From: Mycobacterium sp.
GTDB taxonomy: Bacteria > Actinomycetota > Actinomycetes > Mycobacteriales > Mycobacteriaceae
Length of the DNA stretch: 46,276 nt
Assembly: GCA_020438845.1 (NCBI GenBank)
Contig: JAGQTV010000026.1
Location: 1-46,276, forward strand
Reading direction: 5' to 3'
The position numbers were made by a program, and so were the translations under genes. Position 1 is the stretch's first letter; the number at the start of each line of letters is the position of its first letter. A model generated the notes under the pieces. It did not search any database. It saw nothing but the letters and a program-made list of their open reading frames with translations, and was not told the origin of the DNA. Positions 1-46,276 of the stretch are shown here, in pieces.

Positions 1-307
1 CCAAACGACGACACTCCCGATGCCGCCATTCCAGCCCCGCCACCTACGAAAGGACCCTGACGACCGCTACGCTGCCCGAAGCCGCCTAACCACAAATCCC
101 GTGTCCACTACATGGGGGCAAGGCCCGACCAAGGAATTAAGAGCATCGACTGTGGATAATCAGCAGAGCCCTCATCAACAAGTCGTCCAAGCTCAGCGGT
201 CCGACTTTTGATCCGGCCCACGAGGTCACGATATGATCTCTATGACTGTGACACATTTCACCGGACGTCGAGGTGGGTAAGTTGGCGACCCAGGCAGAGG
301 CACTGTG
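1..307. other. left-edge region without a confident gene
   Basis: No convincing complete gene is visible. Reading from base 1 in frame 1, a short open stretch rich in Asp, Ala and Pro stops at the TGA at 58-60. It could be the C-terminal tail of a gene that began left of the window, but its low-complexity composition gives no family. The rest, to 307, is leader for the small membrane protein at 308 and contains the promoter-like sequence at 208-237. Longer open frames crossing this stretch have no ribosome site and no recognisable composition. Confidence 0.35.
208..237 (+). promoter_or_regulatory. putative sigma-A-type promoter before the small membrane gene and sodA
   Basis: TTGATC at 208-213 and TATGAT at 232-237 are separated by 18 bases, close to a housekeeping -35/-10 pair, with a good -10. 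It would start transcription near 244, about 60 bases before the start codon of the 53-residue membrane protein. Seen by eye only; no start site is known here. Confidence 0.45.
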
Positions 308-469
308 ATGGCCTCCCGACAGCCAATCGATTCAGGGTCGTCCCCTCAAGTGTCACCCTGGTATGCCTACCCGCCGGCGTGCGACCGCTCCTACCTCGCG
401 GCTGCCGTGCGCGCCGCGGCCATCGCCCTCGTTCTCCTGGTCATACTGGTCTTGGTTGTCGTGCTCTAA
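308..469 (+). CDS. small membrane protein, 53 aa, upstream of sodA
   Basis: An ATG at 308 (with an in-frame GTG just before it) follows an AGAGG ribosome site and opens a 53-codon frame ending in TAA at 467-469. The first 30 residues are polar and contain an aromatic/proline segment (PWYAYPPACD). The last 20 or so form one strongly hydrophobic, Val/Leu/Ile-rich segment running to the C-terminus, so the product is probably a tail-anchored inner-membrane protein. A perfect 6-bp hairpin follows immediately and a promoter-like pair precedes it, so it looks like its own small transcription unit ahead of sodA. I do not recognise a family; the function is unknown. Confidence 0.6.
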   Translation: MASRQPIDSGSSPQVSPWYAYPPACDRSYLAAAVRAAAIALVLLVILVLVVVL

Positions 470-470
470 G

Positions 471-486
471 CCTGTCACTCGACAGG
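471..486 (+). terminator. hairpin after the 53-aa membrane gene
   Basis: CCTGTC (471-476) and GACAGG (481-486) form a perfect 6-bp stem with a 4-base loop, beginning one base after the stop codon. There is no long T run, so it may be a weak terminator or an RNA-stabilising structure. Its position supports the reality of the small gene before it. Confidence 0.4.
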
Positions 487-581
487 TCTGACCCTGCTTC
501 TTGCGGTGTGGGCGGTCATGCAGCAGTGTTAATCCCCGAGAGTGGTTTACCGACAGCTGAACATCGACAGAGGAAGGTCTC

Positions 582-1205
582 GTGGCTGACTACACCTTGC
601 CCGACTTGGACTGGGACTACGGCGCGCTGGAGCCGCACATCTCCGGCCAGATCAACGAGTTGCACCACAGTAAGCACCATGCCGCCTACGTCGCAGGAGC
701 GAATGCCGCCGTCGCGAAGCTTGAAGAGGCGCGCGCCAACGACGATCACGCCGCGATCTTCCTGAACGAGAAGAACCTGGCCTTCCACCTGGGTGGTCAC
801 GTCAATCACTCGATCTGGTGGAAGAACCTCTCCCCCAACGGGGGGGACAAGCCCACCGGAGATCTGGCCGCCGCCATCGACGACGCCTTCGGTTCATTCG
901 ACAAGTTCCGGGCACAATTCACCGCCGCAGCCAACGGCCTGCAGGGATCCGGCTGGGCCGTGTTCGGCTATGACAGCCTCGGTGACAAACTGCTCACCTT
1001 CCAGCTCTACGACCAGCAAGCCAACGTACCGCTCGGGATAATCCCGTTGCTTCAGGTCGATATGTGGGAACACGCCTTCTATCTCCAGTACAAGAACGTC
1101 AAGGCCGACTACGTCAAGGCGTTCTGGAATGTGGTCAATTGGGAGGACGTCCAAAACCGCTACGCCGCAGCGATTTCGAAGACGCAAGGCCTCATCTTCG
1201 GCTGA
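582..1205 (+). CDS. sodA: superoxide dismutase SodA (Fe/Mn family)
   Basis: Dismutates superoxide to oxygen and peroxide. In mycobacteria the tetramer is abundant and appears outside the cell without a Sec signal, and none is visible here. The 207-residue product has the full family length. The four metal ligands are at His28, His76, Asp160 (in DMWEH) and His164. Residue 145, next to the active site, is Gln. From memory, the M. tuberculosis iron enzyme has His145 and Gln there favours manganese, so I infer a Mn-preferring enzyme. Translation starts at GTG 582 behind a GAGGAAGG ribosome site. The next gene is Rv3847-like, as in the M. tuberculosis sodA region, and a strong hairpin follows the stop codon, so sodA is probably monocistronic. 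Confidence 0.97.
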
Positions 1206-1218
1206 CAGTCGCGAGAGG

Positions 1219-1250
1219 TAGGGGCGCCGCAGATCGCTGTGGCGCCCCTA
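1219..1250 (+). terminator. sodA terminator hairpin
   Basis: TAGGGGCGCC (1219-1228) pairs perfectly with GGCGCCCCTA (1241-1250) around a 12-base loop, 14 bases after the sodA stop codon, and is followed by a modestly T-rich stretch. This is typical of mycobacterial stem terminators with little U-tail. Confidence 0.75.
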
Positions 1251-1391
1251 TTCGCATTTCAGGACGGCATTCCATTCTGGCCGATTAGCACTCCCGTCCT
1301 ATTGTGTGCCAGCCGTTATGTGCCCCATGCTGTTCCGCACCGGCCCGCTGGCGTGTCGCACTGGTTCCCTACGGAGTGTTGCGGAGGCGAG

Positions 1392-1925
1392 ATGGAGAGC
1401 AGTTCAGGGCGTGCAGTGGAAATTGCACCTTTTCATGCCCGCGGTTGCCTGAAGGGTTTCGTCGTTTCCGGCCGGTGGCCTAACTCGACAAAGGAATGGG
1501 CTCAACTTTTGATGGTGGCCGTCCGGGTCGCATCCGTACCCGGATTGCTCTCGACCACAACCATTTTTGGGGTTCGAGAAGAACTGCCGGAGCGGCCGGC
1601 GCCGGGAACGGTGGGGCTGGTACTTGCCGAGGGCACCGTTGTCGGCGAGGCCGCCGTTCCCCCCGGACATTTCGCCACCAAGCAGCCACCCGCCCTGATC
1701 ATGCTGCATCCCCCGTCGGAAACTACGCCCTCGTTGCCCGAATGCTCAGGGGCTGCTTCCGGGTGCGTGCTGCTGCCAGGTCTGCCGCACCTCGGATTGG
1801 AGCATCGCGCCGCATGGGTGGAAGCCGAGGCCGACGGGACGGTTACCAGCATGGTCAGCCGGGTGGGAGTCGATCCGATCAGCCATCCGGACACCGCGAT
1901 CCTGGCGATGCTGCTTGCCGCGTAG
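1392..1925 (+). CDS. conserved mycobacterial protein, Rv3847-like
   Basis: A 177-residue soluble protein matching, as I recall it, Rv3847, the conserved hypothetical next to sodA in M. tuberculosis; the segments WAQLLMVAVRVAS, MLHPPSETTPSLP and WVEAEADGTVTS are characteristic. No signal peptide, membrane segment or catalytic motif is evident. The open frame extends upstream to 1239, but ATG 1392 has a GGAGG ribosome site at good spacing and gives the family length, so I chose it. The sodA terminator lies between the two genes and about 140 bases separate them from this start, so it should have its own promoter. Function unknown. Confidence 0.85.
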   Translation: MESSSGRAVEIAPFHARGCLKGFVVSGRWPNSTKEWAQLLMVAVRVASVPGLLSTTTIFGVREELPERPAPGTVGLVLAEGTVVGEAAVPPGHFATKQPPALIMLHPPSETTPSLPECSGAASGCVLLPGLPHLGLEHRAAWVEAEADGTVTSMVSRVGVDPISHPDTAILAMLLAA

Positions 1926-2390
1926 CTCCGCGGACCCGGTGACCGATTCCCCCGGCCACTGACACGACGCCCTGTCTCGGTTTTAGCTCGCTGCCGACAT
2001 GGCGCGGAGGTCGTAAATGCCGACGCCGCGAGGCTCCCGTCTGCTGTCCTGGCTCATTCCCACGCAGCAAAGCATCTTCCGGCGGTACTGAGAAATTCTG
2101 ATAGTTGCCAGCGTGACAGCCGAATTCTCCAGACCCGGCCGGACGATGATTGCGCCCCACTGGCTGGCCGAGACGGTCCAGTTGTTCGACTCGCCGTCGT
2201 CAATACTGGGTATGCGAGGAATTTCCCCTGTGGAAAACGGCAGAAAACGTTTGCCCGAACCCTCGGACCTGGCTACTATCAGACTCGCCCGAGAGTTTGC
2301 ACTTGGCGGCCCCCAAAAGGGAAGCTAGTATTGGGTAGCAAACCACCTATTGGGTGGAGGAGTTTCGTGTTCGTGTCTTGGAGGAAATAG
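1926..2390. other. long espR upstream region
   Basis: These 465 bases hold no gene I can support; M. tuberculosis has a membrane protein gene, Rv3848, in this interval. An open frame at 2113-2328 has reasonable third-position GC in its first half only and no clear ribosome site. The right third looks regulatory: two TTTGC sequences (2250-2254 and 2296-2300) resemble the core reported for EspR binding, followed by a promoter-like pair (2303-2331) and a duplicated TATTGGGT. A long upstream region suits a self-regulated nucleoid-associated regulator, but that is inference. Confidence 0.5.
2303..2331 (+). promoter_or_regulatory. putative espR promoter
   Basis: TTGGCG (2303-2308) and TAGTAT (2326-2331) are 17 bases apart, a plausible housekeeping pair placing the start near 2338 and leaving a leader of about 50 bases. 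TATTGGGT occurs at 2329-2336, overlapping the -10, and again at 2348-2355 in the leader, 19 bases apart. Confidence 0.45.
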
Positions 2391-2789
2391 ATGAGCACAA
2401 CGTTCTCAGCGCGCTTGAACCGTCTGTTCGAGACGGTGTATCCGCCTGGCCGTGGCCCGCACACCTCCGCCGAGGTCATTTCGGCCCTCAAGGCCGAGGG
2501 CATCACCATGTCGGCTCCGTACCTGTCGCAGTTGCGTTCGGGCAACCGGACCAACCCATCGGCCGGCACCATGACCGCGCTGGCCAACTTCTTCCGGATC
2601 AAGCCGGAGTACTTCACCGACGATGAGTACTACGCGAAGTTGGACCGGGAACTCACCTGGCTGGCCAACATGCGCGACGAGGGTATTAGGCGCATCGCAG
2701 CCCGGACGGTTGGGCTCTCGCCCGAGGCACAGCAGTCCGTCGTCGAGAAGGTCGACGAATTGCGCCGCGAGGAACACCTCGACGCCTAG
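2391..2789 (+). CDS. espR: EspR nucleoid-associated regulator
   Basis: An XRE-type helix-turn-helix DNA-binding protein, known in M. tuberculosis as a dimer that controls espACD (and so ESX-1 secretion) and binds many sites across the chromosome. The 132-residue length equals that of the M. tuberculosis protein. The N-terminal helix-turn-helix includes APYLSQLRSGNRTNPS and is followed by NFFRIKPEYF; the C-terminal helical part, from about residue 80, would carry dimerisation. ATG 2391 has a strong GGAGGAAA site. A long perfect hairpin ends the gene. EspR is kept although no ESX-1 genes are in this window, which fits its wider regulatory role. The genes converging on it encode an ImmA-like peptidase and a membrane protein. 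Confidence 0.97.
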   Translation: MSTTFSARLNRLFETVYPPGRGPHTSAEVISALKAEGITMSAPYLSQLRSGNRTNPSAGTMTALANFFRIKPEYFTDDEYYAKLDRELTWLANMRDEGIRRIAARTVGLSPEAQQSVVEKVDELRREEHLDA

Positions 2790-2852
2790 TCGGAACGCCG
2801 ACCACTCGGCCGTCCAAAACCTGAAAACGACACCACCGTCGACGTCTGTCAC
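2770..2852. repeat. imperfect direct repeat, copy 1 (espR 3' end)
   Basis: The espR 3' end and the bases after it recur about 205 bases downstream at 2975-3056. Over the first 49 bases only six positions differ; a one-base gap and more scattered changes follow, then a nearly matching end around GTCGACGTC. Copy 1 contains the espR stop codon and the left arm of its terminator. Confidence 0.75.
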
Positions 2853-2872
2853 GTCGACGGTGGTGTCGTTTT
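2824..2872 (+). terminator. espR terminator, perfect 21-bp stem
   Basis: The arms at 2824-2844 and 2852-2872 are perfectly complementary over 21 bases with a 7-base loop. The left arm begins AAAA and the right arm ends TTTT, so it works as an intrinsic terminator in both directions. It separates espR from the convergent membrane gene ending at 2991. Confidence 0.9.
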
Positions 2873-2974
2873 GGCTTCTGTGCGGGCTCCTCGAACATCT
2901 GCTGTGCACGCCGAACCGGCATGCTCGATCTGCTCAGCCAGCCCCGCAGGTGGTGCCCTTCACTCGCCTTCCGG

Positions 2975-3056
2975 CGGAACGCCCCGACCCCTAGTCGGAA
3001 CGTCGACCACTCGGCCGTTCAAACCTCAGGGCGACGACATTGTCGACGTCCGTTAC
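2975..3056. repeat. imperfect direct repeat, copy 2 (3' end of the convergent membrane gene)
   Basis: Second copy of the repeat at 2770-2852. Here it holds the stop codon and last 22 or so codons of the minus-strand membrane gene (C-terminal residues ...TDVDNVVALRF...). Read on the minus strand, copy 1 still gives TDVDGGVVFRF, so the two copies resemble each other as protein as well as DNA. Confidence 0.75.
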
Positions 3057-4220
3057 CTCGGCATCAGCCTCAGGTTCATCGACGTCCCCATCCAGGTCAT
3101 CCGGACCCAACTGCGCTTCACGGCCGCGATCGGGGTTCTCCAGGAGAAATCGGTACTGACGGGCGATCTCGAGAATCCATTCGCGGTCGGAGCAGTCCTC
3201 AGGCTGGCGCAACCAGCCTCTGCCTGGGAAGGCGGCTGCAGCAGCCAAGGGATCGCCGCCATCGCTGCCGGCCCAGATCCAACGTGCCACTGCCAGGGCC
3301 TGGTCGGCCGTGCTGGCCCCTTCCGGAGGCTCCGGCTCGTCACCGTCCGGCTCGTCACCGTCTATTGCTTCCAGGTAAATCGAATCGGAGATCAGCGAAA
3401 GTTGTTCAGCGACCCGGAACACCAGCGGTCCGCGTGGCCGCACTCCGATACCAACATCGGGGTGGCGCTTGACCAACTCCTGCTGCAAAGGGCGGATGAG
3501 GCGCAGTTCTCGTCGGGCGCCGACCCAGTCCTCGCTCGACGGTAGCAACGACCCGGCCGCCACGATGGCCATCGCAGCGACCAGCAACGTTGCCGCCGTG
3601 CCGACGCCGATCAAATGCGTGGTTCCCAACGCCCGAATCAGGAAGAAGGCGCTTGCTGCCACGATCAGGGCAATTCCCGCGGTGAACAAGAACAGGGCCC
3701 GGCCCCGGCGGCTCGAATTCGACAGCCGAAGACCCACCCACGAAGCCAGCGTCAGGGCCAGCAGCACGTAGACGAGCGGCACGAGCCAGGGTAATGCCGT
3801 ATTCGAACTCAGATAGCGCTCGAGATAATCTTGCGGATCCATCTGCGGAAAACGCTCACCGGTCAAGAACAGCACCAGCGCAATCGCTGAGATCGCGGCC
3901 GCGATCCCATACTGAACGATCGCCAATCTCCGCGTCATAGCCAGCCGTTGGCTGGAGGCCACCGACGTAATCATCACGAAGCTGCCGGCAGCCGAGAAGA
4001 TAAGGGCAATCTCCCTGATCGCGACCGAGATATTGGGCCAGCGCAGCGCTCGGTCCACCAGCAGACTCAACGGGGTCCAGTTAAGAGCAGCCAACACCCC
4101 CAGACTGCCCAACGCCACGATCATCCCACTGCTTACTACTGACTGTCGGTTGACCAGCGCCCAGCCGATCCGCAGCCCGGTGGCCAGGCCAAGAAGGCCG
4201 GCAATCACCCAGACGATCAA
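2991..4220 (-). CDS. multi-pass membrane protein, MAB_1171c-type putative transporter
   Basis: A 409-residue protein with about seven predicted membrane segments in the first 245 residues, then a soluble C-terminal half of about 160 residues rich in Asp and Glu. It looks like the actinobacterial MAB_1171c family, often named a putative transporter and, as I recall, often encoded beside an ImmA/IrrE-type peptidase and an XRE regulator. That arrangement holds here: the ImmA-like gene is immediately upstream and EspR is the convergent neighbour. The start is TTG 4220, inside the upstream stop codon (TTGA), so the pair is probably translationally coupled; GTG 4208 is an alternative. Substrate and role are unknown. 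Its last codons lie in a DNA repeat shared with the espR end. Confidence 0.75.
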   Translation of the reverse strand: MIVWVIAGLLGLATGLRIGWALVNRQSVVSSGMIVALGSLGVLAALNWTPLSLLVDRALRWPNISVAIREIALIFSAAGSFVMITSVASSQRLAMTRRLAIVQYGIAAAISAIALVLFLTGERFPQMDPQDYLERYLSSNTALPWLVPLVYVLLALTLASWVGLRLSNSSRRGRALFLFTAGIALIVAASAFFLIRALGTTHLIGVGTAATLLVAAMAIVAAGSLLPSSEDWVGARRELRLIRPLQQELVKRHPDVGIGVRPRGPLVFRVAEQLSLISDSIYLEAIDGDEPDGDEPEPPEGASTADQALAVARWIWAGSDGGDPLAAAAAFPGRGWLRQPEDCSDREWILEIARQYRFLLENPDRGREAQLGPDDLDGDVDEPEADAEVTDVDNVVALRFERPSGRRSD

Positions 4221-4708
4221 CCAAATGCCTCTCCGAGGCGAACCTGGGCAATCGAGGCACGGTCGCTACGCAGTCGGCCGAGGCGGTACAACAGCAAGGC
4301 CGCAAAATCTTCGGCTTCCTGCTCGATGTCTTCGCCGCCGGGGCCCATGCACCCGGTCCGCTGGCTGAGCATGTAACTGATCAGATCGTCGCTGGCGAAG
4401 TCGGTGGCACCGCGTGCCACCTCGGTCACGGGCATCCCGTCATGCCCCAATACCAGGTGGCCGAGTTCGTGAGCGAGCGTTCGGTCCGCGGTAGGTAGCC
4501 CGTGCTGGATCAGAAATTCATCGTGGTCGGCGTACTGGCGCCACTGACCGGAAACACCCGGGGGCAATTCGGCCATGCTGACGTCGATCGGACGGCCGCG
4601 GTCCTCTCCAACGGCCGCTACCAACCGCGTCAGCGAGACCTCGCCCTCACGGGGGGCAAGAACGAGGACCCCATTCACCGCTTTCGTCACACGTCGGCCT
4701 ACTGACAT
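4217..4708 (-). CDS. ImmA/IrrE-like zinc metallopeptidase
   Basis: A 163-residue protein with the gluzincin motif HELGHLVLGH at about residues 80-89: His80 and His84 as zinc ligands, Glu81 as the catalytic base. Glu residues near 130 (QEAEDFAALLLY) are candidates for the third ligand. In known ImmA and IrrE systems such peptidases cut or inactivate an XRE-type repressor, releasing its genes. The open frame begins at 4759, but ATG 4708 has a GAGGAGG site 7 bases upstream and is preferred. It overlaps the membrane gene by four bases. Whether its target is EspR, another XRE protein or something else cannot be told from sequence; the position next to espR is only suggestive. Peptidase-like fold fairly sure, activity inferred. 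Confidence 0.8.
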   Translation of the reverse strand: MSVGRRVTKAVNGVLVLAPREGEVSLTRLVAAVGEDRGRPIDVSMAELPPGVSGQWRQYADHDEFLIQHGLPTADRTLAHELGHLVLGHDGMPVTEVARGATDFASDDLISYMLSQRTGCMGPGGEDIEQEAEDFAALLLYRLGRLRSDRASIAQVRLGEAFG

Positions 4709-4755
4709 CTCACCGCCTCCTCGGAGCCGGGTCATTGTGAGTCGCGGGTATCGGG

Positions 4756-5481
4756 TCACTGCAGGAACCGCGTTCGCGCAGAGGTCGGGAAGAGGCCCGG
4801 CTTGGCCTGGCGGTAACCCATGAATGCGCCGATAGCCGTCAAACCCAGGAGCGTGACCAATCCGGGAACGACCAATGGATCGAACTGCGGCAGAGCGGCG
4901 TCACTCACGTTGGCGGGAAGGCCCAAACGCAATGACCGCGGAGTGAGAGCAATAGGCCGGTTCCGGTTGGGCTCCGGAGCCACCGCGTCCGCGGGGCTAC
5001 TCACCGGGCGGACGACCGGCGCCAGCACCGGTTCCACCGCAGCCGCAGCAGGACTGACGCTCGCGGGGACGGCCGCCGGCGGGACGGTGTCGGCCGCTGT
5101 CTCAGCAGCTTCCGGCTGCTCTCCGAATGTGGTAGTGGCGGTGTCCGACACCAATATTGTCGGCACCCGGTCGGCGGGCATTCCGAGTTTCGGTGCCGGG
5201 AGCGTTCTTCTTGCCGGCGTTGCGAGTCGGGCCGGATTGTCGCCTCCGGTTGCGCTGACCCTTGTCCGTCCTGACGGCTGTTGCCGACCCAACCCGGCCT
5301 GCGAACTCATGAAGCCTTGCTTGGAACTGTCGCCCGGGCGGCTGGCCCCGCTCTGCACACCCGGTCTCCCACCCGGTTCGGCCGACGCCGGCGCAGCGCC
5401 CAGAATTCCGGATCCGACGCTGAGCAAACCGGCGGCGACCAGCCAACTGGCCACCACGATATGCCCACGCGACCGCTTCAC
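4756..5481 (-). CDS. exported Ala/Pro-rich protein with C-terminal membrane anchor
   Basis: A 241-residue product from GTG 5481, chosen because GAGGAAGGG precedes it closely; the frame stays open far upstream, and ATG 5514 has no ribosome site. Residues 1-35 form a signal peptide (basic KRSRG, a hydrophobic stretch, then APASAEP). The middle is low-complexity Ala/Pro/Arg/Ser. Near the C-terminus, LVTLLGLTAIGAFMGY is a membrane segment followed by a basic tail, so the protein is probably held at the outer face of the membrane or in the wall. No enzyme motif is seen and I do not recognise a family. The ImmA-like gene lies 47 bases downstream, so co-transcription is possible. Confidence 0.7.
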   Translation of the reverse strand: MKRSRGHIVVASWLVAAGLLSVGSGILGAAPASAEPGGRPGVQSGASRPGDSSKQGFMSSQAGLGRQQPSGRTRVSATGGDNPARLATPARRTLPAPKLGMPADRVPTILVSDTATTTFGEQPEAAETAADTVPPAAVPASVSPAAAAVEPVLAPVVRPVSSPADAVAPEPNRNRPIALTPRSLRLGLPANVSDAALPQFDPLVVPGLVTLLGLTAIGAFMGYRQAKPGLFPTSARTRFLQ

Positions 5482-5655
5482 GAACCCTTCCTCAGAGGCA
5501 TCGGGCGCCGCCATCGGCGCCGGCGTTTTGCAGTTATTTAATAATTGTGGCATATCCGCAGGTGGTACGACTAGCACTAATAACAGGCGATAGTGTTTAG
5601 GCCACTGGTCCGGTAGCGCACTGCGCCCCGCCCCAACCCCCGGAAGGCGATATCG
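5482..5655. promoter_or_regulatory. divergent intergenic region with an AT-rich core
   Basis: It separates the minus-strand exported protein from the plus-strand Rv3850-like gene. Bases 5531-5553 are unusually AT-rich for this genome (the run includes TTATTTAATAATT), so promoters in both directions are likely, but I could not assign a confident -35/-10 pair. Confidence 0.4.
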
Positions 5656-6336
5656 ATGGGTCTGTTCAGCAAACGCAAGAGCCGTGCGACCAAGCGTGCC
5701 GAAGCTCGGGCTCTCAAGGCCCGGGCCAAGGTCGAGGCCAAGATGGAAGCAAAACTTGCTGCCAAGAACGAGGCCAAGCGCATCAAGGCAGCTGAGCGAT
5801 CCGAGAACAAAGCGATTAGGGCGGAACTCAAGGCGAAGCGGAATTCCGACCGCACCGCGGTCCGTGTCGCCGAGACCCAGTTGCGGACTGCCCGGGAGGG
5901 CAAGGTGCTCTCCCCCAGCCGGATTCGGCGCACGATGACGGCGTCGCGACTGCTGGCACCGGTACTGGTACCGGTGGTCTACCGGGCGGCGATGGCGGCC
6001 CGGGGGGTGATCGACGAGCGGCGCGCCGAGCGCCTCGGTGTCCCGGTCACCCGGTTGGGACAGTTCTCCGGCGAAGGCGGCCGACTGTCGGCGCGCATTT
6101 CCAGCGCGGAACACTCCCTGGAACTCATCACCTCCAACAATGCCAAGCCTGGCCACCAAGACGCCGAGACCAAGAAGTTCGTCGCTGCGATGACCGACCG
6201 TCTCGCTGCGTTGTCAGCGGGGGTGACAGCGGCAGAGAACCTGCCCGGCCCTCGTCGGCGAGCCGCCCACATATCGATAGGCGAACAGCTCGATGGCATC
6301 GAGGCCGATCTCATGGCGCGCCTCGGTGTTTTCTGA
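5656..6336 (+). CDS. conserved protein, Rv3850-like
   Basis: A 226-residue protein opening with MGLFSKRKSRATKRAEARA and then a long Lys/Ala/Glu/Arg-rich helical stretch to about residue 70, probably a charged single helix or coiled coil. A more conventional C-terminal part includes LLAPVLVPVVYRAAMAAR (about 97-114), a possible membrane-associating segment. It matches Rv3850 as I recall it, which in M. tuberculosis lies just after espR. Here the ImmA-like, membrane and exported genes sit between the two. Start ATG 5656 follows a GGAAGGCG site. The hns-like gene is about 100 bases downstream on the same strand. Function unknown; the basic helix near a nucleoid protein gene could suggest nucleic-acid or surface binding, but that is speculation. 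Confidence 0.82.
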   Translation: MGLFSKRKSRATKRAEARALKARAKVEAKMEAKLAAKNEAKRIKAAERSENKAIRAELKAKRNSDRTAVRVAETQLRTAREGKVLSPSRIRRTMTASRLLAPVLVPVVYRAAMAARGVIDERRAERLGVPVTRLGQFSGEGGRLSARISSAEHSLELITSNNAKPGHQDAETKKFVAAMTDRLAALSAGVTAAENLPGPRRRAAHISIGEQLDGIEADLMARLGVF

Positions 6337-6438
6337 CGACCTCGAAGAAGCGCGCTCCGCGGGGCCTCACACCGGCGTACCCCTGCACTGGCATGATTGG
6401 GCTGCCCGCTAACTCGAGCCGACAAAGGAGCGGTACCA

Positions 6439-6906
6439 GTGGCTGAGAACCAAGAACCCGCCAAGAAGGCACCGGCAAAGAAAGCCCCGGCCAAGAAGGC
6501 ACCGGCAAAGAAAGCCCCGGCCAAGAAGGCACCGGCAAAGAAGGCTCCCGTCAAGAAGGCTCCGGCAAAGAAGGCACCGATCAAAGCAACGCCGGCGCCG
6601 GCCGCACCCGTGAAGAAGGCGCCCCCCGCCAAGACGGTCGCCGAGAAGGCACCCGATACTCCAGCACTGGAGGCCGCAGCCGAAGCTCCCGCGCTCGAGG
6701 CTGCTCCGGACGCTCCCGCGCTCGAGGCAGCACCCGAGCATGCCGCATTGACCGCCGGAATTTCAGCGCCCCCGGCCGCCGGCGCCGAGCCCGTCGACCC
6801 TTCGGCGGTGCAAGATGATGCCGGAAAGGTCCGCCTCCCCGTCGCCGTCGGCCTGGCGGTCGCCAGCCTGCTGGCCGTGTTGATCCGTCGGCTCCGGCGA
6901 AGTTGA
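6439..6906 (+). CDS. hns: Hns-like membrane-anchored KAP-repeat protein (Rv3852-like)
   Basis: A 155-residue protein with three parts: Lys/Ala/Pro repeats (AKKAP) from about residue 6 to 70, resembling histone H1 tails; an acidic Ala/Glu/Pro middle with repeated PALEAAP motifs; and a C-terminal membrane helix (about 133-149) ending in RRLRRS. This is the layout of Rv3852, called hns in M. tuberculosis, which binds DNA and is membrane-linked. GTG 6439 follows AAGGAG by 8 bases and is preferred over the longer frame from 6397. The KAP region is encoded by 30-bp tandem repeats, so its length may vary between strains. The stop codon overlaps the TTG start of rraA, indicating an operon. Confidence 0.9.
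6461..6580 (+). repeat. 30-bp tandem repeat, 4 units, encoding the KAP tail
   Basis: Units at 6461-6490 and 6491-6520 are identical; those at 6521-6550 and 6551-6580 are progressively diverged. Each encodes ten residues of the Lys/Ala/Pro repeat, so gain or loss of a unit keeps the frame. Confidence 0.9.
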
Positions 6907-7391
6907 CCGTGGGCGTCACCTTCCGCCCGACCGCAGATCTCGTTGACGACATCGGGCCCGATGTGCGCAGTTGCGACGTCCAGTTCCGCCAGTTCGGGGG
7001 CCGGGCACAGTTCGCCGGGCCGATCGTCACGGTGCGCTGCTTCCAGGACAACGCGCTGCTGAAGTCAATCCTGTCCGAGCCCGGGGAAGGCCGCGTCCTG
7101 GTCATCGACGGCGACGCTTCCCTGCACACCGCATTGGTGGGTGACGTTATCGCCGAGTTAGGCCGTTCCAACGGCTGGTCCGGTCTGATCGTGCACGGCG
7201 CGATACGCGATGCGGCGACGCTGTCCACCCTCGGCATCGGTATCAAGGCTCTCGGGACCAACCCGCGCAAGAGCACCAAGACCGGCGCAGGCGATCGCGA
7301 TGTGGTGCTGCACATCGGCGGCGTCGATTTTATTCCGGGCGAAATCGCCTACAGCGACGACGACGGAATCGTGGTAGTCCCGGCCAGTTGA
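6903..7391 (+). CDS. rraA: RraA family protein (formerly annotated MenG)
   Basis: A 162-residue member of the RraA family. E. coli RraA inhibits RNase E; many family members are instead aldolase-like 4-hydroxy-4-methyl-2-oxoglutarate enzymes, and the old name MenG is misleading. Characteristic pieces are [13 protein letters not shown] near the start, [24 protein letters not shown] (shortened here: key residues Gly-Asp, Asn-Gly-Trp, Gly-Ala-Ile-Arg-Asp around residues 80-103) and [11 protein letters not shown] at the end. The length is normal. TTG 6903 overlaps the hns stop codon (TTGA); GTG 6909 is an alternative. The order hns-rraA matches Rv3852-Rv3853. Whether it controls RNase E in this organism is not shown by sequence. 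Confidence 0.92.
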
Positions 7392-7441
7392 GCAACCGCC
7401 CCCGTTGGACGGTGCCGGAACCTCCCGCCTAGTCTGTGCCC

Positions 7442-10063
7442 ATGCCCGAGCAGTACCCGCCGGCAAGGCCTGCCCTTGCCAGGATGGCCCTGTTCTGCCT
7501 GCTGGCCGGGGTTCTGACCGCGGCTCTGCTATTCCCTGTCGTCGCCGGCTTGGGCCTGGCGAGTAACCAAGCCTCGGAGTCGGTCACCCAGGGGTCGGCC
7601 AACGTCGTCGACGGGGAAATCCCGGCGGTGTCGACGATGGTCGACGCTGCGGGCAATCCGATTGCCTGGCTTTATGTGCAACGGCGGTTCGTAGTGCCGT
7701 CGGATCGCATCGCCGACACCATGAAGTTGGCCATCGTCTCGATAGAGGACAAACGCTTCGCCGCCCACAACGGCGTCGACGTGCAGGGCACTCTGACCGG
7801 TTTGGCAGGCTTCCTCAGGGGTGGCAGCGATACCCGTGGCGGGTCCACCATTGAGCAGCAGTACATCAAGAACTTCAACCTCCTGGTGAACGCCGAGACC
7901 GACGCCGAACGCCAGGCTGCCGTAGAGATCACGCCCACCCGGAAGTTACGGGAGATTCGGATGGCGTTGGCACTGGACAAGTCGCTGACCAAACCCGAAA
8001 TCCTCACCCGCTACCTGAACCTGGTGCCGTTCGGCAACGGCGCCTACGGGATTCAGGACGCGGCCAAGACCTATTTCGGAATCGACGCCGCTCAGCTCAA
8101 CTGGCAACAATCTGCGCTACTGGCCGGCATGGTGCAGTCGACCAGCGCGCTGAATCCATACACCAACCCGAAGGGCGCACTCGAACGCCGCAATCTGGTG
8201 CTGGACACCATGATCGAGAACCTGCCGCAGTACTCCGACGAGCTACGGGAGGCCCGGGAGCAACCGCTGGGAGTTCTGCCGCACCCGAATTCGCTGCCGC
8301 AGGGCTGCATAGCCGCCGGCGACCGCGCGTTCTTCTGTGAGTATGCGCTGGACTACCTGGCCAAGGCGGGCATCAGCAAGCAGGATGTCGCCCGCCACGG
8401 ATATCTGATCAAAACCACGCTCGATCCCAACGTCCAGAACCACGTCAAGGAGGCCATCAACACCGTCGCCAGTCCCACGCTCGACAGCGTCTCCAGCGTG
8501 ATGACCGTGATCCGGCCCGGGAAGGACGCACACCGGGTTCTGGCAATGGGCGACAACCGCAGTTATGGGCTCAAACTGGAGGCCGGCCAGACCGTTCAGC
8601 CCCAGCCCTTCACCCTCGTCGGTGACGGCGCCGGTTCGATCTTCAAGATCTTCACCAGCGCTGCGGCACTGGAGATGGGCATGGGCATCAATACGATGCT
8701 CGACGTTCCCCCTACCTTCCAGGCCACCGGCCTGGGCGAAAGCAACACCCCCGGTTGTCCGCCGAAGACGTGGTGCGTGAAGAACGCCGGCGGATACCGC
8801 AGCCCGTTGAGCATGACCGACGCTCTGGCCTTGTCGCCGAATACCGCCTTCGCGAAGCTGATTCAGCAGGTCGGCGTCGGGCGCACCGTAGACGTCGCTG
8901 TCCGACTGGGACTGCGCTCTTACGCCGAGCCCGGCTCCGCGAAGTCCTACGAACCGAAGAGCGACGAAAGCCTCGCCGACTACATCAAGCGCCAGAACAT
9001 CGGCTCCTTCACCCTCGGGCCGTTCCAGACCAACCCGGTGGAGTTGTCCAACGTCGCTGCCACGCTGGCCTCCGGTGGCATGTGGTGTCCGCCGTCACCC
9101 ATCGACAAGGTGCTCGACCGGCACGGCAAAGAGATCTCACTTTCCACCGCCAGTTGCGAACAGGCAGTCCCGGAAGGCCTGGCCAACAGCCTGAGCAACG
9201 CATTGTCCAAGGACACCACCATGGGTACCGCTGCAGCCGCTGCCGGCTCGGTGGGTTGGGGGCTGCCGATGTCCGGTAAAACCGGCACCACCGAGTCCCA
9301 CCGGTCCTCCGGCTTCCTGGGGTACACCAACCAGCTGGCCGCGGCCAGCTACGTCTTCGACGACTCTCCCAAGCCGGGAGCGCTGTGCGCCTTCCCGCTG
9401 CGGAAGTGCGGCGGCGCAGGCAATCTGTACGGCGGAACGTCGCCCGCTCAGACGTGGTTCTTGGCCATGAACCCGATTGCCACCAGCTTCGGGCCGGTGA
9501 CGATGCCTCCCACCGATCCCCGCTATGTCAACGGCGCCCCCGGCGTCGCCGTGCCACCCGTAACTGGCCTCAACCTCGATGCGGCCAAGAAACGCGTCCG
9601 GGATGCCGGATTCCTGGTTGCCGACGTGCCTACGCCGGTGTTCAGCCTGGCGTCGAAGGACTCCGTGGTGGGGACCACCCCTTCGGGTCAGGTTCTGCCG
9701 GGTTCGATCATCACCATCAACACCAGCAACGGCATTGCGCCTCCAGCTCCGCCGCCGGTGTACCAGGCTCCCCGTCCGCGCTACGACCCCGGCTATGACA
9801 GCAATTACGACAACGAGATTCCGCCGCCGCCCCCTGAGATGGCCCCCCCGCCCGAAGGGGTAACCGTAATCGAAATTCCGGGCCTGCCGCCGATCACCAT
9901 CCCGGCCATGCCCGGGCCACCGCCCCCACCGCCGCCTGCTCCGGAACCCCCGCCACCTCCCGCTCCGGAACCCCCTCCACCGCCGGCTTGGGAGCCACCG
10001 CCACCGCCGCCGGCCTTCGAGCCGCCACCGCCACCACCTGGTGACGTCCCACCGCCGCCGTAG
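7442..10063 (+). CDS. ponA2: bifunctional class A penicillin-binding protein, PonA2-type, with PASTA domain
   Basis: Polymerises and cross-links peptidoglycan at the outer face of the membrane. The 873 residues run in this order: one N-terminal membrane segment (about 14-42); GT51 transglycosylase with catalytic Glu102 in SIEDKRFAAHNG and GGSTIEQQ near 133-140; transpeptidase with Ser399-x-x-Lys402 (SIFK), SPN at 465-467 and KTG at 613-615; one PASTA repeat (about 702-763); and a tail of over 100 residues, mostly proline. It closely resembles M. tuberculosis PonA2 (Rv3682) as I recall it, but the location after rraA is unlike that locus, so it may be a PonA2 paralogue. ATG 7442 has only a weak ribosome site. 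The next gene begins 10 bases downstream. Confidence 0.92.
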   Translation: MPEQYPPARPALARMALFCLLAGVLTAALLFPVVAGLGLASNQASESVTQGSANVVDGEIPAVSTMVDAAGNPIAWLYVQRRFVVPSDRIADTMKLAIVSIEDKRFAAHNGVDVQGTLTGLAGFLRGGSDTRGGSTIEQQYIKNFNLLVNAETDAERQAAVEITPTRKLREIRMALALDKSLTKPEILTRYLNLVPFGNGAYGIQDAAKTYFGIDAAQLNWQQSALLAGMVQSTSALNPYTNPKGALERRNLVLDTMIENLPQYSDELREAREQPLGVLPHPNSLPQGCIAAGDRAFFCEYALDYLAKAGISKQDVARHGYLIKTTLDPNVQNHVKEAINTVASPTLDSVSSVMTVIRPGKDAHRVLAMGDNRSYGLKLEAGQTVQPQPFTLVGDGAGSIFKIFTSAAALEMGMGINTMLDVPPTFQATGLGESNTPGCPPKTWCVKNAGGYRSPLSMTDALALSPNTAFAKLIQQVGVGRTVDVAVRLGLRSYAEPGSAKSYEPKSDESLADYIKRQNIGSFTLGPFQTNPVELSNVAATLASGGMWCPPSPIDKVLDRHGKEISLSTASCEQAVPEGLANSLSNALSKDTTMGTAAAAAGSVGWGLPMSGKTGTTESHRSSGFLGYTNQLAAASYVFDDSPKPGALCAFPLRKCGGAGNLYGGTSPAQTWFLAMNPIATSFGPVTMPPTDPRYVNGAPGVAVPPVTGLNLDAAKKRVRDAGFLVADVPTPVFSLASKDSVVGTTPSGQVLPGSIITINTSNGIAPPAPPPVYQAPRPRYDPGYDSNYDNEIPPPPPEMAPPPEGVTVIEIPGLPPITIPAMPGPPPPPPPAPEPPPPPAPEPPPPPAWEPPPPPPAFEPPPPPPGDVPPPP

Positions 10064-10072
10064 GTCTGCACG

Positions 10073-10930
10073 ATGCGCTTCGCGTTCAAGACGTCACCCC
10101 AGAACACGACCTGGGCCGACATGTTGTCGGTCTGGCGGACCGCAGACGACATCGAGGTATTCGATTCGGGCTGGACCTTTGACCACTTCTACCCGATCTT
10201 CGCCGACCACACCGGTCCGTGCCTGGAGGGCTGGACTACGCTCACCGCGCTGGCCCAAGCAACCAGTCGGCTACGCCTGGGGACCCTGGTCACGGGTATC
10301 CACTATCGGCATCCCGCCGTGTTGGCCAACATGGCTTCCGCGCTGGACATCATCTCCGGCGGGCGTTTGGAACTGGGAATCGGAGCGGGCTGGAACCAGG
10401 AGGAGTCCGGCGCCTACGGCATCGAACTGGGCGGCCTCAAGGAGCGCTTTGACCGATTCGAGGAGGCGTGCCAGGTACTCATCGGCCTCCTGTGCCAGGA
10501 GACAACCGACTTCGATGGCCGCTTTTACCAACTCCGGGCCGCCCGCAACGAACCCAAGGGGCCACAACAGCCCCATCCGCCGATCTGTATCGGTGGCAAC
10601 GGTGAAAAGCGCACGTTGCGGATTGCCGCGCAATACGCCCAACACTGGAACTTCCCCGGCGGTACGCCGCAGGAGTTCGCCCGCAAACGCGACGTGCTGA
10701 AGAAACATTGCGCCGAGGTGGGACGCAACCCGAAAGAAATTCTGCTGTCCGCCCACATTCAGCTCTCCCCTGAACGCGGCCACCGCGGCGTCATCGAAGA
10801 CAGCATCGCACTCGGGGCCGAGGGCCTGGACCTCGCGATCGTCTATCTACCGGTGCCCCATGACGCCTCGGTGATCGAACCGCTGGCCGAGGCGATACGC
10901 GATTCGGGATTATGGCGGTCGGCGACCTGA
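10073..10930 (+). CDS. LLM-class F420-dependent oxidoreductase
   Basis: A 285-residue luciferase-like (TIM barrel) protein of the kind that uses coenzyme F420 in mycobacteria. Visible family features: FDHFYPIFAD near residue 36; TALAQATSRLRLGTLVTG near 56-73; the HP after the active-site strand (HYRHPAVLANMA); SGGRLELGIGAGW near 96-108; and PPICIGGNGEKRTLRIAAQYA, whose key GGxGEK part binds the cofactor phosphate in this family. The substrate cannot be predicted. It begins 10 bases after the penicillin-binding protein gene and probably shares its transcript. It converges on the small gene ending at 10941. Confidence 0.9.
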   Translation: MRFAFKTSPQNTTWADMLSVWRTADDIEVFDSGWTFDHFYPIFADHTGPCLEGWTTLTALAQATSRLRLGTLVTGIHYRHPAVLANMASALDIISGGRLELGIGAGWNQEESGAYGIELGGLKERFDRFEEACQVLIGLLCQETTDFDGRFYQLRAARNEPKGPQQPHPPICIGGNGEKRTLRIAAQYAQHWNFPGGTPQEFARKRDVLKKHCAEVGRNPKEILLSAHIQLSPERGHRGVIEDSIALGAEGLDLAIVYLPVPHDASVIEPLAEAIRDSGLWRSAT

Positions 10931-10940
10931 TCGACGCCGA

Positions 10941-11084
10941 TCAGATGCCGTACTGCACCAACTCGTCCGGGGTGACGAGACGTTCTTGTTTAGCGGGAAA
11001 TTCTCGGCTCTTGACGGGGTGCCGCAGCAACGACCACGCGATGCGCCCGACTCGAGATCGCATAACCGGGATGTGTGAGTTCAC
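10941..11084 (-). CDS. small basic protein, 47 aa, downstream of gltD
   Basis: From GTG 11084, preceded by an AGGAG site at 8 bases, a 47-codon frame ends in TGA at 10941-10943. The product has a basic N-terminus, a short hydrophobic patch (IAWSLL), then RHPVKSREFPAKQE and an acidic/polar end (PDELVQYGI). It sits where M. tuberculosis has the short gene Rv3857c, between Rv3856c and gltD, and may be its counterpart, but I cannot confirm similarity. The gltD terminator lies upstream, and a promoter-like TTGCTC-17-TAGGGT overlaps it, so separate transcription is likely. Function unknown. Confidence 0.62.
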   Translation of the reverse strand: MNSHIPVMRSRVGRIAWSLLRHPVKSREFPAKQERLVTPDELVQYGI

Positions 11085-11230
11085 GAGGATCGCTCCTGTG
11101 GTGGATATCGTCCAGCAACCGCATTCGACCCTACCGCAAGGCCGCTACCTGAGCAATTAGACCAGGTAGCGGCCGCTAGCGACGGGAGACACGCCGAAGT
11201 GCCGCGTTTCGAATAGCTGCGTCGCCGGCT
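11085..11230. other. gltD to small-gene intergenic region
   Basis: Contains the gltD terminator hairpin (11140-11174) and, overlapping it on the minus strand, a promoter-like pair for the 47-residue gene: -35 TTGCTC complementary to 11151-11156, -10 TAGGGT complementary to 11128-11133, spacing 17. Confidence 0.45.
11140..11174 (-). terminator. gltBD terminator hairpin
   Basis: GGCCGCTACCTG (11140-11151) and CAGGTAGCGGCC (11163-11174) form a perfect 12-bp stem with an 11-base loop, 57 bases after the gltD stop codon. There is no long U run on the minus strand after it. Confidence 0.75.
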
Positions 11231-12689
<1,459 letters not shown>

Positions 12690-12697
<8 letters not shown>

Positions 12698-15600
12698 GGG
12701 ACGCCGCCATGATCGCCTCGTCAACATCCTCGCCGGCGCGCTCGGCTTCGGCGATCGCCGCCAGAACACGGCGGTAGTCGCGCGGCATCACCTTCACGAA
12801 ATCCCCTGCCTGCCGTGGCCAGTCGGCGAGAACGCGCTGGGCCACCGCCGAATCGGTAGCGTCGCGATGACCGACCAGCATGTCGTGCAACCATTCGACG
12901 TCGGTGTCGTCGAGTTCTTCGAGATCGACCATCTCTGAATTGAGGTTCTCACCGAATCGCCGCTCCGGGTCGTAGACGTAGGCGATGCCGCCGGACATGC
13001 CCGCGGCGAAGTTGCGTCCGGTGGACCCGAGGATTACCACCCTGCCACCGGTCATGTACTCGCAGCCGTGGTCTCCCACACCCTCGACAACCGCGTGTGC
13101 GCCGGAGTTCCGGACTGCGAAACGCTCGCCGACCCGACCACGGATGAACGCCTGGCCTGCGGTGGCACCGAACAAGATCACGTTGCCGCCGATGATGTTG
13201 TCCTCGGCCACATAGCCTTCGGGAGCATCGTCCGAAGGCCGCAGCACGATCCTGCCACCAGACAGCCCCTTCCCGACGTAGTCGTTAGCGTCGCCGTAAA
13301 CGCGAAGCGTGATGCCGCGTGGGATGAACGCTCCGAAGCTGTTGCCTGCCGATCCGTCGAACGTGACGTCGATGGTGCCGTCCGGCAGACCATCGCCACC
13401 GTAGGCTTTCGTCACCTCATGGCCGAGCATGGTGCCGACCGTCCGGTTGGTGTTGGAGATCTGCATCGAGAACCGCACCGGAGTACCGGAATCCAACGCC
13501 TCCCGGCACCGCGCGATCAACTCCTGGTCCAGCGCCTTGTCCAAGCCGTGGTCTTGCACTGAGCTGCAGTAACGATCCTGGTTCATGAAGGCCGATTCGA
13601 CTTCGTGCAGAACCGGCGTCAGATCCAGTTTGCGAGCCTTCCAGTGCGCGGCGGCTTTCGCGGTGTCGAGCGCACCCACCTGCCCCACCATCTCGTTGAC
13701 GGTGCGGAAGCCCAGCCTGGCCATCAGTTCGCGGACCTCTTCGGCGATGAACATGAAGAAGTTCTCCACGAATTCCGGTGTACCGGTGAATCTTTCGCGC
13801 AGCGTCGGGTTCTGAGTGGCCACCCCGACCGGGCAGGTGTCCAGGTGACAGACCCGCATCATGATGCAACCCGATACCACCAGGGGCGCCGTGGCGAAGC
13901 CGAACTCTTCAGCGCCGAGCAAGGCCGCGATCACCACGTCGCGGCCCGTCTTGAGTTGGCCATCGACTTGTACGACGATGCGGTCGCGAAGCCCGTTGAG
14001 CAACAACGTCTGCTGCGTCTCGGCCAGACCGAGCTCCCAGGGCGCGCCGGCATGTTTCAGTGAAGTCAGCGGCGAAGCACCCGTGCCGCCGTCGTGGCCG
14101 GAGATCAGCACCACGTCGGCGTGCGCTTTGGAGACACCGGCCGCGACCGTACCAACACCGTTCTCGCTCACCAGCTTTACGTGGATGCGAGCCTGCGGGT
14201 TAGCGTTCTTCAGGTCGTAGATCAGCTGCGCCAGGTCTTCGATCGAGTAGATGTCATGGTGCGGTGGCGGGGAGATCAGCCCCACGCCGGGGGTGGAGTG
14301 CCGCACTTCGGCAACCCAGGGATAGACCTTATGGCCCGGAAGTTGACCGCCCTCACCGGGTTTGGCGCCTTGTGCCATCTTGATCTGGATATCGGTGCAG
14401 TTGGTCAGGTAGTGACTGGTGACGCCGAACCGACCGGAGGCTACCTGCTTGATCGCGCTGCGCCGCCAATCGCCGTTGGAGTCCGGTTCGAAGCGGGTGA
14501 CCGCCTCGCCACCTTCGCCCGAGTTCGACCGTGCGCCAAGCCTGTTCATCGCGATCGCCAGGGTCTCATGGGCCTCGGCGGAGATCGAGCCGTAGCTCAT
14601 CGCACCGGTTGAGAACCGTTTGACGATCTCGCCGGCCGGCTCGACCTCGTCGATCGGAACCGGCTGGCGCAGTCCCTCCTTGAATTTCAGCAGGCCGCGC
14701 AGCGAGGCGATCCGCTCGCTCTGGTCGTCGACCAGCCGGGTGTACTCCTTGAATACGTCGTACTGCCCAGTGCGGGTGGAGTGCTGAAGCTTGAACACGG
14801 TGTCAGGGTTGAACAGGTGGTATTCACCCTCCCGACGCCACTGATATTCCCCGCCGACCTCCAGTTCGCGGTGTGCGCGCTCGTCGGGCCGGTCGAGATA
14901 GGCCAGTTGGTGCCGAGCGGCGACGTCGGCGGCGATGTCGTCGAGGTCGATCCCGCCCACCGGACAAGTCAAACCGGTGAAGTACTCGTCGAGCACTCCC
15001 TGGGAGATGCCGATGGCCTGAAACAGTTGAGCGCCGGTATAGGAGGCGACGGTGGAGATGCCCATCTTCGACATCACCTTCAACACACCCTTGCCGGCTG
15101 CCTTGATGTAATTCTGCAGGGCCTTCTCACGGTCGATTCCGGTGATCATCTCCCGGTCGATCATGTCGCTGATCGACTCGAAGGCCATGTAGGGGTTGAC
15201 GGCACCGGCGCCGAACCCGATCAGCATCGCCATGTGGTGCACCTCGCGGGCGTCACCGGACTCGACCACCAGACCGGTGTGGGTACGAGTGCGCTCCCGG
15301 ACCAGATGGTGATGCACGGCGGACAGCGTCAGCAGCGACGGTATGGGCGCCATGGTCGCGTTGGACTCCCGATCCGACAGGATGAGGATTCGTGCTCCGC
15401 CAGCGATCGCCTTCGAGGCGGCGGCCCTGATGTCGTCGAGGGCACGACGCAGGCCGGCACCTCCCTTGGCTACCGGGTACAGGCAGCGGATGACCGCCGA
15501 GCGCATGCCATGCCGATCCCCGTGGACCTCGTCCTCGGGGTCAAGGTTGACCAGCTTCGCCAACTCGTGATTGCGCAGGATCGGTTGCGGAAGCAGAATC

Positions 15601-17276
15601 TGATGGCAGGACTCGGCGGTGGGATTCAGCAGGTCGCGCTCCGGGCCAAGGGTGGCCGACAGGCTAGTCACCACTTCTTCTCGGATGGCGTCCAGCGGCG
15701 GGTTGGTCACCTGGGCAAACAACTGCTGGAAGTAGTCGTACAGCATCCGCGGCCGGGCGGAGAGCACCGCGATCGGGGTATCGGTGCCCATCGAGCCGAG
15801 CGCTTCCAAACCGCTGCGGGCCATCGGCGCCACCAGCAGGTTGAGTTCCTCGTAGGTGTATCCGAAGGCCTGTTGACGCGCCACCACACGGTGGTGCGGC
15901 ATCCTGATGTAGGGACCCTGTGGCAGGTCATCGAGGTGGAACTGTTCGGATGCCAGCCAGTCCGCGTAGGGGTTCTCCGCAGCCAGTTCGGCCTTGATCT
16001 CCTCGTCGGAGATGATGCGGCCCTGGGCGGTGTCCACCAAGAACATCCGGCCGGGCTGCAGGCGCAGGCGTTGCACCACCCGAGCCGGCTCGATGTTGAG
16101 CACACCGGCTTCGGACGCCATCACCACCAGGCCGTCGTCGGTCACCCAGATACGGGAGGGCCGCAGCCCGTTGCGGTCCAGCACCGCGCCCACGACCGTG
16201 CCGTCGGAGAAGCACACCGATGCCGGTCCATCCCACGGCTCCATCAACGCCGCGTGGTAGGCGTAGAAGGCCCGCCGGGCCGGGTCCATGTCCTCGTTGC
16301 GCTCCCAGGCCTCGGGAATCATCATCAGCACGGCGTGCGGCAGACTCCGCCCACCCAGGTGCAGCAGTTCGAGCACCTCGTCGAAGCGCGCGCTGTCCGA
16401 GGCGCCCGGAGTGCAGATCGGGAATACCTTCTCCACATCGGTGCCGAACACATCGGTGGCAATCATCGACTCGCGGGCACGCATCCAGTTTTCGTTGCCG
16501 GTGACGGTGTTGATCTCGCCGTTGTGGGCGATGCGTCGGAACGGGTGGGCCAACGGCCAGGACGGAAAGGTGTTGGTGGAGAAGCGGGAGTGCACGATCC
16601 CCAGCGCGCTCTCCATCCGCTCGTCCTGCAGATCGACGTAGAAGGCTTTCAGCTGCGGGGTGGTCAGCATGCCCTTATAGACGAAGGTCTTGCCGGACAG
16701 GCTCGGGAAGTAGACGGTCTCGCGACCGGGTCCATCCTGACCGGGTCCTTTGGTGCCCAATTCGTGCTCGGCACGCTTGCGGATCACATAGGCGCGCCGC
16801 TCGAGTTCCATGCCGGAGGCGCCGCCGATGAACAGCTGGCGGAAGGTCGGCATCGCGTCGCGTGCCAACGCCCCCAACGAGGATTCGTCGATGGGAACAT
16901 CGCGCCACCCGAGAACGGTCAGGCCCTCGGCCTCCACGATCTTCTCCACAGCCTCGCAGGCCTGAGCGGCATCGCGGGAAGACTGCGGCAGGAATGCCAT
17001 GCCGGTGGCATAGGAGCCTTCCTCGGGCAGGTCGAAGCCTTCCCGTTCGCTACAGACCGCACGCAGGAACTTGTCGGGGATTCCGATCATGATCCCCGCG
17101 CCGTCGCCACTGTTCGGCTCGGCGCCCGCGGCCCCGCGGTGCTCGAGGTTCAGCAGAGCGGTGATCGCGTGGTCGACGATCTCCCGGCTGCGCCGACCAT
17201 GGATATCGACAACCATGGCCACGCCGCACGCATCGTGCTCGTAGGCAGAGTTATAAAGCCCGACACTGCTGGTCAT
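12690..17276 (-). CDS. gltB: glutamate synthase large subunit GltB
   Basis: A 1528-residue large subunit of NADPH-glutamate synthase. Order: class II glutamine amidotransferase with the nucleophile Cys in [11 protein letters not shown] (about residue 16, exposed after removal of a short propeptide), a central domain, the FMN/Fe-S synthase barrel with [19 protein letters not shown] and a Cys cluster in [16 protein letters not shown] for the 3Fe-4S centre, then the C-terminal beta-helix ([35 protein letters not shown]). All expected parts are present without frameshift. ATG 17276 has an AGGTG site; the frame is open to 17294. gltD follows with an 8-base overlap. Upstream lies a promoter-like pair and a 14-base palindrome. 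Confidence 0.98.
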
Positions 17277-17409
17277 AAGCACCTGACCCTTCACAACATG
17301 TCACGCAGCGGCTCGACCCGTGGTTCGTAGCTGGGTGCTGCGCCCCGTCCGGGGTGCCTCCGTGCTTCAGTGAACGGTGGCCCTTCTGTGATCCTCACTC
17401 GGTAACAAA

Positions 17410-17454
17410 ACGATAGGCAGACATAGGCTGACATGCCAACTTAGGCCAGCCTAA
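17410..17454 (-). promoter_or_regulatory. putative gltB promoter with an upstream palindrome
   Basis: On the minus strand, TTGGCA (complement of 17434-17439) and TATCGT (complement of 17410-17415) are 18 bases apart. Directly upstream of the -35, TTAGGCCAGCCTAA (17441-17454) is a perfect 14-base palindrome with the TTAGGC/GCCTAA half-sites of DtxR/IdeR-type iron boxes, though as a full 19-base box it fits only partly. Either an iron regulator or another dimeric regulator could bind; unproven. Confidence 0.45.
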
Positions 17455-17488
17455 TGGATAAGGCCGTTCCGCGCGCCGCGGAGCGGAG

Positions 17489-19276
17489 TCAGAGGACCAT
17501 GGGCACTCGCTTCTCAGCGCAGACCTCCGACACCGCCGCAAGAATGTCCTGGCTACGCAGGGTCTGCAGATCAGCCATCAAAACCGAACCTCGGCTGAGG
17601 CGGTTCATCGCGGCCACCCGGGAGTCACGTAATCGTTCGGCCCGTTCAACGACATTGCGGGCGAAGCGCCCGTTCTGCATGACGTCGATCCCATGGCTGC
17701 CATCGGGGGCTAGATAGTCGCGCAGCCATCGACAGGCGGCGCTGAAGGCCTGGCGAGCACCGTTGTCAATGACTGTCGCCCGGGGGCGTCCGTAGCGGAC
17801 TGCGATCTCGACCAGGTCGTCCGGACTGTAGGAGGAAAACCGCAGCTTGCGGTTGAACCGGCCCGCCAAGCCAGGGTTGACCTCGAGGAATTCGTCGACT
17901 TCGCGTTCATATCCGGCGCCGATGAAACAGAAGTCGAAGCGGTGCACCTCCAGCGCGACCAGGAGTTGGTTGACGGCCTCCATCCCGATCATGTCGGGCC
18001 GGCCGTCGTGGTGACGCTCGACCAGGCTGTAGATCTCGTCCATGAACAGAATCCGGCCCAGCGAGCGATTGATCAGTTCGTTGGTCTTCGGCCCGGAGGA
18101 GCCGATGTGTTCCCCGCAGAAATCGGCTCGCCTCACCTCGTGGATCTCCGGCTCTCGGACGATCCCCAGACCCGCATAAATCTTTCCCAGCGCCTCCGCA
18201 GTGGTGGTTTTTCCGGTCCCGGGCGGCCCTACCAACAGCATGTGGTTCGTGTGATTGGTCACCGGCAGCCCGTGGGCCAGCCGTAGGTCTCGAACTTCGA
18301 TCTGGTCCTCGAGTTCCGCGACAGCCCGCTTGACCTCAGCCAAACCGACCTGGTTCTCCAGCAGCACGCGCCCCTCGGCCAGCAGTTCGGCCCGCCGTCC
18401 GCGGCGCTCTTCGTCACAATGGTCTTCCTTGGAGCGTTCGGTGGCGACGTCCCACTTGTTGGTCCGGCTGTTGATGGCGTCCCCGTCGGTCACCGCAAGC
18501 TGTAGCTGGGGCTCTGTGAGCGCCTGCTGTGCCGACTCCACCAGGGCCCCGTTGACAGTGGCCCTCGACAGCCAGATCTGGGCCTGCTGTTCTTCACCGA
18601 GCTGGCGATAGGCCATCCCCCGGACGTAGGCCAGGTCCGCGGCGATCAGAGGGAAGGCGCCGGGGTCAACGAGGTCCGCCGCACGATCGGCCCGTTCCAG
18701 CGAGACTCGAGCCTGCCCCAGGTGGGCAGCGGCGTGGGCCGCCAACGCATTGATGCCGGCGCTGACGGCGGACATCACGACCGCGTTCGTCGGCAGGCCG
18801 CGGGTCGCCTCGGCGATGACGTCCGGCCATCGCTGCGTCGCCGACATCAAGTGAGACCGGACATATTGTCGCCACTGGTGGTTTTCGGGGGTGTCCAGGA
18901 GCGCCGGGTCCTCGAGTACCGATTCGGCGCGGTCGAACCTCTTGACGTCCACCAACGCGCTGGCCAGCGCGATCCCGGCGTGCGAGGCCTCGGTCACGGT
19001 GATCGACAGGTAAGGACCCGCCTTGATCGGTGCCGCCAGCACAACACCCAGCCGATTGGACTCGCGACGCAACCTCGCCCCGCACGCGTAGAGCCTTTCG
19101 AGAGTTGACAATTCGGTGTCCCCAGCAGCGATCCGGCCCAGCCAGGCGTCCGCCATGTCGGCGTCGGTGCTCGTCGCCTCTTGAAAGAGCAGCAGCGCTG
19201 CAGCCGGATCAGTGCCGATCAGTCTGATCGCTTCGTCGAACCGACGGCGGGCCCAGACCGTGGAGTTGCCAGTCAC
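17489..19276 (-). CDS. eccA2: EccA2, type VII secretion AAA+ ATPase
   Basis: The cytosolic CbxX/CfqX-type AAA+ ATPase of the ESX-2 cluster, thought to work with EspG in handling PE/PPE substrates. The 595 residues comprise an N-terminal TPR-like helical half (to about 280), a linker, and one AAA+ domain: Walker A GPPGTGKTT at 350-358, and Walker B with RILFMDEIYSLV near 410. The length is close to that of family members. GTG 19276 overlaps the eccE2 stop codon (GTGA). It is the last gene of the cluster and directly neighbours gltB about 210 bases downstream, with no ESX-1 genes between. I see no strong terminator after it, only a short GC hairpin near 17468-17482. Confidence 0.95.
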   Translation of the reverse strand: MTGNSTVWARRRFDEAIRLIGTDPAAALLLFQEATSTDADMADAWLGRIAAGDTELSTLERLYACGARLRRESNRLGVVLAAPIKAGPYLSITVTEASHAGIALASALVDVKRFDRAESVLEDPALLDTPENHQWRQYVRSHLMSATQRWPDVIAEATRGLPTNAVVMSAVSAGINALAAHAAAHLGQARVSLERADRAADLVDPGAFPLIAADLAYVRGMAYRQLGEEQQAQIWLSRATVNGALVESAQQALTEPQLQLAVTDGDAINSRTNKWDVATERSKEDHCDEERRGRRAELLAEGRVLLENQVGLAEVKRAVAELEDQIEVRDLRLAHGLPVTNHTNHMLLVGPPGTGKTTTAEALGKIYAGLGIVREPEIHEVRRADFCGEHIGSSGPKTNELINRSLGRILFMDEIYSLVERHHDGRPDMIGMEAVNQLLVALEVHRFDFCFIGAGYEREVDEFLEVNPGLAGRFNRKLRFSSYSPDDLVEIAVRYGRPRATVIDNGARQAFSAACRWLRDYLAPDGSHGIDVMQNGRFARNVVERAERLRDSRVAAMNRLSRGSVLMADLQTLRSQDILAAVSEVCAEKRVPMVL

Positions 19277-20844
19277 CCGGCCATCCGCGTTACGTAGCGG
19301 TCCTCAGCCTCGAAGAACTCGACATCGAGGAGATGAACCTGACCGGCGGTGCTGACCTGCACAACGGCGGGCCCAATCTGCCGAATAACCACGTCAGCGC
19401 CGGCGAGGTCGGGCGCGTTGGGCGAACCGACGAAGATCACGGTCGCGGGACAGGGCACGGGCGCTGCGGCTGCCAGTGAGCCGTCCAACGCTGCGCCGTC
19501 CAACCCTCCGCCGTCCATCGCTGTGCCGTCCAATCCTGTGCCTTCCACCGCTGTGCCGTCCACAACGCTGACAGTGGTTCCGTCATCGGGTTGCTGTTGA
19601 TCAGTAACGGTCAGGCCGAGACTTCGGAGACTCATCCAGCGATGGAAGTCCCTCGTATGCACTGTCACCCGGTCTCCGGCCGCCAGCACCCGCATCACGA
19701 CACGCTTGGCGACGGCATCGGTAGCGGCGATGTGCACCTGGGTGGCCCTGCCGGGGTCGGAGAGAGGTAGCAGAAGGCGGTTTCCATCCGGCAGCCTCCC
19801 GAGCAGCACACCTGAGGGCCCGATCGGCATCGCAAGGGCCGGCACGAGCTCAGCCCGGCCCACGCCGCGGAGATTGGGGCGCGGCCCGCAGAGATTAGCT
19901 GCCAGGCCCGGTCCCTGTTGGCCGGGAAGCGTCCGGAAACGCAGGCTCGGTGACGACCTCGGCGGCTGGGCGTGGCGAAGAGTTGCGGTTGCCATCGCGG
20001 TCCCGTCCGGAAAAATCGTCACGTTCTGGATCACCCCATCGGCACGCAGAGCCCAAACTTGTTCCAGAACATCACTTTTGACGTCTCCGACGCTGTATGC
20101 ATAGGTGGTCAGCCAGCCGTCTTCGTCGCGAACCGAGTGCCATCGATGTTTTCCGCGCTTCAACGCCTTGCATCCCAACTTCCCGTCCAGGCTGAGGATC
20201 TGTTCCGCGGTAGCAACGTGGGCCCGAACGCCCCGGTAACGCAGTCCTGCAGCAATACGGTGGGACGCGGCCAGCGCGGCTGCGCCCACCGAGCCCCGGC
20301 ACCGCAGGGCCTCGGCATTTTCTGCGGACCGAACTCGGACGATCAGCCAAGTTTCGCGCTGGCCCGCGAACGGCCCCGGGCCGAGCATGGCGTCGTAAAT
20401 CCGCGGATAGTCGCCGGTGCTGCGGCGCCGTGCGCCAACACAGACGACGCTGAGCGAGTCGACCGTTAGTCCGATGCTCTGGTGCATGCCCGACAGCAAT
20501 TCGCTGACGTCGAGCGCGTTGACCGTCACCGTGGGGCCCACTGTCGGCTGGTGCGCCTTGCCCAGCACCCGGATTGCCGATACGGCCACGCCGTCCTGGT
20601 ATCGAACCCCACCAGAGGACTGGTCGGTGGATAGCGTCACCGGGTCTGCGAGCGTAAGAGGTTGCGCACCCTTGAAGCACAGCCGTGCCCAGACCCACAG
20701 CGGCTGACCGCGCCAGGGCATGACGCCCAGCGCCACACCCGTCAGCAGACCAATCCCGCTGCCGGTCGGACCACCGACCGTCCAGCCAGCCATACCGCAC
20801 ATCGAGACGGCCACGGCCACCCTCATCCGCTCCGAGTCGGTCAT
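19273..20844 (-). CDS. eccE2: EccE2, type VII secretion membrane component
   Basis: A 523-residue EccE-family protein: two N-terminal membrane segments (about 8-50), then the cytosolic EccE domain at the periphery of the EccBCDE complex. Recognisable parts are AAALAASHRIAAGLRYRGVRA and QVWALRADGVIQNVTIFPDG (key Arg/Gly residues), typical of actinobacterial EccE. A low-complexity stretch of repeated DGTA/DGGGLDG near residue 450 is unusual. ATG 20844 is chosen because it overlaps the mycP2 stop codon (ATGA) and has an AGGAGG site; the longer open frame would overlap mycP2 by 49 bases. Its usual partners EccB and EccC are not encoded in this window. Confidence 0.92.
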   Translation of the reverse strand: MTDSERMRVAVAVSMCGMAGWTVGGPTGSGIGLLTGVALGVMPWRGQPLWVWARLCFKGAQPLTLADPVTLSTDQSSGGVRYQDGVAVSAIRVLGKAHQPTVGPTVTVNALDVSELLSGMHQSIGLTVDSLSVVCVGARRRSTGDYPRIYDAMLGPGPFAGQRETWLIVRVRSAENAEALRCRGSVGAAALAASHRIAAGLRYRGVRAHVATAEQILSLDGKLGCKALKRGKHRWHSVRDEDGWLTTYAYSVGDVKSDVLEQVWALRADGVIQNVTIFPDGTAMATATLRHAQPPRSSPSLRFRTLPGQQGPGLAANLCGPRPNLRGVGRAELVPALAMPIGPSGVLLGRLPDGNRLLLPLSDPGRATQVHIAATDAVAKRVVMRVLAAGDRVTVHTRDFHRWMSLRSLGLTVTDQQQPDDGTTVSVVDGTAVEGTGLDGTAMDGGGLDGAALDGSLAAAAPVPCPATVIFVGSPNAPDLAGADVVIRQIGPAVVQVSTAGQVHLLDVEFFEAEDRYVTRMAG

Positions 20845-22304
20845 CGCGCCCTCCTGGCCCGGCCGATCGCTCCGGCCAGCAGCGCACAAACGGCCGCCGC
20901 GACCGCGAAAGTCACGGCAACCCTCAACGCACGCTGGTCCGCTGGCGGCGGCGGTGTCGGCCTTGACAGCGCTCTGGTCCGTGGGTGAGGCGGGAGCCCC
21001 TCACCAGCCCCGACGTCGAAGGTCAGAGCGGCCACTGGGTCGACAACTCCGTGGCCCACCCGATTGTCGACACCCCGGGCCGGACTATGCGCAGTCTGTT
21101 GGATCCGGCGGATGACTTCGCGTGCAGTGAGGTTCGGGTATTTCGCTCGCACCAGTGCCGCCACCCCGCTCACGTAGGCCGCCGAGAAGCTGGTTCCCCA
21201 GAAGGGGACGGCGGCCTCGCCCGGTCGCATCGGCGGGTAGGCGTTGACCGCCGCCCCACCCTGTGGAGACAACCCCGTGATCCCCATCCCTGGTGCGGCT
21301 ACCCCCACCCATGGGCCCGCCAAGCTCTTTGCGATCGGCGCCCCTGCAATATCGACAGCGCCGACCGCCAGCACGTAGTCGGCGAACCACGATGGCGACG
21401 AAATCGTTGCGAGCTGATGCCACCCTCGGGAAGCAAGGCCCGGTGGATCCAGCGCGGCCGGGTTCTGCACGCAACCGTCTTCGCCTTCGTTGCCTGCGGC
21501 GGTGACGATTACGACATCCTTGACCGTCGCCGCGTACCAGACAGCAGCCGCGATTTCCCTCTGATCCAGGGTTTCTGCCGTGGAAAGGCATTCAGTGACG
21601 CCGACATTGATGACTTTGGCCCCCAGGTTGGCCGCATGCACGACGGCCCGGGCAAGCGTTGCGAGAGTTCCCGCCGTCGCCGGGTCCCCATGCTGCGGAT
21701 TTTGCGGCGCGAAGGCGCGAGAGGTCTGGCGGATCGAAATAAGGGTTGCGTGCGGCGCGACTCCGACGACTCCATCGGGTACTGCAGGTTCCGCAGCAGG
21801 AGCCGCCGGCGTGGACGCCGCCACACTCGGCGCTGGGAATGCCCGGCGGACCGGCATCGGAGTCGGCGGTGGAAACCCTTGCGGCGCAGCTGCAATCAGG
21901 GAAGCGACGATAGTGCCGTGCGCGTCACAGTCCGTCAGGCCGTCACCGCCCATGATGTAGTCGCCACCCGGCAGAACGGGAAGCCGGGTGTTCGGGCTGA
22001 TACCGGTGTCGATGACGGCGACGGCCACGCCGTTGCCGGTCGAGTACTGCCATGCATCCCGGATATTCAGGATGCCTAGCCCCGGGGCGAGCTCGGACAC
22101 GTTCGGCTCGGCTATAACGACCGGGTGCGCGCAACGGGTGCTCTGCCGCATGGTCTGCTGAGGCCCCGGCGGACCGTCGGCCGGGACAATCGCCGGGTCG
22201 GGCAGGGGCGGCGGAGCTGCCCGCGCAAGAACCGCATTGGAGGCCGATCCGGTCATCACAACCAGCGCGGCGATAGCCATCCGGCCAAGGTGATCGAACC
22301 TCAT
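20841..22304 (-). CDS. mycP2: MycP2 mycosin, subtilisin-like membrane protease
   Basis: A mycosin of the ESX-2 cluster; in other ESX systems mycosins cap and stabilise the EccBCDE complex on the periplasmic side. The 487 residues comprise a signal peptide (1 to about 30), the S8 protease with Asp99 (AVIDTGISPN), His129 (DCDAHGTIV) and Ser372 (FWGTSFSAAYVSG), a proline/alanine-rich loop after His129 (about 143-175), and a C-terminal membrane helix (about 460-480) with a basic end. The catalytic triad is complete. ATG 22304 is used because it overlaps the eccD2 stop codon (ATGA) and begins a proper signal peptide; the frame stays open upstream into eccD2. Confidence 0.95.
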   Translation of the reverse strand: MRFDHLGRMAIAALVVMTGSASNAVLARAAPPPLPDPAIVPADGPPGPQQTMRQSTRCAHPVVIAEPNVSELAPGLGILNIRDAWQYSTGNGVAVAVIDTGISPNTRLPVLPGGDYIMGGDGLTDCDAHGTIVASLIAAAPQGFPPPTPMPVRRAFPAPSVAASTPAAPAAEPAVPDGVVGVAPHATLISIRQTSRAFAPQNPQHGDPATAGTLATLARAVVHAANLGAKVINVGVTECLSTAETLDQREIAAAVWYAATVKDVVIVTAAGNEGEDGCVQNPAALDPPGLASRGWHQLATISSPSWFADYVLAVGAVDIAGAPIAKSLAGPWVGVAAPGMGITGLSPQGGAAVNAYPPMRPGEAAVPFWGTSFSAAYVSGVAALVRAKYPNLTAREVIRRIQQTAHSPARGVDNRVGHGVVDPVAALTFDVGAGEGLPPHPRTRALSRPTPPPPADQRALRVAVTFAVAAAVCALLAGAIGRARRAR

Positions 22305-23788
22305 CGCATCCGGACCCACACGAACAGTTCGCCGACCCAGGCGGCCAAGGGCAAGGCAGCGACGATAGCGATCAGTTCCAGCCATTCGCTCACCATTCGA
22401 ACCAGCGGCGTGAACGGTGTCACGGGTACCACTAGCGCAGCGGCCAATCCGGCGGCACCGAAGCCGATAAGAACAAGTGCTCCACACAGCAGCGCGTGAC
22501 TCGTTGATTCGCTCAGCACATAACGCGCCACTCCGGCGCAAAACGCAGCCGCTGCACCGCATACCAAAGCAACCGCCTGCCGACGGTCCGCGAACGCTCT
22601 GGCCCGACTGATGAAAATCATGACGAACAACACCCCGATTATCGCGGCGCCTTCGTCGCGGGAGTGGGCAGGCGCCAACGTCGCCCAGACAGCCATCGGC
22701 AGGGCAACAGCTGACGCCAGACACAATCCGGTGAGAACCCCGTTGGCGCGGACAGCGGCAGCAGCAATCCTCGCTCCACTCGGGGTCGGGTCGGCAAGCA
22801 ACTCGTCACCGGAACCGGCGTCGACAGGGCATACAGCGGCAGCCGGCAGACCGTCATGGCGACTGAACAGATCTCGCCCGGTGACCGACCCGAAGTGCGG
22901 CGGACGCACGCGGGCGACCCACAGTGCCACCGATGGCGCCTCTGCCAGCAGAAAGAGCAGTCCTGTCAAGGTGCCTATCCCCGCCAATCGCTCCGAAATC
23001 GGATGCCACATGCGAACAGCGGCAACAGCTCCCGCGATTACGCATAATGTGGCCACAAAAGTGGCTCCGGAGCTGTCGTGTCCGGTAAGGACAGCCATGG
23101 CGACGGTCAGAGCCAGGCAGGCGAGCGCAGTAATGAACAGGTGCGGGGCCCCCAGCCGGCCAGGCGTAGCGGTTGCCGCCCCCGAGGCAAGCAAGGGTGT
23201 CGCAAGCCAGCCGAGACCGAGCAGGAGATCACTGCGTTCCGGCCACCACCGTCTGACCGAAACGGCACCAGCCGCGAGGGCGATACCGTAGGCGCCAGCG
23301 ACAAGTGCGGGCACGCAAGACTCACTTCCGATCCGCACATACCAGGCCAACCCGAGGATGACGGAAGCCACCAGACCCAATACCGCTATCGCGGTCTGGA
23401 CTGCGGTCCGCTCCGTCACCGGAGGAAAGAGTCTTCTTCCGAGTTGCGCCAGCGCCGTCGACAGCGACTCACACTGGGCCTCAAAGGCCTCACCGTCTTC
23501 TGAAACGGCCAAAACCAGTGTGGCACCATCGTGCACATCGAGTTCGTCGAGGGTCTTGCTGATATCCAGACGCGCTCCGTTCGCCCTGAGAAGGTCATAG
23601 CCAGGGGCGGTTTCCAGGCCCGGCTCGCCACGTCGCCTCAGATCCTCGGCGATTAATTCGACGATGTCGTCGAAGAACACCTCGACCGGCACTGATGCCG
23701 GATACATCTGGGAAACGATGTGTTCACCACAGACGACCGCCACAGAGCAACGGGCGCCGATAGTCTTTGCCGCGTTTCGACTTCGCAA
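22301..23788 (-). CDS. eccD2: EccD2, type VII secretion pore-associated membrane protein
   Basis: A 495-residue EccD: an N-terminal ubiquitin-like domain (about 14-95, with VPVEVFFDDIVELIAEDL) and then about eleven membrane segments to the C-terminus. EccD is the central multi-pass subunit of the EccBCDE membrane complex. The length matches ESX-2 EccD. The start is TTG 23788, one base after the espG2 stop codon; an internal Met at residue 28 would cut the ubiquitin-like fold, so the TTG is preferred. M. tuberculosis has an extra gene, Rv3888c, between eccD2 and espG2; here there is no room for it. Confidence 0.94.
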   Translation of the reverse strand: MRSRNAAKTIGARCSVAVVCGEHIVSQMYPASVPVEVFFDDIVELIAEDLRRRGEPGLETAPGYDLLRANGARLDISKTLDELDVHDGATLVLAVSEDGEAFEAQCESLSTALAQLGRRLFPPVTERTAVQTAIAVLGLVASVILGLAWYVRIGSESCVPALVAGAYGIALAAGAVSVRRWWPERSDLLLGLGWLATPLLASGAATATPGRLGAPHLFITALACLALTVAMAVLTGHDSSGATFVATLCVIAGAVAAVRMWHPISERLAGIGTLTGLLFLLAEAPSVALWVARVRPPHFGSVTGRDLFSRHDGLPAAAVCPVDAGSGDELLADPTPSGARIAAAAVRANGVLTGLCLASAVALPMAVWATLAPAHSRDEGAAIIGVLFVMIFISRARAFADRRQAVALVCGAAAAFCAGVARYVLSESTSHALLCGALVLIGFGAAGLAAALVVPVTPFTPLVRMVSEWLELIAIVAALPLAAWVGELFVWVRMR

Positions 23789-24619
23789 TCAGACGGCCCT
23801 TCTGTGAGAGAACCAGTCCTCGGCGGGGAGGCGACGCAGCATCGCCAACACCGCCGATGACATCGCCGACTGCGATCCGGGGCCGACGATCATCCAGGTC
23901 TTGCCGTCACGATTGAGCTGCTCCGAAATCAGGCGTCCGTGCGGCGAGTCGATGACGGTGACAACTCCGGGGTCAACATGGATCCCCGCCGGGGCGTCTG
24001 TGACACCCGATTGGATCGCGACGATCGAGACCTGCCGGGAACGCTTCGAGTCGGCTGCCGCCGTCAGGGCGGCGACCTGTCCGACGTCGAGGCCGTGCCG
24101 GATCAGGTAGCTCTGTAGCGTTTCGCCATCGAGGACGGAGGAAGTCAGTTCCTGGACATCGATTGTTAGCGAATCCATTCGGGCGGGAGCCCGCTGTCCG
24201 CACAGTCTGTCGATCTGCGCGCCGAGCAGCATGCTCGCGGTCCGTTCGTCATAGGCCCTGCCCACTGCGCTCAGCCGGACCATCGAGCCGCAGCGTTCCA
24301 GAGCGACCCACCAGCACGAGAACCGCGCGAACAGAACCCGGTCCGACGCGAATTGTCCGCTCGGGTGCTGAACGAATACCCCTACCGCGACGTCCCGTCG
24401 GGAAAGCACGGTAAGCCATTCCCGAACCGAAGAGTCGACGTTGCCGCAATCGGTGATAACACCGGCACGGCGGAGTTCCTCAGCCTCCGGGTGGGCCACG
24501 GCGACCTCTGGGCCCTCGACCCTCGGAAAGTGTGGTCTCAAGCCCAATTCAGCTGCCACTGTTTCGATTCCACACAGAACCTGCAGAACCCATAGCCCAT
24601 CAACGGTTGTCGTCAACAT
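23789..24619 (-). CDS. espG2: EspG2, PE/PPE-specific secretion chaperone
   Basis: A 276-residue EspG-family protein. EspG proteins bind the tip of cognate PPE proteins in the cytosol and keep PE-PPE pairs soluble for secretion. Recognisable parts are the start (DGLWVLQVLCGIETVAAELG), the middle WWVALERCGSMVRLSAVG, and the C-terminal VIDSPHGRLISEQLNRDG with SDAS-like core residues; shorter pieces suffice to place it. The length is that of EspG2 in M. tuberculosis as I recall it. ATG 24619 lacks a striking ribosome site. esxC lies 59 bases upstream; eccD2 follows directly. The likely client is the PE/PPE pair at 25371-26899. Confidence 0.9.
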   Translation of the reverse strand: MLTTTVDGLWVLQVLCGIETVAAELGLRPHFPRVEGPEVAVAHPEAEELRRAGVITDCGNVDSSVREWLTVLSRRDVAVGVFVQHPSGQFASDRVLFARFSCWWVALERCGSMVRLSAVGRAYDERTASMLLGAQIDRLCGQRAPARMDSLTIDVQELTSSVLDGETLQSYLIRHGLDVGQVAALTAAADSKRSRQVSIVAIQSGVTDAPAGIHVDPGVVTVIDSPHGRLISEQLNRDGKTWMIVGPGSQSAMSSAVLAMLRRLPAEDWFSHRRAV

Positions 24620-24678
24620 AATTTGCCCAGTCCTGACGAAGGGTTTGCGCGCCTTTCTCCGGCAGGTAGACCCTCTGT

Positions 24679-24966
24679 CTAGAAAATGTTTCCCATCATC
24701 AGGTCGGTTTGGTGAGCACTGTCGTTGACCTGGCTGATTGTCCGGCCGTGTTGATTCATCGTGTCGATCAGGCCCTCAAGCCCTTGGAGCATCTGCATTT
24801 GCGCCCCGCGGAACGAGGTGGCTGCGGCACCCTGAAAGTAGTCCGCGATGGCTGTCGTGCGCTGGTGGATATCGTCGTGAATCTCCATCAGTTGGGCCGA
24901 TCGGCTGCCTACGTCGGCGGCGAAGTCCGATACCGCTCCGTGGTTGTAGGTGATGTTGTCCGACAT
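24679..24966 (-). CDS. esxC: EsxC, WXG100-family ESX-2 substrate
   Basis: A 95-residue helical hairpin protein of the ESAT-6/WXG100 family. It begins MSDNITYNHGAVSDFAADVG, very like M. tuberculosis EsxC (Rv3890c) as I recall it. The turn between the helices reads YFQGAAATSF, so the usual Trp-x-Gly is Phe-x-Gly here, as in EsxC. It should pair with EsxD from the adjacent gene and leave the cell as a heterodimer. A GAGGGAG ribosome site precedes ATG 24966. The gap to esxD is 30 bases. With no EccC in the cluster, how it would be recognised for export is an open question. Confidence 0.93.
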   Translation of the reverse strand: MSDNITYNHGAVSDFAADVGSRSAQLMEIHDDIHQRTTAIADYFQGAAATSFRGAQMQMLQGLEGLIDTMNQHGRTISQVNDSAHQTDLMMGNIF

Positions 24967-24996
24967 TGTCTCCCTCTCGTTTTCGGTTCTGGGTGA

Positions 24997-25296
24997 TCAG
25001 ATCGCGAAGCTGATCAAGCTTTGTGAGCCGTCCGCTTCGTGTTGCTCGATCATCGCTGCTGCTTGACCCAGACCGTGGGCCAGCCGCCTTCCACCCGAAA
25101 TCGTCTGCTGTAGATCGTGATTGATCTGCGTTGCGGTATTGACCGAGGCGAGTTGAGCTTGGCCTCCCCACACCGCGGAGCCCAATCCCTCATGGCTGCT
25201 GAGATAACGGTTGGCGACAGCGGTCGCGTTCTGAAGCGCTGACTCGATCGCTTGCGCAGTGCTGCGCAGCACCTCCGGCGTGACGACAAGTGTCAT
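24997..25296 (-). CDS. esxD: EsxD, WXG100-family partner of EsxC
   Basis: A 99-residue WXG100 protein from ATG 25296, which follows a GGAAGGGAA site; the open frame extends to 25374 without a ribosome site. It keeps the Trp-x-Gly turn (AVWGGQAQLAS) and has the start VTPEVLRSTAQAIESAL and the late ALINE-like stretch GLGQAAAMIEQHEAD that recall EsxD (Rv3891c). It is expected to form the antiparallel four-helix heterodimer with EsxC. The gene lies between the PPE gene (74 bases upstream) and esxC. Confidence 0.92.
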   Translation of the reverse strand: MTLVVTPEVLRSTAQAIESALQNATAVANRYLSSHEGLGSAVWGGQAQLASVNTATQINHDLQQTISGGRRLAHGLGQAAAMIEQHEADGSQSLISFAI

Positions 25297-25370
25297 GTTT
25301 TCCCTTCCTGCGGGTGGATTTCGTTGTCCACCTCTGCGACACAGGAGTTTTGTCGTCGTCCCGCGGGGTG

Positions 25371-26594
25371 TCACTTCACCCCTGTGGAGACCCCGCCTCG
25401 TTCCAGCACGACCTGTGCGTGGTCCACATCCTTTTTCTGGACTGCCTCTCTCGCGTTCGTTCCGACATGCGTGGGCGATACCGGCATTCCACCTCCTATC
25501 GATGCTCCCTGCAGTTCCGCAGTCGCGCTGAGCAATCCGCTGCTGAGCCCCACCGGAGGGCCCATTGCACGGCCCGGGCCTGCAGCCTCGAAACTATTCT
25601 GAGGCCGGACGTAGCTGGTAAGTCCAGCGGCGGGAAGACCACCGATCACAGGAGCAACGGATCCCGTGCCCCCGACCGCGCCGATGCCCCCGCCGTCATC
25701 GCAGAACTCGCCCGTAAGAAAGTCCGGTTCGAGCATGTCGACCTCCCCGGCGAGCGGTTCCCACTCGCCATCGTCCCCAGAGTCCGCAGGCTCGACGGAT
25801 GCCCCACGCCAAGCGGTCGGCAGAAGGCCGGCTAGTGCTCCGGTCGCCTGCAACGGGGTCTGGAACATCCCGGTAGTCGGCGCCATCGAGCCCAGCGCCG
25901 CTTGGATTGGCTGGCTCAGCATCGCGCCCACCTGACCGATCGCAGCCGCGGTTGCGGGCCCGGATTGGCTCGTACCTTCGCCTCCGATCACTCCGCCGAG
26001 GCTCTCTCCGAGCCCACCGGCGACGTTGGTAGGGGCCGCAAGCGAGGCGCCTGGCGGCGAGAGCGGGGGCGGCACCGCCAGTGCCGCAGCAAGTCCGGTC
26101 AGCGCAACGCCGTAGGCGCCGCCGGTGGCGGCGTTGTGCGGCCAGTGTTCACCGAAGTAGGCCGCGTCCAATGCGACGATCGCAGGCGTCAACGCCCCCA
26201 GAACAAGGGGGTTGAGGGCAACGGCGGCCGCCTGCTCAGCACGGTTAGCCAGGCTGACCTCGGCCGGAATCATCGCCGATACCGCTGTCTGATACGCCGC
26301 CACGGCACTCGCGGCGATCGACGGCTTCTCTTGTATCCATGCGCAGAGCAACTGCAGTGCGGTGTTCAGGCCGGTCACCGCCGTCGTTGAACTCAAGGCT
26401 CCGATTCCCTCGAAGTTCAACGACGTGACTGTTGTGTTCAACGTCGACAGAGCGGCGGCGAGTTCGTTGCTTACCACCATGGCCTGCCATGCAGCCGCAC
26501 TGGCGATGGTGGTTGCCGTACCCGCGGCTGCGTCTCCGGTGAGCCGGAGGTAGTTCACTTCGGGAGGCAAGCAGGGCCATTGGGGGTCCGGCAT
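25371..26594 (-). CDS. PPE69: PPE family protein, PPE69-like
   Basis: A 407-residue PPE protein. The N-terminal 160 residues or so are the PPE helical bundle, opening MPDPQWPCLPPEVNYLRLTG with Pro-Pro-Glu at residues 10-12. The rest is low-complexity, rich in Gly, Ala and Pro, and ends without a recognised domain. It should pair with the PE protein encoded 5 bases upstream, be held by EspG2 and leave through ESX-2. Its place next to esxD matches PPE69 (Rv3892c). ATG 26594 is the only sensible start. Confidence 0.92.
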   Translation of the reverse strand: MPDPQWPCLPPEVNYLRLTGDAAAGTATTIASAAAWQAMVVSNELAAALSTLNTTVTSLNFEGIGALSSTTAVTGLNTALQLLCAWIQEKPSIAASAVAAYQTAVSAMIPAEVSLANRAEQAAAVALNPLVLGALTPAIVALDAAYFGEHWPHNAATGGAYGVALTGLAAALAVPPPLSPPGASLAAPTNVAGGLGESLGGVIGGEGTSQSGPATAAAIGQVGAMLSQPIQAALGSMAPTTGMFQTPLQATGALAGLLPTAWRGASVEPADSGDDGEWEPLAGEVDMLEPDFLTGEFCDDGGGIGAVGGTGSVAPVIGGLPAAGLTSYVRPQNSFEAAGPGRAMGPPVGLSSGLLSATAELQGASIGGGMPVSPTHVGTNAREAVQKKDVDHAQVVLERGGVSTGVK

Positions 26595-26599
26595 GTAAC

Positions 26600-26899
26600 C
26601 TACAGTGCCAGTGCGGTTTTAGCGATGATATCCGAGGCGGTGTAGGTCGCAGCCGCCAGACTCTGCGCGGCTGCGAACAGTTCCCGGTTGGCCGCGTGCT
26701 CGGCGGCTGTGCCCAGATAGGCAGCACCCGCCGCGTTCAGCGCGGCGGCGAACTGGACCGAGTCCAGGTCCGCACCCATCGGCATCACGCCCAGCAGTGC
26801 TGCCGCGGCGGTGTAACCGGCCGTTCCGAGTTCAGCGGCGACACCGGCTTCCGCGGCCGCTGAGGCACTGACAGTTGCTTCATTGACGTTGAGTATCAA
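26600..26899 (-). CDS. PE36: PE family protein, PE36-like
   Basis: A 99-residue PE protein, all helical and alanine-rich, without the long variable tail of PE_PGRS proteins. The C-terminal part carries the type VII secretion signal Y-x-x-x-D at Tyr86-Asp90 (YTASD). The eponymous Pro-Glu is not obvious; residues 6-7 are Asn-Glu. The start is TTG 26899 behind a GAAGGGA site. It is the first gene of the cluster here; in M. tuberculosis eccC2 and eccB2 precede it, but in this window they are absent. Confidence 0.88.
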   Translation of the reverse strand: MILNVNEATVSASAAAEAGVAAELGTAGYTAAAALLGVMPMGADLDSVQFAAALNAAGAAYLGTAAEHAANRELFAAAQSLAAATYTASDIIAKTALAL

Positions 26900-26985
26900 G
26901 TCGGTCCCTTCGGTTGGCGACGTCGTCGCCCTGCGGCTCGGCGCCCAACCGTAAAACCGCCCCGAGGGGTTGTCGATTCACCCTT

Positions 26986-27117
26986 GCGGAGAGTCGGGGC
27001 TACGACCACCGCGCGGCGTTCATGAGCATCGTTGTACGGCCCCTTGACCATGGCGCCACCGCTGGCCTCAATCGCCTTCGCTGCGGCGTCGACATCATCA
27101 GTCTTATGCCAGCCTAA
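26986..27117 (-). pseudogene. possible remnant of a VOC (glyoxalase-like) gene
   Basis: Between the PE gene and the exported protein gene, the minus strand reads HKTDDVDAAAKAIEASGG followed by a KGPYNDAHERRAVVV-like stretch, which resembles the second half of VOC-fold proteins (DD-x-DAA...GG...GP...AVV-DP). The match begins exactly where the neighbouring gene ends and degenerates into a basic, meaningless tail. The frame has no proper start or ribosome site. It may be debris at a rearrangement junction. Weak evidence: short and judged by eye. Confidence 0.35.
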
Positions 27118-28334
27118 GTGACCTTGATCGACGGCAAGGTCCCCGTAGGGGCGGTCGACGCGAGCCCACCGAAGTACGACCCCGACCACATCCATAATCC
27201 GGCCTGGAGTCGCAACGAACTGCGCCCCACCGAAGTATCGCCGCCTGCGGCTGCGAGCATGCTGGAGAGTACCGCCGCCTTGCTCACCATCAGATAGGCC
27301 GAACTCAGATCAACCAGCGCTGCATAGGAATTCGGCGAGAACGCTCCTTCAGCGGCGATGTTCTCCCAGACGGACCGGCCAGCGTTGGTCGCCCCCTCAA
27401 GCACTGTGGTCCACAGCGCCATCTCACGCCAGCCCAGGGTTGACGGATCGGCGATTTGGCTCAGAACCGAGTCGTACCGAGTCGCAATCGCCAAGGGGAA
27501 GGCACTGGAGTTGCAATCCAGGAATCCGTTGCAGGACAGAGTGTCCTGCATTGATGGCACGCCAGCGGGCGGGTTGTCGAGGATGACCTGCAAATAGCCA
27601 CGGTTGTAGCCGTAGAGCGCCAGCAGGACCGGCACCGACGCATGTGCGACGGCTCGCACGACCCAGTTAGGCTCCGACGCGGCGGCGGTCAGGCCGGTGG
27701 CGAGCCCGTCGAAAATCTTGATCGCCACCGCCGAGGCGGTGAGGTTGGCCGTCTGCGCACTGGCCCCCGATGTCGCGGCGGTTGCAGTTGGGTTGTCGCG
27801 CAGGTTGTCTCGCAGCCAAATCCCGCCGAAATAGCCGGAGACCGCCAAATTGCCCAGCCGGGTGCGAACCTGGTCGCGGCTGATGTTGGGAGCAGCCAGT
27901 TCGTCCAAACTCGTGACGGCGAGGTCCCCGAAGAAGAATCGGGCGCTGTCGGCGGGGCTGCCGCCCGAATCGACGTATCTGGCGGCGGTCTCGGCAATGG
28001 CGTCGCGAGAGACAATGAAGGATCGTCCTTTGCGGACCGGCAAGTCTGGCACGTCTACCGACACGGCGCCCACGATCGCAGCCGCAGGTTTCGGCGCAGT
28101 GCGTTGGCTGCCGGCCGCCGGAGCGACGCTGCGAACCGATCGCGCGGCCGCGCCGGACCGTCCCGGCTTCTTCGCCACCCGACTGGGCCCGGCATCGGCG
28201 GAACGCGACGTCGAACTCGGTGAGCCCGACTCCGGAGCCGCCCATGCCGCGCCCGCGCCGGCAAACACGGCTGCACCGATCCCCAGCCCGGCCGCCAACC
28301 CGACAGCCCTGCCGACATTAGCCGAAGTGCGCAT
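27114..28334 (-). CDS. exported protein of unknown function, 406 aa
   Basis: From ATG 28334, behind a strong AGGAGGAAG site, the product has a clear Sec signal peptide (hydrophobic AVGLAAGLGIGAAVFAGAGA, then AWAAPES). A Ser/Arg/Pro-rich linker (about 40-100) leads to a mostly helical region from about 105 with RDAIAETAARYVDSGG, a tract rich in Thr/Ala, and a later part with YGYNRGYLQVILDN and a Cys pair (LSCNGFLDCNS, possibly a disulfide). I do not recognise the family and see no catalytic motif. The DUF1906 gene lies 65 bases upstream on the same strand, and the three genes from 29855 down to 27114 may be one transcript of exported proteins. Confidence 0.75.
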   Translation of the reverse strand: MRTSANVGRAVGLAAGLGIGAAVFAGAGAAWAAPESGSPSSTSRSADAGPSRVAKKPGRSGAAARSVRSVAPAAGSQRTAPKPAAAIVGAVSVDVPDLPVRKGRSFIVSRDAIAETAARYVDSGGSPADSARFFFGDLAVTSLDELAAPNISRDQVRTRLGNLAVSGYFGGIWLRDNLRDNPTATAATSGASAQTANLTASAVAIKIFDGLATGLTAAASEPNWVVRAVAHASVPVLLALYGYNRGYLQVILDNPPAGVPSMQDTLSCNGFLDCNSSAFPLAIATRYDSVLSQIADPSTLGWREMALWTTVLEGATNAGRSVWENIAAEGAFSPNSYAALVDLSSAYLMVSKAAVLSSMLAAAGGDTSVGRSSLRLQAGLWMWSGSYFGGLASTAPTGTLPSIKVT

Positions 28335-28399
28335 ACTTCCTCCTGAGCGGCGGCACACCAACCGGCGCCACCCTCGAGGCTATCAGCCAGCAAACTAAC

Positions 28400-29176
28400 T
28401 CAGCGGGGAAGATCCCATTGGCCGAAGTCCGGCGCAAGCACGTCGTCCACATCGACGTGGATGCCGTCGATCACGGCGCCAGGGTCGGTCGCGGTCACGA
28501 CCTCCCGCTGGAAAAGCACGGCAGCGGGCTCACGCAGGCCGTTGGACCAGGCCTTCGTCTGCCACGCCCAGCGGAATCCCGGCGAGGTGGAGTGCCCGAC
28601 GACCCCGTCGGCGATAGCCCAACCGAGTTCGCGAACGCCTCCGTAGATTCCGGTGCGTTCCACCCCCAGCACCGAGTTGAGTCCGCGGAACCATTGGCTG
28701 GCAACGTTCTTCCAGGTCGCCTGGTCAATCGGCTCGTCGACGCTGAAGAAGATCGGGGCATTAACTGGTCCACCCGCCGCCCCGTGCAGTTGCAACGCGG
28801 TGTTGGCGTCGGCCACCCCGCCGTCGAATCCACGGGTGAAGTCGGAGGGCGAGTTCACCCAGCCTGGCTTGCCGTATTGATAGCAGCTCACTACGTGCAG
28901 GCCCAGTGCACGCATGCCGTCGGTGAAATCACGGGTCGCGGGTTTGAAGTCGAACGTGGCGCCCGGACGCAGTTCGGACACGTAGACCAAGGCGCCGTCG
29001 AAGCCCGCTGCCTTAATCTGCTCGGGACTGACCAACAGGTGGGTGAAGTCGATCAGGCGCAGTCCCGCCCCGGCGGCCCTCGGCGCGCCTGCCAAACCCT
29101 TAGCGCCGGCCAGCGCAGCCGCCACGGCCGGAAGGGAGTATTTCAGGACATCGCGCCGTGAGGCAGGTGGGGTCAC
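28400..29176 (-). CDS. Tat-exported DUF1906 glycoside-hydrolase-like protein (Rv2525c-like)
   Basis: A 258-residue protein of the DUF1906 (glycoside-hydrolase-like TIM-barrel) family. The N-terminus ASRRDVLKYSLPAVAAALAG is a Tat signal with the twin Arg at residues 7-8. The barrel follows, with FDGALVYVSEL, VSCYQYGKP, IFFSVDEPID (acidic residues on a strand end, as in the family active site) and a late DGIHVDVDDV. The M. tuberculosis homologue Rv2525c is Tat-secreted and tied to cell-wall properties; its substrate is not settled. GTG 29176 starts 4 bases after the upstream gene ends and lacks a ribosome site of its own, suggesting coupling to the L,D-transpeptidase-like gene. Confidence 0.88.
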   Translation of the reverse strand: MTPPASRRDVLKYSLPAVAAALAGAKGLAGAPRAAGAGLRLIDFTHLLVSPEQIKAAGFDGALVYVSELRPGATFDFKPATRDFTDGMRALGLHVVSCYQYGKPGWVNSPSDFTRGFDGGVADANTALQLHGAAGGPVNAPIFFSVDEPIDQATWKNVASQWFRGLNSVLGVERTGIYGGVRELGWAIADGVVGHSTSPGFRWAWQTKAWSNGLREPAAVLFQREVVTATDPGAVIDGIHVDVDDVLAPDFGQWDLPR

Positions 29177-29180
29177 AACG

Positions 29181-29855
29181 TCACGTTTTTGCGGGTACCA
29201 GCGACGGGCTTCCGACGCCGATCGTGATGCGCGGATCGGCGGAAGGATCCAACCAGGTCAAAATCGAGCGCATCTCGTTGCGGCCGATTCCCACACATCC
29301 CCAGGTTGGATTTCCGTCGGTCACGTGCAGGAAGATTCCGGACACCTTGCCCGGAATTCGCTTCGGGTTGACCGCGATGTTAACCGCGTAGTCGTAGACC
29401 GGGCCAGAATCGTACAGATTTTCGGTAATCGACGACGGGTTCTGCGTCGAGTGCACGTGGGTGTTGTAGGTCGGTGACGCGGCGTCTTCGTCCCACCAAT
29501 CCTGCTGGGTGGCTTGGAAGTACGGCATCTTCGTTCCCGGGTTCGGCTCGCGGCCGAAAGCCTGGTCGAAGGTGAACGTCCCCACCGGCGTGCGGTAGAC
29601 GCCGTCAGCCGGCGCGCCTACACCGAGTTCGCCGACCTTGGCGGTCGTGGGGCCGAGCACTACCTTCCACTGCTGTCCCACCTTCTGGTAGGCGGTCAGG
29701 GTCCCGGTGGTCGCACTGTCGGCGGGCACGCCGACGACGATCCACTGCGAAGTCTGGGTGGCGGGTTCGGCAGTTGCCGGCACAGCTAGCGGCAAACTCA
29801 GTAACACCGCCCCGAGTCGGACGGCGACAGTCCTGGTCAGGGTCACGGCGCCCAT
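29181..29855 (-). CDS. secreted L,D-transpeptidase-like (YkuD-fold) protein
   Basis: A 224-residue product with a signal peptide (RLGAVLLSLPLAVPATAEP) and a YkuD-type domain. The active-site region reads FLHVTDGNPTWGCVGIGRNE: the His, then GC with the nucleophile Cys, as in the HGC motif of the family but with Trp before Gly-Cys. An upstream YNTHVHSTQNPSS segment adds His residues near the site. It resembles Rv0309-type mycobacterial proteins more than the LdtMt1-5 enzymes with Ig domains. Probably acts on peptidoglycan, unproven. Start chosen at ATG 29855; ATG 29867 would add four residues. Confidence 0.82.
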   Translation of the reverse strand: MGAVTLTRTVAVRLGAVLLSLPLAVPATAEPATQTSQWIVVGVPADSATTGTLTAYQKVGQQWKVVLGPTTAKVGELGVGAPADGVYRTPVGTFTFDQAFGREPNPGTKMPYFQATQQDWWDEDAASPTYNTHVHSTQNPSSITENLYDSGPVYDYAVNIAVNPKRIPGKVSGIFLHVTDGNPTWGCVGIGRNEMRSILTWLDPSADPRITIGVGSPSLVPAKT

Positions 29856-29935
29856 CGTAACCGGCATTCGCGGACAACCCGGATTACGCAATCCGATCGT
29901 GACCGGGCCTACGGATGCGGAAAAGCCGGGCCCCT

Positions 29936-30565
29936 TCACGATTCTTTCACGTGCGAGTACCAGATCCGGTCGGCGACCGCGACGACGTCGTCGGACATCG
30001 CAGTGGCCCGACGGTAGAGTTCGCGGCTGGCGATGACAACGGAAATCTCAGTGCGAAGCAGGAGTTCGCCGGTGGCCTGCCGGTAGATCCTTTCCAGCCT
30101 GCGCTGGGATTTCACCGCCTCATCGGCCGCTTCGGTGGCCGAGGTTCCCGACTCGTTGGACCCCAGACTCAGACAGTCGAATGCGGTTCGCAGATGCGCG
30201 ACTCCTTCGGCGAGCAGGGACGCCATTTCCGCGGTCGCCTTATCGGGCGGGAAGGCCATGGCCTCGGATTCCCGCACAGTGTCTTTGGCACCGTTCATCA
30301 CCCGGTCGAGGTCGCGCGACAGCTGGAAAAGGTCCTCCGGCGGCAGTGGTGTGGTGAAGGCTTCACTGACGGCATCGGCGAGATTTCGGCGCACCTGGTC
30401 GCACTCGTGCTCAGCGGCACGCACGTCATCCGCGCGCGCGGAATCCCCGTCCGCCCAAGCGGAGAAGGCCACCATCCCCCGGTCGGTGATCTCGGCTTGC
30501 TTCTGCAGCATGCCGATCACGTCGGGCGTCTCAGGGAGGAACCAGTGGCCCTTGCGATCACTCAT
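29936..30565 (-). CDS. DUF47/PhoU-like protein, partner of Pit
   Basis: A 209-residue helical PhoU-domain-like protein of the DUF47 family; members are usually encoded beside a Pit phosphate transporter and are thought to modulate it. Acidic metal-binding-type positions appear in the E-x-x-x-D patterns (HECDQVRRNLADAV; DLFQLSRDLDRVMNGAKDT). ATG 30565 overlaps the pit stop codon (ATGA) and follows GGAGAAG, so it is preferred to the upstream ATG 30580. The operon pit-DUF47 is clear. No membrane segment. Confidence 0.9.
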   Translation of the reverse strand: MSDRKGHWFLPETPDVIGMLQKQAEITDRGMVAFSAWADGDSARADDVRAAEHECDQVRRNLADAVSEAFTTPLPPEDLFQLSRDLDRVMNGAKDTVRESEAMAFPPDKATAEMASLLAEGVAHLRTAFDCLSLGSNESGTSATEAADEAVKSQRRLERIYRQATGELLLRTEISVVIASRELYRRATAMSDDVVAVADRIWYSHVKES

Positions 30566-31590
30566 ATCAGACTTCTCCATCCGAGCAGGACAACGACGGC
30601 CAGGACTGCGGCTGCCGGGATCGTGGTCAGCCAGGCAACTGCCATGTCACGCACGATCGTCCAGCGCACGTGGCGCCACCGGCGCCGTCCACCACCGATT
30701 CCCACAATCGACGATGCCACCACCTGCGTGGTGCTCACCGGCGCGCCGACCATTGAAGCCCCGAAAATCACTGCGGTGGAAGCGGTTTGGCTGGCCAAGG
30801 AGTCCAGTGGAGTGAGGCTGAATATGCGGCGGCCGATCGTCCTGACGATGCGCCAGCCGCCCAGGGCGGTGCCGAGGGTGAGCGCGAGTCCGGTTACGAC
30901 CTTGGCCCACAACGGCACCGTCATGGTTGTGGAGTGGCCGGAGGCCAGCAGCAGTGCCGCGATCACGCCCATCGATTTCTGCGCGTCATTCCCACCGTGG
31001 CTGAACGACAACCCGGCCGCCGCGATCCATCCGCCGCCCCGGACCGGCCCGTGCCAGCGGGTGGTCCACCGCCGGGAACCCAGGCGCAGGCAGCGCAGCA
31101 GCACGAACGCGAACAGGACACCCAGCGACGGCGAGATGAACAGCGCTACCAGGGAGCCGATCATCCCGGTGGGATGAAGACCCTCCAAGCCACCCCAGTG
31201 AACCGACTTCAGCCCGCCGTAGCCGGACAGGATGCCATCGGTGATCGCCGCGCCACCGAGCCCTCCGACCAGCGCGTGGCCCGATGACGACGGCAGGCCG
31301 AACCACCAGGTGAGCAGATTCCAGGCCGTCGCCCCGGCCAGACCCGCTCCCACGACGGGCACCATCTGGCCCTGCGGCACCGTGACTATGGTTCCGATCG
31401 TGTCGGCGACGGCCTCACCGAGCAGGACCGCACCCGCCATGTTGAACACTGCCGAAAGGACGACCGCTTGCCTTGGGGTGGCACCCCTCGTCGCGACCAA
31501 AGTGGCGATCGCGTTCGAGGCGTCGTGGAACCCATTGGTCAGCGCGAAAGCGAGCGCAAAGCCGATGGCGACAAGCAACCCGCCCTGCAT
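30562..31590 (-). CDS. pit: low-affinity inorganic phosphate transporter Pit
   Basis: A 342-residue Pit-family phosphate carrier with about ten membrane segments. Both PiT signatures are present: FALTNGFHDASNAIATLVAT near residue 20 (N-terminal half) and LSFSHGGNDAQKSMG in the second half, with PVSTTQVVASSIVG and LPSSSGHALVGG as the expected repeat pair. ATG 31590 is chosen for its GGGAGGGG ribosome site; the frame extends 12 codons further up. The DUF47 partner overlaps downstream. It would import phosphate with protons or as a metal complex. It lies next to the arsenic genes; arsenate enters through phosphate carriers, but the adjacency may be chance. Confidence 0.94.
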   Translation of the reverse strand: MQGGLLVAIGFALAFALTNGFHDASNAIATLVATRGATPRQAVVLSAVFNMAGAVLLGEAVADTIGTIVTVPQGQMVPVVGAGLAGATAWNLLTWWFGLPSSSGHALVGGLGGAAITDGILSGYGGLKSVHWGGLEGLHPTGMIGSLVALFISPSLGVLFAFVLLRCLRLGSRRWTTRWHGPVRGGGWIAAAGLSFSHGGNDAQKSMGVIAALLLASGHSTTMTVPLWAKVVTGLALTLGTALGGWRIVRTIGRRIFSLTPLDSLASQTASTAVIFGASMVGAPVSTTQVVASSIVGIGGGRRRWRHVRWTIVRDMAVAWLTTIPAAAVLAVVVLLGWRSLI

Positions 31591-31689
31591 ATGGCCCCTC
31601 CCCCGCGGTCTCGGTGAACTGCTCATGTCCGCGAGGTGAACATAACAAAAACGACCGCACTGGGCGCCGGTGTCGACCCGTGATGAGAC

Positions 31690-32049
31690 TCATGTGCAGC
31701 AGTTGGGGTCCAGGGCCGCGCACAGTGCTTGCAGGGCTTCGGGCCGAACCCTGTGGAAGACGTTCATCCCGCGCCTCTCCGACACCACCAAACCGGCTTT
31801 CCGAAGCTGGGTGAGATGGTGGCTGACGGTCGATTCAGTGAGCCCGAGTACAGAAGCCAAATGACCGGAACTCTCCTCGCCCGCAGCGGAACTGAATAGG
31901 TAGGACACAATCCTGACCCGCGCCGGGTCGGCCAAGGCCTTGAGGCGCAGTGCGATCTCGAGGGCGTCGTCGTCACCCATCGGGCCGGCGGCCACGGGGG
32001 CACAGCACACCGGGGAGGTCATGTCGATCACCGGCAGTGCCTTGGGCAT
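31690..32049 (-). CDS. arsR: ArsR/SmtB-family arsenic-responsive repressor
   Basis: A 119-residue winged-helix repressor with ALRLKALADPARVRIVSYL and the recognition helix LTESTVSHHLTQLRKAGLV. Cysteines are at 15, 16, 110, 117 and 118. Cys15-Cys16 correspond to the N-terminal pair used for As(III) sensing in Corynebacterium ArsR, but the usual Cys-rich ELCVCDL segment is replaced here by SGHLASVLG, so the third thiol is probably one of the C-terminal cysteines. It is divergent from the cadI-acr3-arsC genes, with an inverted repeat between, and probably represses them and itself until metal binds. Confidence 0.92.
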   Translation of the reverse strand: MPKALPVIDMTSPVCCAPVAAGPMGDDDALEIALRLKALADPARVRIVSYLFSSAAGEESSGHLASVLGLTESTVSHHLTQLRKAGLVVSERRGMNVFHRVRPEALQALCAALDPNCCT

Positions 32050-32070
32050 ACTTGCACTGTGCCAGATAGG

Positions 32071-32128
32071 TTGACATATATCAAAAAGGTAGGCATTCTG
32101 AACGTGTCATCGATTTCGATATATGTCA
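32071..32128. promoter_or_regulatory. divergent ars promoter and operator, inverted repeat
   Basis: TGACATATATC at 32072-32082 is repeated as its perfect reverse complement, GATATATGTCA, at 32118-32128. Each arm is also nearly palindromic in itself (TTGACATATATCAA, 12 of 14 positions symmetric), like ArsR/SmtB operators. TTGACA (32071-32076) with CATTCT 17 bases on (32094-32099) could be the rightward promoter, with its -35 inside the first operator, so bound ArsR would block it. Confidence 0.75.
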
Positions 32129-32149
32129 CAGTCCATGGAGGTCGATTCC

Positions 32150-32569
32150 GTGTCCCGCGTCCAACTCGCGCTCAATGTCGACAATCTCGACGCAGCAATT
32201 ACGTTCTACTCCAAGCTTTTTCACACCGAACCGGCCAAAGTGAAGCCGGGTTACGCCAACTTCGCCGTCGCGGACCCACCTCTCAAGCTCGTCCTGCTGG
32301 AGAATCCCGGCCACGGCGGCAGCATCAACCACCTGGGGGTGGAGGTGGGCTCCAGCGAGATCGTCCACGGAGAGATCGCCCGGCTGACCGAAGAGGGCAT
32401 GTTCACCGAAGAGGAAATCGGCACCACCTGTTGTTTCGCCACCCAGGACAAGGTGTGGGTGAGCGCCCCCGACGGTGAGCGCTGGGAGGTCTACACCGTG
32501 CTGGCAGATTCAGACACTTTCGGGGCGGCGCCGCAGCAGATCGACATCCAGCCAGGGTGTTGCCGGTGA
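32150..32569 (+). CDS. cadI: CadI/ArsI-type VOC protein, metal(loid)-inducible
   Basis: A 139-residue VOC-fold protein very like M. tuberculosis CadI (Rv2641), related to ArsI, the Fe(II)-dependent C-As lyase that cleaves methylarsenite and aromatic arsenicals. The vicinal pair Cys94-Cys95 (GTTCCFATQDKVWV) corresponds to the As(III)-binding cysteines of ArsI; His61 and Glu113 fit metal-ligand positions. The first ArsI ligand, His near residue 5, is Gln here (VQLALNV), as in CadI, so lyase activity is uncertain. It ends in another Cys pair. GTG 32150 follows GGAGG; an upstream ATG at 32123 lies in the operator. First gene of the rightward ars operon; its stop overlaps the acr3 start. Confidence 0.92.
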   Translation: MSRVQLALNVDNLDAAITFYSKLFHTEPAKVKPGYANFAVADPPLKLVLLENPGHGGSINHLGVEVGSSEIVHGEIARLTEEGMFTEEEIGTTCCFATQDKVWVSAPDGERWEVYTVLADSDTFGAAPQQIDIQPGCCR

Positions 32570-33696
32570 CGGCTCCCCAGCGCACCCAACACGAGGAGTC
32601 GCCGGCCGCACGGCTGTCGACCCTCGATCGCTTCCTGCCGGTGTGGATCGGTGCGGCAATGGGATTGGGGCTCGTGCTCGGGCGACTGGTTCCCGGCCTG
32701 GGGTCAGCCATCGGCGCGGTTGCCGTCGACGGTGTGTCCCTTCCGATCGCCATCGGCTTGTTGGTGATGATGTATCCGGTGTTGGCGAAGGTCCGCTACG
32801 ACCGGCTCGACACCGTCACCCGCGACCACCGGATGCTGCTGGCCTCGCTCTTTCTGGTGTGGGTCGTCGGACCGGCACTGATGTTCACGCTGGCCTGGGT
32901 TTTCCTGCCCGACCTGCCCGCATATCGCACCGGCATCATCATCGTCGGACTCGCACCCTGCATCGCGATGGTGATCATTTGGAATGATCTGGCCCGGGGG
33001 GACCGCGAGGCGGCCGCCGTCCTGGTCGCCATCAACTCAGTCATTCAGGTGCTGATCTTCGCCGCTCTCGGCTGGTTCTATCTGTCTGTGCTGCCGGGCT
33101 GGCTGGGGATGGACCGCAGCGAGCTGAATACCTCCCCGTGGCAAATCGCGAAGTCGGTGCTGATCTTCCTCGGCATTCCTCTGGTAGCCGGCTATCTGAC
33201 CCGCCGTTACGGCGAAAGGTCCAGGGGTCGTAAATGGTACGAATCCAGGTTCCTGCCGAGAATCGGCCCGTGGGCGCTCTACGGCCTGCTGTTCACGATC
33301 GTGATCCTCTTTGCCCTGCAAGGCGATCAGATCACCTCCAGGCCGCTTGACGTTGCGCGAATCGCCTTACCCTTGCTGGCCTATTTCGCGATCATGTGGA
33401 CCAGCGGCTACCTTGTTGGCGCTGGGCTCAAGCTGGGCTACCCGCGCACCACCACATTGGGGTTCACCGCGGCGGGCAACAATTTCGAACTGGCCATCGC
33501 TGTGGCGATCGCGACGTTCGGCGCCACCTCGGGACAGGCACTGGCCGGCGTGGTAGGCCCGCTGATCGAGGTTCCCGTTCTGGTGGGATTGGTGTACGTC
33601 TCGCTGGCGCTGCGCCGATACTTCCCTCAACAACGCCAATACTTCCCTCAACAACAGAGCCCCGACCAGCAGGATGGAGCAGCCGCCCATGGCTGA
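32566..33696 (+). CDS. acr3: Acr3-type arsenite efflux transporter
   Basis: A 376-residue, ten-helix arsenite permease of the Acr3 (ArsB) family that exports As(OH)3. Cys132 in LAPCIAMVIIWND and Glu308 in AAGNNFELAIAVAIA are the family residues for arsenite binding and transport. GTG 32566 overlaps the cadI stop codon (GTGA), so translation is probably coupled; the frame begins a few codons earlier at 32557. The tail, after about residue 350, is Gln/Pro-rich and contains a duplicated YFPQQ from a 21-bp tandem repeat. Overlaps arsC by 8 bases. Confidence 0.96.
   Translation: MTAPQRTQHEESPAARLSTLDRFLPVWIGAAMGLGLVLGRLVPGLGSAIGAVAVDGVSLPIAIGLLVMMYPVLAKVRYDRLDTVTRDHRMLLASLFLVWVVGPALMFTLAWVFLPDLPAYRTGIIIVGLAPCIAMVIIWNDLARGDREAAAVLVAINSVIQVLIFAALGWFYLSVLPGWLGMDRSELNTSPWQIAKSVLIFLGIPLVAGYLTRRYGERSRGRKWYESRFLPRIGPWALYGLLFTIVILFALQGDQITSRPLDVARIALPLLAYFAIMWTSGYLVGAGLKLGYPRTTTLGFTAAGNNFELAIAVAIATFGATSGQALAGVVGPLIEVPVLVGLVYVSLALRRYFPQQRQYFPQQQSPDQQDGAAAHG
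33618..33655 (+). repeat. 21-bp tandem duplication in the acr3 tail
   Basis: ATACTTCCCTCAACAAC occurs at 33618-33634 and 33639-33655, a period of 21 bases, encoding YFPQQ twice just after the last membrane segment of Acr3. In frame, so length changes would be tolerated. Confidence 0.85.
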
Positions 33697-34114
33697 ACAA
33701 CCCCCCGGGCACACTCCCAGCGTGTTGTTCGTCTGTGTGCACAACGCCGGCCGGTCGCAGATGGCCGCCGGTCTGCTCCACCACCTGGCCGGCGATCGCA
33801 TCGAAGTCCGCTCCGCCGGAACGCAACCCGCCGACCAGATCAACCCGATTGCGGTGTCAGCCATGGCAGAGCTCGGTATCGACATCACCGGGACGAACCC
33901 GAAAGTCCTCACCGGCGAGGCCGTGCAGACCAGTGACGTAGTCATCACCATGGGGTGCGGCGACACGTGCCCGTACTTCCCCGGCGTCTCCTACCGCGAC
34001 TGGAAGCTCGACGATCCCGCCGGACAACCGATCGAAGCGGTTCGCCCGATCCGCGACGAGATCGCCAACCGCGTCAGAGCACTGATCGCCGAGCTGATAC
34101 CCCAGGGCACGTGA
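33689..34114 (+). CDS. arsC: arsenate reductase ArsC (LMW phosphatase-like)
   Basis: A 141-residue protein of the low-molecular-weight tyrosine phosphatase fold that reduces arsenate to arsenite for export by Acr3. The P-loop CVHNAGRS is at residues 16-23, and Cys90 and Cys94 (MGCGDTCPYFP) are the resolving thiols, as in the thioredoxin-linked type; in actinobacteria mycothiol or mycoredoxin may serve instead. ATG 33689 follows GGAGC; the 5-codon longer start at 33674 has its ribosome site too close. It overlaps acr3 by 8 bases, and its stop codon overlaps the start of the next gene. Confidence 0.95.
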   Translation: MAEQPPGHTPSVLFVCVHNAGRSQMAAGLLHHLAGDRIEVRSAGTQPADQINPIAVSAMAELGIDITGTNPKVLTGEAVQTSDVVITMGCGDTCPYFPGVSYRDWKLDDPAGQPIEAVRPIRDEIANRVRALIAELIPQGT

Positions 34115-35463
34115 CAACGCGGTCCGCAGTCCCGCAAGACGCGGCATCGGTGTGGACTGCGCAACACTTTCCCGACGAGACGCACTGGTCGTTCGACCTC
34201 TCCCCCAGCGACCGCAACACGCTGATCGCTTACGCCCGAGGCGAACTCGATGCTAACTCGCTGGCTGGACACTTCGCTGGCGCTGTCGGGCAGTGGAGCG
34301 AATTGCTGACCCATGGGCCAGGTTTCGTTCGGGTGCGGCTGTTCCCCGTCGATTCACTGACCGAACTGCAGACTCAACGGGCATATCTGGGTCTGGGTAG
34401 CCTGCTCGGCCGGCCGGTTGGCCAAGACCGCGACGCGAACGTGATCACCCACATTCGCGACGAGCGCTTGGCAACGGTGCCCGGAGTGCGCAAGTATCGC
34501 ACCAACCTTAGGCAGGACTTCCACAGCGACGGATCAGATCTGGTCGGACTACTGTGTCTGCACCCGGCCAGCAGTGGCGGCGAGTCCAAGATCGCCTCTG
34601 CACATGCAGTCTACAACGAAATGCTCCGCCGCGCACCGAATCTCGTCGATGTCATGTACCAGCCGATGCCATGGGACCGCAACGACGAGCAGAGTTCCGG
34701 CGAACCGCCGTTCTTCGAACTACCGCCCATCATGGATATCGCCGACACTCCACGGTTGTTCTTCATCGCCTGGTACATCCGCGACTCGCAACGGCACCCG
34801 GAAGCCCCCCGGCTCACCGAGGATCAGCGTGCAGCGCTGGACCTCGTGGAGAACATTGCCAACGACCCGGCCTTCCACATCGAGATGCGGTTCCAGCCGG
34901 GTGATATCCAATTCCTCAACAACACCACCGTCCTGCACTCTCGCGAGGCGTACACCGACGAGGACGATCCCGCCCGCCGACGGCACCTGCTGCGGCTGTG
35001 GCTGAAGACAGACCGGGCAACCATCCACGAGCCACTCCGCGACGGAATACCCCGTCGGAATACGAAACCGTTTGTGCTGCAGCGCATTCACCACGCTGCG
35101 ATCATCTGCTCGGACTACGAACGCTCCAAGACGTTCTACACCCGGGTGCTAGGTCTGCGTGTGATCGCCGAGAACTACCGGGCACCGCGGAAGTCCTGGA
35201 AATTGGATCTCGGCCTGCCCGACGGTGGCCAGATCGAACTGTTCTCCTTTCCCCATCCGCCGGCCCGCCCCAGCCGTCCGGAGGCCCAGGGCCTCCGTCA
35301 CCTGGCATTCGCCGTGGACGACGTCCAGGCCTGGTCGGACCACCTGCGCCGCCAGGGCGTCTTCGTCGAGGAACTGCGCGTGGACGAATACACAGGCCGG
35401 CGCTTCACCTTTTTCAGCGACCCCGATGGGTTGCCGTTAGAGCTTTACGAACAGGGCCCTTAA
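34111..35463 (+). CDS. TauD/TfdA-type Fe(II)/2-oxoglutarate dioxygenase fused to a VOC domain
   Basis: A 450-residue two-domain protein, last gene of the ars operon. Residues about 15-310 look like a TauD-type dioxygenase: His138-x-Asp140 (QDFHSDGSDL) and distal His276 (VLHSREAY) as iron triad, Arg291 or Arg295 (RRHLLRLW) for 2-oxoglutarate. Residues about 322-448 form a YaeR/GloA2-like VOC domain with candidate ligands His328 (RIHHAAI), Glu376 (QIELFSF), His397 (LRHLAFAV) and Glu444 (LPLELYE). Both metal sites look complete. GTG 34111 overlaps the arsC stop codon (GTGA); the frame is open upstream inside arsC. Context suggests oxidation of an arsenic compound, perhaps an organoarsenical, but the operon place alone does not prove it. 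Ends at TTAA shared with the convergent gene. Confidence 0.88.
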   Translation: MTTRSAVPQDAASVWTAQHFPDETHWSFDLSPSDRNTLIAYARGELDANSLAGHFAGAVGQWSELLTHGPGFVRVRLFPVDSLTELQTQRAYLGLGSLLGRPVGQDRDANVITHIRDERLATVPGVRKYRTNLRQDFHSDGSDLVGLLCLHPASSGGESKIASAHAVYNEMLRRAPNLVDVMYQPMPWDRNDEQSSGEPPFFELPPIMDIADTPRLFFIAWYIRDSQRHPEAPRLTEDQRAALDLVENIANDPAFHIEMRFQPGDIQFLNNTTVLHSREAYTDEDDPARRRHLLRLWLKTDRATIHEPLRDGIPRRNTKPFVLQRIHHAAIICSDYERSKTFYTRVLGLRVIAENYRAPRKSWKLDLGLPDGGQIELFSFPHPPARPSRPEAQGLRHLAFAVDDVQAWSDHLRRQGVFVEELRVDEYTGRRFTFFSDPDGLPLELYEQGP

Positions 35464-36725
35464 ACCGCCAACCAGCTCAGAGCGGCCGCAACCAGCGCCG
35501 TGGTGCCGGTGTCGAGAGTCGGCTGGATAACCGGGGCGAAGTGCGGCGAGTGGTTGACCGGGATGTCGCTGGCGAGCCGGCCGGCCGCTTCGGCCTTCGA
35601 GTACACGTCCGGATCGGCGCCACCGAAGAGCCAGTAGGTATACGGCGCTTCCACTCCCCGGGCAATGTCGCTGAAATCTTCGCTGCCCAGCACCTTGGGG
35701 GGAACGACGACCCGGTCGCCGAAAACTCCGGCGAAAGCGTTATCCACGCGCGCCGTGACGTCGAGATCGTTGTCGGTCAACGGCGCCCGGTCGAGAAATT
35801 CGAAGTCGGGGTCGCGCGGCGAGTTCGACGCCGCACATTCGGCGGTGACGATCCGACGGATAGCCGCCAAAATCGCCTCCCGCGTCGACTCGCTATAGCT
35901 GCGGATGTTGATCTGAAGTTCGGCCTGATCAGCAATGATGTTGGCTTTGGTTCCCGCCGCGATCCTGCCCACCGTGACCACGGCCGGCTCGCCGGCCTCG
36001 ATCTCCCGCGAGACGATCGTCTGCAGCCTCAGCACGATCGCCGCGGCAAGCACTATCGGGTCGACGGTGGCGTGCGGCATCGAAGCGTGTCCGCCCCTGC
36101 CGTAGAGGGTCACCCGGATGCTGTCGGAGGCAGCGAACGCCGGACCGGCCTTCGTAGCGACGCAACCTGCGGGCAGGGGCCCGACGTGTTGACCGAGTGC
36201 GACGTCGACCGGAGGGATCAGGTCGGCAAGTCCGTCGTCAACCATGCCTTGTGCGCCGTCCACGGTCTCCTCAGCCGGCTGGAATACCGCGACAAGCGTG
36301 CCACGCCAATGCTGTTCGCCTGTCGCGAGTAAGTGTGCCGCGCCCAGGAGGCAAGCCGTATGCATGTCATGACCACAGGCGTGCGCAACCCCGACTGGGC
36401 TCCCCCCGGCTGCCGGTGTGGCTGTCACCTTGCTGGCATAGGGCAGTCCGGTGGCCTCCCGGACCGGCAGGGCATCCATGTCGGCCCGCAACAGGACCGT
36501 GGGACCGTCCCCGTTGCTGAAGACTCCGACCACGCCGGTGCCGCCGACCCCGGTGATGACCTCGAGTCCGGACAAGCGCAACCGCTCGGCCACGATTCCG
36601 GCCGTCCGGTGTTCCTGATGGGAGAGTTCGGGGTTCTGGTGCAGATCGCGGTAAATGTCTTCCTGCCATTGGCAGACCTCGCCGACCGAAGCCATCAACG
36701 CCGAAACCGTCTCGGGAATGGTCAT
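35460..36725 (-). CDS. M20-family amidohydrolase (N-acyl amino acid/hippurate hydrolase type)
   Basis: A 421-residue dinuclear metallohydrolase of the M20D/AmhX-HipO type that cleaves amide bonds of N-acylated amino acids or related amides. Visible motifs: ADMDALPV, HACGHDMHTACLLGAA (metal His and Asp), FQPAEETVDGAQ (catalytic/metal Glu pair), a dimerisation-type middle with GGHASMPH, and LGSEDFSDIA plus HSPHFAP near the end. ATG 36725 follows AAGGAC; the frame begins at 36746 without a site. It converges on the ars fusion gene with stop codons overlapping in TTAA, so no hairpin lies between. Substrate unknown. Confidence 0.93.
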   Translation of the reverse strand: MTIPETVSALMASVGEVCQWQEDIYRDLHQNPELSHQEHRTAGIVAERLRLSGLEVITGVGGTGVVGVFSNGDGPTVLLRADMDALPVREATGLPYASKVTATPAAGGSPVGVAHACGHDMHTACLLGAAHLLATGEQHWRGTLVAVFQPAEETVDGAQGMVDDGLADLIPPVDVALGQHVGPLPAGCVATKAGPAFAASDSIRVTLYGRGGHASMPHATVDPIVLAAAIVLRLQTIVSREIEAGEPAVVTVGRIAAGTKANIIADQAELQINIRSYSESTREAILAAIRRIVTAECAASNSPRDPDFEFLDRAPLTDNDLDVTARVDNAFAGVFGDRVVVPPKVLGSEDFSDIARGVEAPYTYWLFGGADPDVYSKAEAAGRLASDIPVNHSPHFAPVIQPTLDTGTTALVAAALSWLAV

Positions 36726-36825
36726 TTGAGAAGTCCTTCCATTCAAGAGGGGGTGATCAGAACCCTATCGGCCTGAAGCGCCAACGGCAGTAGTGTCGAT
36801 CCTGTCCGGAGAAAGCGAGGTCCTC

Positions 36826-38361
36826 GTGACGAGCACCGACCCCCAACAGCCACGACCGCACCGAAATCTGAGCAGACGGGTTTTCCTCGCGGGCAGCTTG
36901 GCCCTGAGCGCCGGGGCAACCTTGACAGCCTGTGGACGTTCGGGCACGACAGCAGCCACGCTGACCACGCAGCCGACCGCGCCCAATCCGGCCTTGGACG
37001 AGGCGATCAAGGCCGCCGAGGCTGCGCGACCGCACACCGGCCGCACGGTCACCGCCACCCTGAACCCGGGCCCGGTCACCGTCGACCTCGGCGGCAAGGT
37101 GGCCAAGACGCACGGCTTCACTGATTCGGTTCCAGGTCCGCTGATCCGTGCCAACATCGGGGACGAAGTCGTCGTGTCGGTGAACAACAAGCTCGGCAAA
37201 CCAACCTCGGTTCACTGGCATGGCATCGCCTTACAGAACCCCATGGACGGCGTGATGCCCGCCACCCCGAACATCCCCGCCGATCAATCGTTCACCTACC
37301 GGTTCTCCGTGCCGAACGCAGGAACATATTGGGCACACCCGCATGTCGGGGTCGAATTGGACACCGGACTCTATCTCCCGTTAATCGTCGATGATCCGAA
37401 GGCGCCCGGCGACTATGACGCCGAATGGATCGTGATGGTCGACGACTGGACCGACGGGATAGGCAAGTCACCGCAGCAGATCCTCGACGACTTGGAGAAG
37501 GGCGGGATGGGCGCCATGGCGTCGATGGGGTCCATGGGCGGTTCGGAGGGCAGCAAGCTGCTGGGCGGGGATGCCGGAGACGTGACCTATCCCTACTACG
37601 TCGTCAACGGCCGGATTCCCGAAGCACCAACCACGTTCAGCGCCAGACCCGGTCAGCGCATCCGGCTTCGGATCATCAATTCCGGTTCCGACACCGCCTT
37701 CCGGGTGGCCCTCGCCGGACACCGAATGACGGTCACCCACACCGACGGCTATCCCGTCGTACCAACCGAGGTCGACGCGGTGCTGCTGGGAATGGCCGAG
37801 CGCTACGACGTGATCGTGACCGCACGGGACGGAGTGTTCCCGCTTGTCGCGATGGCTGAAGGCAAGAACGCAGTCGCGCGCGCACTGTTGGTCACCGGAG
37901 TCGGCAGCTCCCCGCCACCAGATTTTCGGCCTGCCGAACTCAACGGGACAGTCGGGATCGTCGAGATGTTCACCGCCACCCCGGAAGCTCAATTGGCGTT
38001 CACAAAGCCCGACAACGAGATGCAGGCCGAGCTGACCGCATCCGACACCGCCTATCAGTGGGGCATCAACGGTCCCTATCCGGACAACAAGCCGTTCACC
38101 GTCCGGCAAGGTCAGCAGGCGACGGTCACCTTCACCAACAAGACCACGATGTGGCACCCGATGCACCTGCACGGCCACACATTCGCGTTAGTCAAGCCCG
38201 ACGGCAGCCTCGGGGCCCGCAAGGACACCGTGATCGTCACTCCCAACCAATCGGTCAAGATTGCGATCCTCGCCGACAACCCCGGCTACTGGCCACTGCA
38301 CTGCCACAACACCTACCACGCCGAGGCCGGCATGTTCTCCACCTTCGACTACCTCACCTGA
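36826..38361 (+). CDS. mmcO: Tat/lipobox multicopper oxidase, MmcO-like
   Basis: A 511-residue multicopper oxidase like Rv0846c (MmcO), which oxidises Cu(I) and protects against copper. The N-terminus has a Tat signal (SRRVFLAG, about residues 17-24) and a lipobox LTAC with Cys36, so it is probably a lipoprotein at the outer face of the membrane. The copper ligands are intact: HWHG, WAHPHVG, HPMHLHGHTF and HCHNTYHAEAGM (type 1 axial Met). A Gly/Met-rich loop (KGGMGAMASMGSMGG) may gather copper. GTG 36826 has a GAGG site; GTG 36793 is possible but poorer. It overlaps the convergent permease gene by 13 bases. Confidence 0.94.
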   Translation: MTSTDPQQPRPHRNLSRRVFLAGSLALSAGATLTACGRSGTTAATLTTQPTAPNPALDEAIKAAEAARPHTGRTVTATLNPGPVTVDLGGKVAKTHGFTDSVPGPLIRANIGDEVVVSVNNKLGKPTSVHWHGIALQNPMDGVMPATPNIPADQSFTYRFSVPNAGTYWAHPHVGVELDTGLYLPLIVDDPKAPGDYDAEWIVMVDDWTDGIGKSPQQILDDLEKGGMGAMASMGSMGGSEGSKLLGGDAGDVTYPYYVVNGRIPEAPTTFSARPGQRIRLRIINSGSDTAFRVALAGHRMTVTHTDGYPVVPTEVDAVLLGMAERYDVIVTARDGVFPLVAMAEGKNAVARALLVTGVGSSPPPDFRPAELNGTVGIVEMFTATPEAQLAFTKPDNEMQAELTASDTAYQWGINGPYPDNKPFTVRQGQQATVTFTNKTTMWHPMHLHGHTFALVKPDGSLGARKDTVIVTPNQSVKIAILADNPGYWPLHCHNTYHAEAGMFSTFDYLT

Positions 38362-39827
38362 ACGGATTCCGGCAGCTCCAGTTCAGCTGCAAGTGCCATG
38401 CCGACCTCCCGGGCGATTCGGGAGGCAGCGAGTGCTACTGCCAATCCGGCTGCGCACCAATAAAATCCGAGCAGGGGAGCAGCCGACCATCCGCTGGCGT
38501 CCTTGACGCTGAACCACAGCACCGTCACGATCACCAGCACACCGAGGGCAGGAAACCCCACTCCTGCGACGCGGTCCGTTCCGCCGTGCAGGGGGATGAA
38601 GCGGGGTCCGACGACGAACCAGACCGTGGCGACCTCGACCAGCAGATAGCACACCATCAAACAGACCGATCCCGCGACGGCAAAGAGAAAGTAGGTGTCG
38701 ATTGCCCGATTTCCGGTGTCCTCCGGCGGCCACCCGGTCAGTCCGCAGAGAGTGTTGACCACACCGCCGAGAACCACGACCAGCCAGGTAGCCCGTCGTG
38801 GTCCGCCGGTTGCCGGGTGGATATGCGCCAACGATTTCGGTCCGAGACCGTCGCGGCCGAAGGCGAACAGCATTCGCCCTGAGGTGGCTGCGGTCGCCAT
38901 ATGGCAACCGACAGCCCCCACCGTCGCCGTGAGAATCACCAACAGGCTGAACCACTTGCCGATGTAGGTGTTTCCCAGATCCCCCAGTGTGTTGGCGGAC
39001 CGTTCGAAGGCGTCCAGACCGGCTTTGTCGGTCCCGAACCCGACGGTCTGGGCGAACATGACGACCACGAACAGCACGCCGGTCAGCACCAGGGTTCCGG
39101 TGATCGCACGCGGGATGTTGAGTTGCGGATCGGTGGTCTCCTCGCCCATCGAGGCGCAGGCCTCGAATCCGGCCCAGCACAGGAACGCGGCGACAACCCC
39201 ACCGAGCACAGCGGCGCCGGACACTCCCGACGGGGAAAAGCTACTCAGATCAACGCCATTGGGCTCGGCTCCGCCGCGGGCGAGAATCACTACCGCCAGC
39301 ACCACCATCGCCACAATTCCCACGCCTTCGATCGCGAGCAGGATCTTGGCCAGCAACCGGACTTCTCGACCGGTGAGGGCCAGGGACAACGCCGTCGCGG
39401 CCAGCACCAGCACCAGCCATGGCAACTGCACCGGGTGTTCGGATCCGGCTTGCAACTCGGCCAGGAACGAATTGGCGAAGGCCGCGGTCAGCGCCAAGGT
39501 TGCGATCGAGAAGCCAACGTAGGCACCCAACATCGCGAAGCCGGAGAAGAAGCCCGCCCGCGGGCCCACCGTCACCCCGACAAGGGCGTAGGCAGACCCG
39601 GAATGGTTGAGATAGCGGGTCAGTCGAACGAAGCTGTAACCCACCAACGCCACCCCGATGAGCCCGATGACGAATACCAGCGGAATCGATTTGCCAACCG
39701 TGCTCACCAGACCCTGGCCGTTGCCCGCCATCGCCAGGGTGGGGCCCACCGTGGCCACAGACAGCGCCAGCGCAACCCAGGACGGCAGCGTGCGGCGCGG
39801 AAGTTCGTCCTCTCGGCCGGTCTGCAT
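38349..39827 (-). CDS. APC-family amino acid permease
   Basis: A 492-residue amino acid/polyamine/organocation transporter with about twelve membrane segments. Family marks: VGPTLAMAGNGQG with the early substrate-binding helix, SGSAYALVGVTVGP, CWAGFEACASMGEETTDPQLNIPRAI (key FE-x-x-ASMGEET) and SGRMLFAFGRDGLGP. Substrate not predictable. ATG 39827 follows GAGGAGGAG, a strong ribosome site. The 3' end overlaps the mmcO 3' end by 13 bases. It diverges from the molybdoenzyme gene, with 76 bases between starts that must hold both promoters. Confidence 0.92.
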   Translation of the reverse strand: MQTGREDELPRRTLPSWVALALSVATVGPTLAMAGNGQGLVSTVGKSIPLVFVIGLIGVALVGYSFVRLTRYLNHSGSAYALVGVTVGPRAGFFSGFAMLGAYVGFSIATLALTAAFANSFLAELQAGSEHPVQLPWLVLVLAATALSLALTGREVRLLAKILLAIEGVGIVAMVVLAVVILARGGAEPNGVDLSSFSPSGVSGAAVLGGVVAAFLCWAGFEACASMGEETTDPQLNIPRAITGTLVLTGVLFVVVMFAQTVGFGTDKAGLDAFERSANTLGDLGNTYIGKWFSLLVILTATVGAVGCHMATAATSGRMLFAFGRDGLGPKSLAHIHPATGGPRRATWLVVVLGGVVNTLCGLTGWPPEDTGNRAIDTYFLFAVAGSVCLMVCYLLVEVATVWFVVGPRFIPLHGGTDRVAGVGFPALGVLVIVTVLWFSVKDASGWSAAPLLGFYWCAAGLAVALAASRIAREVGMALAAELELPESVQVR

Positions 39828-39903
39828 CGACTCCTCCTCGTAGCCCGAACGTCCCAACGGTGCCAGACTCGAATTGTGCCCGAATCAAGGAAGGCTCACG
39901 TCC

Positions 39904-41544
39904 ATGTCTCACAGCCCAGCGCCTGACAACACAGGGCCCGACAACACAGGGCCTGACAACACAGCGCCTAACAACACAGGGCCTGACAACACAGCGCCTA
40001 ACAACACAGCGCCTGACAACACAGGGCCCGTCACCTCCACCGCCTCCCGCATGGGTGCCGGCTTGGCCGCCGCGGCCGTTTCCTTGGGGGTGACGGAGTT
40101 GGTCGCCGCGTTCTTCTCCCCGGCCGCGGATGCGCGCACATCGGTGGGCACTGCTGTCATCAACCTGACCCCGGGGCCGGTCAAGGAATGGGCTATCCAA
40201 ACCTTCGGCACATCGGACAAATTGTTTCTAGCGGTGATGGTGATCGTAGTGATCGTTGCCGTCGTGTCGGTGGCCGCGATATGGGAGCGATCCCGGATTC
40301 CGTTGGGCAGCTTGGCAATCATCGCCGGGGCAGTGGCAGGGGCCGCGGCAGTGCTGGATCGCCCCGGTGCCGCACTTCTCGATGTGCTTCCGACCGCCAT
40401 CGCGGCGGTGAGTGGGATCGCGGTGTTGCGGTTCCTCACCTCGACTCAGGCCGGCGACATGACTGCCGACCCCGACCGCAGACGGTCGCTGTTGACGCTG
40501 TCATTCGCTGGCCTCGGGGCGCTCACTGGTCTTGGCGGCAGCCTTCTGACTCGCCAACGGCGCTCCGTGGCGGGCGACCGCGACGCCTTCGCTCTGCCGG
40601 AGACGGCCACCCCCGCCCCGCCCATTCCCGCGGACGTACAGCCCCCTGGTTCTGCTGAAATAGGTCTGCCGACCTTCATCACCTCTAATGCCGATTTCTA
40701 CCGGATCGACACCGCCCTCAGCGTTCCGCAACTGTCCCGCGCCGAGTGGAAATTGCGCATCCACGGGATGGTGGACCGGGAAGTGACCTACTCGTTCGAT
40801 GACCTGAAGGACTTCCAGGTCGTGGACCGCGCGGTGACACTCACCTGCGTGTCGAACCCGGTCGGCGGCAACCTGATCTCCAATGCCATGTGGACTGGTT
40901 ATCGCGTTCGGGACCTGCTGCAGCGCAGCGGAGTCCAGCCGGACGCGGACATGGTGCTGTCGACGTCGGTGGACGGTTTCACGGTCGGCACACCGGTCGA
41001 AGCGCTCACCGACGACCGCGATTCGCTGTTGGCAGTCGGAATGAACGGTGTGCCGCTACCCGTCGAGCATGGCTATCCCGCCCGGTTGGTGGTACCCGGG
41101 CTATACGGATTCGTCTCGGCCACCAAGTGGGTGATCGACCTCGAACTAACCCGCTTCGACCGAGCACAGGCCTACTGGACCAAGTTGGGATGGTCCGCGA
41201 AGGCCCCGATCAAAACCGGGTCCCGTATCGACGTGCCCCGCAACGGTCAACGCCTGCAGCCAGGTCCGGTCACCATCGGTGGTGTGGCGTGGGCACAGCA
41301 CCGGGGCATCAAGGCCGTCGAGGTGCAGATCGACGACGGGCCCTGGCAGCCGGCCGTGCTCGGTGCCGCTTATTCCAACGACACCTGGCGACTGTGGACA
41401 TTCGAGTGGCCGGCCCCGGCTGGGGAGCACACCATTACCGCCCGGGCCACGGACGGCACCGGCGTGGTACAAACCGCCGACGTGGCTCCACCACCACCCG
41501 ACGGTGCGACGGGATGGCCCTCGATCTCCGTCAACGTTGGCTGA
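39904..41544 (+). CDS. membrane-anchored molybdopterin oxidoreductase (sulfite oxidase-like)
   Basis: A 546-residue protein: a repeat-encoded N-terminus (residues about 7-41, PDNTGP/PNNTAP units), then about five membrane segments to roughly residue 220 (one reads LFLAVMVIVVIVAVVSVAAI), then the extracytoplasmic SUOX-type molybdopterin domain. Cys in TLTCVSNPVGGN is the expected molybdenum ligand. A Mo-co dimerisation/Ig-like domain (DVPRNGQRLQPGPVTIGG onwards) ends the protein. No Tat signal; the membrane segments would insert first. Similar to Rv0218-type mycobacterial proteins. ATG 39904 follows GGAAGG. Substrate unknown (sulfite, or protein methionine sulfoxide as in MsrP, are possibilities). 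Confidence 0.92.
   Translation: MSHSPAPDNTGPDNTGPDNTAPNNTGPDNTAPNNTAPDNTGPVTSTASRMGAGLAAAAVSLGVTELVAAFFSPAADARTSVGTAVINLTPGPVKEWAIQTFGTSDKLFLAVMVIVVIVAVVSVAAIWERSRIPLGSLAIIAGAVAGAAAVLDRPGAALLDVLPTAIAAVSGIAVLRFLTSTQAGDMTADPDRRRSLLTLSFAGLGALTGLGGSLLTRQRRSVAGDRDAFALPETATPAPPIPADVQPPGSAEIGLPTFITSNADFYRIDTALSVPQLSRAEWKLRIHGMVDREVTYSFDDLKDFQVVDRAVTLTCVSNPVGGNLISNAMWTGYRVRDLLQRSGVQPDADMVLSTSVDGFTVGTPVEALTDDRDSLLAVGMNGVPLPVEHGYPARLVVPGLYGFVSATKWVIDLELTRFDRAQAYWTKLGWSAKAPIKTGSRIDVPRNGQRLQPGPVTIGGVAWAQHRGIKAVEVQIDDGPWQPAVLGAAYSNDTWRLWTFEWPAPAGEHTITARATDGTGVVQTADVAPPPPDGATGWPSISVNVG
39922..40026 (+). repeat. 15-bp tandem repeat, 7 units
   Basis: Seven 15-base units of the form CCTGACAACACAGGG, with changes at three positions (C/T, G/A and G/C), run from 39922 to 40026. 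Each encodes Pro-Asp/Asn-Asn-Thr-Gly/Ala at the N-terminus of the molybdoenzyme. Unit number changes keep the frame. Confidence 0.95.
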
Positions 41545-41562
41545 GCCCAGTCAGTCCTGGGC
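41545..41562. terminator. small hairpin between convergent genes
   Basis: GCCCAG (41545-41550) and CTGGGC (41557-41562) form a 6-bp stem with a 6-base loop directly after the molybdoenzyme stop codon and across the stop of the convergent kinase gene. Weak; may aid termination for both. Confidence 0.35.
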
Positions 41563-42765
41563 AAGCTCCCCGACACCCAAATCAGCGGGCACCGTCACCG
41601 TCACCACGCTCCCTCCACCCCGACGCTTGCCGAACTCGACCGATCCTCCGGTCGCCTCCACGCCGACGACCAGCGATGACAAACCGATGTGCCCTTCTGC
41701 GACCCGGCGGGCCAGGATCGTCGGGTCGAACCCGACGCCGTCGTCAGTGACGCTGAGAGCGACGTCATCGGCTCCGCGGTGCAGCGCGACCGAGATGGTG
41801 GCGGCACCAGAGTGTCTCTGGGCGTTAGCCAGAAGCTCGCGGGCCGCCCGATAGACCAACGCTTGGGATTCGAAACGTCCAACCTCGTCGATATCGCACT
41901 CAACCGTTGCGCCCCAACGTTGCTCATATCGTTCGGCAAGCTCGCGTATCGCTGCGCTCAAACCCACCTGAACCAGAACCTGCGGGTGCAGGACGCTCAC
42001 GGTCGTTCGCAATGAGGACACCGTCTCTCGCAGCGCGGCATCAAGCCGGTCGAAACCTTCCGGAGTTGGGTTGTCCCGGAGGTCGTCTACGTCGAGTCGC
42101 GCTGCCAGCAAGTTCTGCAGCGGACCATCGTGCAGCTGCTCGGAGAGTTCCCGATTGTGCCGTTCGTCTGCCCGCATCGATTCGGCGATCAAGCGGCGAC
42201 GAACATCGAGCAGCGACACCACCCGGGCACGGCGGCGTTCCAAGGCGAACGAGAGTGAGGTGATGGCCACGGCAAGCCAGAGCAGGCACCCAACTTGGAC
42301 ATACACCACGGCCGGGATTCCATCCACAAGTTTGTGATCGCCGATGGCGTAGAACACCCAGGCCAGCAGATAGCCGAACGATGCACCGAAGCCGAGCGCC
42401 GCGGTCGCCAGTGGGCTATCGAGGAAGGCAACCGAGATGGGTAGGAGGAAGAAGATCGGATAGAGCGCGATGGTGCCCGGGCCGGAGGCGATGCACAGGA
42501 TCACCACGATCACGACATCCGCGGCGGTCGAGGCCCAGCTCCCGAATGCGGGCGGGACCCTGAACATAACGAAGAACAGCCAGACCACCGAGCCGACCGC
42601 GTAGAGCACGAGGACTGCTTTGAACACTGCATCGTTGCGGTGTTCGACATGAGTGATGCTGACCAGTAGAGCGATGAGAACGATCAGGACAAGGCGAAGC
42701 ACGGATCTGAATCGCAACGGCGCACTGGCGAGAGAATCCAAGCTGCGACTGATCATCCGTGGCAC
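41551..42765 (-). CDS. narS: NarS-type sensor histidine kinase
   Basis: A 404-residue membrane sensor kinase of the HisKA_3 class. About six membrane helices fill residues 20-175 with little periplasmic sequence, so it probably senses within the membrane. The phosphorylated His is His212 in LSEQLHDGPLQNLL. The HATPase_c domain has ARELLANAQRHSG (N box) and DDGVGFD (G1 box), then GHIGLSSL. GTG 42765 starts 5 bases after the narL stop, so the pair is one operon. It pairs with the NarL-like regulator next door; Rv0845 (NarS) is the likely counterpart. The signal is not known. Confidence 0.9.
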   Translation of the reverse strand: MPRMISRSLDSLASAPLRFRSVLRLVLIVLIALLVSITHVEHRNDAVFKAVLVLYAVGSVVWLFFVMFRVPPAFGSWASTAADVVIVVILCIASGPGTIALYPIFFLLPISVAFLDSPLATAALGFGASFGYLLAWVFYAIGDHKLVDGIPAVVYVQVGCLLWLAVAITSLSFALERRRARVVSLLDVRRRLIAESMRADERHNRELSEQLHDGPLQNLLAARLDVDDLRDNPTPEGFDRLDAALRETVSSLRTTVSVLHPQVLVQVGLSAAIRELAERYEQRWGATVECDIDEVGRFESQALVYRAARELLANAQRHSGAATISVALHRGADDVALSVTDDGVGFDPTILARRVAEGHIGLSSLVVGVEATGGSVEFGKRRGGGSVVTVTVPADLGVGELAQD

Positions 42766-42770
42766 GCCAA

Positions 42771-43424
42771 CTACTCCAGCAGCCCGCGACGCATGGCCTC
42801 GGCAACGGCCGCTGCGCGGTCGTTGACGCCGAGCTTTTCATACAGGCGCTGCACATGGGTCTTGACCGTCGATGGCGCCAGGAACAACTGCTTGGCGATC
42901 GTCGGGATGGTTGCTCCGCCGGCGATCAGATCGAGCACTTCGCGTTCGCGGGCGCTCAGGGTCGGACCGGGCGGTTCCGCCCGGCGACGAATCTCCGCGG
43001 CCAATCCGGAAGCCAGATGTGCGCCAACCACGTCACGGCCCCGCGCGCAGTCCAGGACGGCGTTGACGATCTCCGAACGCGACGACTCCTTCGGCAGGTA
43101 ACCGGCCGCGCCCTGCTGCAACGCGTGGTAGACGATCGCGGAGTCACTGTTGGCCGAAACCACGAGAACCCTTGTGGGCAACTCGTCACGCACCACCGCC
43201 GCCGCGACCTGGGCGCCATCCAAACCCGGCATCTGAAGATCCACCAGCGCCACCTGCGGACGGTGTTCTTTGATCAATGCCAGCGCCTCCGGGCCGTCGG
43301 CAGCCTCGGCAACAACCTCGATCGCACCGCTGCCCGTGAGGGCGCGCACCAAACCGTCGCGGAACAGCGGATGGTCGTCCGCGACGATGGCGCTCACTTT
43401 CTGGTCGTTGGCGTTCACACGCAC
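42771..43424 (-). CDS. narL: NarL-type response regulator
   Basis: A 217-residue response regulator closely resembling M. tuberculosis Rv0844c (NarL) as I recall it. The receiver has the acidic pair in ADDHPLF, phospho-acceptor Asp62 in LVDLQMPGLDG, Ser in VVSANSD and Lys in YLPKESS. The C-terminal LuxR-type helix-turn-helix spans LSAREREVLDLIAGG to STVKTHVQRLYEKLG. GTG 43424 starts; GTG 43418 is an alternative. Rv0844c lies near the multicopper oxidase Rv0846c, and here an mmcO-like gene is about 4.4 kb away, so control of copper or redox genes is a possibility. Confidence 0.93.
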   Translation of the reverse strand: MRVNANDQKVSAIVADDHPLFRDGLVRALTGSGAIEVVAEAADGPEALALIKEHRPQVALVDLQMPGLDGAQVAAAVVRDELPTRVLVVSANSDSAIVYHALQQGAAGYLPKESSRSEIVNAVLDCARGRDVVGAHLASGLAAEIRRRAEPPGPTLSAREREVLDLIAGGATIPTIAKQLFLAPSTVKTHVQRLYEKLGVNDRAAAVAEAMRRGLLE

Positions 43425-43526
43425 ACCACGATCGTCCCACAGCGCCGACTACCCCTTGCGAACCTTTTCCTTATCCGAGCTGAGGGGCGCGAGCGGTAAG
43501 TTGGGCGCATCCGGCGAAAGGCAGAC

Positions 43527-45251
43527 ATGGCTACCGACACGATCCTCAAAGCCGCGGCCATCATCACGATGGACGACGCAAACCCCCGCGCGCGCGCTTT
43601 GGCGTTCGACTCCGGCACCGGCCGGATCACTGCAATCGGTTCACTGGCCGAGGTGCAGTCCTGCGCGCCTGGCGTAGCGGTGACCGATCTGGGCGGAACT
43701 GTCCTCATGCCGGGATTCGTCGAGCCACACAGTCATCCCCTGCTCTCGGGCATGGCGACTCAGGAACCGGCGTATTGGATCTCACCCATGGTGGGTGTGA
43801 ACACCTGGGATGACGTCAAGGCGGTATTCGCCAAGGCCGACAAGGACAATCCGCCCGATCAGCCGCTGGTGTTCAACGGCGTCGATCGACTACTTCAGCA
43901 GGCTCCGATGCCGACACGGGAGGTCCTTGACCCGCTCTTCCCATCTCGCCCGGTTGCCGTCATCGACAACTCCGGCCACGCTATCTATTTCAACAGCGCG
44001 ACAGTGAAATTGCTGGGTTGGCAGGACGGAAAGCCTCCGGCCGACCCAGTGGGAGGAAGCTTCGGCAGGAACTCCGATGGGACCAGCGACGGGACGGCTT
44101 TCGAGTCGGGCGCGTTGATGATGGTGATCGGCGAGCTTCTGCCCAAGGCGATCCCGCACCCGCTGCATTCGGGTGCATTGTTCTACAAGCTGATGGCCCA
44201 GTGCGGCATCACATCGACGTCTGAGCACACCTACAACTCCCGGCAATATCCTGCCTACGCAGCACTGGCCGCGGTGCCAGACTGTCCGTTGCGGTTGCAC
44301 CTGTACCACATGTCGATCGAATCCGATGTGGCCGACGATGTCGTCTTCCCCGATCCCGCACTGGTGCGGAAGGTGGGTATCAAGCTCTGGGCAGATGGAT
44401 CGCCGTGGATCGGCAACGTCGCGACCTCCTTTGAGTACCTGGACAATCCCACAACCCGAACCGCGCAGATCGAACTCGGGCCCCGGGGCGAAGCGGAGAT
44501 GAACTACACCCGCGCTCAACTCGACGCGGTACTCGACGAGTTGGTTCCGACCGGCTACCAGATGGCTTTCCACTGCAACGGTGACGTGGGTTTCGACATC
44601 GTGCTCGACGCCTACGCGCGGGCCTTGGCGAAGTTCAATCTTCTCGGCTCCGACCATCGTTGGCGGGTCGAGCATCTAGGGGCAGCGCGTCGTGATCAGT
44701 TCGAGCGCGCGGCCGCACTCGGCGTGACCTGTTCGCTGAGTCCGTTCCAGTACATCTACTGGGGCGACCTACTCGACGGAGTGATGTTCGATACGCAGTA
44801 CGGTGCTCAGTGGCAACGGATCCGGGATGCCTTCAGCGCCGGCGTGACGCCGAGCTATCACAACGACGGGTCGGTGTGCCCGCCGAACCAACTGCTCAAC
44901 GTCCAACACACCGTTATGCGGACAACCATGAGCGGGAACGTCCATGGCGCAAACCAGGCTGTGGCACTGGATGACGCGCTCAAGGCGATCACCATCAACG
45001 GTGCCTACCAACTCAAGCGCGAGCATGAGATCGGCTCGCTGGCCGTGGGCAAATATGCCGACCTCGTTGAACTCTCGGCCGACATCTACACGGTCCCGGT
45101 CGATCAGATCGTTGACCGGGTCACCGTGCTCGGCACCTGGCTCGGGGGCAAGAAGGTCGACATCGACGCCTACATCGCCGGGGTCAAGGCCGTCGACCCC
45201 TCCGAGCACCAGGAACTTTCCCAACAAGCCGGCAAGCGTACGTGTTGTTAG
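43527..45251 (+). CDS. YtcJ-type amidohydrolase
   Basis: A 574-residue metal-dependent amidohydrolase of the amidohydrolase_3/YtcJ group. Family marks: GGTVLMPGFVEPHSHPLL (key HSH metal motif), a middle with GIKLWADGSPW carrying the metal-bridging Lys region, HCNGDVGFDIVLDAYARA, RVEHLGAARRD and late SLAVGKYADLVEL. Length is normal. ATG 43527 follows GAAAGGCAG. The product ends in a Cys pair (RTCC). The next gene starts 14 bases after its stop, so the two are probably co-transcribed. The substrate cannot be told. Confidence 0.9.
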   Translation: MATDTILKAAAIITMDDANPRARALAFDSGTGRITAIGSLAEVQSCAPGVAVTDLGGTVLMPGFVEPHSHPLLSGMATQEPAYWISPMVGVNTWDDVKAVFAKADKDNPPDQPLVFNGVDRLLQQAPMPTREVLDPLFPSRPVAVIDNSGHAIYFNSATVKLLGWQDGKPPADPVGGSFGRNSDGTSDGTAFESGALMMVIGELLPKAIPHPLHSGALFYKLMAQCGITSTSEHTYNSRQYPAYAALAAVPDCPLRLHLYHMSIESDVADDVVFPDPALVRKVGIKLWADGSPWIGNVATSFEYLDNPTTRTAQIELGPRGEAEMNYTRAQLDAVLDELVPTGYQMAFHCNGDVGFDIVLDAYARALAKFNLLGSDHRWRVEHLGAARRDQFERAAALGVTCSLSPFQYIYWGDLLDGVMFDTQYGAQWQRIRDAFSAGVTPSYHNDGSVCPPNQLLNVQHTVMRTTMSGNVHGANQAVALDDALKAITINGAYQLKREHEIGSLAVGKYADLVELSADIYTVPVDQIVDRVTVLGTWLGGKKVDIDAYIAGVKAVDPSEHQELSQQAGKRTCC

Positions 45252-45264
45252 AGACGGTGGGGCC

Positions 45265-45981
45265 ATGACCGACGATCTGGACCGCATTCTCGACGTCCAC
45301 GGCGGATTGGACTACTGGCGCTCTCTGACGGCGGTCGAACTCGAGATGTCAGCGTCCGGTTTCCTGTTCACCGCCAAGCACGTTCCCCCGCAACGGCACG
45401 TTCACCTGACAATCAACACACGAACCCCGGAAGTCGCCCTCCACGACTATCCCGGCCCGGGGAAGAGCGCTGTCTTACATGGTTCCGAACTCGTCGAAAT
45501 CCGTGATTCCGCCGGCAACGTGCTTGAGTCCCGGTCTAATCCCCGGGCTGCATTCGGCTTCGGACGGCGTTCGTTGTATTGGGACGCAATGGACTTCGCG
45601 TACTTCTCGGGATACGCGATGTGGAACTACACCACGCTGCCATTTCTCTTGGCCACCCCAGGCTTCACTGTTGGGAAACCCTCGACGGTCAATGGCATGA
45701 CGAGGTTGAGGGTCGGCTTCCCGCCCGGGCTACCCACCCACAGTCCGACCCAGGATCTCTATTTCGACCCCTCCGGGAAGCTCATCCGGCACGACTACAC
45801 CGCCCAGGTGGTCGGCTCCTGGGCCAGGGCTATCCACTTGTGTGAGAACTACCGGAAATTCGACGAGTTGTGGTTGCCCACCCGGCGACGGGTCTATCCC
45901 AAGGGGCCATTCAACCGCCCGGTGCCGTTACCGACCCTGGTCGCCATAGACATCCACGACGCCCAGACCCACCGGGGCTGA
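45265..45981 (+). CDS. hypothetical protein, 238 aa
   Basis: From ATG 45265 (GGTGGGG site upstream) a 238-residue product with no signal peptide or membrane segment. It begins TDDLDRILDVHGGLDYWRSL and is rich in aromatic residues and beta-type segments (FLFTAKHVPPQRHVHLTI; MDFAYFSGYAMWNYTTLPF), ending with LWLPTRRRVYPKGPFNRP. The pattern recalls beta-sheet lipid- or ligand-binding proteins of about 240 residues found widely in bacteria, but I do not recognise a named family. It follows the amidohydrolase gene by 14 bases and may act in the same pathway. The longer frame from 44944 lies inside that gene and is not used. Confidence 0.8.
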   Translation: MTDDLDRILDVHGGLDYWRSLTAVELEMSASGFLFTAKHVPPQRHVHLTINTRTPEVALHDYPGPGKSAVLHGSELVEIRDSAGNVLESRSNPRAAFGFGRRSLYWDAMDFAYFSGYAMWNYTTLPFLLATPGFTVGKPSTVNGMTRLRVGFPPGLPTHSPTQDLYFDPSGKLIRHDYTAQVVGSWARAIHLCENYRKFDELWLPTRRRVYPKGPFNRPVPLPTLVAIDIHDAQTHRG

Positions 45982-46088
45982 CACCTCCGATCGACGACTC
46001 CGCGATGGCCGCAGCGAGGTCGGCAGCCTGTCGGCGATTTGTTTCAAACCCGGGAGGCAGATGCCGAAAGCGGCCCGTTCGACACCGC

Positions 46089-46276
46089 CTACTTCATGTC
46101 CCAGGTTTCGCCGTAGGTGGTGACGCTGTCGCCGTTCTTGGAGATCAGGCGGGCGAACGGGCGCAGCAGCACCCCGCCGGCCGCGCCGGTCACCGTGCCG
46201 TGGGCGTTGGACACCGCCACCGAGCCGTTGGGGCCCTCCACGTCCACCGAGAACGTCGCGACCTCTTGAATACCGG
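46089..46276 (-). CDS. mspA: MspA-family porin, C-terminal part (cut by window edge)
   Basis: The minus strand from the right edge reads IQEVATFSVDV, then AVSNAHGTVTGAAGGVLLRP, then GDSVTTYGETWDMK and a TAG stop at 46089-46091. This is the C-terminus of MspA-type porins, the octameric outer-membrane channels of rapid-growing mycobacteria. About 62 residues are present, with the start beyond the window. Its presence argues for a non-tuberculous, rapid-grower-type organism. Confidence 0.93.
   Translation of the reverse strand, partial: GIQEVATFSVDVEGPNGSVAVSNAHGTVTGAAGGVLLRPFARLISKNGDSVTTYGETWDMK

Follow-up and report, generated by a model that had tools for sequence, protein, structure and literature searches.

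What is a TauD-type Fe(II)/2-oxoglutarate (2OG) oxygenase, joined to a VOC domain, doing as the last gene of a mycobacterial arsenic operon? In the window, by which we mean the whole stretch of DNA that was analysed (46,276 nucleotides from a Mycobacterium sp.), the gene order is cadI-acr3-arsC-fusion with arsR divergent (Table 1), and a preliminary description had suggested that the two joined domains attack an organic arsenic or thiol-arsenic compound in two steps. The explanation that we favour, to which as a whole we give a probability of roughly 0.44, is that the oxygenase is an ArsR-controlled accessory of the ars system that has, in the lineage of the window, gained a YaeR domain, and that its substrate would be of the arsonate type. 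The first part of this explanation, an arsenic-regulated oxygenase belonging to the ars system, appears very probable from the comparisons given below; the second, an organoarsenical mechanism, is argued by analogy and is offered tentatively, at a little under even odds.

The fusion gene and its operon

Table 1. Positions of the ars genes, the operator-like sites and the parts of the fusion gene in the window.
Feature	Position	Strand	Remarks
arsR, Rv2640c family	31690..32049	-	NF041413, 207 bits; CC pairs N- and C-terminal (alignment A5)
Operator-like palindrome TTGACATATATCAA	32071..32084	.	Between arsR and cadI; sole exact pattern match in the genome
Second operator-like site	32116..32129	.	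Inverted with respect to the first site; one mismatch
cadI/arsI VOC metalloenzyme	32123..32569	+	NF041414, 211 bits; ArsI residues present
acr3 arsenite efflux transporter	32557..33696	+	TIGR00832, 440 bits, cut-off 283
arsC-like low-molecular-weight arsenate reductase	33674..34114	+	PF01451; best NCBIfam TIGR02689, 95.5 bits, below cut-off 157.6
TauD-YaeR fusion gene	34111..35463	+	GTG start, stop at 35463, 450 aa; full-length homologue in L001/L136
GTGA overlap, fusion start and arsC stop	34111..34114	+	GTG 34111-34113, TGA 34112-34114
TauD/TfdA Fe(II)/2OG oxygenase domain, residues 61-297	34291..35001	+	PF02668; H138, D140, H276, R291
Fusion linker, residues 301-322	35011..35076	+	Examined stand-alone orthologues terminate in or near the linker
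YaeR/SMU1112c-type VOC domain, residues 323-447	35077..35451	+	H328, E376, H397, E444

Domain searches of both halves of the protein bear out the initial view that a TauD-type dioxygenase has been joined to a YaeR-like VOC domain. The first half matched PF02668 of Pfam (residues 61-297, 116.1 bits against a gathering cut-off of 27), and the second matched both the Glyoxalase family PF00903 (residues 325-445, 98 bits against 20.6) and the NCBIfam equivalog for SMU1112c/YaeR, NF050075 (residues 323-447, 192.5 bits against 140). The oxygenase residues that had been picked out by eye, with the arginine placed near 291-295, proved to be invariant, H138, D140, H276 and R291 being present in each of the 30 aligned sequences of A2, counting that of the window; identity in this alignment goes down to ~27%. 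By analogy we take H138, D140 and H276 to be the HxD...H iron triad and R291 to be the 2OG-binding arginine, and judged by its sequence the fusion has a TauD/TfdA-type oxygenase with an intact active site. All four apparent metal ligands of the VOC half are likewise in place: H328, H397 and E444 are also found in all six other VOC rows of alignment A4 (column check), and E376, read off the alignment, occupies the fourth ligand position; their role as metal ligands is presumed by analogy to GloA. The whole fusion contains cysteines only at positions 149 and 333, and has no vicinal Cys pair.

The reading frame is intact, and the gene is present in a single copy in its own genome. Against NCBIfam, the fusion stayed below the cut-offs for glyoxalase I (GloA; 36.9 versus 120 and 28.4 versus 165 bits) and for the TmpA, gamma-butyrobetaine dioxygenase and trimethyllysine dioxygenase equivalogs (37.8 versus 400, 24.1 versus 414.75 and 31.1 versus 268.3 bits, respectively), and in PHROGs the VOC half alone gave a match, a weak one to an entry of unknown function.

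Coupling to arsC had been proposed from the position of the GTG start within the arsC stop codon; the GTGA overlap is confirmed, and an identical arsC/oxygenase overlap is found in L143, whose oxygenase gene has no VOC domain. The window's CadI aligned to the ArsI of T. curvata (5c4p) with an E-value of 1.9e-42 and keeps the ArsI iron, Cys-pair and lysine residues (Q14, H70, E122, C103, C104 and K110; 5c4p alignment, A6), whose roles are given in PMC12607644. Judging from its homologues, the true start of cadI is probably at 32135 or 32150. Scans of positions 31600-36900 yielded no promoter-like sites (0.9 expected) and two terminator-like sites (3.1 expected), neither of them behind the fusion. 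A gene of a phosphate-transporter family (PF01384) adjoins arsR.

Ars genes and an operator-like site around the oxygenase

If the arsenic link of this gene were a matter of chance, as the preliminary description allowed, its homologues would lie mostly away from ars genes. We surveyed 396 mycobacterial genomes, drawn evenly from a larger group, and found that 30 matched the fusion at an E-value of 1e-50 or better: 21 have an orthologue of the oxygenase half (66-100% identity), eight match the VOC half only, and one has an oxygenase paralogue (38%). Neighbourhoods of 9.5-14 kb were then compared around each of the other 20 orthologues. An arsR gene whose product is 53-86% identical to that of the window lies within 2.1 kb of the oxygenase in 17 of the 21 orthologues, window included, and cadI lies within 1.6 kb in 11 of them. 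In the ten relatives that have cadI (G371, G006, G227, G071, G144, G252, G130, G228, G020 and G419, all within 1.5 kb), nine have Acr3 and eight ArsC within 2 kb, all ten have a window-like arsR, and the order of the genes varies: cadI-oxygenase-arsR-acr3, cadI-acr3-arsC-oxygenase and divergent arrangements are all observed. The first of these orders was also seen in M. gordonae CTRI 14-8773 (L004), which came from another search and stands outside the counts. CadI is present in one or two copies in 19 of the 21 genomes (a total of 23 in the 20 genomes other than that of the window), and from these copy counts our own arithmetic gives ~0.03 of 20 oxygenases that should have a cadI neighbour by chance.

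A different setting is found in G074, G034, G263, G297, G237 and G148, where the oxygenase is preceded on the same strand, at a distance of 30-55 bases, by an arsR (56-58% identical), with no cadI, acr3 or arsC within 3 kb; that six of the 17 arsR-linked orthologues should be of this kind counts against our explanation. Assignment to the Rv2640c model concerns the arsR proteins of the window and of G034, the two that were scored. In the vicinity of the G263 pair there is ArsO (527 bits, cut-off 425), together with two matches that stay under their cut-offs, an ArsK-like transporter (170 bits against 400) and an ArsO-like flavoprotein (59 bits against 425), and homologues of this transporter and flavoprotein, as clustered by BLAST, are present in G034, G297, G237 and G148. 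In G263, PstS is located between two arsR genes.

No ars gene was found within the 9.5-14 kb inspected around the remaining four orthologues (G150, G013, G174 and G372), the contig of G013 stopping 1.5 kb upstream of the oxygenase. As a control, 14 loci of paralogues or distant homologues (27-56% identical) were inspected, seven of them covered by only ~1.5 kb on each side, and ars genes were found at none; nor were there any near the 56% homologue on a Rhodococcus plasmid or the homologue in G617. That these relatives (56-57%) are not ars-linked and that the label "ars" or "no ars" requires at least five changes on the 20-row oxygenase tree are further observations against our explanation. 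Nevertheless, with arsR near 17 of 21 orthologues and ars genes near none of 14 paralogues, the comparison indicates that the arsenic link of the oxygenase half is not chance.

The palindromic pattern TYGAYATATRTCRA points in the same direction. In 18 of the 21 orthologue loci the oxygenase is preceded, at a distance of 0.27-2.04 kb, by an exact copy; none of seven control loci has one. The pattern was derived by reading ten loci and the window, and for those the count is not blind; the genome-wide counts are a fair test. The 4.53-Mb genome of the window contains exactly one such site, compared with 0.03 predicted from base composition, and in the 15 of 20 relatives that were scanned genome-wide we observed 20 sites, of which 12 were at oxygenase loci, six at other arsR-cadI pairs and two at neither, while the reversed pattern gave zero sites in all scanned relatives. 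G013 has the site, though ars genes are absent nearby. Three of the four orthologues that lack ars neighbours (G150, G174 and G372) also lack the site at the oxygenase locus, which again counts against our explanation, and in G150 and G174 it is missing genome-wide. Most simply, the palindrome would be a binding site of the Rv2640c-type ArsR, and it may serve as a simple sequence handle for genes under this type of ArsR in mycobacteria. Taken with the neighbourhoods, this common site upholds the arsenic link for the oxygenase; the fusion as such is a rare add-on.

What the oxygenase may act on

When a profile of the oxygenase was compared with the PDB, the best matches were FrbJ (5eqn, 1e-68) and 7n7v (1.4e-65), followed at a distance by gamma-butyrobetaine dioxygenase (2e-8) and TmpA (3.5e-6); a search with the single sequence placed 7n7v first and FrbJ second. 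For 7n7v, a hydroxylase, no describing paper was found in the open-licence literature. FrbJ, which we take to be the phosphonate-pathway Fe/2OG hydroxylase of FR-900098 biosynthesis, aligns over nearly the full length; the regions of the HxD motif, of the second His and of the Arg line up, as does an LLCL stretch, whereas the aligned chain has no VOC domain and residues R74, D106, R107, K128 and H165 of the mycobacterial group are replaced in it. These five belong to a set of 11 charged or polar positions (the others being E23, N191, R215, D225, H256 and E279) that are conserved across 17 mycobacterial rows and differ in five paralogues, and a twelfth such position is R310, where four of the five paralogue rows are gapped. 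All of them are candidates for substrate binding. TmpA and gamma-butyrobetaine dioxygenase are TauD/TfdA-type oxygenases too, but the fusion falls far under their family cut-offs (see above). TauD itself hydroxylates taurine beside its sulfonate, releasing sulfite. TmpA, according to PMC9296572, hydroxylates the carbon adjoining a phosphonate.

The substrate does not follow from membership of a TauD-like family. We favour one of the arsonate type because the nearest solved relatives include FrbJ, a phosphonate-pathway enzyme, and since phosphonates and sulfonates both have their arsenic counterpart in an arsonate, we propose chemistry like that of TauD and TmpA. ArsR would control the oxygenase gene as an accessory of mycobacterial arsenic operons, and the oxygenase would hydroxylate the carbon adjoining arsenic in a pentavalent organoarsenical. 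The resulting alpha-hydroxyarsonate would collapse to As(III), to be exported by Acr3, and to an aldehyde, which would be a substrate for a glyoxalase-I-like domain, so that the fused VOC domain may dispose of the aldehyde or of its thiol adduct, with CadI/ArsI dealing with other organoarsenicals. Since the protein has no Cys pair, a pentavalent substrate fits better than a thiol-bound trivalent one, and of the earlier suggestions the thiol-arsenic compound is accordingly the less likely, whereas a two-step attack on an organoarsenical is possible. ArsI, the enzyme that is named in the cited papers for C-As cleavage, binds trivalent organoarsenicals via its Cys pair (PMC12607644).

The most specific form of this proposal is an arsonate alpha-dealkylase that would convert pentavalent organoarsenicals to As(III) and an aldehyde, thereby complementing the Cys-based ArsI, with the glyoxalase-type domain, fused to it in one lineage, removing the aldehyde. 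In this strict form we consider it unlikely. Some ArsI proteins are reported also to act on pentavalent arsenicals (PMC6514093 and PMC6205960), which makes the dealkylase less likely, as the niche for an enzyme of pentavalent arsenicals is then not empty.

One may also consider that the oxygenase is induced by arsenic and yet acts on a substrate that contains none, such as a sulfonate, a phosphonate, a lipid or a thiol metabolite, its purpose possibly being the release of phosphorus or sulfur, or the repair of damage done by arsenic. We regard this as a real possibility, albeit a doubtful one. The solved relatives include phosphonate and betaine enzymes, genes for a PF01384 protein and for PstS occur beside arsR in the window and between the arsR genes of G263, respectively, and some orthologues have no ars neighbours. 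However, the oxygenase is frequently paired with arsR and its operator-like site, in six genomes as an arsR-oxygenase pair that has no further core ars genes within 3 kb, and this agrees at least equally well with a substrate that contains arsenic.

Should the arsonate-type substrate that we prefer be correct, the enzyme would be a candidate degrader of pentavalent organoarsenicals, including herbicides, feed additives and natural arsonates. The recurrent adjacency of oxygenase and ars genes points to an unrecognised step in the bacterial handling of arsenic compounds, and with an Fe/2OG oxygenase under ArsR control next to ArsI/CadI, arsenic biology would gain an enzyme of another class. Each part of the fusion comes from a known family; what is apparently unreported is the recurrent ars accessory oxygenase gene, with its rare fused form in the window. 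Among the matches listed from the open-licence literature, no title or beginning of an abstract describes the fusion or counts a TauD-type oxygenase among the ars genes, which is weak evidence of novelty. Fusions within ars gene sets, where ours is also found, have been described: Acr3-ArsC in mycobacteria, and ArsR-ArsC and AqpS-ArsC (PMC6514093, PMC6205960). In the main texts of these two papers TauD is absent, as is oxoglutarate in that of PMC6205960.

Rarity of the fusion and origin of its VOC domain

A survey of whether the fusion recurs in ars operons had been suggested as a check. The architecture is found in just two of the 396 genomes of the genus, those of the window and of G371 (the same as L001/L136; 79% identity), and the recurrent component is the oxygenase alone. 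We thus rejected the fusion as a widespread ars enzyme. Wider samples of 397 genomes of the order, 394 of the class and 346 of the phylum, which overlap and include the window, contained no fusion besides that of the window at an E-value of 1e-60; relatives of the oxygenase beyond the genus were G617 (57%) and G436 (42%) in the order and G1221 (44%) in the phylum. None of 90 plasmid records with a match covered 80% of the fusion query, the best being a 56% oxygenase on Rhodococcus ruber pYYL1.1, where genes for a methyltransferase and for an aldo/keto reductase adjoin it; viral contigs gave a single match, to the VOC half alone. An origin by chance or assembly artefact was also rejected, because a second genome has the same architecture and both halves have a low dN/dS. 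Between the two fusions this ratio is ~0.10 for the oxygenase core and 0.12 for the VOC domain, while residues 1-60 reach 0.32 and the linker 0.35; all these values are rough, as dS is near 1.

Rarity is relevant to another explanation, namely that the gene is a passenger that travels with ars islands and is co-transcribed with them, with no role in arsenic metabolism. The oxygenase is indeed uncommon (21 of 396 genomes, as opposed to 120 of 148 for cadI), and the reading frames of the G419 copy are broken, two observations that agree with a passenger and also count against our own explanation. A passenger is nonetheless improbable, as the same operator-like site accompanies differing gene orders (cadI-oxygenase, arsC-oxygenase and arsR-oxygenase) and dN/dS between the two fusions is low.

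As for the VOC half, its stand-alone relatives are rarely found with ars genes. Seven of eight stand-alone mycobacterial YaeR matches were examined, four of them on contigs shorter than 5 kb, and one of the seven loci has ars genes nearby (G234, 2.3 kb away and convergent), while at 76 YaeR loci of other bacteria there was no match to the window's ars proteins. This suggests that the VOC half is not itself an ars gene, so that for this half the proposed link to arsenic is refuted. The fused domain resembles YaeR/SMU1112c (PDB 2p25, 3l7t) in exceeding the equivalog cut-off and in having all four metal ligands, and differs in that YaeR is a stand-alone protein at the other loci examined. That the fused domain might be a second ArsI-like C-As lyase, both domains attacking one organoarsenical in sequence, is suggested by the VOC fold, by ArsI being a VOC enzyme too and by the operon context, but we consider it very improbable and reject an ArsI duplicate, since the domain is GloA/YaeR-like, matches the YaeR model and not ArsI/CadI (NF041414 is absent among the 19 NCBIfam families matched at an E-value of 0.01), has no vicinal Cys pair, is unconvincingly similar to the neighbouring CadI (E-value 0.034 in one comparison) and has stand-alone relatives with the distribution just described, whereas the ArsI residues are found in the operon's own cadI.

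Where, then, did the domain come from? In the database, matches to the VOC half come mostly from proteobacterial loci, yet import from Proteobacteria is not favoured, as the tree places the fused VOC domains among mycobacterial rows. Together with six stand-alone mycobacterial YaeR proteins they form a set of eight rows (SH-aLRT 91, not starred) in a tree of 85 rows built on 128 columns, few for that number of rows; a ninth mycobacterial row, L162, falls outside this set. The two fused oxygenases also group together in the 20-row tree (bootstrap 85, SH-aLRT 95, not starred). A single capture is the simplest history that accounts for both groupings, and the fusion probably arose when a mycobacterial YaeR was captured once. 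With its stand-alone orthologue, the fusion offers a natural comparison from which the contribution of the YaeR domain may be learned.

Operator-like sites and the cadI start

The operator-like palindrome TYGAYATATRTCRA provides a handle for mapping the regulon of the window-type arsR. A genome scan placed it at arsR genes of this type in 13 of the 15 relatives (genomes with an orthologue of the oxygenase half of the fusion) that were scanned, with one to three sites in each; two sites lie without a nearby match to the window's ars proteins (G034, contig C1, near 584885, and G228, contig C50, near 57988). In the window the annotated cadI start overlaps the second operator-like site, and homologues suggest that translation would instead begin at 32135 or 32150.

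Locations of the features discussed
Feature	Location	Strand	Basis
PF01384 phosphate-transporter-family gene and PF01865 DUF47 gene	window 29936-31626	arsR strand	Pfam
Operator-like palindrome TYGAYATATRTCRA and second operator-like site	window 32071-32129		sequence pattern
cadI as annotated	window 32123-32569		
Ion-channel-like gene	L001 5888-6997		PF02931, 29.8 bits
ArsO-like/ArsK-like genes	L146 (G263) 1613-4630		
Broken oxygenase copy	L155 (G419) 6638-7536		
ars operon and YaeR gene	L161 (G234) 260-5306	opposite to each other	

Genes beside arsR and the second fusion locus

The PF01384 and DUF47 genes directly adjoin arsR on its far side, an arrangement and orientation also seen in G371, the second genome with the fusion, and an interplay between arsenate and phosphate is possible. 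In that genome's locus, L001, no acr3 or arsC is present in the cadI-to-fusion interval. Directly 3' of its fusion gene lies a gene for a protein resembling pentameric ligand-gated ion channels.

Ars-related genes in genomes without the fusion

In G263 an ArsK-like MFS transporter gene adjoins one for an ArsO-like flavoprotein, with an arsR-like gene beside both. The flavoprotein and transporter score below the curated ArsO and ArsK cut-offs; BLAST-clustered homologues of these two lie close to the arsR-oxygenase pair in four further genomes, and the set, with its relatives, may represent an additional ars module. G234 has a full ars operon 2.3 kb from a stand-alone YaeR VOC gene, which is encoded on the other strand. 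The oxygenase copy of G419 has broken reading frames; other genomes have intact copies.
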